This document shows positions 1 through 64,000 of a DNA stretch of 64,000 nucleotides, in pieces. Under the pieces are notes generated by a model. That model was not told the DNA's origin, did not search any database, and was given only the letters and a program-made list of their open reading frames with translations. Both the position numbers and the translations under genes were made by a program. Each line of letters opens with the position of its first letter. The first letter of the stretch is position 1. Source of the DNA: Isoetes taiwanensis (lineage: Eukaryota; Streptophyta; Lycopodiopsida; Isoetales; Isoetaceae); assembly GCA_021234155.1 (NCBI GenBank), contig JAJEKV010000147.1, forward strand, positions 747,910 to 811,909, given 5' to 3'.

Positions 1-710
1 TAAGGAGACGCAAAGGAGGCGCTTAGGGATCACAAGGCACAAGGGCTAAGAGCAAAGGCGTGTCCGGTGGCGATGATGGGCGCCGCCAAAGGGTCGGAAA
101 GGCCAAGGCAAAAGCAAATGACAAAACGGACAGTTAACTTTTAAAATTTCAAAATCTTTGTTATTAACTTTAAAATTTTATTATTAAAAAAATAATTATA
201 CGGCGGAAATACGCGCGGCATACGGTCGGGCGCCGGCTGCATTATTATGCTTCGCTTCCTCGACCGGGGTCGCCGAAGACAAGCGGCGCCCGAAGTTGAC
301 TCGGCGGGCCCTGCTGACTTCGGGTCCGACTGGGTCGGGCGCCGACGGCATTTCCAGCTCTTCTACCATGACTACAAAGTGACAAAAGGCAAGCGGCGCC
401 CGAGTTGGTTTTTGGGCCTGCCCTTGACCATTTTTCGCCTAGAGTCAACTGTTCTAAGGTAATTCGAGTACGCCCGCTTCAATGGAACCACCTTCTTCGT
501 CATTTGAGTTACCTGCTGACACCTGCTAGGCTTCCAATCTTGGGTCTTGGAGTCGCCATATCCTCTTTAAAGCCACAATTTCTTAATTTAACCTAACACA
601 AAGCCAAACATCAAAGAGGGCTAACAACACATTGACTTAGCCTCCTCCTAACTACCGTGCTACGAGTTAGTGTTTGGCCAGTGCTATGATTTCGAGCAAC
701 CGAAATCACG
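1..710 (-). mobile_element. Internal leader of an LTR retrotransposon, running off the window
   Basis: This stretch lies on the internal side of the primer-binding site at 711-722, so it should be the untranslated leader of an LTR element read on the minus strand, with gag-pol beyond position 1. It is GC-rich with an AT-rich patch near 135-200. No gag, protease or reverse-transcriptase motif is visible. The short ORFs here look like chance readings of GC-rich DNA. The assignment rests on its position next to the LTR. Confidence 0.55.
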
Positions 711-722
711 GCTCTGATACCA
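711..722 (-). promoter_or_regulatory. Primer-binding site for initiator tRNA-Met
   Basis: The minus strand reads TGGTATCAGAGC, the exact complement of the 3' end of plant initiator tRNA-Met including CCA. This is the commonest primer-binding site of plant LTR retrotransposons. It sits one base inside the LTR boundary at 724, the expected spacing, and it fixes the element's orientation: the LTR to the right is the 5' LTR and the body lies to the left. Confidence 0.85.
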
Positions 723-723
723 C

Positions 724-2393
724 TGTGACGCTCCCGGAATATATACGAACCCTCGGCCGTATACATACGGGGACTTTCCCCTCCCATGGCAACCATCTCA
801 CCATGAGCAGGGCCCTCCATCTATTTCGGGCCATCTATGAAATGATGCCCGAAAGAAGGACACGAAGGGGTCATTCGGCCCACGCCTTCAATGGGACCCC
901 TACGTCGCGGAAGCATGAATACAAGGGTTAGCACAGAGCACAAATACATATAAATAACCACCACGAAGGGCGGCGCATCCATCCAAATACCAACGACATA
1001 GAATATGCATCTAAACCTAAGAAAACGCCCAAACCCCGTGTTCTACCCCCTACAAAGGCTCCGGTGTGGATCGACCGACGGGCCGGGCCTCAAGAGATCA
1101 GCCAGACCGAAGTCTTGGCATGGCGCTATGGCATAGAACATCGGCTAAGGTTGTCCACTCCATCCGCCCCTCCCGCGGCACACTTTGCGGATGGGTCAAT
1201 TCACGCTTATGGCTTCGCTTATAGCCTTCTGGAGACGCAGCTCAAGGTATCACCCTTTGAACCTACCCGTGTTCATGACGCCTGGTCCGATGAGGCAGGC
1301 CGGGGAAGCATCCCCTTCCGTAATCACAAAGTGGTTCCATGGGTGAGCTAGAGAATACGTGCCGCATCACGATCCCCCATCCAGATCCGCACTTAATTTA
1401 CTCACCCTAAATCTACTCAAAGTGCATGGTGCCCCATACGGGTCACACCACTACACCTGTGGAGTGTCGGACCCATACCCCCGCCCTCAACGCGGACCGC
1501 CATCAGGCCTAGCTCATCAGTAGGAGTCTCGGGAGCCTTGTATGTTCGTGCAAGACCCCCCCCCCACTTCACCACTCAGATTCCTTGTCCGGGTGCTAAG
1601 CCGCACCATAGCATCTAGGACCCGGTGGGCTCTTGTGCACAGCCGCAACTAATGGGACTCTGTTGTGGCGCTATCTAGGAGCATACCGCAATACATGGCT
1701 CGAGAGGTCTCTACCCCGTAATCCCCCCCATTTCGAGAGTAAGACTAGACAAAGAACTAACAATCCATCCTTTCAGAGCAAGAACCAAAATCGAATATAA
1801 AGAAAACTTACTGTTACAACCAAGGGTTAGTTCCTATGATTGAAACACAAAGAGAACAGAGAAACGAACACAACCAAGGCCCAATAGGGGCGTTATCTAG
1901 AATTCACTTGGCTATCCTCGCCACCTACCCGAAGTTCGGGCTGGACTCGCTACCATGGGCCGCTCCATCTCCCCGAGAGTTGAGGGTTCTGTGGTTCGAC
2001 TTGGTATGGTGGCGCCTCGCTTGGTATGATGGCCAGCTCCCGCTCCTTCTTTGGGCTTAATTGAGGGAGTCAAAACAGGATAGGGATCAGGTTGATGCCC
2101 CTAATTTGGCAATCCCCATGCTCCCTAATCGATTGGGGCAGGTGGCGCCTCCCCAAAACAGTAATTAGCCTAACTAATCCTATTTAGTCCTTAATGTCCT
2201 AAGTTATAGGTTATTAACTTTAATGGTTAAATTAGCATAGCTAATTTAATCCTCTTTAAAGTAACCCCCTAGGTTACCATTGAGTTGACGTACCCCATGT
2301 TGGCGTACCTTTAGGGGGGGGTGACGTGCGTGTATCTGTACGTGTCCCATATAAATACGTGGCATAGACCGTATAAATACGTGGAACGTCACA
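724..2393 (-). mobile_element. 5' LTR of a minus-strand LTR retrotransposon (LTR family copy 1)
   Basis: The boundaries are set by a 7-bp terminal inverted repeat, TGTGACG at 724-730 and CGTCACA at 2387-2393, giving the canonical TG...CA ends and a 1670-bp LTR. The primer-binding site abuts the left edge. Two diverged copies of the same LTR lie at about 5316-6470 and 28791-30476, all in one orientation, sharing blocks such as a clause about 30 bases long around 1150-1200 and the segment near 1630-1660. Repeated ATAAATACGTGG motifs lie at 2350-2385. The superfamily (Copia or Gypsy) cannot be assigned because no pol gene is in the window. Confidence 0.8.
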
Positions 2394-5315
2394 GCAGGTA
2401 CCAATTCATATTGGCTACAAGAAGTTGCCTCAGGAATGTTGTTACCAAATCCTATTAATGTTCTGCATCTGAAGAGGTATTGGGACCAGCATGCTTGCTT
2501 GTCCCTCTTTTTGCGTTAGAGAACCTTAAAAATCTATGGTAGAATTAGTATAGTTAGATTTATTTAATTCTTTGAGCATGTTATTTTAATGAGGTAACTT
2601 TATGATTGTAGGTTGGGCTGACTTGAGGACAGTATGAATGATCTCAAGAAAAAGAGTGATTACTAATTCTTTACCAAGTGCCATATGCAGGAGCATCCTT
2701 TTTTCATCTTTATCCACCTGCTATAAGTGGTCCTGTTACTCATCTAGACTTCTTACTCCTATTTTCATTCCCATAAAGGCACTCTGCAAATCAGCTTCAC
2801 CACCATAGCAGAGTTGCAAGGTATTAAGACTAACTAGTTTGTGTGTTTCCATGACAGGTGCACACTTTTCCCATTTTTATTCATCTGCCATAAGTAGCCC
2901 TTCCATCCATTTAAACCTCTTATTCTTGTTTTTCATTCCCCAAAAGGAAGCACTCTGTAATTCAGCTTCACCATCATAGCAGAGCTTCTCTTGAAAGGTT
3001 CAAGGAAGTACACATTCTTTTGTTTTGGCGAGACCTCAACAGCTTCACATTTACTTCATCCTCAGGCACCTCATCTCCATCATTATCTTATCATATTCAT
3101 ACTCATTTTCCTCCACTCACATCTTCCCTCCATCATATGCACTCTTACTCCATCAACACTTGCACATTACCATTACATCCTTTCTCTACCATAATTTTCA
3201 CTCAAGCACTTTGGTAAAAGATTGAAGACCCTTTATGGCTGAGGGGACCAGCCATTCTTTTGTTTTGGCGAGATGTTGCCCCCAAAAGGGCAACATGCTA
3301 ATTATGTTCTATGCCTTCAAGTCAGGTTAAGTTATTTCTGAAGACTAGGTCAAAAGATTGGAAGAGCTTGGTGGTCAAGATTGGTATGGAGGTCAAAAGA
3401 TGCTAACTTTCTAGGTCAACAAGTACTCAAGCCAAAAGTTCACAAGATGTACTCTATTTGGAATCAAATGCTTAGTTACAGAAGATGTACTCTATTTTGA
3501 AGTTTAGAGTTTGGAAGACCCCTTGTTGTATGGTTTCTAATTTTTCCTTTTGCCTCACTCCACTACCCTCATTTTTGCACGTGTGGCTCAATATTGTTTT
3601 CATACCCCCAGTTTATTCCTCTACCCTGCTTGCCTTGCCACCCTACTCAAACCCTTTTGCCATCACTTTGTCTACTCAAAACACCTATTCAGGCCTTTGT
3701 TTCAAAAAAAAAAAATATTCTTCCCTTTTCTTTATCATTTCCTTGCCCCCCCTTTATTTCTTTTGCCTCATCATATTCCTAGTGGTATATTCTAAACCTA
3801 GCCAAAAGATGCCCAAAAGATTCTCTATTCCTTGCATGTGTGGAAAATTCCCCCTATGGTTGAAGGATTTTTTATTTCCTTTAAGTATGCCTTGAGAAAA
3901 TACCTTTGAATCATTGGACAAGATTTTAAAATGGTCGAATACAGCATATACATGGCATATTCTCGAAAAAATACGAAACCGTATCACGAAGATTGGGCGA
4001 AAATACGGCCGAAGAACCCTAGAACTAAAACTCCGGCTCGAATCATGCTTTCCCGCGCTCCATTCTCTCTGAGACCACCCTATTTTTAGATTCCGGAACT
4101 TAAGCAACAGATCAAGCCTAAATTTATTACCTAAAACTACTGGAACCGAAATTTGAAACTATAAACAGGGGGAACACAATCTCGACATTTTCGAAGGCCC
4201 AGAAGTATTCAGATCATACATTGATCATTGCTGAGCAAGATCTGGACGATCCTTGAAGTTCTTGAGCTCTCCTCAACTGGATCTGCAAGATTTAGTTGAC
4301 ATTACTTTCAGAAATTACTTTATGACTTTTGATGATTATTTTCTTGTACTTGAGACTATGAAGCATCCTTATCTGTTGTTATCTTGATATATTTACCTTC
4401 ATATCAATCCAAATTGACTGTCAAGTTGTTGAATTCATCTCTGATATTTTCCTTAGCAATTATTGCCACAAAAAATTCTACAGAAAAATCCCTGGGTGTT
4501 TCTAGCACCTTTGGCCTATCTTCCACCTATTCTTGGGTGCTGTGAGAACCAAAGGAGTTGGAATCATTCAAAAATACCAAGTATAGCTCAAATTCAAAAA
4601 AATTGCTCTCGGGTTTGAACAGTTTTGACTGTATTTTGCCAAATCTAGTCACAAAAATACTTCTACACATCCAAATGAGAGTTTGACTGCTTGCCTCCCT
4701 TCCTTAGCACCATTGCAACCTATCTGCTTTGGAAATTCTTGAAAAGATGATTGGCAACTCCAAATCTCAATTTCTGATCACTGGTTTCTACATTTGACCT
4801 CTATTGACCAAAATTTGACCTCACTTTGAGCTCGAATAACTCACAGATTAAATCTCTGACTTGGTCAGAGGCTTTGCTGTTGGTTAACCACAACTTTTTT
4901 GACCAAGTCTACAACGTCTGACTTAAAAAATCGATCTGCATCTCAACACCACAATTGTTTTGGCAAAGGTGTCATTTTCTGGAAATGGGAAAGGTATAGA
5001 ACTCAAACTTTTTGAACTTATCTCTGGAATTTCCTTGCATAGATTGATCACCTTAAGTGATCTGGAGGTCCTAACCCCAATTTGAGTGAAAACTCGAATT
5101 GGTTTCTTGTGGTTGACCTTTAAGCCAGGTTTAGGGTCAACAGGTTTGGCTCTATCTGGAGCAGAGGAAAGCACGGATAGATGTTTTTGTTACCTGAAGA
5201 AAAGTTTTGAATCACTGAACAGGTCACAAAAGACGGAGGGCACAAACTGAAATCAATAGAACAACAGAACGCAAGAATAAGTTATTTCATGACTCTTCCC
5301 ATCTCCGTGCCCATT
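2394..5315. other. Intergenic, repeat-rich, no gene seen
   Basis: No protein family is recognisable here. The ORFs between 3000 and 3900 are by-products of a strongly pyrimidine-rich plus strand. The interval contains an imperfect tandem duplication at about 2700-2990 and a 21-base exact repeat at 3013-3033 and 3253-3273. The rest is AT-rich unique-looking sequence that may be decayed transposon. Confidence 0.5.
2700..2990. repeat. Imperfect two-copy tandem duplication, period about 170 bp
   Basis: The block at about 2700-2821 recurs at about 2870-2990. Both copies run through a pyrimidine-rich start, a word like CATAAGT, a CTTATTC-like stretch, then GGCACTCTG and CAGCTTCACCA followed by CATAGCAGAG. 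The copies differ at many positions, so the duplication is old. No coding frame is conserved between them. Confidence 0.6.
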
Positions 5316-6470
5316 TGTGACCGAATTTCTAATTTCCCTGGCCTTAGATTTGTAAAAGCAGAGATGTGATGGTGGAAAATAAGGCACATCAGATTTTGAT
5401 GAGATGGAAATTACACGTGGATAGGCTAGAATTTGAGGAAAGGCTATAGGCCCGGTAGGGCTGGTGTGCTAAAAAAACAATATACATAATAATATGCCAC
5501 CACGAAGGCATTGACAGCATGACATCACACCTTATCAATATACATAACAACTGCATCAGAAATGGAGGGTCTAACCCAGGCTCAGACTCAAGGGGTTCAA
5601 CTAACGGTCAGGGCCTCTGGATAACAATAGGCGGAATCATGACATCGGCATTGGCTGACATAGAACAATGGCTAGGGTATCCGCCCCTCCTGTGCACACT
5701 TTGCAGATAGGCTGGAACATGCTATGGCATGGTCGTAGCCTTCCGTAGCCATAATCTCATGGAGTCACCCTATGAGACTACTCCAGGTTGCATCTCCCAG
5801 TCGGATGAGGCAGGAGAGGAATGAATTCCCTCCCAGAGCATGATGGTTCCATGGGTGGCTAGAGGATCGTGGCACCACTGGAACACACGCATCCGTATCC
5901 GACTTACCCCTCAAAATCCATAGACTGACCCCAACCGTGCCCATCGAGTCCAGGACATCCCTATAGGTACGTCCGTGACCCAAGGGGTGTCAGACCTGTA
6001 CCTGGCCCACATGCAGTGACTGACTATAAGCCTAGCACACTATAGGAGCCTTGCAGCCATGCTAGGGCAAGGTTCCATCTCCATTTCACCACCACGTCCG
6101 TTATATAGTGCTCAACCACAGCATACCATCCCCAGCCCGGAGGGCTCTTGTGCACAGGGCGCAATTAACGGGATTTAAGGAATTCTAACTAGGAGCATCT
6201 TTACTGCTATATGGCATTTAGGTCTCTACCCCCTTTAATTCCCACAACACAGGAGGAACAGAAAGAGAATCCATCCATCACTTCAAATAGCACATGAAAT
6301 AGAGATTAATCATACAACTATACATACAAGGGTTAGCTAGAAGCTCAAGCTATATATCTTGGCTAGAGCCATTATCTCTTAGGGTTTCCATGTAGCTAGT
6401 CTGATTAGGGATGCACAAGCAGCTTCTCCTTCACCAAATCCTTCCAAATCAATTTGGGGCAGAACGTTAT
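5316..6470 (-). mobile_element. Degenerate LTR, family copy 2 (partial)
   Basis: From about 5472 the sequence aligns in order with the LTR at 724-2393. Shared segments include CCACCACGAAGG (5499), the block ending CCGCCCCTCC then TGTGCACACTTTGC (5680-5704), and GGGCTCTTGTGCACAG near 6150. A plausible left end is TGTGACCG at 5316. The right end is unclear: similarity fades near 6470 where an AT-rich tandem array begins. No primer-binding site is seen on the left, so it is a solo or truncated LTR. Confidence 0.55.
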
Positions 6471-6474
6471 TACC

Positions 6475-6660
6475 AAAATATCCCTACACATCAGACTTAA
6501 TTAACAAAATGCCATTACATATCAATTTTGATCAATCTACATCATACTTAATTACCAAAATGCCCTATACATCAAACTTAATTACCAAAATACCTCCTAC
6601 ACACCAATCTTAATTACCATAATGCCCTTACATGCTTATCCTATTCTATCTACACTAAAT
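6475..6660. repeat. AT-rich ~30-bp tandem array, forward arm
   Basis: The sequence repeats a degenerate unit of about 30 bp built on TTAATTACCAAAATGCCC preceded by ACACATCAAAC. Four to five copies are visible. The same unit appears in reverse orientation at about 6930-7215, so the two arrays form a large imperfect inverted repeat. A related inverted segment is found at 18735-18840. Nothing here codes for protein. Confidence 0.6.
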
Positions 6661-6929
6661 GCCTATAGAATAAAAGTTTAAATTCAACAGAGATTACTGA
6701 AGTCACAATCATCATTGAATTTGAGCCCTACACATGTGCGTATTATGTCTCTTCCATTACACCTTCCACAAAGTTGTACCTCTTCTCTACATCTTCTTCT
6801 CTTGTGCGTATGCATTTAGGTTTTGGACGTCCACGAAGTCTGCATGTGGCTAGTGGTAACATGCCTCTGATAACATCATCGTGCGCTAAAACCACAAGAA
6901 ATACTAGCTTCTTGTAAGTGTCGCAATAA

Positions 6930-7215
6930 GATTTTGAAGGAGTATTCTGGTAATTGAGTTTGAAGTATAGAGGTTGAAGTATATGGCATCTTAATAATTA
7001 AATTTGGTGTAATTGGTCAAAATGGATATTGGTAATTAAGTTTAGTGTGTAGGGGTATTTTGATAATTAAATTGTGTGTAAGGGCAAATTAGTTATTTAT
7101 TCGTATATTTATTTGGGTCATGGGTATTTTGGTAATTTTGAAACTCATGGAGGCATTTTCTTAATTACATAAACTCAATCATAGGGACAAAACTCATAGG
7201 GACATTTTGGTAGTT
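6930..7215. repeat. AT-rich ~30-bp tandem array, reverse arm
   Basis: Read on the minus strand, this array repeats the unit of the 6475-6660 array (for example ACTAAACTTAATTACCA and ATTATCAAAATACCCC). The portion 7135-7215 instead resembles, in reverse complement, the element at 18757-18833, with the shared phrase AACTCAT...GGGACATTTTGGTAG. It may mark the edges of an inactive foldback element. Confidence 0.55.
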
Positions 7216-7223
7216 TTTCCTAT

Positions 7224-7300
7224 ATTTTTTAACATCCACGAATTAGTATTAAAAAACACCTGTCTCAAAAGGTTTTAAAGGGAAAAACCTTTGCAGTAAT
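7224..7300 (-). mobile_element. SINE-like element, internally deleted copy
   Basis: On the minus strand this reads ATTACTGCAAAGG, then TTTTTCCC...AAAACCTTTT, a T-run, and the core CGTGGATGTTAAAAAA. It is the same head and tail as the longer copy at 24982-25133 with the middle missing. Other copies are at 27949-28020, 31211-31250, 35505-35570 and 58424-58600. Confidence 0.5.
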
Positions 7301-8485
7301 GATGATACTAGACAATCAGAGATAAAAAAAGTAGATCGTGATGACTATTGAAGGCTTAACAATTGAAGACGTGCATCTAGAAGCTCAAGTATATATAATG
7401 ACAAGTTATGCACGGATGATGCTCTGAGAAGTTGTGGGAGCATGGAATGGAATGTTAAGGCTAGATTAACAATTCCTGGACATCTAAAAACAAGATACGT
7501 CAAAAGAGTATGGTTTTCATCTTCAATAACCTATAACTGGCAATATGCACATAATCTCGCTTCTCTCTGCAATTGTGATCGCTCCCATCTACATGTCTCA
7601 ATCCGTAGCTTATGGACCCCTGTGCAAATTGATGCAATAGCTATAAGCTTTTTCCTGGTCAAAGAAGCAAGTAAATAAGCTTGTGGTCTTGGTGCCAAAG
7701 TAGGGTTTATATGTGCATGATAATGACCAATTTTAACTTTAACCTTCCATATCTTTTGAAAAAATGACCATCTAGATAGCGTTCCAAAAGCTCGAGATCA
7801 GAACGGGTAAGCATCATACAACGAGTAAGCATCATACAGTGTTCTGATTGCACAGACTAGCGTGCAAACCATGCATTACAATTTTTCAACACGTTTCTAA
7901 ATGCTATGGAGTTTCATCCATGGCAAGCGCAACAAGAGGGTACCAATCATCATCCATATGATGCATCTTGAGATGACGCTTCATAATGGAATGTTGAAGA
8001 GGCCAAAAACCTATTTCTTGTGAGAGAATAGTATAGGGCATCGTAGTTTTGACTCCTACGTTGTAAGTGAGAATTGTACCCGTTCCAAGGTCTCCCAAGC
8101 ACTAGCACTAAAAGAGCTTCTGAATAAAGGAAGACCCAAAAGCCATTCACCCAAAGCTTCGAACATAAATACGTAATCAAGAGCAACACAAAGCTTCAGC
8201 ATTGGGAATTGTGAATCTAACAAAGAATTCGTATATCAAGAATACACATGCTTAGATATTCAAGAAGCTATTACCAGAAAGCGATCCACATCAAGAAGAG
8301 ATGGTTAGAAGCTTCGGCCCTGCAAAAGATAGCGGCCACAAGTGGTTTAGCATATATCAATGAGGCCAAACTTTGAGGAGAAGATTTTTGTGACGAAGCA
8401 TGCACAAAAGATTCATAGCATTCCGGACCCCATTTGTAACCACATTTGGGCCATCACCATGGCAAACGTGAAGCTATTACATTCA

Positions 8486-8732
8486 GGTTGCCTCTGCTTC
8501 AAATCAGCCAAGCTCCACTTCCCCATCGATCACAAATCAGCCAAGTTCCACGTCCCGATCGACCAAAGGTTTTGGCTTTCTTCTACTCCTTGTCTCCCGA
8601 TACATTTTAGGTAGGTTGCCTCTGCTTCAAATCGGCCAAGCTCCACGTCCCCATCGATCACAAATCAACCAAGTTCCACGTCCCAATCGACCAAAGGTTT
8701 TTGGCTTTCTTCTACTCCTTGTCTCCTTGGCA
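8486..8732. repeat. Two-copy tandem duplication, period 128 bp
   Basis: The copies begin at GGTTGCCTCTGCTTCAAATC (8486 and 8614) and run through two internal phrases, CGATCACAAATC and CGATCGACCAAAGG-like, to CTACTCCTTGTCTCC. They are over 90 percent identical by eye, so the duplication is recent. Each unit itself contains a smaller internal echo around AGCCAAG-TCCAC. Confidence 0.75.
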
Positions 8733-8929
8733 TTATACAAAAAACACACAATACCCATAACCCTTAACAATTTTATGTAACACTATATTCTTTTTTGAAA
8801 TTGCACAACTTTATCATGTGCAAATGGTCCTTGAAAATGTTAAAAGCACGATGGCCATGTGGAAGCTTCAAACACCACTTGCGCATGCATGAATGTGCTT
8901 TGGACACTCCTTTTCGATGGATGTTTGAA

Positions 8930-9085
8930 AGTAAGGTTGCTCTCATCTAGCCTCAGTCAATTTGAAGGTAAGGTTGCTCTCATCTATCCTATGTCAAACA
9001 AATGTGACATTTACACAATTGTTTAGGCACCTTCTTGCTAATGTGACATTCACACAAAATTGCTTAGGCACCTTCTTCTCACTTC
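8930..9085. repeat. Small nested direct duplications
   Basis: AAGGTTGCTCTCATCTA occurs at about 8932 and 8970. A second unit with AATGTGACATT, ACACAA and TTAGGCACCTTCTT occurs at about 9000 and 9040. Both look like replication-slippage duplications. Confidence 0.6.
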
Positions 9086-9677
9086 TTTTATGTGATGTGA
9101 TCCTTCAGCTTTCTTGTCAACTATATCCACACATCATAGGACGATTGAAGTGTTTAATCTAAAATAGAAGAACTAATAAATAATATTGCACTAATAGTAA
9201 ATGTCTCCCTTGAATTTGCATCCGCAACATTGCCAATGCGTTATTACTTGTGCTTTCAATAGTCTTCAATCCACACCAAACACAAAACAAAAACAAAAAA
9301 ATTTCCGTGTATAAACCTCGCCCTTCAAGACCTTTCCTAGAAAACAGTACCAAGTCATTCTTCAACTCTTTCGTGCAGTCATTTTTTGCCAAAATAATCT
9401 TAGCAAAATGTTTAAGCAGTGAATAAATCTAGTCTCTATAATGATTTAATTGCACGATCAAAATCATTGTCTGGCCAAAATTGAAGACGCTCCGCGCATA
9501 CGCTAGCAATGAGTTTTATATAAAGCCGGGACGTCAACAAAATCGTGTCATTTCTAGCAGATTCTCACTTTCACTTGATAAAAAAAACTCCATAAACATT
9601 CATGCTACCTACATATAAATAAGATAATAGCCAAAACAATGAGACTGCATCTGCATTATCCGCAGCTGCTAAGTACC

Positions 9678-10754
9678 TTAATGTCCAATGCCATATACAC
9701 GAATAATGCCATCCGTGTAGCCACAGAACAAAGTTGCACCATCTGAGCTCCAATTCATCGTTGTGCAATAAGGAATCTACAATCACCACAAGAATTTACA
9801 AATTAAATAAAGAGATGTTAAAATAAGACAATTCAACAAAATGCTAGCAAGATAAGAGGGAAAAAAAATTAACAAAAGAGAAACTACCTGAGCCTTCTTG
9901 CTCATTTGCTGTGCTGGTAACTCAGTCTTGATCTCAGACACAATGCTCTTGCTCTCCAAATCCCATATCTTAACAGTCTGTTGTGTTGCAGCACACAACC
10001 AATACCTATTTGGACTGAAACACAAAGAGTGAATAATATCTCCTGCATCCAATGAGTACAACCTCTTTCCTTCAGCCAAATCCCAAAGCATTGCAACACC
10101 ATCTTTTCCACCACTAGCACATAGGGAGCCATCGGGAGAAACAGTTACAGCATTCACATAACCAGAATGCCCAACAAGGTTGGTCCTCAGCTTGCAATTG
10201 GTCAAATTCCAGACCTTTACCATCTTATCCCAACCACCAGAGACTATAATTGGATTAGTAGTAACAGGTGAAAAACGGACACAACTAACCCATCCTCCAT
10301 GAGCATCACCATCTTGGATTGTGTACTTGCATTCACCAAGAGTATTCCACAACTTAATGGTCTTATCCCTAGATCCAGAAACAATCTGTCTATTATCAGC
10401 AGAAAAAGCAACACTCAAAACATCCTTGGTATGACCAACAAAACGACGAGTTGTAGCTCCGGTAGCCAAATCCCATAGACGAAGGGTACCATCCCAAGAT
10501 CCAGAAAGTGCAAACTGAGTATCAGAAGAGATTACCACGTCTTGAACAAAATGGGCATGTCCGGTGAGACGGCGACGTGGATACCCACAAGTATTCTCGG
10601 CGTTGTGCTCATCCCGTGTAAGCTGCCATACCATGATGGATTTGTCCCGAGAAGAAGAAAGAATCATGTCGGAGTTGTCAATAGGAGTGGCTATGGAGGT
10701 CACCCAGTCCGTGTGACCTTTAAGGTGCCCCTTCAGAACTAAGGATTCCGCCAT
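9678..10754 (-). CDS. RACK1: RACK1, small ribosomal subunit WD40 scaffold protein
   Basis: RACK1 sits on the 40S head near the mRNA exit and docks signalling kinases. Known plant roles include hormone responses and translation control. Exon 1 is 10754-9888, the intron 9887-9777 (GT...AG) and exon 2 is 9776-9678 ending in TAA, giving 321 residues against about 327 in Arabidopsis RACK1A. Seven WD40 blades are visible, with repeated GH...WD signatures such as [24 protein letters not shown] and [13 protein letters not shown]. The last blade, [14 protein letters not shown], is encoded by exon 2. The acidic/Gly-rich loop of seed-plant RACK1 before the last blade is short here ([10 protein letters not shown]). 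I chose the Met at 10754 because it begins the conserved MAESLVLKG. An in-frame Met at 10796 would add 14 unconserved residues. The frame is intact and the gene is very likely functional. Confidence 0.95.
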
Positions 10755-10807
10755 AGCTGAGGTTCGTTGCTTCCGCGACGGTAAGAGGAAATACACGCAG
10801 GTTACCT

Positions 10808-10822
10808 AAACCCTAACCCTAA
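10808..10822 (+). promoter_or_regulatory. Telo-box upstream of RACK1
   Basis: AAACCCTAACCCTAA lies 54 bp upstream of the chosen RACK1 start codon. Telo-boxes (AAACCCTAA) are enriched just upstream of plant translation-machinery genes, including ribosomal protein genes, which fits RACK1. Whether it lies in the promoter or the 5' UTR cannot be told. Confidence 0.65.
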
Positions 10823-10863
10823 CACGATATCAGCCAACCTTTTTTTAGCAGTTCTAGCTTTTC

Positions 10864-10882
10864 CACGTGTCATGCCACGTCA
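10864..10882 (+). promoter_or_regulatory. G-box and neighbouring ACGT element
   Basis: A palindromic G-box CACGTG (10864-10869) and a CCACGTCA element (10875-10882) lie about 110-130 bp upstream of the RACK1 start. Such ACGT cores bind bZIP and bHLH factors in plants. The pairing is suggestive only, as six-base matches occur by chance. Confidence 0.35.
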
Positions 10883-11029
10883 TCAACTTTTATTTTCAAC
10901 CGCAGATATAGTAATATTACCATCGACGGTAAAAGAAATTAGAATTTCCCTGAAGAATATGTCTTCGTTTGAGTTTGTTCTTTGGAAATTGGCTTCGGAA
11001 ATTGGTTGTGCTTCATTCTTCAAGCCATG

Positions 11030-11120
11030 GGCTCATTTGGGTTGCCCCTAGGGGGGCAAACCCTCGTTTATGTGGGTTTGTGGGATATACTGAGTATATG
11101 CTGGAATATACTCAGTATAT
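11030..11120. repeat. Palindromic repeat with a perfect 15-bp stem-loop
   Basis: Two adjacent foldbacks are present. The first, 11039-11063, pairs GGGTTGCCCC with GGGGGCAAACCC. The second, 11085-11099 with 11106-11120, is a perfect 15-bp stem (ATATACTGAGTATAT) around a 6-base loop. The first foldback and about 15 bases after it recur at 20370-20410, so this is a dispersed element, not a feature of RACK1. Confidence 0.7.
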
Positions 11121-12119
11121 GTTGATGACTGCTAAAAACCCTAAAAACCCTTTGTTCCCTGTAAATGCACGGTCAGTTGCGTTGTGGATCAAGGATGTTC
11201 TGGATCGGGTAACTGGCAGCTCCAATCTGATGAACAAAGAGTTCCGGAATTAGAAACAGAGGGTGAGCATCCAATCTGGGTTCTCGTTTTTCCGGCTGTT
11301 TCTTCATATAGTAGCGTGTATAGCTAGCCTTGCCTTAGGTTTACGTCTTCCCGGTGAATCCATGCTTATATCTAAGCAGACCTCAAGCTTTTTCTCGGGT
11401 GTTCTATCATCAAGTATTGAGACATATAAATAGGGGAAATACTCCTTCGTTAAGCTATCTACGGTTCGGAGATTCAGCCAGAAGAGGTCAGAAACCCAAA
11501 GACCGACCATGTCCATGTTGATAGGCGTGTCAGAAAAACCCAAAGACTAACCATGTCCATGTTGGTAGGCATGATATTTTGGTCGGACCATGGCCACATC
11601 CGGATCCATTGGAACCCATGCTTCCTATATATTAACGAGATGCGAGACCATGATATAGTGTCATGGAGGCTAGGCCTGGAATAGGTACCTTTTTCTCACA
11701 AATCTCATCTCAGGACATTCTAAAAGGCACAACATATCTCTGTAGTATTATAGAAATTGTGAAATGCTAACGTTGTTGTGCAATCGACCTTGTCTTGCTT
11801 AATTTCTAGTATTTGTGTAATGATTCAATACTCCTCGTATGTTGCGCAGCTTGCCTTTCTTATTTTCAGGCGGGTTATTCACAGGTCAAGTTATGTTCGG
11901 GTTGCAACATGAAAGGGTTTAAGATGGAAGTTTCCATTTCTTCAGTTTTTTCAGGAAAAATGCCAAGTTGATCCTCCTCGGGCTGGAGAAGTTCGAATTA
12001 AAAATTACTCACACTCCGCTCTATCACACAAATGTTACATGCTGGGAAGGATATGTGATTCTATTATGCTTTGCACTTCAATCTCTGTTGTTATGTATCG
12101 GCACTGAAAGTAGTCCGCC

Positions 12120-12315
12120 ATTGCAGTCTTTGGTCTAGGTGCACTTGGACTTGCAGTGAACGTCCTGTTAAGGTTTTTCAATTTATATTAAACGTAATGT
12201 TGCACATATGCATTTTATTGACACAATTATTTTTATGCAGGTTATGATAGGTGCAAAAATGGCTGCTGCTTCCAGAATAATTGGCAAACTGGCTAACTGG
12301 AAGAAGGAAGAATGA
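12120..12315 (+). pseudogene. Alcohol dehydrogenase (class III/zinc ADH) fragment
   Basis: Two short pieces match the NAD-binding Rossmann segment of plant zinc alcohol dehydrogenases. 12120-12158 reads IAVFGLGALGLAV, the GxGxxG nucleotide loop. 12241-12315 reads GAKMAAASRIIG followed by KLANWKKEE and a stop. In functional enzymes these are contiguous apart from an intron, and an intron-like GT...AG gap (12173-12240) separates them here. The NAD-binding Asp region after RIIG is degraded and the rest of the gene is absent. It is the first member of a series of gene fragments ending at 24.4 kb. Confidence 0.65.
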
Positions 12316-12596
12316 CTGGAGGCCATCGACAAGGTAGGCCAAAAAAAGGTTAAAGAAGGCTACATTTCTCAGGAGCTCTTTTGCAGCTCTCCTTTATGAT
12401 CAGCAGATAGCATTATTCTCAGGATACGGAAATAGGTAAATTCTTTTTCTACATCTGGATGGATGCAGCATTGCAGAGGTAGTAGTGGCCTCAATGTGCT
12501 AGCTCCCACATTAGTGTAGAATATACAAAACATAAAATATTTTAGAAGACAATATTAATAGGGGCCTATGGCACTTATCCTGCATCTGGTGGTCTG

Positions 12597-13035
12597 ATGG
12601 ATAGGAAAACGGATGCAGAGGTAGTAGTGGCTATAGATTTTGGCACTACATATTCTGGATTTGCATATGCCCGTCGCAGCAATCCTAACGAGGTCTACAT
12701 TTTTTACAATTGGCCTGCTTACGTTGAAGCTGGTGGTGGCAGATACTGCAAAACTAAGTCTTTTCTATTCTCTAACTGGACCTTATGGTTCCTTGGAACT
12801 GAAAGCATGGGGTTGGCCTACACTGTTGGAGTATGTTAATGCCCTTGACGGGGCCAGAGAGGCACAGAGATATCAGCCAGAGAATGAGTATGGAAATTAT
12901 AACAATGCAGAAATTGTTTCTATCACAAGTGCAAATAATAGCGTGGGATACTGCGAAATTCCTGAGAATAATAATCAGTATTCTTGGGATACTGAGAAAT
13001 CTCCTCATGACGTGCATAGAGCATTCCAGTGGTAG
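12597..13035 (+). pseudogene. HSPA12-like Hsp70 N-terminal fragment with frameshift
   Basis: The first frame gives VVVAIDFGTTYSGFAYARR, the ATP phosphate-1 motif of the Hsp70/actin fold in the form seen in HSPA12A/B-like proteins, then a stretch ending GGGRYCKT. The match then jumps by one base (near 12755) to a second frame reading GSLELKAWGWPTLLEYVNAL and continues to a stop at 13035. The remaining ATPase and substrate-binding regions are missing. The frameshift and truncation make it a pseudogene. A 17-base piece of its start (GCAGAGGTAGTAGTGGC) is duplicated at 12473-12489. Confidence 0.65.
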
Positions 13036-13087
13036 GCATTTTTGCCTACTGTTTTTCTAGGTTTTTGTTTGAACTTTCAACTAGTGA

Positions 13088-13692
13088 TCTTGGATGACAG
13101 TTCCAATCAATATTCACCACTATGGTGAAGTAAGAATGAGAACATGGAAGAAAGATGTCAGACGGGTGCCCTACTCTCATTGACACGGAATGTGCATGCA
13201 TTTCTTTGACATGTCACTTTATAATAGTTATAGCAGTTAGGAAAGTATATGGTATAAGCTCAGGATTGTATGCTATACACCCCATATCAAGTTTTTTGTT
13301 GTTCACCTTGGATTAGACAGTTCCAATCAATATTCACCACTATGGTGAAGTAAGAACGAGATATGGAAGAAAGATGTCAGACGGGTGCCCTACTCTCATT
13401 GACACGGAATGTGCATGCATTTCTTTGACATGTCACTTTATAATAGTTATAGCAGTTAGGAAAGTATATGGTATAAGCTCATGATTGTATGCGATACACC
13501 CCATATCAAGTTTTTTGATGTTCACCTTGGATTAGACAGTTCCAATCAATATTCACCACTATGGTGAAGTAAGAACGAGAACATGGATGAAAGATGTCAG
13601 ACGGGTACTCTACTCTCATTGGCACGAAATGTGCATGCATTTCTTTGACATGTCACTTTATAATAGTTATAACAATTAGGAAAGTATTTGAT
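13088..13692. repeat. Tandem triplication, 220-bp unit
   Basis: Three head-to-tail copies start from CTTGGAT...GACAGTTCCAATCAAT at 13096, 13316 and 13535; the third copy ends near 13690. The copies are more than 95 percent identical in places, so the amplification is recent. The unit lies directly before the first recognisable ABC-transporter exon, in what would be its preceding intron. Confidence 0.85.
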
Positions 13693-13821
13693 ATGCAGCC
13701 TAACACATTTCATTGAAGAATTAAGTGGCATAAATGTATTTTGATAATGCTGCTTACGGATTGAACTTATTTCTTAATATCACCACAGGTTAATGTAACT
13801 ACAATTTTATTTTACTTGCAG

Positions 13822-15641
13822 CTTGTTGGTGCCTTATTTGCTAGTTGTGTCTCTGCTGCCACTACCTTGTCAATTGTTGCTGTTGTTATATATGGTGCAA
13901 GTTTGACTTTAAATGGCAAAATGACTACTGGTTCGCTGACGTCTTTCATCCTTTATAGCCTTACAGGTTTGATGTGCAAACAAGGTTTACTTGCTATTGG
14001 GTCACGTATTTCAAAAGTATATGTGCTGAACGTTTTTCATTCCTAGTTGGCATGTCTTTTTCATCACTGTCAAGTCTTTATACAACTTCAATGAAGGCAG
14101 CATGCGCCAGCATGAGGGTTTTCCAGCTTCTAGACCGGGTATCATCCTTGCCTATAAGCGGAGATAAATGTCCGCTGAGGTATATAAATCTTACCTGATT
14201 ACTATATCTAGTCTCCACATGTTAGACTGATTGTGGGTTATCTACAGTGATACTTCTCCCGCAGAAGTGCATTTGAATGATGTCTGGTTTGTTTATCCTT
14301 CTCGTCCAAGAGATTGGGTTCTTCAGGTATTTCATTTAACTGGAAAGGATGCACCTTTGCTTTCCATCTTTAGGCATGGTCTTCATTTTCAAATGCAGAA
14401 ATCGAGTTGCATAATGAATTTTTGTTATGTGAATAATTTCCGCTATCTGTGTTATCAAGAAAACTTTATAAGATAAAAAAAATGCTTAAAAGTTTCCTAT
14501 GAGTATTTGAAATTTAATGCTAGAAGTGGTTTGCTGCAGGGAATACATCTTACCCTGAAGTCAGGAGCGAAAGTTGCATTAGTAGGTCCAAGTGGAGGCG
14601 GGAAGGTACTGTTGCTGGGATACCATGTATTTGCATTATAAAAGTTATATTTTGGTTTTCCAATATTGGCGTTGCAGACTGCTATTGCCAATTTGGTCGA
14701 AAGGTTCTATGATCCACAGAAAGGTGCAATTCTTCTTAATGGTATGCCTCTGCCGGAGATCTCACATCGGCACCTCCATGAAAAGGTAAGCTTCTCTAAG
14801 TTCTTTATTTGAGGAATATTTGTACCAGGGCTTAATGCATTTTTATGGATCTTATGTGAAAAAGTATGAATCAGATATGATGTTCTATTCCTGTTCAGAG
14901 TATCCGTAATGTAAACAAGTTGGTTTCTCTTTGATATGCATATAAGTATTGTCAGCCAAGAACCAGTGCAGATAACATATGCTATGGACTAATTGGAACT
15001 CCCCCAGCAAGCGAAATTGAACGAGTTGCAGTGAGTAGACTATGATGAATACTTTGACAAATCTAAGTGGAACTTGTTTCATATTAACTCCATTCCTCGT
15101 GTCACATGCTTATTATCAATGTCCGTCATGGATCCTGACAATCTTTTTTAATGAGAGCCACCAGCTTCCATCCTAATAAACGTATTTGCTTATCTCAGAT
15201 GATGGCGAATGCACATGAATTTATCTCCAAATTTCCGGAGGGTTACGCTGCACATATTGGTGAACGAGGTGTAAGACTCTCAGGGGGGCAGAAGCAACGC
15301 ATTGCAATAGCAAGGGCATTGCTAATGAATCCGCGAATTCCGTTACTTGATGAAGCAACAAGTGCATTGGACGCAGAGAGTGAATACTTAGTACAGGTAA
15401 GAATAATATGCTTCATGAAATAACAAATCTACAGTTTCTCATACTTTTTACTTTGTTATTTTAGGATGCAATGGACCGGCTCATGAAAGGTCGAACAGTC
15501 CTGGTGATAGCTCATCGGTTGTCAACTGTAAAAAGTGCAGAAACTGTTGCAGTTGTGACAGCTGGTCATATTGTAGAAACTGGGACTCATGACAAGCTGT
15601 TATAAAGCAATGGAATTTTTGACAGCTTGTTCCATTGTTGA
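13822..15641 (+). pseudogene. ABCB half-transporter (TAP/ABCB28-like) 3' portion, broken
   Basis: Visible exons are 13822-13966 (membrane domain end, [14 protein letters not shown]), 14047-14179, 14248-14326, 14540-14605 (Walker A GPSGGGK, split before T), 14678-14785, about 14940-15030, 15199-15396 (signature [16 protein letters not shown] and Walker [12 protein letters not shown]) and 15465-15605 (H-loop VIAHRLSTV). Most exons keep GT...AG borders and phase. Lesions: the acceptor before the exon at 14940 reads AT where AG is expected; about seven bases are missing inside the VSQEPVLFADN segment; a TAA at 15603 interrupts HDKLL, with homology (SNGIFDSL) continuing past it. The N-terminal membrane helices are absent. 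Plant relatives (ABCB26/28) are plastid half-transporters. This copy cannot make an intact protein. Confidence 0.8.
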
Positions 15642-16635
15642 CATGATAATATAAATGCCTCACAATCTACTTAGTACTTCTTTCTATGTTTTGGTGAATG
15701 TATGGAGAATAGAAGTAGAAATGCTGATAGTAAATTAGAGGTGAACAAATGGTGAATACAGTCCAAGATTTATTATCAATTCTCCAAGTTTCACCACTGA
15801 TTCTCCATGATTTTCAGGGAGAAACTTCTCCATATGGTAAAGGTGATTTATGGGTGAACGCCGGGTGAATAAAAGGTAAATTGTCCTTTTATTTTCCATT
15901 TAGAGAATCAAAATTTTTTTGTAGTGGCGACAAGGTAGGCCAAAAAGAGTTGGAGTCATTGACCTTCTATGATCCCTAAATTCTTACAACGGGTCTTTAT
16001 CCTGAGAAAGCTCCAGGAATTATTTCCCAAAGATGAGTTGCTTCTGTATGCTGGAATTTATACAAGATCTGCTTGAAGTACGTTTGGTTGAAGTCACGGT
16101 ATATGCAAATAATGGTACCTGATCGCATGCGCAACCCTTATGGGGATCGCACCAAGAGTGCTAATTTAGTATACTTGTGATACACATATCTTGCCGGATT
16201 TATTTCTAGATTGTACATATTAGTTCCCATTACTTCTATTGCTATGTCTCTTGTTGTTTCCCATGGGTAGTATAAGAAGAGCCAGTGAATAGCAAACTTA
16301 CTGAGCAAGGTTCAAAAGCAACGGCATTTTACCAGCTATTTTCATTGATTACCATCTGTGCTCATATGAAATAGAAGTGAGATTTGGGAAGTTACAGTTT
16401 TCAACTTTCATAGCGACATGAGTGACTATAGCGGCAGTTAAAATGGTCATTGATTGGTTACAATAGTTACTGGCAAAGTAAGGGTGCTTAGATTGTGTTC
16501 TTCAATTTATCAATGTTCTAGCTTGTCGAGGTTGCCAGGTATCCAAAGAGGCTGGTAGCAAGCAGCAAAATGATATACAGTTAGAAAGCATGTGATAGTC
16601 TGGAATTTTCGAGCAGGGAAAGTTCTATGGAATAA
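15642..16635. other. Spacer between gene fragments, nothing identified
   Basis: No gene is recognised. An 18-base stretch, GACAAGGTAGGCCAAAAA, at 15929-15946 is identical to 12328-12345 just after the ADH fragment, so part of the spacer derives from the same source or was copied as filler DNA. Confidence 0.4.
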
Positions 16636-16772
16636 TGATTGTTCATATGTATGCCAAATGTGATAGTCTAGAGGAAGCATTCCCCATGTATTTGAAAGAT
16701 CACAAAAGAAGAATGTGGTATCATGGAGTGCAATGATTTCAGTTTGTGTATGGGAGGGATTAAGAGACAAAG
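16636..16772 (+). pseudogene. PLS-class pentatricopeptide repeat (PPR) fragment
   Basis: One frame reads HMYAKCDSLEEAF, the classic S/L motif of plant PLS-type PPR proteins. One base later the match shifts frame to VFERSQKKNVVSWSAMIS, the start of the next repeat. Functional family members bind organellar RNA. Only about one and a half repeats survive, with a frameshift between them, so this is a relic. Confidence 0.65.
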
Positions 16773-16866
16773 GCAATGTGGTTGAACATTAATGAGTGGG
16801 TAATACTGAAAGCAACAAAGAAGAGTGAGGCTCAATTTAAAATATTGGTGGCAAGCTTAACATTTA

Positions 16867-17121
16867 ATGTGGAGCATGGTACAAGCATCTGTGTCTTTTT
16901 CTGGCTTGTTAGATAGGAATACAGTAATGCAGGGGTTGCCTGACCCCTTTCAATATCAAGAAAACATGGTCGAGTCTAATCGTTGGTATTATGCAGCATG
17001 CCAAGGTCCTGATATGGTAATTGAACAAAAGCATAGTGGGCAGCTTCAGTTCCGCAATTGGACCAACTTTAAATCAAATCCATACTTTCTATATGGCATG
17101 CATCCACTTACCTGTAGCTAG
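16867..17121 (+). pseudogene. Unidentified coding-like segment
   Basis: An 84-codon open frame has balanced composition (segments such as SNRWYYAACQGPDMVIEQ and FRNWTNFKSNPYFLYG) that looks more like real protein than chance. I do not recognise the family. It lies within the gene-fragment array, between the PPR and FKBP relics, so it may be another captured exon. Confidence 0.25.
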
Positions 17122-17491
17122 TGCCAGATAACCATGCCACTCCTTCAGGACGCAGTTTAAGGTAACATTATCTAACACTACTATACCTCTCATTTGGTGA
17201 AGTAATTGTAGTCTTTTTCACATGACCATTTAATGCACAAGCTGCAACTGCTGTAGTGCCTAGAACACAATGTAGCCTAGGGGCTAAAAACAACAAGACC
17301 ATCCTTATAATGCGACCTATCCAAGTCTATATATGCTCATTCCTTAAACATGGCCATGTGTCTTACCCAAAAAGCTTAGTTACTGCAAACTGACGGTGGT
17401 CACTTTATCAGAGATGAATTTCTGTTTCTGCTGTGATGAATGGGTTGGATACAATTTTATGTTCACTATTAATCTGCTGGACTGTTCACAG

Positions 17492-18089
17492 GAAAAAATA
17501 TGGATCTTTCTCAGAAGTTCTGGAGGTATGATACATGAAATGATTTCTTTGTAGTTGGCACCTATCCTCTTAGTACTTGACAGTTTTCTTGTATGACTCA
17601 GTACAAAGGATCTTGGGCAAAAGCAGTTTCAATTTAAAATTGGACGAGGGAATGTTATAAAAGGTAAAGTTTTTTCTCTCGAGCAGTTCATGTGAATAAG
17701 CTGGTCTTGATGTTAATCTTACAGACTTGCTATCATGTAGGTTGGGATGAAGGCGTCTTAGGTATGCAGCTTGGATAGACCGCTCACGTTCATGTAAGTA
17801 CGATGTCTAAATTGTGGCAAATCAGGACTCGTAGCTCACATAATTCAACTATGAATCTCTGTCTGTGCCATTGATCCTGTTATAGAGAAGCAGATGCATC
17901 TGGTTATATATTGCAGCTGTGGTTTTTCATTCAGAGTTATGTGCTGAGATTTGAAATTCATGTGCTGATTTGACATTGTTACTGCAGTGCTCTCCAGATT
18001 ATGCATATGGTGCATCAGGATTTTCTAGCTGGGGCATCATGCCGAATTCGGAGCTTGTATTTGAGATAGAAGTGCTTAATATATCATAG
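17492..18089 (+). pseudogene. FKBP12 peptidyl-prolyl isomerase, 3' exons with stop
   Basis: Four exon-like blocks follow plant FKBP12 in order: 17492-17525 (GKNMDLSQKFW), 17602-17663 (TKDLGQKQFQFKIGRGNVIK), 17741-17793 (GWDEGVLGMQLG) and 17988-18089 (CSPDYAYGASGFSSWGIMPN...FEIEVLNIS, stop). Splice borders and phases are kept. A TAG at 17776-17778 replaces the Glu codon after MQLG, and the next residues (normally VARLR) are scrambled. The N-terminal exon is not found. The parent protein is a cytosolic prolyl isomerase that binds FK506/rapamycin. This copy is dead. Confidence 0.8.
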
Positions 18090-19624
18090 ATCTCTAGTGA
18101 TGGAGTGTATTTTACGGATACATTGCAGAGCAGAATGAAGAAGTTGTTCTTATTATTATTAAGGAAATATAGTTTCACAACCTTCTAACTTCATGTTACC
18201 AGTCAATAACTAAATAGGATACTGTGGAAGAAGGTATCCTTTAGATCATCTTGTTGAGATACATTATGTCTGCATTGTTTTAATATGTGTTACTTCAAAG
18301 TCTGTCAGTGCACATGCCATCAAGTGTGCTTGAAAGCAAAGAGCCTAACCCCATTGCAAACAATTTATAAAATCTGCTTTTCATGTAAAAGTTCCAGCAA
18401 ATCATTTGAAACCATATGGAGTGGTGATATTTGCCCCACTTTGTATGCTCTCACTTCCATCATTTCAGGAAAATAGTGTATAATTTTTTCCTTATTTTTA
18501 CTTAGTGCTAGCAAGTTCAGCACAAGAAAGATGGCACAAGGCTGCAGGTTCCTCAGTCATCAACCTTTGGCACCCCATGTCAACCTTGAATAAGGTGCGA
18601 CACAGTGGCAAAGTTATGTGGTTGTGAGCTTTGGCTCATCATCATTGACATACTAGGTGTGTATGTGGCCGTGAGCTTTGGCACCTCATCATCAACCTTA
18701 AATAAGGTTGCCCGACGACACCTACCATATTGATATTAGGAAAAACTACATAATGCCTTGATATTAGGAAAAACTACAAAATGCCTCTATGAGTTTATGT
18801 AATTACCAAAATGCCCTTATGAGTTTAAAAATTACGTAAAGAAGATTTGATTGAAATTACGGGGATGTTACATTATTTTTATGTAGAGTAAAAGTTTCTC
18901 CGCCTTTGCAGAGCGGCGCCGCTGACTCCCCTGTTTGGGTTTGGCCACTGCCGGAAGCATCCCATATCTGATTCGATCTTACATAAGTCCTGGCGATCTG
19001 CTGCTCCGATCCGTTGATCAAGATGCTGCCGTGATCTTGAGAACTGCCGCTCAAGGGATGATCTGCAGGGCCAATATTGGACTGTCCTTATATGATAATG
19101 GCGTCATTTGATGCTGGAGATGTGGGCACTTTGAAATCTTTTGCACAATCTTCTGAAATGATCCCAAAGCAGTGAACCGATAATAGCTTTATAGAGCGTC
19201 ATGGCCAGAAAGCTTCGAAAGAACCGTGCCATAGCCACCGCCAGAGCCACCGTAATTTCAATCAAAGTCTTCTTTACGTTTTAGAAAATTTGTTTTAAAA
19301 ATTTTACGGTATTGGCAATTCCTGTGCATGCAATGCAAACTAGTGTGGAGCATTGGGGCAAGATGCAGAGATATCCAATCCAAGACAGTTATTTCATTCT
19401 GCACCAGGAGAAGCGAAAACTCAGAGATATGGAGAGGAAACTGTTGGCGTAGGCATAGTTTCTTGTACTTTTTACGCAACAACCTAGACCTTTTCACGTG
19501 ATGCATGGATCTTCTATTATTAAGGCCAGATGTTTGTCTAGTTAGTTATCTTTTTAAATGAGGCATTAGATTCAAATAATGTAGAAGCACCAGAAGCTGA
19601 TATCTTCTTTTGGGACCTGTCTAG
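18090..19624. other. Spacer between gene fragments; contains a dispersed AT-rich repeat
   Basis: No gene is recognised. 18735-18840 holds a dispersed AT-rich repeat related in inverted orientation to 7135-7215. Around 18895-18910 there is a GC-rich palindrome (AGCGGCGCCGCT). The frame on the minus strand at 18857-19054 has no recognisable family. Confidence 0.4.
18735..18840. repeat. Dispersed AT-rich repeat (inverted relative to 7135-7215)
   Basis: Internal duplication of GATATTAGGAAAAACTACA, then CAAAATGCC and ATGAGTTT words repeated. The reverse complement of 7135-7215 aligns across most of its length (AGGAAAAACTACCAAAATG, ATGAGTTTATGTAATTA). Confidence 0.55.
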
Positions 19625-20010
19625 ATGTTAATGAGTGCCACGCTAAATGCAGCAATTTGGTTTGCCTACTTTGGTAACTACCCCGTTATCCAAGTTCCGG
19701 GTTTACATTTCCTGTTCAAGTTTATTATTTGGAGGACATTCTTACAATGATATATTCCAAGGATGACACAACCACCAGTATAGATAAGATGGCTGAAGAT
19801 GCCAGGATTAGCAATATGAAGGAAGATGCCGAGAAAGTGGATGCTGCAGCAATGTGCGCCTGGTCAGACCATGACTTTGAACTACTAATGGAAATTTTAC
19901 CAGAGGGTGGTAGTTCTAGTGGTAAATTAGCAGCATGCTTTGAATTGTTGGAGGTTATTTTGCAATGTATGCTCGCATCATATGTTGTACAAATGTTGAT
20001 TGAAGAGTAA
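19625..20010 (+). pseudogene. DExH-box RNA helicase fragment with frameshift
   Basis: After an acceptor-like CTAG the sequence reads MLMSATLNAAIWFAYFGNYP, which contains helicase motif III (SAT) of DEAH/RHA-type RNA helicases, then VIQVPG. One missing base moves the match to the frame FTFPVQVYYLEDILTMIYS, the conserved segment that follows in this family, and that frame stays open to a stop at 20008. Motifs I, II, V and VI are absent. The piece 20046-20150, after a GCAG acceptor, looks like another exon (VDNNVQDKFR) that I cannot assign. Confidence 0.65.
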
Positions 20011-20334
20011 ACAAGGTTCTAGTTATAATTTACTCATGTTTGCAGGTCGATAACAATGTGCAGGACAAATTTCGTTGGATGATATGGAGTATGGGTAATT
20101 GCCTTCTCTGTTAAGTGGGAACGAGCAATATGAGGATGGTTTTACCAAACCTACAGGTTTCCTCAAGCTTTGCTGTAATTGTCTTATTTCAACAAGACCT
20201 CAACACCTAAGAAGAACTTAGTAATGCAAATGCGTACCATCACCTTCACAAAATGTCAATGTTTTAAAATAGCAATTTAGATTCAAATACTCTATTGTCT
20301 ACAACTATAACTTAAGCCACTTCACTCTCCGGGC

Positions 20335-20425
20335 ATGGAGGGCAACCCTCCGTGCACAGCACCTTGTTTGGGTTGCCCATAGGGGGGCAAACCCTCGCTC
20401 ATGTGGGGTTATGGTATATTGTTAG
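20335..20425. repeat. Composite dispersed repeat shared with 11.0 kb and 31.85 kb
   Basis: The left half (GAGGGCAACCCTC, GTGCACAGCACCTTGTTT) recurs at 31846-31890. The right half, 20370-20394 (GGGTTGCCC...GGGGGGCAAACCC) plus the following ATGTGGGG, recurs at 11039-11080. It therefore joins two pieces that occur separately elsewhere in the window, and probably represents the fuller element. Confidence 0.6.
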
Positions 20426-20429
20426 GGGT

Positions 20430-20530
20430 AATGTTCGGGCATAGGCCATTACGCGGGGTAAGGCCACCTGGCGAGCCCGTTAGGGCGAGCCAGTGGCCGC
20501 ACCCCACGTAATGGCCTATGCATGAACATT
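20430..20530. repeat. 101-bp foldback, near-perfect palindrome
   Basis: The outer arms 20430-20453 and 20507-20530 pair at 22 of 24 positions (AATGTTC...GCATAGGCCATTACG). Pairing continues inward through GGGGT-GGCCAC and GGCGAGCCC/GGGCGAGCC to a short loop near 20480. No ORF is present. Size and structure suit a small foldback/MITE or a hairpin RNA source. Confidence 0.75.
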
Positions 20531-20980
20531 CCCCCTCAAAATGTTAGGGGTAGGCCACATTTCGCACGTGTGGCCACATTTTGGACAGTCTTGACATTTC
20601 CAGCTATGGCGAGGTCGGCTATGGCGGTCCGTTAGCCGCTTGGCTTCCTTGTCCATTTTTTTGCTTGCTGCATCGTCTTTTTGTGTGTTGCGGACTGTCT
20701 GATGTTGATTTTGGCGCTGGCGCCTCGATTTTGGAGCATTTTCAGTGGCGCCTGCATCTTTTGTGTTGATTCAGCATTTTCTGACAGTATTTTCACAGTT
20801 TAGCATGATTATCTTTCGATTTTGATGATTATCTTTTGATTTTGGCATGATTTTTGTGAAATGCATGCGTCCTAAAATGTTTTTCTTGCATATTTCGTCG
20901 GCTGGAGGTACATGCAACAGTGGCATCATTTCTTGCGAAAGATCTTGATATTTTGGCGAAATCTTCAGGTAAAGGCAAGG

Positions 20981-21394
20981 CTATCCCGACCTTTCTTTCT
21001 TGCTTCTGTTATTTCTGAGCAAAAGCTGTATCATATTAGGTGGAAGACGGTCTGGCATTGAACCACCAAAATGGTTATTGCTTGCATCGAAATATTGCAG
21101 GCTTTTTAGGCCGTCTAGAGCAGGAAGGTCGCCTCCCAATTCGTTAGAAAAGATGTATAATCCCTGTAGAAGTTTTAAAGAGCCGATTGATCTTGGCAGA
21201 AAGCCCGTAAATCTGATTCTTGAGAGGGAAAGATAATGTAGTCTTGGCAGACTGCCTATTTCTGCAGGAATCTGGCCAGAAAGATTATTTCCCGAGGCTT
21301 CAATCTTCACAAGGGAAGATAACCGAGATATTGATGCCGGAAGAGGCCCATGGAATGCATTTCCTGATATGTCGAAAAACTGCAAGGCAGACAT
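20981..21394 (-). pseudogene. Plant leucine-rich-repeat protein fragment
   Basis: The 137-codon frame carries five plant-type 24-residue LRRs (LxxLxLxxNxLxGxIPxxIGxL), for example GNNLSGQIPAEIGSLPR, FTGFLPRSIGSLK and LQYFDASNNHFGGSMP. It comes from an LRR receptor kinase or receptor-like protein ectodomain. Signal peptide, transmembrane helix and kinase are absent on either side. It is the only member of the fragment array on the minus strand. The frame itself is undamaged, so it could be a recent capture. Confidence 0.7.
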
Positions 21395-21768
21395 TGTAGA
21401 AATAAAGGGAGAAACTGAAATTTTGAATGGAGACTGAATCTATTGGTGAATTGTAATATCTAATTGTGAAGTTGAATTTAATTGTGAATTTGAATTGTGC
21501 TGGCACAAGCACTGCCAGATGGCACTAGCTAGGACAACTGGCACTAGCACCCTGCCAGGTGTCACAGGAAACTCAGAGAAAATTATAGGATGTAAAAATG
21601 ATGATAATCTAATCTAACATTTCGTAGGGATATGTTAATATATGCTTGAAATATTCGAAAAATTGCTCCAAACCTGCTATAGCCCTTAAACTGGCGGTTA
21701 TCTGCGAGGCCTATCACTCATATCGTGTAACCGGATCATGAAGAGCCCAAATCGGGCCACAAACGACA

Positions 21769-24410
21769 GTAATATTTTGGGGCTTGGTCCCAAGCATTTC
21801 TTTGAGGACAAGTTGAAGAAAACATTGAAGGTTTTGGATGGTGTAATAGCTTGCAGAAAGCTTGTCAATTCACCTGCTAATGTACTTACTCCTAGTGAGT
21901 ACTTTTGAGATAAATTCCTTCTTTTTTTGTGATCGCGGTGTTTATTGAGTATCATAATCCTTATATGCAGGTGCTCTCGCTGAAGAAGCTGAAGAAATAG
22001 GTTCAGCTTACAGTAATGTGATAATGGTAAAGATCTTATAGGAAGAGGCATGCAGAGAGTTAAAAATGGGGTTGTATCTTGGTGTGGCAACTGCATCTGC
22101 TAATCCTCCTAAATTTATACATTTACAATATAGGCCAAGTGGGGATATGAAAGTGAAATTGGCAATTGTTGGGAAGGGGTTGACATTTGACAGGTTATGT
22201 GTGTTTGAATTTTCACTTAATTGTGAATCCTGTTTTTGGACTTCTTGCTGCCGCATTCTTCTGCAAGTGGACTCCCTGGCTGCATGATTGTGTAAATATT
22301 GATTGGTTAGACACATAGGCTTATGTAGAGGACACAAAATGTTTTATTGAATGATTTATTTGCCCCTGAAACCTTGAAAAGTGGCACTTATTAGAAAGAG
22401 ACTGTTGTATTGCCTGATAACTGGTTGTGACTGAATTGGCATCTTGCAGGCTAATTGTTGCTATATCATACTTTTCCTGGGCCTTTTTCCCTAAAAAGTT
22501 CTTTCTTAAATCATTTGCAACTTTCCCAATCCATTATTGTAAATCGCTTTCTGTTTTCAAGACGTCGTCTCTTGGGAGCAGCTGGCATATGTCATTTCAA
22601 ACTTTAGCCATTGGCAACTTGTTTTTAAGCCCTGCAGTTCATTTTAAAGATACCAATACCAGGGCCTCTTTTCTTTGGGACACTCCTTGTTTTTTTTTCC
22701 TTTTCTTTCTCGAGTAATTGCTGGCTTTGTAATTTAACAGCCGGCACAATTTAACATTAGTATATTTTGCAGTGGAGGGTATAATCTGAAAACAGGTCAA
22801 GGATCGGTATTAAGTTGATGAAGTTTGATATGGGTGGTGCTGTCGCTGTGCTAAGAGCAGCTAAGGCAATTGGAGCTATAAGCCCACCAGGAGTCGAGGT
22901 CAGCATTAGCTCTGTCTTCCAACTAGTTTGCCATATATAATTTATGCAATCCTATTTGCAGATAAACTTTATCGTTGCAACATGTGAAAACATGATAAGT
23001 GGTACAGGAATGCGACCAGAAGATAGCTTCTAATGGAAAAACTATTGAGGTTGTTTTTATATGAGATAATGGGCATTAACAATTGAGAACCCTTGGTCAA
23101 CTATTCTCACGAGCTTGACGTTTTTACCATTATCACTTTGCAGGTAAATAATACAGGCGCTGAAGGCAGGCTGACCTTGGCTGATGCACTTGTCTACGCT
23201 TGTAAGCTTGAAGTTGACAAGGTGAATCCACTTTGTTCTATGAAGTTTGGGGTCAAATGGTGAAATATTTATGTCTACTAGATTAGGGTTATCTGGAGCA
23301 ACATTAATAGTCATTTGCATGTGTTGAATCATGCGTTGAATTGTGGGCTTCCTCTTCATATGTTTTGGTAATACTACTTCTTTAGCTGGTGGGTAGAGAG
23401 AACCTGAATGGGAGGATACCTAATATGGCGAAGACCAGCAAATGTGAAGTACAGCAGATATTAGAAGAAGTTCAAATGATGTGAAAGAATTGTGTTCCTG
23501 GTCAGATCATCTTTAAGAGTATGAACTATGGTTAACAAGTATTTTAGTTTCGTAAAGGATCTTCAAATTCTTAGTTTGTTGTGACTGTCCGGCATCATCT
23601 TGTTCAGCAATAAAAAGGCTGATTCCAAAGAGTTCACCTTTTTATCAAAAGAGTTTGGAAGGTGTACATTTGAAAAATGATGTCTGCTGTATTTTGTTTC
23701 ATGTTTTTCTTTGAGATATATGTATAAATTTTCTATTGTCTTCATGACGATGTTTATGTTCTATTTCTGAGGTGCTGCAATGGTCTTTGTATGCTTGCAG
23801 ATTGTTGATTTAGCCACGCTAACTGAAGCATGTGTTGTGGCTCTTGGAAATGAAGTAGGAGGTAAGAAACTTATGATGTAAAATTGATGTCTTTCCTACC
23901 TCGTTATTGTTGCTTCGTTATGTTATACTACAACTTTGATGCCACTAGGAAACTAGATTATGCTAGCTTGAACTATTCTACAAAATCCAGTCTAATATCA
24001 ATAGGGTCTTGAATGGCGCAGGCACGTTTACACCAAATGATGAACTGGCGAAAGAACTGTCAGAATGCTCTAGGAAAGTTGGAGAGACGCTTTGGAGATT
24101 GCCTTTATAGGACGCTTATTGGGAAATGATGAAATCAGGAATTGCAGATATGGTGAATACTGGTGGGCGTGCTGGAGGATCCATCACAGCAGCACTTTCT
24201 TGCGACAGGTGATTTGTTAAAATATTGTTGCCACTGGTTGGTTGATCATAAAACTTATTCTGGAGTTTCTGCCTGTAGTTTGTGGATGAAAAGATACCCT
24301 GGGGCACATTTGGATATTGCTGGCCCTGTGTGGAGTGAGAAGGAACGGGGTGCAACTGGGTTCGCAGTTGCGATTTTAGTAGAGTGGTTTTTGAAACACT
24401 CTGCTTCTTG
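21769..24410 (+). pseudogene. M17 leucine aminopeptidase, inactive remnant
   Basis: Eight exon-like blocks match plant leucine aminopeptidase in order: about 21769-21894 (RKLVNSPANVLTP), 21971-22193 ([27 protein letters not shown]), 22773-22898 (KLMKFDMGGA), 22962-23049 (CENMISGTGMRP), 23144-23221, 23801-23861 (DLATLTEACVVALG), 24022-24208 and 24278-24410 ([17 protein letters not shown]). Introns are retained, so it is not a processed copy. Damage: TAG at 22039 and 24108, frameshifts in exons 3, 4 and 8, and NTDAEGR changed to NTGAEGR near 23155, which removes a metal-binding Asp. The N-terminal half is missing. Confidence 0.85.
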
Positions 24411-24981
24411 ATGGCATGTTGGATGTTGAAGCCTGCTGCAAATTTACTTAAGGGGTGAAATACAGCAAAAGGTAATCATTTGGGCATCTGCAGGGCTCTG
24501 AAGTTATATTGATTGTCTATCAGGAATGGTCTACCAGCATCACTTTATGCTCTAATCAGGTATAGTGGTATGCTGAGGAAAATAGTTGGGAAAATAATAA
24601 AATTGCGTTGAATTTTGTAGTTCTTTTCCATTTTTTCTATGGACTTTTGATGCACTCTAGTTTCTTGCATGTTTGCATACCATTTATGAGTAGTGGGCGT
24701 ACCCTTGGGAAGAGTCTATGGAACATCAGTGTATACTATTAAAGCAGTTGATACGGATATGTAGTAGCAAAATTTATAAGACAACAAACTATAAGCTCAT
24801 TAAACTGTAAGTCTCACTGTATTAAAGGGAGAACTATGCTTAGAAGATGATCATTCCTGTAAAAGAAAATTGTTTGGAAGCATTACTTGGTGTTTTTTTC
24901 TCCAAAGTGGGGGTGGTGCATGACTGTATATATTGGGATGTTTCTGCATTTTATATGATTAGCACAGTTTGTCAGCAGGCT

Positions 24982-25133
24982 GATTGCTGCCACGGTTTTT
25001 CCCTCGAAAACCCTTCGGGGGGGGGTTTTTTAATCCGGGCAGTAATCCGCTTGCTGCGTTTTTGTATTGGGTCCCATAGACCGATTGGTCTCCGTGGACG
25101 ATAAAAGTAACTTCCTTCCTTCCTTCCTTCCTT
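24982..25133 (+). mobile_element. SINE-like element with (CTTC)n tail
   Basis: The head contains GGTTTTTCCC...GAAAACCCTTC, a G-run and a T-run. The 3' core is CCGATTGGTCTCCGTGGACG followed by ATAAAAGTAA, and it ends in a (CTTC)n microsatellite at 25111-25132. The same core followed by other short tandem repeats occurs at 27.96, 31.2 and 58.4 kb. Short size, no ORF and a simple-repeat tail fit a SINE or another LINE-mobilised element. Clear pol III A and B boxes were not found. Confidence 0.55.
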
Positions 25134-26182
25134 AAATCTTGAATAAGTCCTGACTCCACTACATATAGCTCTAGTACCTGGATATGTCTGCCTTGCCATC
25201 CTATCAGTGTCTCTTTCATTTCATTTGAGGACCTTTATTGGGAGTCTACCTTGCCATACTATCAGTGTCTATCTTCTAGGCTAGGCAGTTCTCTTAATTG
25301 TAATTTGGGGATAACACGGTCGAGAAGGAAGATTTAAAATTCCTTATTTTTTTTCCTAATTAAGATTGAGAGTTCCCTTTTTTCTTTTCCTAATTAGGAA
25401 ATCTTATGATAAGAATGTACATTCATATACAAGTATTTGAACTATGTAGGCCTTCTATGAAGTTGAATGTAACTGTTTTGAGGAGTGTAGACAGTAGATG
25501 AGTTAATTGTAATATGGAGATACCATCGTAATATGGGGATAACACGATCAATAAGATTAAGATTCACCAACCCCTTTTTTTTTCTTTCCTTATTATAGAA
25601 TCTTATGATAAGAACGTACATTCATATACAAGTCTTTGAACTATGTAGATCTCGTGCGAAGTTGAATGTAATTATTTTGAGGAGTGTAGATAGTAGATGC
25701 TTGAGTTAACATGGATAAGGTTTTCGGAATAACCTATGAATACGGAAATGTTTTGGACCTAACATATGTCCTCGTATTGTTGGAAATAGAATTTTGTGAA
25801 GATTCTATAGATTTTTTATAGTCTGTCAAAATTCCATTAGATTGATAGTTTTGTGGTTCCCAGAGATTCTTAATAAACAAAACAAAACTGGGAATGATAT
25901 TCTTATCGTAGAGATATATATTATTACATTTGCTTGTATCAACTTTGACTCGCATTTTGAATAGTATCTCCTTGAGACCTTATGATGCAATATTGGAGTA
26001 TTGCTTGAAGTTTGAATATTGCAGTTTGACAAACAGTCCTCAGATAATTTTGCACCAATACAACATCTATAGCATCCTTGTAGGCTAGCTTTAGATTGGT
26101 TGAACCAGAGATGTAGATGCTCATATTAGATATTGGAAGGTTTTGCTTTCGTTAGAGGAGTCAAGGGATTTGGCTTGCTCAT

Positions 26183-26283
26183 ATTGTAATTGTAATTGTA
26201 ATTGTAATTGTAATTGTAATTGTAATTGTAATTGTAATTGTAATTGTAATTGTAATTGTAATTGTAATTGTAATTGTAATTGT
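26183..26283. repeat. (ATTGTA)n hexanucleotide microsatellite, about 17 copies
   Basis: An uninterrupted run of about 101 bp of the six-base unit, with no variant units, indicating recent expansion. It lies in geneless DNA. Confidence 0.95.
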
Positions 26284-27948
26284 TTGCAATTTTAGTCGTG
26301 TTTGGGAGATGCCTTTAAATAGGGACTACAATACAGATCGATATAGGTTAGGTGCCATTAATGGAACACGGTAAGCCCATCTATGATGGGTATAGGAAGC
26401 CAGTCACGGTGACAAGCAGTACTTTGTGGTCCAAACAAGAGCAGACTATAAGGATTGATGAAAAATGCACCTCAAAAAGTTGATGATCCATTGGATCCTA
26501 AGGTATGTAATGGAGGTTGCTACGATCGCCACCATATTAGCATTGAGGAGATGCGAGAAAGTTATTGAATCATGGTGCAACATCATAATAAAATGCCCAG
26601 TGGCATGATTAAAGTTGATGATCATAATCTAATCCACAACTTATTTCAACTCGTCTCGGCATATCTAATCTCCTATATTGTGTTTGAGATTTTTATTCGG
26701 CGGACATCATAATGAGTCGGTTCATTGATGATTATTTTGAGCGATGCTAAATTACAAAAGCACACAAGCATTTATTCCAATTGTGAATGAAATGTGGTTT
26801 GTTAGCATAAATGATACCACAATTGCATAGTTATTTTGTGAATGATATGTCTTAATTGACAATCAAGTTGGTTCAGTTCCAATGTAGTTTGAAAGTTTGT
26901 TGAGAATACTGCTAGATGACTTCTCTCATCAACTATTATAGTACTGTTACAAATTGTCGCTGTTGTACAGTTCTTCCTGAAATATCATTTGGCAATTGAA
27001 TCTCTTCATGCATATGACAATTTGATAGTTTGTTCAAAATGGTGCAATGTATGAAGTCTAATGTATTTTATTTTCGGACTATAGATTTTGTAATCTATTA
27101 GATTTCTTGGCACTTTTAATATTGCATGGAGATTCGTTTAGATTTGCCCCCCGTAATAGTTTTTGACATTCCTCGAAAGTCTTTTTATGTTTCTTAAGAA
27201 TCTTGTTAGATCTTCGAAGAGCAATTTTCATCAAAGTTCTCCACATTGTATTGTATAAACCTAAAGATTTTGTAAGATCCCATTAGATTCCATAAACATT
27301 AACAAAGATTTCATTAACATTTCTTTAGAATGTCGATTTCCTCATATTTCTTAATATTCCAAGATCTCGACAGGGTGCAATATAAAGTTGTTAAATGATC
27401 AGTGTTTTGAACGCTATTAAATTACAAAAGAACATATAAAGTCCAGGGAAAATGAGCCATTATGAATGCCTATTCCTCTCCAGGATAAATTATCTCAAGC
27501 CATACTTTTTATAATTTATTCCAAGGGGAAACAAGCCCATATGGGGATTACAATTGCAACCTCCTCTCCTCCCTTCTTGCATTTGTAGTGCAACCCGAAT
27601 CGAAGGTGTGTGTGCATTCTAATATATCCATGTGTTAAGAAATTTGAGGTGGATGTTCATTAGAATGATTCATAACTTAAGCAATACCTAGACATGCTGA
27701 TCTAACCATACAACCTATACGTTCTCTTCTATAAATAGAGTTTTGAATTAGGTTTCAAAAGGCAAAATACTTAATTTTTTTTTATTTATCTCTCTAAAAT
27801 CCATGATTATTCTAAATTATTTCCTTTTCATGCAATAGATTTCTTCCCTCATTCTGCGCCAACAACTTTTCTATTCTAGAGTAGCTACGGTCTTATTGTT
27901 CAAGGTTGATATCAAATATTTGCTGGCATCTCTTTGAGCTATCCATAC

Positions 27949-28020
27949 CTCATGGCCAATTTGGTCTTTGTGGACGTTAAAAACCATATCTGTCTATATG
28001 TTTGTCCATCCGTCCGTCCT
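27949..28020 (+). mobile_element. SINE-like element 3' end
   Basis: CCTCATGGCCAATTTGGTC and TTTGTGGACGTTAAAAA match the 3' core of the 24982-25133 element. The tail is a degenerate (TGTC/CGTC)n run at about 27990-28020. The head is missing or too diverged to see. Confidence 0.45.
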
Positions 28021-28790
28021 AAAGTTGCTTAAAATATGCCTTAGGATCTTTCTGTGATGGGCCTGCCAGGTTAGCCCTCCAGGTAATCCGAGGTCCCATT
28101 AATACTTGCATGAACATTAACAAGTTGATATACATGAATTGAACAATGCAATGCAAAAGAATTCTTAATCCTAACTCAAGGTAAAGAATTGAATCTTTAA
28201 TCCCAACCATATTCAATAACATGTAGGACCTCAACTCTCAAAATATAATATCATGCTAGATAGATTGACAATGCTTTAAGGTCTAAGGATCCACATGTTA
28301 AGTTTATAAAAGAATAACAAGGCCTTGCTACAGGCTCACAAAGATCTCCCAGGCTTCTAACTCAGTTGAGGCTTTGAACTACACGACGATCCTTCAAGTC
28401 TCATATCTATCTGCTTACACCATGAACACGTGGGGTTAATCATAAAGACTAAGTGGGGGTTTAAAGCATTTAGAAAATGTTGGCATAATCACAAGAAATA
28501 TTCTTAGACTTAGATGCCTCACCTGAGAATCTCATTATACTAGAAACCAGCAATGCAATGTTAGCACATAACATGAACACTAAGAAGTAGATTATGAGGA
28601 TACTAAGTTACCATGGTTTCTTACAATGCTCTTTGTCTGTATGTGATTGTATCGAGTCTGATATATGATCTTGATGATCTTGTTGTGCATGGTCTATGGA
28701 TGATCTTGATAAATAATCTAGCTCTTAATCTTGCACACATTGCACATCATTGGAAAGGAGCTATCACTTATATTTAAATCCTTGTCCTAT

Positions 28791-30476
28791 TGTGGCGCTC
28801 TCCGCGTAACATACGATGCTCCATTGTCTATCCCATGGAAATCTCCCATTTAATAGCAACTGCCATATGAGCCCTCTGTCTGCCCCACTCCTAGGATGGC
28901 CAGAGCATGAGAAGAGGACATAGAGTCTTGCACGCTTGTCCCCTCTGGACTTCTATAACAATGGAAGAAACATATCTATGTCAGCGCTAGCAATAATAAT
29001 AATAATCAACTACCACGAATGGTAGTGCAATCCATCCATAGATCCATGTGATATATCAATACATCAATAGGCCTCCTATCCAGGCTCAGACTCATAAGGG
29101 AAGATAGACTGACAACTTGGGTCTCAAGATAAAACAAACCGAGTTATGGCAATGACTTGGGCTGGCAAAAGACAATGGCTAGGGTTGACCACTCCATCTG
29201 TCCCTCATGTGCATACTATGCAGATGGGCTAAATTAGTCTCTGTCGTGACTGTAACCTGTCGGAGATGCAATCTCTTGATATCACCCAACGAAACTACTC
29301 TGAGTTGCATCTCCCCAGTCTGATGAGGTAGGAAGTGTTGCATCTCCCCTTCTGGGGTTGCATCTCCCTAGTCCCATGAGGTAGGAAGGGTTGTATCTCC
29401 CCTTCCCATAGTGCAGTGGCTCCATAGATGGCTAGAGGATCGTGGTGACACACGTCCTTCTCTGACTGAACTTCCCAAAACAAGAGCCAGGCCAACCCCT
29501 CCAACTCTTGAGAGTTAGGGGTGATACCATTTACCCAGAATGTATTGGACTTATACGAGACCCTCACGAAGTGACCGACTATAAGTCTAGCCCGCTATGG
29601 GTTCCTAGTAGCCGTGCTCATAGGGACCTTCCTCTACTTTGCCAGTAACCCCCTTGTATGGTGCTCAGTCACTTCATAGCTCCCAGAGCTTGGTGGGCTC
29701 TATGCACATGCCGCATATAATGGGAACTAGGTCCAATCTAAGAGCATCATCTAAATAATGGCTATTAGGTCACTACCCCCCTTCCTAATACAAAAAAAAA
29801 AAAAAAAAAAAGAGATCAACCAGCATCATATATCCACATAACATGATAAATGTCGAAATATCTAATCCTAACCATATGCATCTGAATTACAGTTAGGGTT
29901 CATTGATTGGGGGTTCAAAATCTGAACTGAGGGTTCTAGAATGGCTCTACTAGAGATATAAGGCACTAATTCATCTGGAATGCTAACTTCCAGATGATTT
30001 ACTAAGGAGACTACTCAAAGTACCTGCTCCGGAGGAACTTCTGCCAGCTCCTGATGTCTCCATCACCCTGCAGGTGTTTTGGTGTAGCTTCCTTTCCTCC
30101 CAATGCACACTCGCTCCTAGGGCTGTTGCACTAGATTGTGCTACAATAAATGATCCACGAAATGGAGTCATGAACGCGAGCTGAGGTCAAGAACTGCTTG
30201 AGCTAGAAAATGGCCTAGATCTAGGGTTTAGCCCTTAGTATGTTAGGGCTGGCATATCATGCCATGTGGCTCCATAGGATGTGTCCATGTGGCTGGTCAC
30301 CAATAGGATGGAGCCACGTGGAAATGGTTCCATATGTAAGGTTGGCTGAGTTATATATAATGACTTAGCCATGCCCCCTCCCCACACTAATGTATACAAG
30401 CCTACTAAGGTAGGCTTGTATCGTGATGTGGCCTAAAGTATATGTATTTATGTTGTATATTTTAGGAGAACGTCAC
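28791..30476 (-). mobile_element. LTR of the same retrotransposon family (copy 3)
   Basis: It starts TGTGGCGCTC (copy 1: TGTGACGCTC) and ends AACGTCAC (copy 1: AACGTCACA), giving 1686 bp against 1670. Blocks near 29010, 29160-29230, 29400-29450 and 29690-29730 align in order with copies 1 and 2. No primer-binding site lies on its left. A pyrimidine run CCCCCTCCCC follows directly on the right, which would be a polypurine tract on the element strand, so this may be a 3' LTR whose body lay to the right; no pol remains there. A run of about 20 A at 29790 lies inside. Confidence 0.65.
30394..30421. repeat. Perfect 11-bp stem-loop near the LTR edge
   Basis: ATACAAGCCTA (30394-30404) pairs with TAGGCTTGTAT (30411-30421) around a 6-base loop. 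It lies inside LTR copy 3 near its element-strand 5' end. Copies 1 and 2 lack an obvious equivalent. Confidence 0.6.
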
Positions 30477-31210
30477 CCCCTCCCCACGAGCATAATGATG
30501 TCCTCAGCATTACGATAAGGTGAAACAAACATGTGTCAACCTTAACAACACTTGCTTTGTAACATTACCATTCTTTTAATATATTGATGACACAATTTTT
30601 CAAAAAAAAAACCTTAACAACTAAAAGCAATAAGGGATGTAATACTTAGAATTTTATTATTGCGATAAACTTCCAATGATTAAAATATTGTGGATCACGC
30701 ATGAACGATGATACACTTGGCAATATCTTGAGACACACTCAACAATTGAAGCTGGTGTATTTCTTACTGGTTGTTTACTGTATCAAAATATGCCTAGCCA
30801 ATTATGTTAAATTTTGCGCAAATTTCTGGTTCATGTGCAACGTAAACCATACTACTCAAGCGTGTCTTTGGGATTCTATGTGTTGGCTTAAAATTTGAAC
30901 AAAATTTGCAAAACTGCGGACAAAATAACAGTTTTGCTACATTGCACGAAGCTGCAACTCTTAAAAATTTTTAACAATGGAAGTTAACATTAGGAAGTGC
31001 CTCTCTGTAGAAATTTTGTTGTACACTAAGTTCACAGCTATTGCAACACATTAGGCTCGTATTTGTTTGAAAAGCCCATATATGGCATCTTATAAATAAA
31101 ATTTTATAACTTGACTTGACTTGCTTGACCACATATTGCATTTGATTTTTATTGAAAATAAAGACTTGACTTTGGTTGAAATTACATGCACGTGATAGTA
31201 GTTCATATTT

Positions 31211-31250
31211 AAGAATAGAATAGATCTTTAACATCCACGAAGACAAAAAG
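31211..31250 (-). mobile_element. SINE-like 3' end with (CTATT)n tail
   Basis: On the minus strand it reads TTGTCTTCGTGGATGTTAAAG followed by a short (CTATT)n run. The core is the diverged form of GGTCTCCGTGGACGTTAAAA seen at 25.1 and 58.45 kb, and the tail unit is the same as at 58.4 kb. Confidence 0.45.
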
Positions 31251-31845
31251 AATGTGTAATTTGGTAGTAATAATTTCTATAAAAGACCATTTACCTAATG
31301 AGTTATATCATTATTGAGGTACTTGTCACGTGCTTTTAGTTAAATGCCCAGATTTTGCAATTCTTTTCGTTTAAGTCTTAAAATTATGGTGGCACAAAGA
31401 GCGTCATATAGGTCTCGTCCCTTTTCTATTTAAGAGGTCCGTCCTCAATAAAGATATTTGTGATGATGTTCTCCTTCATATCTACATGTATATGTTCGTC
31501 CTTCAAATCTGCAGTCATCATGCATGCTCTAAAAACAACAGCACAAAATACATCCACCACACTAGTTGCTCATCCTCAAGTGCATTGCTAATACCCTTAT
31601 CTTTTTCTCTGCCTCCGATTGTCACTGCTCCATCATGTCTCCATAATAGTTCCACATACTAGTCCATAAAGCATTAGCAAGTATAGAAAATCATTTCAAA
31701 CAAACTTGAACAACCTCATCAACGAAACCCAAAACTCTAGCACCAACAACATGGCACCCAGTGTTCATAGCATTTACATGGCTCCACACAAACCAAAAAA
31801 GTCCCAACATGAAACGACAAGACAGAAACCAAGAAAACACACTCT

Positions 31846-31890
31846 CGGGCCACCGAAGGGCTACCCCTCGTGCGTAGCACCTTGTTTCCC
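31846..31890. repeat. Partial copy of the composite palindromic repeat
   Basis: CTCTCGGGCC...GAAGGGCTACCCCTC then GTAGCACCTTGTTT aligns with 20335-20368. The right-hand palindrome of the full element is absent here. Confidence 0.5.
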
Positions 31891-34046
31891 TTTCTTCTTT
31901 CTCTTTTGATGCCGTTCAAAGTTCTTTGCCTTATTTTTTTGTAGGCTTGCCTAACCTCCCCTACAACAATCCGTGTAATTCTAGCATATCCTGCCACATC
32001 ATATCCTTTTGACATATCCTTCCTTTTAACCGTGAGATTTACTAATTTCTAATCCAAGGGCTATGGAAACTAGAAAGTGCCTTGAAATTTCAGTTCCCCT
32101 TCCCATCCCGGCCTCTATCAAGCTCCCGACCTTGTCCAAGCTCTTGATCCTTCCAATATAATGCATAAAGCTTAAAGTATGTAGCGAAATTCTTTATTTT
32201 TTTTAACAGGCTTGCCTAACAATTCTTGAAGATCACTAGTTATTCTTCGAACTTCCTTCCCTTGGTTGTAATCTGGCCAAAATATCATAAAGATGGGTCG
32301 AAATTACTCCTGGAAGGCCGATTTGGATGAATGAAGAGTTTTTGGGGGATGATGAAGAGCTGTACGAGAGAGTCCAAACTATTAAAGAAGCACAAAAACA
32401 AATCATAATTGAGTATGTAGGATTATTTTGGACTTTGGAATGACCGATTTGCCATTAGTTTCTCCAGATCAGCCAAATTGGTGCTAGAAAAAGGCTCTTT
32501 TGTTGGGTTACAGATTACAAGTTTTGCCTTTTTATCATGTTATATGCTTTTGTGTTCAATTGTTATTAGTATTAACTTAGTTCCTGGTCTTATAACAAAA
32601 GAAGAAGTTAGGAAGGCTTGGAAGAGGTGTCAAGATGCATAACCTTGGCCTAGCGCCTTTAATCTTATGTATGAAGACAGATTGTATCTTATGAGGCTTG
32701 GGGTTCATTGTATCTTAATAGGAAGACGATTATGAATCAAATGAGTTGTTTAAACTAAGGAACATGAACTAATGGAGATAAATAATTATAGCTAGCTAGG
32801 ATAATTGTAACAAACTTACTCCCGGAGATGGTTCTAGCCTATAGATCAGATGGCAAAGGCTTAATGCAGTTACAGTCGTGAGACCTTAGGGGTCTTTAAG
32901 CCATAAGTGTTCGATTTTGGGATTCTACATTAGTTGTATGTTTTAATTCCTTAGCTACGGGAAGTGGGTTTTTAATCGGAATATTAAAAACCTTAGCTAA
33001 CAATGGTTAGAGATAAATAAATGGTGAAACCTTGGAGATCATGAGAAGTTGGGTAGCGAGAGCTATATGAGGCATAGGGGGCGTCTAGATGAGGCTATGG
33101 CGTGGAGCACTGTTATTCTAGGTGTACATTGTAAGTTTCTAAGTTGTTGCACTATATTTTATCAAAGGCATCATATCTAGTAGGTTATCCTCATGGGAGA
33201 ATGGTTCTGAGGTAAGGTTGCATTGAGTGGATTGGTGGTATCTTTCCTTGTCATAGATACATCAATGATAGTTAGGCTTATGGCTTCCTCGACGGGTTTG
33301 GATTGTGATCATTATCTTCGTCAGCGACCTAGCTACTTCAATTTGGGCAGGTTGTATGGGCAGCAGTAGTATAATCTAGGCACATGTATAGTAAACATTC
33401 TAATGAACACCACATGTCATGGTCTTTGCATTGCTCCACTGTTGTCTTGGTATTTGATTATTTCTATTGGAACCTCCGGGGTTGGACTTCTAGGTACGGT
33501 GGCCTAGCTCCGGCATGCTCACGTTCTTATGTGATTCTCTGCGGTATTCTTGTGCTCTGTGACACCGGGCATAGTTTTCCCTGATCAGGATGTTACGTCA
33601 CCTCTGTGACTCCATGGTAAAAGGTCCTACAACGCCAGATGTGGGCTGGGAAGGATATGCGCATACGAGGTTTACCCCACCAACTTTGCCAACGGGGCTC
33701 GGAATGTGAGCTGGCTGGGCATTTCTCTGCTAACAGGGCCATGTAGGCTGGTTGAGCTTCCCATTGTCCCGGAGCTATGTTTCTGATGTTTTGTTATTCT
33801 CGCTCTGTTCTTTGCTTTTATTGCTCAGAGTTTGGTATTTTCTTGGATTATGTTGTCATTGTCTAGTATTGTACTCACCTAGAATCTTTCGTTTGCTTGT
33901 GCTTATGCCTTTGTATTCAAGATTTCAGAGTATTTCCATGCATGCAATGGCAGCCATGGATCTCCATTTAGTCACGAGGACTAACCCCAGTGAGTGCATG
34001 CAGTGAACAAGTAAGGCAGTGGTTGCACGGATGGCAGCAATGTAGC

Positions 34047-34623
34047 TGAGGATCATGGTTGTGATATGGAGTTAAAAAGCTTTTGTTTAGCTTGCTTAGC
34101 AGTGTTTATGCATATACATTGAGAGTATTGTGGATAATATATCCTTTGAATTTGTATTCTTGATGGATAGTGGGAATATATTGTATCTCAATGAGGATGG
34201 ATTTCTAGTAATGGTTTAAGTTTCAATTGTGCAAAAGGAAGATCACCACCATTAACAAGCTAGAATGTGCAAGTTTTGACAAGATCTCGAGTTGCCAGGA
34301 GGGTCAACTCGGCAGGCTCATCATAGTTGTCATTGGTGAAGATCATAGTTGTGATCTGGAGTTAAAAAGCTTTCGTTTAGCTTGCTTAGCAGTGTTTATG
34401 CATATACATTGAGAGTATTGTGGATAATATATCCTTTGAATTTGTATTCTTGATGGATAGTGGGAATATATTGTATCTCAGGGAGGATGGATTTCTAGTA
34501 ATGGTTTAAATTTCAATTGTGCAAAAGAAAGATTCAATTCTTCACCACCATTAATAAGCTAGAATGTGCAAGTTTTGACAAGATCCCGAGTTGCCAGGAG
34601 GGTAAACTTAGCAGGCTCGTCAC
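34047..34623. repeat. Two-copy tandem duplication, period about 290 bp
   Basis: Copy 1 (about 34047-34322) and copy 2 (about 34337-34623) share GGAGTTAAAAAGCTTT, a long identical tract through TATGCATATACATTGAGAG and ATATATCCTTTGAATTTG, and end CAGGAGGGT...GCAGGCTC. Identity is above 95 percent; copy 2 carries a 10-base insertion near 34535. Confidence 0.85.
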
Positions 34624-34980
34624 ATAATTTCCTAAATAACTCCCAAATGTGTGCCCCTCCATAGCTTCCAAAAATGTAAACGACACTTACATGTCATCCT
34701 GCCCTAGGTTCCAATAGTATTTTGACACATGTCACTTTTTATTTCGAGGAATGTTTAATAGATCTACTTACATTATGCTTTTACATACGTTCTAGTTTTA
34801 GTTGCGTTCTAGTTGCATTTTGTATTTTTAGTTGCACTAGTTCAATCACATATTTCTACTGGCTTTCAATCATATGTCTAACACTGCACAAACAAAATAC
34901 ACAAAGCAAACAATTAAGATTATCACAAAGATTATATTCACCATATTAGATCAAAATGTATCAATGATCAAAAGGATAAT

Positions 34981-35028
34981 ATAGAATATAATAGAATAGA
35001 ATGGAATGGAATGGAATAGAATAGAATT
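34981..35028. repeat. Pentanucleotide (GAATA/GAATG)n array
   Basis: A run of about ten imperfect five-base units. The same unit forms the tail of SINE-like copies at 31.2 and 58.4 kb, so this could be the tail of a further copy whose core is lost. Confidence 0.7.
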
Positions 35029-35504
35029 ATTGTCCCTAGTGCCCTTAGGCCCCTTGACTGATGTAGCATGGGCGAGCTCTCTCAGGGGGTGCTACTAGCG
35101 CATCATGCTTGTTTATTGTAGCCCTTTCGGAGGGCTTATCTTATTTTTTATTGATATCCGCACCCCGCTTATATTTGGCTTCATGGCCATGCGAGTGTGC
35201 TTTGCTATTACCAGCTTTGAGCTGTACACATTGTGGATTCCATTGTCCCACCTTTAATAGTGGGTCAAATTATGAACCCTCAGTTTTTGATGCACCAAAA
35301 CTGGAATGTGGAAATAAGCACCAGCCGGCGGGTTGTACCTGCTCTATCCTGGTGGTCGATCGGAGGTTCCCCTCACTGTCCCGACACTTAGCTCCTTTCC
35401 TTTTTCTACAGTTATTGTGCATAGTCTTGGTGCCCAATAGTGGTGCCCAGCGGCAACAAAGTCGTCACACTGACCTGGACTACATTAGTGAAGCCGATTA
35501 CTAT

Positions 35505-35570
35505 CAAGATTACCCCCCCTCCTCCTGAAGGTTTTTCGGGGAAAAACCTTAATAGTAATGGGCTCACTAA
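35505..35570 (-). mobile_element. SINE-like element head with hairpin
   Basis: 35528-35550 is a perfect hairpin: AAGGTTTTTC, loop GGG, GAAAAACCTT. With the flanking ATTACTATT and the G-run on the minus strand it matches the heads of the copies at 7224-7300 and 24982-25133. The 3' core and tail are missing. Confidence 0.5.
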
Positions 35571-36399
35571 TGCATGTTATTACTATCAGATTCTTCTTCC
35601 ATCATTCTGGAGCTACTTTTCCTTTTTCCCTTCTGTGGATTCTGGATTTTTCCCGCTGCCACTCATCCTTTTCCCAACGTTCTGAATTTTGAATTTTTTC
35701 CCCGATTTTATCTGATGCCACTTCCCCCTTGTTTTTCCTTCCTACTGTGCAGTATTATGGCCCCCACTGTTTACGGGAGTAACAACTAAATCATTGTCTT
35801 TTACTCTTCCTTTTCCTTCTGTACCCTTCTCGTATTGGCCTTCGTGTTTCTATATTTGACCAACCTTCTGTACATGTCCAATAAGCTCGGAAGTGATATT
35901 TTGCTGCCGAAATCCTGTTTTCAAACATTTCCTAAGCTGTAGGCGTTCATCTCATCCATAAGCTCATTTGCTCTCTGCTCTTTGTCGTCATATATTTTCT
36001 GGTGTTTACTGTCCTCTTGGTTTAAAACCCTTTGATGTCTTGACTGCTTCAAAACAGAGTAGTATGACAATACCCGATTATCGTCGTATCAAATTGGTTA
36101 CTATAGCATAGTATATCGAAGTCAAGTTCACTTTGCAACATGCAAATTGAAGATACAGTTATGAAATGCATGACTTAGAACACCATTGAACTGATGAGTT
36201 GTTATCTCCCTCTCTAAATCATCCCAATGGCGATGCAGAAACATGCCATCTTCAATCTCCTTGTCCTCTAGACTAAGAGCTCGTGAATCCACTCTAATAG
36301 GTCAAAAATTTTGATTACCAAGATGGGCAATTGACGCAGAAGCTAATATTGAAGCAAACGAACAAATCACTGTTGAAGCAGATGCAGAAGACAGAACTA

Positions 36400-37560
36400 T
36401 AGATTTACCTTTCTCACCTTCATCATTGTTTTTGGAACTAATGCTTATCATACACATTCAACTCTTCTTTGTAAACATCTTCAAACATTCGTCTAGAGCC
36501 ACTTGCGTTAAATGGATTCATGGCTATCTCCATGGTGGCCTTTGCTGCAATTCTACTGTTTTGTCATACGTAATGTACATCAATAAGTTAGTAATTAAAT
36601 AAGAAAGATAAAGTAATAAAAAACATCAAATGTTACCTTTGGAATGCCTGTATCGAATGAGGCCATGTCACCTCATCAACTCGAGATGATCAAGAAACCC
36701 AGGTTAGTAATTAATTAAGAAAGATAAAGTAATAAAAAACATCAAATGTTACCTTTGGAATGCCTCTGTCGAATGATGCCATGTCACCTTCATTCTAATA
36801 TCAAGTGGCACACCAACTCGAGATGATCAAGAAACCCAGGTCATCCGCTTACTCTTCCCATTGAAAGCACTGTGAACGCCAATAAGCTTCATCATATACT
36901 TCAAGAACTCCTACTACCTGCCACAATAGAACAGAAAGAAAATCAGAAAGCAAATTATAAGAAACGAAAGCAAACTTAGAATGAAGTCACTTACATTTTT
37001 ACGTGATGAAATGATAGCTTGCTTGAACATCTAGTTTTCATTACCATCTGCATAAGGATAATGTCGAACATATTGTTTGAAGGCCACAACAACATTTGCT
37101 TCGTAAACACGAAGTGGCGGTATCTGTCCATGCTGACATCATACTATTTTGAAAGCCTTTTATTATACTCTACAAATCCCTTTCCATTTTCTGATGCTAT
37201 CACAAAGTCTATCAGTTTCAAGCCCTCCAAGTATTCTTGCCCTCTAATTCCAAATCTGGATACACAATAGAAAAGAAGTCGCTTTTGCAGACCAACATAA
37301 TAATTCCATGGTCAACATTTGCTAACAGATCTTGTTCATTGGCAAAACTGGCTTCATCCACCATTTTTCTCTTTTTACACAAAGCTGTTGTCATCCTCAA
37401 CCTTCGGATAGCCGCAACACACGCAAATCTAGTCCTCACGAACACAACTGACTACTTGATATTAAAAGGAATCTCTTCCATAGTAATTTGCACAATCTTA
37501 TGCTCTTGCTCTCGCCAGATCATTACTCCAAATCGCCTAAACAGATCTTGAAGCCTACAC
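36400..37560 (-). pseudogene. Remnant of an unidentified multi-exon gene
   Basis: Several minus-strand stretches read like conserved protein: 37430-37560 (LFRRFGVMIWRE...KIVQITMEEIPF), 37218-37430 (EQDLLANVDHGIIMLVCKSD), about 37050-37240 (LIDFVIASENGKGFVEYN; YDVSMDRYRHFVFTKQM), 36780-36850 (VGVPLDIRMKVTW), and about 36430-36560 (AAKATMEIAMNPFNASGS). Frames change between pieces and stops interrupt them (for example after FNIK at about 37455). I do not recognise the family. One exon-like piece is tandemly duplicated (36587-36840). The remnant ends where the Helitron terminus begins. Confidence 0.4.
36587..36840. repeat. Tandem duplication of an exon-like segment, period 116 bp
   Basis: Copies start at GTTAGTAATTAA (36587 and 36703) and share AAAGATAAAGTAATAAAAAA, CATCAAATGTTACCTTTGGA and CTCGAGATGATCAAGAAACC. 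Copy 2 holds about 20 extra bases (CTAATATCAAGTGGCACAC) that are missing from copy 1, and these belong to the exon-like reading on the minus strand. Confidence 0.8.
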
Positions 37561-37568
37561 AAAAATAA

Positions 37569-37596
37569 CTAGTTATGGTGCCCGGCGTTGCCGGGC
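37569..37596 (-). mobile_element. Helitron 3' terminus (hairpin plus CTAG)
   Basis: On the minus strand: GCCCGGC, loop AAC, GCCGGGC (7-bp perfect stem), then ACCATAA, then CTAG, followed by T. This is the textbook Helitron 3' end: a GC-rich hairpin a few bases before CTRR with insertion before T. The element body must lie at higher coordinates. Its 5' end (A/TC on the minus strand) was not identified and no Rep-helicase ORF is visible, so it is probably non-autonomous or truncated. Confidence 0.7.
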
Positions 37597-40500
37597 TTTA
37601 GCAAATCTGGATAGTAGAAGGGAGCATGTAGTTTTGCACTTGTAGGCTTTAAGACATTGATGTTTTAGTGAATTGGCCTTTGTAGGCTTTAGAATAGTTG
37701 GTTTTAGATTTCTGTCTGTAATCTGAAGAGGTAGTATTTATGGAGTTTTAACGTTTGGGTGACCATATGATGAAGATTTATGTATAATAAAGGATGAACA
37801 ACATTATAATGGCAATGAAGTTGTGTCTTTTTATGTAGGTAGCCATGTAGTTGTAGACATCTACAAAATTACTGTATGTCCTTGTGTTCATATTTTCAAT
37901 TTCGTGCGTATTATCATTGCAATCATTTCTAGACTTCCATTATTCCTGTGGCACATGAGGATGTGATTATGATATATATTTCAATGTTCATCAAATTATA
38001 CTAATCAAATAGCTTTCTCAAATAGCTTTCTGTCACTAATGCTTCACATGTTGGCATTGCCAAACTTTAAAACAAAGCAATATGATATACAATTCACCTA
38101 TATGGTTGGTTTTATAGACCTAGTTTTGTGAGCAACTTTGTCTTGTTTATATAGTTGAGCGAACCTATACACTTAACTATATTAGAACTTATGTCTTGAT
38201 CCTATCTTAGCTTGCTTCACAACACGATTATTGCATGTCTTCTAGATGGATGCGAAATTGTTGCACAACATCATTCTTGCTTGGATGCAAGTGCCCCTAC
38301 TCTAGAGTTAGCATTATCATCTTTTCTATCTTCTCTTCTAGGTGGATGCAAGTTCTGGACATATGGCAATCACACATAAAAGTAAACTAATCATGGAAAA
38401 TACATTGAGTGAACCAACACATGGGACCGTTTTGAGTTGCGAGTGCACAAAAGGGATTATCGATTTGCATAGCTCTCCTGAGGTAGTGGAGTAGATAACT
38501 TCTATTACCATTGAACCTGGTGTAGAAGTTGAAGTCACCCTTGCAGATATTTGAAGCACCTGTACTATTTTTATGCATGTAACTTGCTTGGGAGCAGTTT
38601 TGTAATCTGCAAATTCTTGTTCTTTGATTTTGCTTAGATGTGCATATTATCATCCTCATTGTCAGCTCCGTAGCAACTGTGTTACAAAGCAATAAACCAC
38701 ACGAATATTCAAAGCAGGAAGAGCAAGTGCTATGATCGAACGAAAAATACCTACAATGGTTGTGCCTTTCTTAATGCAATCGAAAGAATAAATATTGAAG
38801 GAATGGTCTGTGATGCAAATAAAAAGGGGTAAGAATATGTACCTGAACAAACAGGCCCTCGGCGCAAACAATTTTGGAATGATGACATTGCTTTTCATGA
38901 AGCAATTGAGAACGCAGGGATTTATATTTTTGCTGATAACAGCAAGTAAATCATACCTAAAATACGAAGAATGAGAAGAAAATGTGAGTTTTGGCCAGCA
39001 TGCCATGAGTCATACATTGTGAAAATGATGTTTGTTGTCTAGAGTTATCAAGTTGTTGGAGGTACACATATCTCAGCCAGTGTTTCTCAATATGTAGCAT
39101 GATGGTGCTCTTGGTAATTCCCTTCCCCGATATATCTAAAGAAAGGTCTGAATGAGTAATATAGTTTATTCTTTTGAGAATCAATCAATCGAGGAGAGCT
39201 TTGCTACCTAAATTTCTGTTAAAACCAAAATGAAGATATCGCGGACATCTCTATCCCTCATTATCCTGCAAGGGTAGGTTTCAGGAAACAAAATCACATG
39301 TTTCAAAATCTCTAGCCTGTACAACAATCACTTCCTCTATATAACCTATGCCATGAACCATCAAGTTTAATCACATAAAGAACCATTGTATTCATGTAAT
39401 GAGACAATCTTATTGTTACCATTTTGGTGAAGAATGGAATGATGAGCATGCAAATACTCAAGGTTAGCACTGAATGCCTATTTGCAATCATGTACCAATG
39501 CAAAGCTAAATGACAATGAAAGCCTGATCTATACCTACCTTATGAGTTACAGGAATATAGAGAATTATATCTTCTGCCTAACCTCACATTAGATCATACT
39601 TTTAAAGCATAGGCAAGTCACTATTAACTGGGCATTGCAAGGAGACGATAGTTATCTTCTACCTAGAAACAAATTACATCATGCTCACTAAACAAAGGCT
39701 ATTTAGATGGTTGTACTTTGCAAAGGAGCACCCTGTGAATTAATGCCTCAACTACATTGATGCTAAAATACCATGTGAAACTTCTAACTCCTAATCCAGC
39801 CATTTAAAAGCTAAATAAAGAGCATCGTTATTAAACATGCATATCTAAGAATAGACGAAGCCATCTTCAATCCACTCCCATCTTTTTTTCTATTCTATTC
39901 ACTCTCATCTTTTTTCTGTCTGCATCCTTAGTGTATCAAATAACCAATTTGCTATTTCCTAGATAGTTAAACATGCCGATATTTTTCCCATGAGAACAAA
40001 TGCAAGAAATGTCTCTAATGAAAGATTGAGTGTGACATAATGGACTAACCTTAGCAAATAATGGAGCAGCCAAATAAATAGGAGAGTGGATGAACCTGAA
40101 CTTGTACAAATGCCAAGTTGAGATGCGCAGCAAACATCACAATATTACACTGCATAGCTACTGGAGATAAAAATAAATACGACTCAAAAATCTGCTTAAG
40201 ACTGTTTTACACCAGCATGATCCCTTGGAGGAAAAGTATTCACACCTGAAGTCATGCCACTCCACCTGGTCTATACAGTTATTGCCTTGCTCATAATCCT
40301 GCAGCTACAACCAGAACAATTAAAAACCTGATGCGCTTGCTTTTTTGCCATTTCTAACTTAACAAAAATGTTGTTTAACCTTTCTATATTGCATCGAAGG
40401 TTTCAATCATTTACTGGTCTTTTACAGTTCCAAAAAGCCAACGACCTGATTGTAACTGTGGAGATCCTTGATACACAGATTGTCATTCCACATCAAGACC

Positions 40501-41630
40501 CAAGTGGGACATGCAATTGATGCTTGTTGACCAATGGCAGGAGCATGAGGAATTGCTATACTGCCGTATCTCTTTTTATCAACAATGAATTACTTGGACA
40601 CAGAAGTAGCTCCCCTACTCTGTGTCATCGACACCATGCTTTCAAAAATCTCCTTTAAAAGCAATACTAAAGCAAGCGGAGGAAAACAAACAATGCATAA
40701 AACAATATGAGAAAAAAATATGACAAAACGATGTAGTGATAGAAGTAAAGTTATGCATCTAATGATGTATATTACCTTCATCTTTGCATGTCATTAAATG
40801 TGTCACCATGGCAGCTCCTCGAGATGTAAATGTACAAATCTTTGTGAATGGTAACTATTTCTAAAGCAAAAGTAAATTATTATGCTGGAAGTGAACTTAA
40901 AAAGCACCTTGAAAGCAGTTTTTGAGTCTTTTTGTCCTCTGCTTGCCATAATCATTGAGCAATGCTAAAGGTCAATGCTTTTTATATACTTATCTTAATG
41001 TAGAATTACATGCACCAAATATTGACGATGATTGTCCAGAAATTTCTAAAGTTGCACAAAAAGTAAAGATACTGACCTGCTCAGCCGTGGTCCAACCTGA
41101 TGCAGAAGTAATGGTTTAGAACTTGAAAATCAAAGCCATCCATGAATGTGAAGGTAATTTAGGATATGTAGGCATTTGAATTACAAACATGTGAAAAGCC
41201 TCCTCAAAATATATTTATTGTCTGGCTCAAAATAGTGAGGATGCAACTATACAGATACTAATAATGAATATGTGCACCTCTAAGTATTTGTATTCTCACC
41301 TATGAAACAGTTTTTCAGCCTGCAAAGGTCCTATACCTTTTCTATTCAAAGTTCCTGCTATAACTAAAGCTCATGTTCAAGCAAAAGTACCTTGCAGTGA
41401 GTAAGATTGTTTGTTTGAATGTGAACTCTAGGCACATCTTCAGCATCTTTCTTGGTGGCTGCACACCTCGATAACAACGAAAACTCAGTTTTGATTCTCA
41501 TGCGTGTATCCTATTCTCATCCTATTGTTTGATTACTCTAGTATCCATATATGCAACATAAAGCCTTCAAGTATTCCATCTTATCAAACATAGAGAAGAA
41601 AAGGAAGAAAAGAAATGCCATTAAGCTGGT

Positions 41631-41690
41631 TAAGCAGTAGAGGTAGAGGTAGGAAAGAGTTAAGCAGTAGAGGTAGAGGTAGGAAAGAGT
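41631..41690. repeat. Perfect 30-bp tandem duplication
   Basis: TAAGCAGTAGAGGTAGAGGT followed by AGGAAAGAGT occurs twice head to tail. It produces an artefactual Leu/Pro-rich repeat on the minus strand. Confidence 0.9.
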
Positions 41691-43129
41691 TGCAAATCCA
41701 CACAGATCTATACAACAAAACAAAAGCCTGTCTTTGAATATGGTATACCTGCAATAATAATAGGCAAATCGGACATAGCAAGCAAGCCAAAACCTCTGAT
41801 AGTTTATCACAGGAGAGAAGCCATAACGTCCTAGCATGAATCCATGCACGTTTTTCTGTAGTAACAAATTGACAATAAGCCAGTCAATACCAAATTCGTT
41901 TATTTAGTACCAAGTCTGCAAGATGATATCCATTGGTAAAATATAAGCTGGAATCTAGAATAGCGCAAAAGGATTTAATAAAGAGAAGGAACAATTTCTT
42001 CTGCCCATGTTTTACCTCAAATCGAAAGCAGAATTGCATAGTAATGGAATGTATCTACCATCTCTTTGCAGAAGGTCTGAAGGAGAACATGAAATCTGCT
42101 TCTTCAACTCAACTGCAGAAAAGAGAAAAATATGGTTTAGGTCTTCACTAAACCATAAACCTGATTAACATGAATCCTAGAACTTCACCAGACTCCCTCA
42201 AAAATATTTTATATCAGAAGGTCAACATAGCAGAAGAGAATTAGGTCTTAAGTAACATGCTGGAAAGTTAAAGAGTTAAGAACATCCGTTTCTGAAATCA
42301 GAAAGATGCGTTTCTTGATTAATTGGTATAACGAAAATTGAACACCATGGGACGTTAGTTTGGGGTTGCAAGCAGAAAAGCGTTGCCACTGAGAGAAAGA
42401 AACGTGAAGACTTACATGGAAACTTAAGCTCCCCAGGCTGAATATTAAGTAACTCCGGCATGATTTCTGCAGATTTTGAGCCCTTTACTACCGAAAATGG
42501 ATCGAAACATACCAGTTACGGCCTCTACAGAATCTAAGATGCCTGCATAAAGATAAAGGGGAATGATTACCCTGTCGATCCTCTTCTCCAAAATTGTAAG
42601 GGGGTAAATCTCGGATATGCATGCCGGATTCAAAAGGGCAAATCGAAAAGCCACCCAGGATTAGCTATAGATAGATAGAAATGTCCTCCATACTCCATCA
42701 CGTTCATCGTGGCATACGCATGCCGGATTGAAAGGGCCTAACTCAGGAAGGGGCAAAATCAAAACCCAAATCAATGCCAAGGAAATTTTGCCGATTTTTG
42801 GCAAATCGGAATTATTTTCCGGCCGCCAAAACCCTTGAAACCTTAGGAAATCAAATTAAAAAAAAATTCCAAAAACTTTTCGGGCCCCCGGAAAAACCAA
42901 ATTTAAACAATAGGATATCAAAATATATAAAAGAAATAGAACAAATAAACAAATCAAATCGAAATAAACTCAAATACTTACATTTCATAGGGGAACATGC
43001 GCCCTCTAACTTCATAACTTGAAACATAAAGATCTATATATGCAAACTGCTTCAAATTGAGTTCCTCTATCTTTTTATCAACAAAATGTCCCAAATGGAC
43101 CCTCCAACTGTTGAAACGTCTCATGGCCA

Positions 43130-43516
43130 CTATATTTTGGCCCTAGATGTATTGATTCCTTCCTCATGAACTTCTAGCAAAGCTTGATCCAGTTTCAGAA
43201 AGGAAATTCCTGCTTTACCTGAATTCTTCGTATCATGTTCAGATGCAACATGTGGAATAACCATACTTAAATGCCCTTTCAATTCTGTCTCTTTCAGATA
43301 TTCAGTAACTGTTTTATCACAAAATTCCTCTTCAAAAGATATCTCTTTATCCTCTACGTTAGTAATATCAGGTAAAACTGAATCTTCAGTACTGCCAGTA
43401 GCCTGAGACATATGCAGATCAAAGCTTGAAGTCAATTTCATGCCTGCAAGCCTCCGTTGACTACTCTCAGCACCTCCAAACACAACATATAATGCATGCA
43501 AGATAGAAAAACCCAT
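43130..43516 (-). other. ORF of 128 codons, unknown
   Basis: A minus-strand frame begins MGFSILHALYVVFGG and continues with an acidic, normal-looking composition (VEDKEISFEEEFCDKTVTE). No family is recognised and no adjoining exons were found. It could be an exon of a decayed gene or chance. It is listed because its composition is less biased than that of neighbouring ORFs. Confidence 0.2.
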
Positions 43517-44330
43517 GATTCAACCTCCAGAAATCTAAATAGAAGAATCTTCAACCTACACAACAAAACCAAGGCTAAGATATGAAAAAAAACAACCTAC
43601 AGCTTCCAAAGAATGTCAAACTTGTAGCCTAAACTTGAAAACAAAGAATGATGACCTTAAGTAGATAGAATGTCGAGTAAAGACGCTCTTCCCAGTAATC
43701 TTGACGAAGAAATATAGTCAACAGGATGCTCCAACACTTGAGGCCACTGAATCTACAAAGAAAAAAAAAAAACAAATAGCTTAATATCGTACAAACTCGC
43801 TAAAATCAATAAAAATCTTATACAACTCACTAGAGCATACCTTAAACTCCAAAATTGTGCAAATTACTCCAAGATCATCCAATCGCGAAAAACGATGGCG
43901 CCAGACAATATTGCAAGGATGCAGCTTGCAGACTCCAAGCACCAGCGATGCTCCACCAAAAGATCCGACAACGGCTCACCTTCACGGACAAATAGGGGTA
44001 AGAAAGAAAGAGAGAATGGAAGGGGAAACATGGGCTTTTTGTGCCATGCAGGATGACATGTAAATGTTGTCCACGTAATAAGAATGTCAATTTACTTGAC
44101 ATTCCTGGGATGTCAACCAGGCTCTGTGCTCTCACATGTTGCCTAGTTTCCATCCTAGGAATGTCAAGTGAAAGAATTGCCTAAACAACTACCAAAATAT
44201 TGCTTGAATCGACATGATTAACTGATAGTGACATATATAAAAGACATTGAACATGAATATTAAACAAACTCTCCACATGTAAAAAAACTTATCTGTCAAA
44301 TATTGTTCGTCTTTTGCATTGCACTTTGAA

Positions 44331-44480
44331 TATTATGGAAAATATGGAGGTCAGAATTCTCTAGGCTCACACTTAGTTCAATTTTTGTAGGTTCAAAATT
44401 AAGTTCCTTCCATCCTTTTAACTTAGTGCGAAACCTCCTTTGTGGCGAGTTAGACAAAAGAACTATTTGCAGTGGCCTTG
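44331..44480. repeat. Diverged direct repeat, copy left of MOR1
   Basis: Aligns with 59275-59420 in the same orientation: CTC(T/C)A(G/A)GCTCA, AGTTCAATTTTTG-like, TTC...CTT-TTTAACTTAGT(A)CGAAA-like, GCGAGTTAGACAAAAGA against GCAAGTTGGATAAACGA. Identity is around 60-65 percent by eye. The two copies bracket the MOR1 gene. Confidence 0.45.
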
Positions 44481-45000
44481 GCCACCACAAAACATTTCCT
44501 CTATCATAAATTATACCTACTCAATTTTGTCCCACATAGGCAACATGAAATGGTGAAACTCAATATAAATTATGTAAAGATGAAGAGAAGGAATTCTCCC
44601 ATGCTATACATCGAACAATTAACTCACTCACAATGACGTGATTGGCCTAATTTTATTGGTGGCGACATTACCTTTTAAATAATGTGAAATGGTAGGTGAG
44701 TGATCTCTACAAGGCCACAAATGATGAAAAACACCAAAGACCTCAAATGGTAATAAACACAAGCTGTGGGGTCACAAGCAATTGTAAGACTCCAAAAACT
44801 ATTAACCCATCCTACAACCAAGGATAGTTAATAGAAAACGTCTCTATGCTTTTATAAATGGATAAATAACTACGTTTGCTATTAATTTTATGCATTATGA
44901 ATCCTTAGGTGGTTAGCACGTGATGTCGTGATGTTGAAACATATGCAGATTCTTATAAAGCATGACAAAACAAGAGCTGCCCCGTCTCTATCATCAGTTA

Positions 45001-45030
45001 GAAGAAGAAGAAGAAGAAGAAGAAGAAGAA
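45001..45030. repeat. (GAA)10 microsatellite
   Basis: Ten perfect GAA units about 0.9 kb upstream of the MOR1 start codon. Confidence 0.95.
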
Positions 45031-45626
45031 AAACATAGAAAGTGTGTTCAATGGTGAGCAATTAAGTTGAAAATAAGAGATGATGGATTTAAATCTCATT
45101 ATTATAACTCTAACATGAAAATAACTAGGATTTTTTTGAAACTAAATAATAGATGCGATAGAATATCAGGATTGCCCTTAGAAATGTTGGAACAATAGAA
45201 ATGTTCCAGCACAAACAGTCATTGCCCTTAAATCCCCCAACTCTTAATTAAACAGATCTCAAAATCCCCCAAAATCCACCTTCTAAACAAAGGCAATCCA
45301 GAAAAGAATCAAGGGTATTGTAATTCCCTAAAAACAAAAAAGAAATGGTAGTTTATGGGTTATTTTTTTGCAAAATGGCGATGGTAGGGACTAGACATTC
45401 TGTAATGAAGTTGAAGTCGAGGCAAAGATTCTGGCGTGGAAAGGGGAGGCACATTATCTCTCTCATCAATCCCGTCGTCTTCCTTATTTTTTTCCCTCTC
45501 TTTCTCTTTCCAGCATCGCATTCATGTGCCTAGGCGTGCGTTTCTGTATCGAAGCTTAGCTTCTGCATCTACCGGAGCTCGAGGCGCTAGATTTCTCTTC
45601 CTGATCTTTACCACCGGCCTTAGATC

Positions 45627-45905
45627 TGGTAATATCCATTTTTTCAATTCACTCATTTATCTGCCTCGATCTAGATCACATTAGCTCTTCCCCTGGATCT
45701 GCTCTAAATCCGACATTATCTCAGTGCATCTTTAAGTTGAAGAAGAAGATTCACTACGTGCCTAAGCAGGTTTTCCATATAAGAGAACTTTACACCAGAG
45801 GATTGTTGGTTGCATCTTTCGTAGTTTAAGGATTTCGTTGCCCAGCTTTGAGTGCCGGGCTTGTGGCATTGCAACCTCATGCACGTTTTGTTACACAATT
45901 TCTAG
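45627..45905 (+). other. Probable 5' UTR intron of MOR1
   Basis: A donor GATCTG|GTAATAT (about 45627) and an acceptor TTTCTAG (ending at about 45905) flank the stretch just before the start codon at 45915, and the region upstream (45430-45626) is C/T-rich leader-like sequence. A leader intron is common for such genes. It is inferred from splice consensus only. Confidence 0.35.
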
Positions 45906-45914
45906 TTTGTTGAC

Positions 45915-57518
<11,604 letters not shown>

Positions 57519-58423
57519 CCTGTATCTGCTTCAAGTATCTGCCAGTTTTTTCTGCCTATTATGTGAAGTGTTGCAGATTAGTACGTAATCCTTGTATAGC
57601 CAGATGGAAATCATTGTGGCAAGAAAAAATTCCACCCAAAATAGGTGCTTGCCCTAGGTATATATTATAAATTCTTCGATTGTAACAGAGCCATCGGGAG
57701 ATGTATATAGCAGTGTCACATGTCTCTAGAATGTTTAATGCAAAGCTGGTGTCGCAGCCCTCTGCTGCAAAGACATAGACCTGCTCTTCTGCAATACCTG
57801 TACAGCAACAAGGATCGTTGCATTGCCTTCTAATTTTTGTGATGATTTGGAAATGAATCTATGGAAATCAATACTGGGAAATGTTCACAAGCCAAACAAT
57901 TACGAGGTGCATGTTGACAGGCGTTTCTCAACAATTTTGATCACGGCAGACTATAATTTTTTTTCCTCCTTTAACGGTAGTTGTCTAACCTTTGCATCAG
58001 TGGGACAAATCCCGAGCATACCACTTTTACAATCCAAAACCTATATAATTCAGTTTCAAATTTTTAGTCTTGCGCCTTTTTTTTTGCTTTTCTTTTTTGC
58101 CATAGAATCCCACAGCCGACATGAATTATATGGATTGCTTTGGCGTGTATAGAGAGAAATAGAAAGAGCAATTGTATAGAGAAAGGGCTAGCCAGATTCA
58201 TCCCAGCGGAGCAATAGGGCAAGAATGGCATGCCCTTCAGTTTTTAACTCCCATTTGTGCCTTTGGCTTCCCAAGGCTTTGGAATAGGTGTCTAAGCCAT
58301 TCTCAAAGCCAATTAACTTCTAGCTTCGAGAATGGCTTCGAAGCAAGCTAGACTGGATCATGGATAAACTAGAGGAAGCCGAAAACAAGTAGCAAAATAG
58401 AAGCCACGGCATCTCCCAAGAAG

Positions 58424-58600
58424 GAATAGAATAGAATAGAATAGAATAGTTTTTTTAACGTCCACGGAGACCAATAGGTCATGGGAAACAAGGCAATATT
58501 TGATGCAGAGACAGGAGCCGGCACTGGAGTTTGAGATTGAACTATGGCGAGGCTGGCCATAGCCGAAAAAAGCACGATGCAAAAGAGAAGATGCTAGAAG
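58424..58600 (-). mobile_element. SINE-like element with (CTATT)n tail
   Basis: On the minus strand the sequence ends CCTATTGGTCTCCGTGGACG then TTAAAAAAA and a (CTATT)n tail (58424-58449). Upstream lies a small hairpin, CTATGGC paired with GCCATAG, at about 58542-58562. The core matches the copy at 25081-25110 almost base for base. The 5' limit is uncertain. Confidence 0.55.
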
Positions 58601-58839
58601 AAGCCATAGTTCTTTTGAAGATGGACATCGAAACACCAAGAAACACCAGCGAGGCAACTCCAAACCTGGCAAGAAATACGTCAATAAGTAGCTACAGCCA
58701 TGGTGCCTCCATAGAAGCTATTGTGAAGCAAGCGCTGCCATAGCCAAACTTGAATCATTCGACATGCAGGCAATAAAGTTTTTGGCCACGTCACTGACAT
58801 GTCCTCGGAAAAAAGGCCCCAAAAATTGATTACGTAATC

Positions 58840-58945
58840 AAACCGCCACATGTCAAAGTTTCCGTGGTGGAAACTTTCGGGCGGCGCACCATTTGCGGCT
58901 CCGCCTGAAAGTTTCTGCCACGGAAACTCCTCCCCGTGGCGGTTT
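58840..58945. repeat. 106-bp foldback with 45-base arms
   Basis: Arms 58840-58884 and 58901-58945 pair at about 36 of 45 positions (AAACCGCCAC, AGTTTCCGTGG, GAAACTTTC, GGCGG) around a 16-base loop. The mismatches cluster in one bulge about 10 bases in from the outer ends. No ORF. It has the form of a MITE or hairpin-RNA precursor. Confidence 0.75.
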
Positions 58946-59274
58946 CATATTACAGAGTCATCGTTGCCATGTATTCCACTTGACTAAAAGTTAATTAAAA
59001 ATACCTATGCGGCATTGCCATGAGCTTTTTTTAAAGGACAGTCAATATTGGTTGGCCCTAAAATAATATAAGTGTCCCTTGCCCAAATGTTGCCACGTAG
59101 ATTTTTATTTCGTTTTTATGTTTTGTTTTTCTTTCTTGACCCTTTAATGTGTTCTACATGGATATTTTTATGTTTCATGTGTGTCGTGGTAGTGGGATCT
59201 CACGCTTATATGCTTAAGAATGATAAAAGGGAATCGTGGGAACTTACTCCATATGCTTTTTGGATAACCATTTT

Positions 59275-59420
59275 CCATAAATATATTGGCAACTATAGAG
59301 ATTAGAAGTCTCCAAGCTCAGACATAATTCACTTTTTGCATGTCTAGAACAGAACTAAGATTCTTTCAACTTAATACAAAATCTCTTTTGCTGCAAGTTG
59401 GATAAACGAAATGCCATCGC
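59275..59420. repeat. Diverged direct repeat, copy right of MOR1
   Basis: Partner of 44331-44480; see that entry for the shared words. The direct orientation on both sides of the gene could reflect two independent insertions of one element or old LTR-type ends. No target-site duplication can be defined. Confidence 0.45.
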
Positions 59421-60649
59421 AATAAATTTTTCATATATATAAACAAGTCACAATTTTCTTGGCGTCTAATTTTATGCTGACACGTGTCAGTTGCCTTCAA
59501 CACGGAATGGAAATTGGATTTTCCGATTCCGAATGATTTGTTCTCCCAGCAGCCATATGGTTTTTTTTCGCTTGAAGTGACTTCACTCAGTGGAAGGACA
59601 CCGTACAAAAAAGAAAAAGAGAGAAAAGCCATTCGTGGCTGCCAAGCACATTAGCTATGGCGCTAACCCATAAATTATAAGATTTGGCGATTTCTCATGA
59701 AGCCCATAGATTACAAGCTTCTCGCTGATGCGAGCAACAGGGATTGGATGCACACGCACTCAGTAGAGCTCTTGAATCAGTTGATAACAAGCCATGGCAC
59801 GTATCGTAGAAAGAATAATTGTCAAATTGTCTACATTACTCTGGTGCTAGTGTAGCATGTTCTAGAATTCCTTTGTGAACAAGAATTCCTTTGTGAAGGG
59901 TCTGAAATCTATTCTAATCTCGAACCTTGTACTAAGTAAGGATCTTGATTTTTGAACTACTGCTCGAAATTCACATTTGGTTATGATATTTCAATAGCAG
60001 AGAATGTTGCTTTCAAAAAGCTAATTTCTTTTATCTTTGATCGAATAGTGGTAAAATCATCACACAAACTCTTCTCCCCACATTCATAGAAAATCATCAC
60101 AGAAACTTCTTCTTTGATCGGATATTGATAATAGGAGGTCGAGACCAATGCCTTGTGCACGTAGAAGGAATTGTAAAGTAGGGATAAAAGAGGGGCGAAA
60201 AATTGCTCCCCTGTTTCTATATTAATGGGAAAAGAAAAAACTTGTCCTCTATGTCCGGTGTGCCTGTGACTCATTCCCAACTACCAGCTAGTCATTAAAC
60301 CTCACCATCTACTCCAAAAATCAGGGTCCAATTTTTTGCCTCCCACACAATTGAGAAGGCGGCAACAGGGGAAGGAGGCCGCCCTCCTATCCCCTCTTTC
60401 CGGTACTGCTGCAGACCCTCTTGCGAACCAGATAATATGATCCGGTGCTAGTGGGGTTTGCCGATGTGCCAGAAGATTTTTCTCTTCAAAGAAATTGCTG
60501 ATTTGATTCTGGAGCAGCTTCAAGGCGGTCTTGTGGATTTGGCCTGGTAAGCCACTAACGTGGTATTCTGCTCTCAATCTTTTTAAGAATGATGATTTAA
60601 GAATGATGGACACCGAAAGGGCACAGAGTCTATAAGGTGGAGCAGAATT

Positions 60650-61409
60650 GAAGCCGAATTCATAAAGAGAGCAGTTTTGGGTCTGTTTGGCAGTCTTTTT
60701 AGTTGGATCTTCTATCCATTTGGTTTTTTCCCCTCCTCTTGCTCTTTCTTGCTAGCGGAAAGATCTAGGGATATTTTCTTGAAAGGAGCAGAGTAAATTC
60801 TTGATCTTAAATTTACAGTTTAAAACAGGATGTTAGATTATTTGAGATCGTCGAGCTAGGGATTTGAGTGTATCCAGGAAGACGCTTCCATATCAAGGCC
60901 AGATATCATGAACCAGAATTAGGGAGAGTTCTGGTGGCTGGGCTGTGTGTCTAGCCTATACAGGTTGGCTGACTGGAGCATCCCGACAATGCAGCATCTT
61001 ACTTTAATCTCTCATTTGGTTGTAAAGCTGTCGAATTTGTTCATAGATTGAAGCATATTTGCTTCTCTGAGCAGTGTGGGAGATTGTTCAGGTTACTCCA
61101 CATCTCTTTTCTCTTCATTTCTATTTCTGCAAGAGATTTTTTGGAGCATTCAGGATTGTCTACCGTTTATGGAAAATGGGAATTTGAATCCTGTAGTATT
61201 CTATTTAACTGAGAAGATGTTGATACTGTAGTATTAGTTAGATAGAAGAAGAAGTTGAGAGAGACTCATGAGTACTGTAACTGCAGATATAACTCAGATT
61301 CATGTGGGATCCTATACGCTTAAATTATATCTGATCCATGAGGGATCTTTGTATTGTAATTCTTCCAATCTGATCAATACAAAAAGTTCTTACCTTCAAA
61401 AAAAAAAAA
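60650..61409 (+). mobile_element. Possible polyadenylated retro-insert
   Basis: The region ends TTGTATTGTAATTC, CTGATCAATACAAAAAG, then TTCTTACCTTC and a run of 11 A at 61399-61409, with a further A-rich stretch to 61450. This resembles the 3' end of a reverse-transcribed transcript (an LTR-element R region or an mRNA). The left boundary is a guess and no coding content is visible. Confidence 0.25.
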
Positions 61410-64000
61410 GAATTTTTAAAAGGTTAAAAGGAAAAAAAAATAAAATAAGAAAAATCAGGGAGTTTAGCCCTTTTCGACTAGCTAGGTTTTGAGTTCCTTT
61501 CACACTACATTGCATATAACAGAGGTAAGACAGTCACAGAAGACCATGAACAATAACCATTGATGGCCACGAACAATAACCAGTGATGCCACATCGATTT
61601 GCAAACTATTCAAAAAATTGCCTTTAATTGTAAGGTTTTTTAATCAGTTCAATCCTAGCCTTGGTTGCAACACTGCGATAACACTAGTGAGAAGGCAGAA
61701 TCAATACAAGGGGGCGTGATGAGGAGGTTAACTCTCCCCTCAAAATGATCATTGAGAGGGGAGGGTTGAGCTTCCTTGAACAGCTAGTAAAGGCGATTAT
61801 TACCATTGATTTGATAACCTCCTCAATCTCAACCGTGAAACTGATAATCACTTATAAGCGATGGATTACTAGAAATAACCATTGCTGTTAGGATGCTGAT
61901 CCAAATGTGGACAAGATACTAATCCAAGGATAGGCATTGTTGTGATTGGATAATCACACGATACCAGATGCTTAAAGGCCACCATCACACCAATGCATTG
62001 CCTCGAATTGTTGATGTGGCCTGTTATTCTAATCTGGATTCAACTTTGGGCATTAATGATCGAGCACTAAATTTTGAGAATCTAGCTCGGGTCTGATAGT
62101 TATGCTCTGGGTGCAATTGAACCGATAAAAATCATGCCCAGTGGGAGATTATGACTTATTTAGAATGCAAAATACCATTTTGCAGTTCTTTTGATTTTAT
62201 TGGACCTATAACTTGACGTATTTTATTATCTAGAAATTTATTGCAGTTGGAATTTCGTAGTTTTGAATTGTGGGGTAAAATCTAGTATCAATGTCCAATG
62301 GTTGAGATTTGGCTGTTTAAGTGAAATTGCAAGGATGATTGTGAAGTATCTGGGCATGCATTATGGATGTCGGATAACATGTTACTATTGTTTTGATATA
62401 GTCAGTGTTTGGAACAATAGATAACAACCGCCAATCATTCAAATATCACAAGAAATGGTTCGTCGCGCAAAATATATATTGTACGTGTTTTTTGAAATGG
62501 CGATATGATTTAGGGCATGTACTTAGTTCTATGTCTAAGGTATATAATCATAGAGCATGTCCATCATTTTTCTCGCTTGGCATTTTTCCCCTAAAGGCAA
62601 TGTCGTGTATGTATTTTTTTGTGTATTTTTACACTAATATGGGCAAAGTGGCATGCATGCATCGGGCAATTCTTCTTTAGAGTTGTTTTCTTTCTACATC
62701 GGTCCGATAGTTTTCCTTGAAGGTGAGTAGATAAATCGATTCGACAGTTGAATTGGACAGGAGCCGAAATGAAATAGGCAGGAGTCGAGATAGGAAGTAG
62801 GGCTTTTCATCACAGGTGTAGAAGCCAGATCAAATCAAGCCCAATTGGAAGAAACATGCTTTGGGTTTGATTTGGTTCTCGGCCAGGTATAGCAGGAGAA
62901 GCCGGTTGAGTTCTCCAAAGGAAGTGGCCTGTTGGCTGCAGAACTATTGCACGGGAAAACATGGGCGATCAGAGCACTGCCACAGAGCTGTTGTAGAGAG
63001 GGAGTCAGGTTTTTTTGGTTGAGTAGAAAACTTGAGGTGTGTATAGAATAATCCCTCAAAGGAGTGTGTTGGAGCTGGAGTAGTGGTTTTTGCAAACAAT
63101 ATCTAAATTATATCTGTGATTTGGACTGCAATCTATTTTTATATATAGATCCATGTACATAAAGATGGATATATCATTTGTGATCTTGTTCCTGATCTTG
63201 TTGATCTCTTATGTGCATCAAAAACGGTCACCATGGTTTTAATCTACTTCTCCAGGCTCTAAAGCTCAAGTTGAAGCATATATCTTTGAGAGTTCCAGGT
63301 CTTGTGAGAGAATGTGGAGACAGCAACACAAAATGCAGATACAATCACTTCTATAGGTACAATGCAGTCAAGATTAAGCAACAGTTGGTGCTGGAAATGA
63401 CAACAAGTTTTATGGCAATTAATAGTATTAGATTTAAGATGTAAGAATTACGACACATGCAATTCTACTTCATATAATAACTAGCATTATGTGATCCTTT
63501 TATCAGATCCTTTGGGTACATGGAAGGCATGGTGTCTTAGGCACCCTAAATGTGTTATGTTCCTGCCTTGTTGGTAACAAGTTTATTGGTCACATGGTCT
63601 AAGCCTGTTTCCATGAGCTCAAAAACACCATCGACTTTGAAGCCAGGGCGCATCAAAGCTAGTTCTCATGCTATGTTTCACCTGGCCTTGATGCCTACGT
63701 GGTCCAAGAATCGTTATGGGCTTTCAGAAGGGGGGGAGGGGGGGCTACCCTTCTGGACGACCCTGGCCAGGCTTCTGCCTGTGAGATAGCCTGCACCAAA
63801 CTCTTGCATCTTCTTTCACCGGCTTGTTCTTGAAGAAATGGTAAGATGTAGGTTATGGCAACATATTTAGAAACCTTGCCTCATAGAAACAGGCACTCCA
63901 AAATGCCTTGACTTGGACGCACGTGATCAAGCCAGGTCGGGTGCAGAATAGTCTCATAGAATCACACCCTCAGCAGGACGTGAGCATCATCACATCTTCA

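Follow-up and report, generated by a model that had tools for sequence, protein, structure and literature searches.

A multi-gene array in Isoetes taiwanensis probably formed from two abutting Helitron2/Helentron-type elements

In the 64,000-nucleotide stretch of Isoetes taiwanensis DNA analyzed here (the window), pieces from eight unrelated genes, several of them with introns, lie within 12-24.4 kb. With a probability of roughly 0.8, this array consists of two non-autonomous Helitron2/Helentron-type rolling-circle elements, E1 and E2, which follow each other head to tail and lie 281 bp upstream of a RACK1-like gene. Unrelated gene pieces would thus have been copied, joined and carried to new sites by transposons. 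An earlier sequence-only reading had recognized the eight pieces and proposed their capture by a Helitron or Pack-type element, within limits (12120-24410) which proved too narrow: the array spans 11036-31887, its two units being non-canonical and abutting (Table 1). The proposed transduplication is supported by further copies with shared ends and by parent-like genes at other places in the genome, but four elements of three kinds are involved, because a CACTA transposon brought the HSPA12-like and ABCB pieces and a third repeat the LRR piece.

Table 1. Features of the array, in window coordinates
Feature	Position	Strand	Evidence
E1, probable Helitron2/Helentron-type element, recombinant of subfamilies A and B	11036..20369	+	left edge common to A and B copies; right edge common to L006, L017
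E1 left terminus, TTT + GGGTTGCCC subterminal inverted repeat in hairpin	11036..11063	+	5,671 genome matches; fold z -3.16
ADH class III piece (two part-exons and intron)	12114..12286	+	PDB E 0.0033; frame extends beyond 12286 in subfamily A copy L001
A to B subfamily switch, 3-bp GCA microhomology	12284..12286		comparison with subfamily copies
Duplicate of E1 sequence found at 15928 onward, at CACTA left edge	12327..12351	+	site uninterrupted in L004-L007
CACTA transposon without left end, right end ...TTTTTTTGTAGTG(G)	12352..15927	+	copies L008-L011, whole or partial
HSPA12-like Hsp70 piece (weak call)	12436..12950	+	92% to L030, where the frame continues beyond the 12950 edge
ABCB transporter exons and introns	13820..15606	+	ABC_tran 5.5e-23
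PPR piece (weak call)	16599..16790	+	PPR E 0.0069, under cut-off
FKBP12 piece with introns	17454..18567	+	94% to L027; FKBP_C 1.1e-14
DExH (DHX36-like) helicase piece	19310..20191	+	95% and 90% to L028, flanks differ there; PDB DHX36 4.1e-11
E1 right terminus, 10-bp-stem hairpin containing GGGCAACCC, then ACAGCACCTTG	20333..20366	+	3,893 genome matches of hairpin core; fold z only -1.50
E2, probable second Helitron2/Helentron-type element, begins at TTT closing E1	20367..31887	+	related copy on C982 (L015 and L026)
Element 3 nested in E2, GTTAGGGG...CCTAACATTTCG, left end palindromic	20421..21624	+	complete copies L020, L063, L064
LRR gene piece within element 3	21004..21415	-	97.3% to L029, frame open both sides there
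LAP gene, internal exon onward, and downstream DNA (E2 capture)	21772..30549	+	collinear with C13 and C1059, 79-96% by block
E2 right terminus, degenerate: GGGCTACCC	31846..31887	+	matches 3' ends of L021, L022 (cut short), L026; fold z -1.68

The gene pieces were tested, as peptides spliced from the window sequence, against Pfam and PDB. In addition to the matches of Table 1, the LRR piece matched LRR_1 (1.5e-14) and the leucine aminopeptidase (LAP) piece Peptidase_M17 (1.2e-47), while class III ADH was the top PDB match of the ADH piece. The spliced ADH, HSPA12-like and DExH peptides gave no Pfam match, and neither the HSPA12-like piece nor its longer relative L030 matched Pfam or PDB; this name, which we take from an N-terminal motif, is a weak call, as is that of the PPR piece. 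As had been claimed, the LRR piece is the sole one on the minus strand. Introns can be read by eye within several pieces, consistent with the proposed copying at the DNA level: the cargo is genomic DNA with its introns retained.

The left edge of E1 is sharply defined, 19 of the 48 matches listed beginning exactly at 11036 and no listed transposon match beginning further left. Allowing up to two mismatches, the left end is found 2786+2885 times in the genome and the right-end hairpin core 1914+1979 times, with controls at 0, and the right end is alike in 20 of 20 fetched copies. For 17 of 47 exact right ends, an exact left end stands no more than 15 kb upstream in the same strand; for 2 of 47 it is on the wrong side and for 3 of 47 on the opposite strand. 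Hairpin stems fold at both E1 ends, the right end of E2 being degenerate; the right-end hairpins are not clearly above shuffled sequences, 16 and 11 of 200 shuffles folding equally well. All ten complete copies lie in T-runs without target duplication (eight measured by script, where no more than a single base outside the T-run is shared, and two read by eye). Inverted repeats and hairpins of the Helitron2/Helentron kind are present at both ends, along with a T-rich target lacking a target-site duplication (TSD); the probable class assignment of E1 and E2 is drawn from these ends and this target.

Maize Helitrons have TC...CTRR ends and insert between A and T; E1 and E2 have other ends and another target. 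That a canonical Helitron of this kind, or a Pack-MULE, took the whole array is accordingly extremely improbable. Canonical-type Helitron domains do occur in the genome, and the Helitron terminus reported at 37.57 kb is indeed a CTRR-type end, read by eye on the minus strand, but the mapped ends of the array are TTTGGGTTGCCC and CACCTTG, in a T-run target without TSD. Neither a 5' TC, a 3' CTRR nor insertion between A and T is seen at these ends. Similarly, full-length relatives show no TSD beyond the T-runs and no inverted repeat of at least 40 nt frames the array, so that the suggested search for canonical or MULE-type ends at its edges found neither. The ends are Helitron2/Helentron-like, and a link between the array and the canonical 37.57-kb end was rejected as the two differ in type.

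E1 itself carries the ADH, PPR, FKBP12 and DExH pieces. As comparison with subfamily copies shows, its left part belongs to subfamily A and its right part to subfamily B, and the two meet at a 3-bp microhomology. The B-type cargo junctions are found again in L004, L006, L007 and L017. The array is beyond chance because identical junctions stand in other copies, and since the same chimeric junctions occur at other loci, the elements were copied onward after capture. Serial filler DNA laid down in double-strand-break repair, without a transposon, had been offered as the alternative. It would fit the microhomology of the A/B switch and the short flank-sequence duplicate at the CACTA left edge; as an account of the whole array it is nevertheless very improbable, given that thousands of copies have their ends in common and that identical junctions stand at other sites.

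A CACTA element from a family carrying HSPA12-like and ABCB pieces sits within E1; all four B copies examined (L004-L007) have an unbroken sequence at its insertion site. The relatives L008 and L011 have ends CACTAGAAAAA...T(T/A)GTG(A) and 3-bp repeats ATT and GAG; CACTA termini and a 3-bp TSD are thus found in both, counting one extra right-end base, and the window copy has the right end only. Its left edge looks like templated repair, the part of the filler proposal that held: the left end may have been lost in a break whose repair was partly templated by the uninterrupted sequence. CACTA elements with gene pieces are known as Pack-CACTA. The nested element resembles them in the ends and 3-bp repeats of its complete relatives and in its gene pieces with introns, but differs in the missing left end of the window copy and in the extra base between right end and 3-bp repeat. 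The third repeat, element 3, with its LRR piece, sits within E2 and is a candidate Helitron-like element. With its right end taken as ATTTCG, L020, L063 and L064 lack a TSD; with CCTAAC, ATTTC stands on both sides in L020 alone.

The cargo of E2 is LAP from an internal exon onward together with ~6 kb of downstream DNA. The LAP junction at 21772 is found again in L015 on C982, where the E2 copy probably forms one unit despite ~11.4 kb of other DNA within it. Genome-wide, 34 junctions place a right end and a left end at most 12 nt apart (control 0), and 17 of the 34 are identical; these tandem junctions provide a direct route to studying joined-end intermediates. E1 and E2 abut exactly at their common TTT, in the same minimal junction as these 17, which could indicate that 11036-31887 is one composite transposon, an E1-E2 dimer produced by rolling-circle read-through and moving as a unit. 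This is unlikely: E1-type and E2-type relatives occur separately (L006, L017, C982), the body sequences of the two differ and, among the matches listed for a query spanning the joint, none crosses it. In the favored reading of two elements, E2 would have inserted at, or co-inserted with, the TTT at the E1 3' end.

Whole-genome alignment, proposed as a check, returned other copies with common ends and parent-like genes on other contigs. The source-gene frames are longer in L029, L030 and L013, the LAP frame extending leftward in the last; L027 has one further exon (VTVHCTGYG) before the FKBP12-matching part, which we take to be the preceding FKBP12 exon. No ADH parent was found among the best 40 matches, because subfamily A copies fill all 40 scored places, and the only relative found for the PPR piece was L033 (83-94%, in pieces). 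Within the window, no LAP locus matched left of 11 kb, where the LAP 5' part was sought. An origin as the remains of an ancestral gene cluster, or by segmental duplication, would fit the flanks shared by L004 and L005, which are duplicates of one insertion, and the LAP loci of C13 and C1059, of which one duplicates the other. Such an origin is hardly credible for the array, as the parent-like sequences are scattered over separate contigs (C929, C1066, C963/C1036, C1041, C13/C1059) and the six copies examined at the left end (L001-L006) have five distinct flanks.

Transposition of the two elements would be of the rolling-circle type and powered by an autonomous partner, with capture occurring via end bypass or template switching. 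Rep was searched with profile PF14214; from the best 150 scored of 1,813 candidates, six loci were picked by ORF length. None shows E1/E2-type ends in the 8.5-9 kb examined for each; by motif, their Rep is presumably canonical. As the ranking favors canonical Reps and these stretches may miss an end, a partner could have escaped this search. A genome search with joined flanks did not reveal a clean empty site for the array as a whole; it matched both flanks, a 60-bp left-flank piece beside a RACK1 paralogue (L065) and weak repeats. A T15 run lies near the matching spot of this paralogue, a hint that it may mark the empty site.

According to two published descriptions (PMC5148889, PMC4067079), Helitron2 and Helentron/HINE elements share with E1 hairpins at both ends and inverted repeats that are asymmetric or subterminal, with 3 nt between the 5' one and the end; they also share the T-rich target, border T strings, absence of TSD, and tandem and composite copies seen here. 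Their 3' inverted repeat is placed 20-60 bp from the end, whereas in E1 GGGCAACCC is nearer, 18 nt from CACCTTG. The hosts named there are fungi, invertebrates, fish and the alga Chlamydomonas, in contrast to a vascular plant here. Gene pieces are described in the Helentron paper as rarer than in maize or bat Helitrons (PMC4067079); several host-gene pieces are present per element here. In this respect the array resembles the gene-capturing maize Helitrons (cited in PMC4683698 and PMC5148889), in which one element can hold several unrelated gene pieces with introns, copied to new sites. Gene capture is described as frequent in canonical Helitrons, foremost in maize (PMC5148889) and also in bats (PMC4067079).

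Multi-gene capture by canonical Helitrons is already known; here, outside seed plants, non-canonical ends go together with multi-gene cargo. A literature search of titles and abstract openings found no report of multi-gene capture by Helitron2-type elements in a lycophyte. The word Helitron is absent from the main text of the Isoetes genome paper, and copies may therefore sit unrecognized in gene or repeat annotation. We give an even chance to the broader proposal that a Helitron2/Helentron-class family, thousands of copies strong, serves as an engine of gene shuffling across the whole genome of this lycophyte, at the level of maize and bat canonical Helitrons, growing by subfamily recombination, nesting of gene-carrying transposons and precise head-to-tail joining. 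In a Pfam test of ten ORFs chosen by eye from seven further full-length copies, which does not give a rate, three of the seven had a host-gene domain match: AAA, PPR and, under cut-off, Sina_TRAF.

The eight gene pieces claimed for the array by the sequence-only reading are all present, and their peptides, spliced by hand from the window DNA (C960:747910-811909), found Pfam or PDB matches in every case but the HSPA12-like piece, for which neither search returned a match; that of the PPR piece is below the cut-off. Genome searches covered 1,658,258,908 bases in 1,110 contigs.

Gene pieces of the array and their database matches
Piece	Window position	Match	Remark
ADH		PDB match 0.0033	class III ADH
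ABCB		Pfam ABC_tran 5.5e-23	
PPR		Pfam 0.0069	below cut-off, weak
FKBP12	17454-18567	Pfam FKBP_C 1.1e-14	
DExH	19310-20191	PDB match 4.1e-11	DHX36-like
LRR		Pfam LRR_1 1.5e-14	inside element 3
LAP		Pfam Peptidase_M17 1.2e-47	cargo of E2

Two papers on Helitron2 and Helentron describe characteristic ends, T-rich targets, tandems and composites, and sparse gene capture (PMC5148889, PMC4067079); for Helitrons in maize, gene capture is cited in a third paper (PMC4683698). Position 11036, the left end of the first element (E1), is the exact start of 19 of the 48 matches listed for this region. Among those listed, only the window's match to itself and that of a RACK1 paralogue elsewhere on its contig extend beyond this point to the left, and the others start further right. 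Six printed left-end copies (L001-L006) show five different flanks, one being common to L004 and L005, which were counted as a single insertion. The right edge of L006 and L017 is that of the window, CACCC or CACCTTG followed by a T-run, near 20366. At up to two mismatches, the genome contains 2786+2885 matches to the left end TTTGGGTTGCCCCTAGGGGGGCAAACCC and 1914+1979 to the right-end hairpin core CATGGAGGGCAACCCTCCGTGC (control 0 for each). In 20 of 20 right ends fetched from plus-strand exact matches of the core, GCAGCACCTTGTT continues the end before the flanks diverge, L050 and L055 differing from it by a single letter. Contigs C1-C134 contain 47 exact right ends; 17 of these are preceded, on their own strand and at a distance of no more than 15 kb, by an exact left end, whereas for 2/47 the left end is on the wrong side and for 3/47 on the opposite strand. 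All ten complete copies examined, seven of them (L060, L061, L066-L070) chosen for having paired exact ends, are located in a T-run, beyond which the flanks share at most one base in the eight copies measured by script, the other two being judged by eye. The element ends contain inverted GGGTTGCCC and GGGCAACCC, each within a hairpin, with folding z-scores of -3.16 on the left and only -1.50 on the right.

E1 itself is a recombinant of two groups of relatives, subfamilies A and B. Up to 12286 it is A sequence (L001-L003), and in L001 the ADH frame goes on past this point as SRIIGINTNPAKF; from 12284 it is B sequence (L004-L007), the B copies having a short left part of their own. The letters common to both at the switch are GCA. 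Among the cargo, the FKBP12 piece is 94% identical to L027, where the preceding exon is kept, and the DExH piece 95% and 90% identical to L028, where the flanks are different. L004-L007 share the capture junction at 17454. The one at 19310 recurs in L004 and L005, and the one at 20191 in these two as well as in L006 and L017. A survey of ten ORFs picked by eye in seven further complete elements (L060, L061, L066-L070) revealed host-gene domains in three: AAA (L060), Sina_TRAF below the cut-off (L066) and PPR (L070). L061, a full-length 7.2-kb relative of E1/E2, contains an ORF without Pfam match which, by its motif, looks like a LINE reverse transcriptase.

The second element, E2, is judged to span 20367-31887 because a second copy of GGGTTGCCC lies at 20370, directly 3' of the E1 end, a second right end lies at 31846-31887, and matching ends occur in a relative on contig C982. 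This relative is known from two stretches about 11.4 kb apart: L015 has an E2-type left end and the LAP junction at 21772 (matching 21625-22323), and L026 has 22321-23217, then 30990-31887 with the right end. Counterparts of this right end also occur in L021 and, incompletely, L022. In the LAP cargo, the stretches 21772-28574 (minus an insert at 24909-25130) and 28800-30549 are collinear with contigs C13 and C1059, at 79-96% identity block by block, and the LAP frame continues leftward in L013. Exact strings revealed 34 right-end/left-end junctions at most 12 nt apart in the whole genome (control 0), 17 of them in the minimal form GCAGCACCTTGTTTGGGTTGCCC; the window E1/E2 junction, ACAGCACC, is outside this set. 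One of the 20 fetched right ends (L040) forms such a tandem junction.

Both elements carry nested material. The CACTA piece of E1 (12352-15927) is found whole or in part in L008-L011, which extend further left. L008 and L011 begin with CACTAGAAAAA, end with T(T/A)GTG and one A, and are surrounded by 3-bp repeats (ATT and GAG). The uninterrupted site GGCCATCGACAAGGTAGGCC is present in all four printed B copies; the window copy lacks its left end and has CGACAAGGTAGGCCAAAAA on both sides, edges which may reflect a 3-bp TSD (CGA) and repair that used the uninterrupted sequence as template. Within the CACTA cargo, at 13089-13800, a unit of about 219 bp stands in three tandem copies, which are present in the CACTA copies too. 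In E2, element 3 (20421-21624) has copies L020, L063 and L064 without TSD, provided that its right end is ATTTCG; L062 gave no match to its left end. Its LRR piece is 97.3% identical to L029, where the frame is open on both sides. About where the window has element 3, L015 (~1600-1920) has another insert, bounded by GGGTGAAAGC...GCTTTTACCC; within the E2 left end, the positions of the two agree to a few bases. The LAP-block insert (~226 bp, 24909-25135) has a TTCC-repeat tail and at least 36 genome matches at 98-100% identity, with an identical start base in all listed; it has the look of a SINE-like element with recent activity.

In stretches of 8.5-9 kb at six Rep loci, no autonomous partner for the E1/E2 ends was found, nor did a genome search with the joined flanks find a clean empty site for the array. 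The best 150 of 1,813 candidate Helitron_like_N matches in the genome are all over the cut-off, many within long open frames. The Helitron terminus previously noted at 37.57 kb is a canonical 3' end on the minus strand (37575-37600), where a GCCCGGCAACGCCGGGC hairpin is followed, read by eye, by CTAG and, across the boundary, T. To the left of the array, a WD40-domain gene (10300-10754, minus strand), presumably RACK1-like, starts 281 bp from the E1 left end, and its promoter may be influenced by the array. C960 also has a close paralogue of this gene, about 80 kb away.
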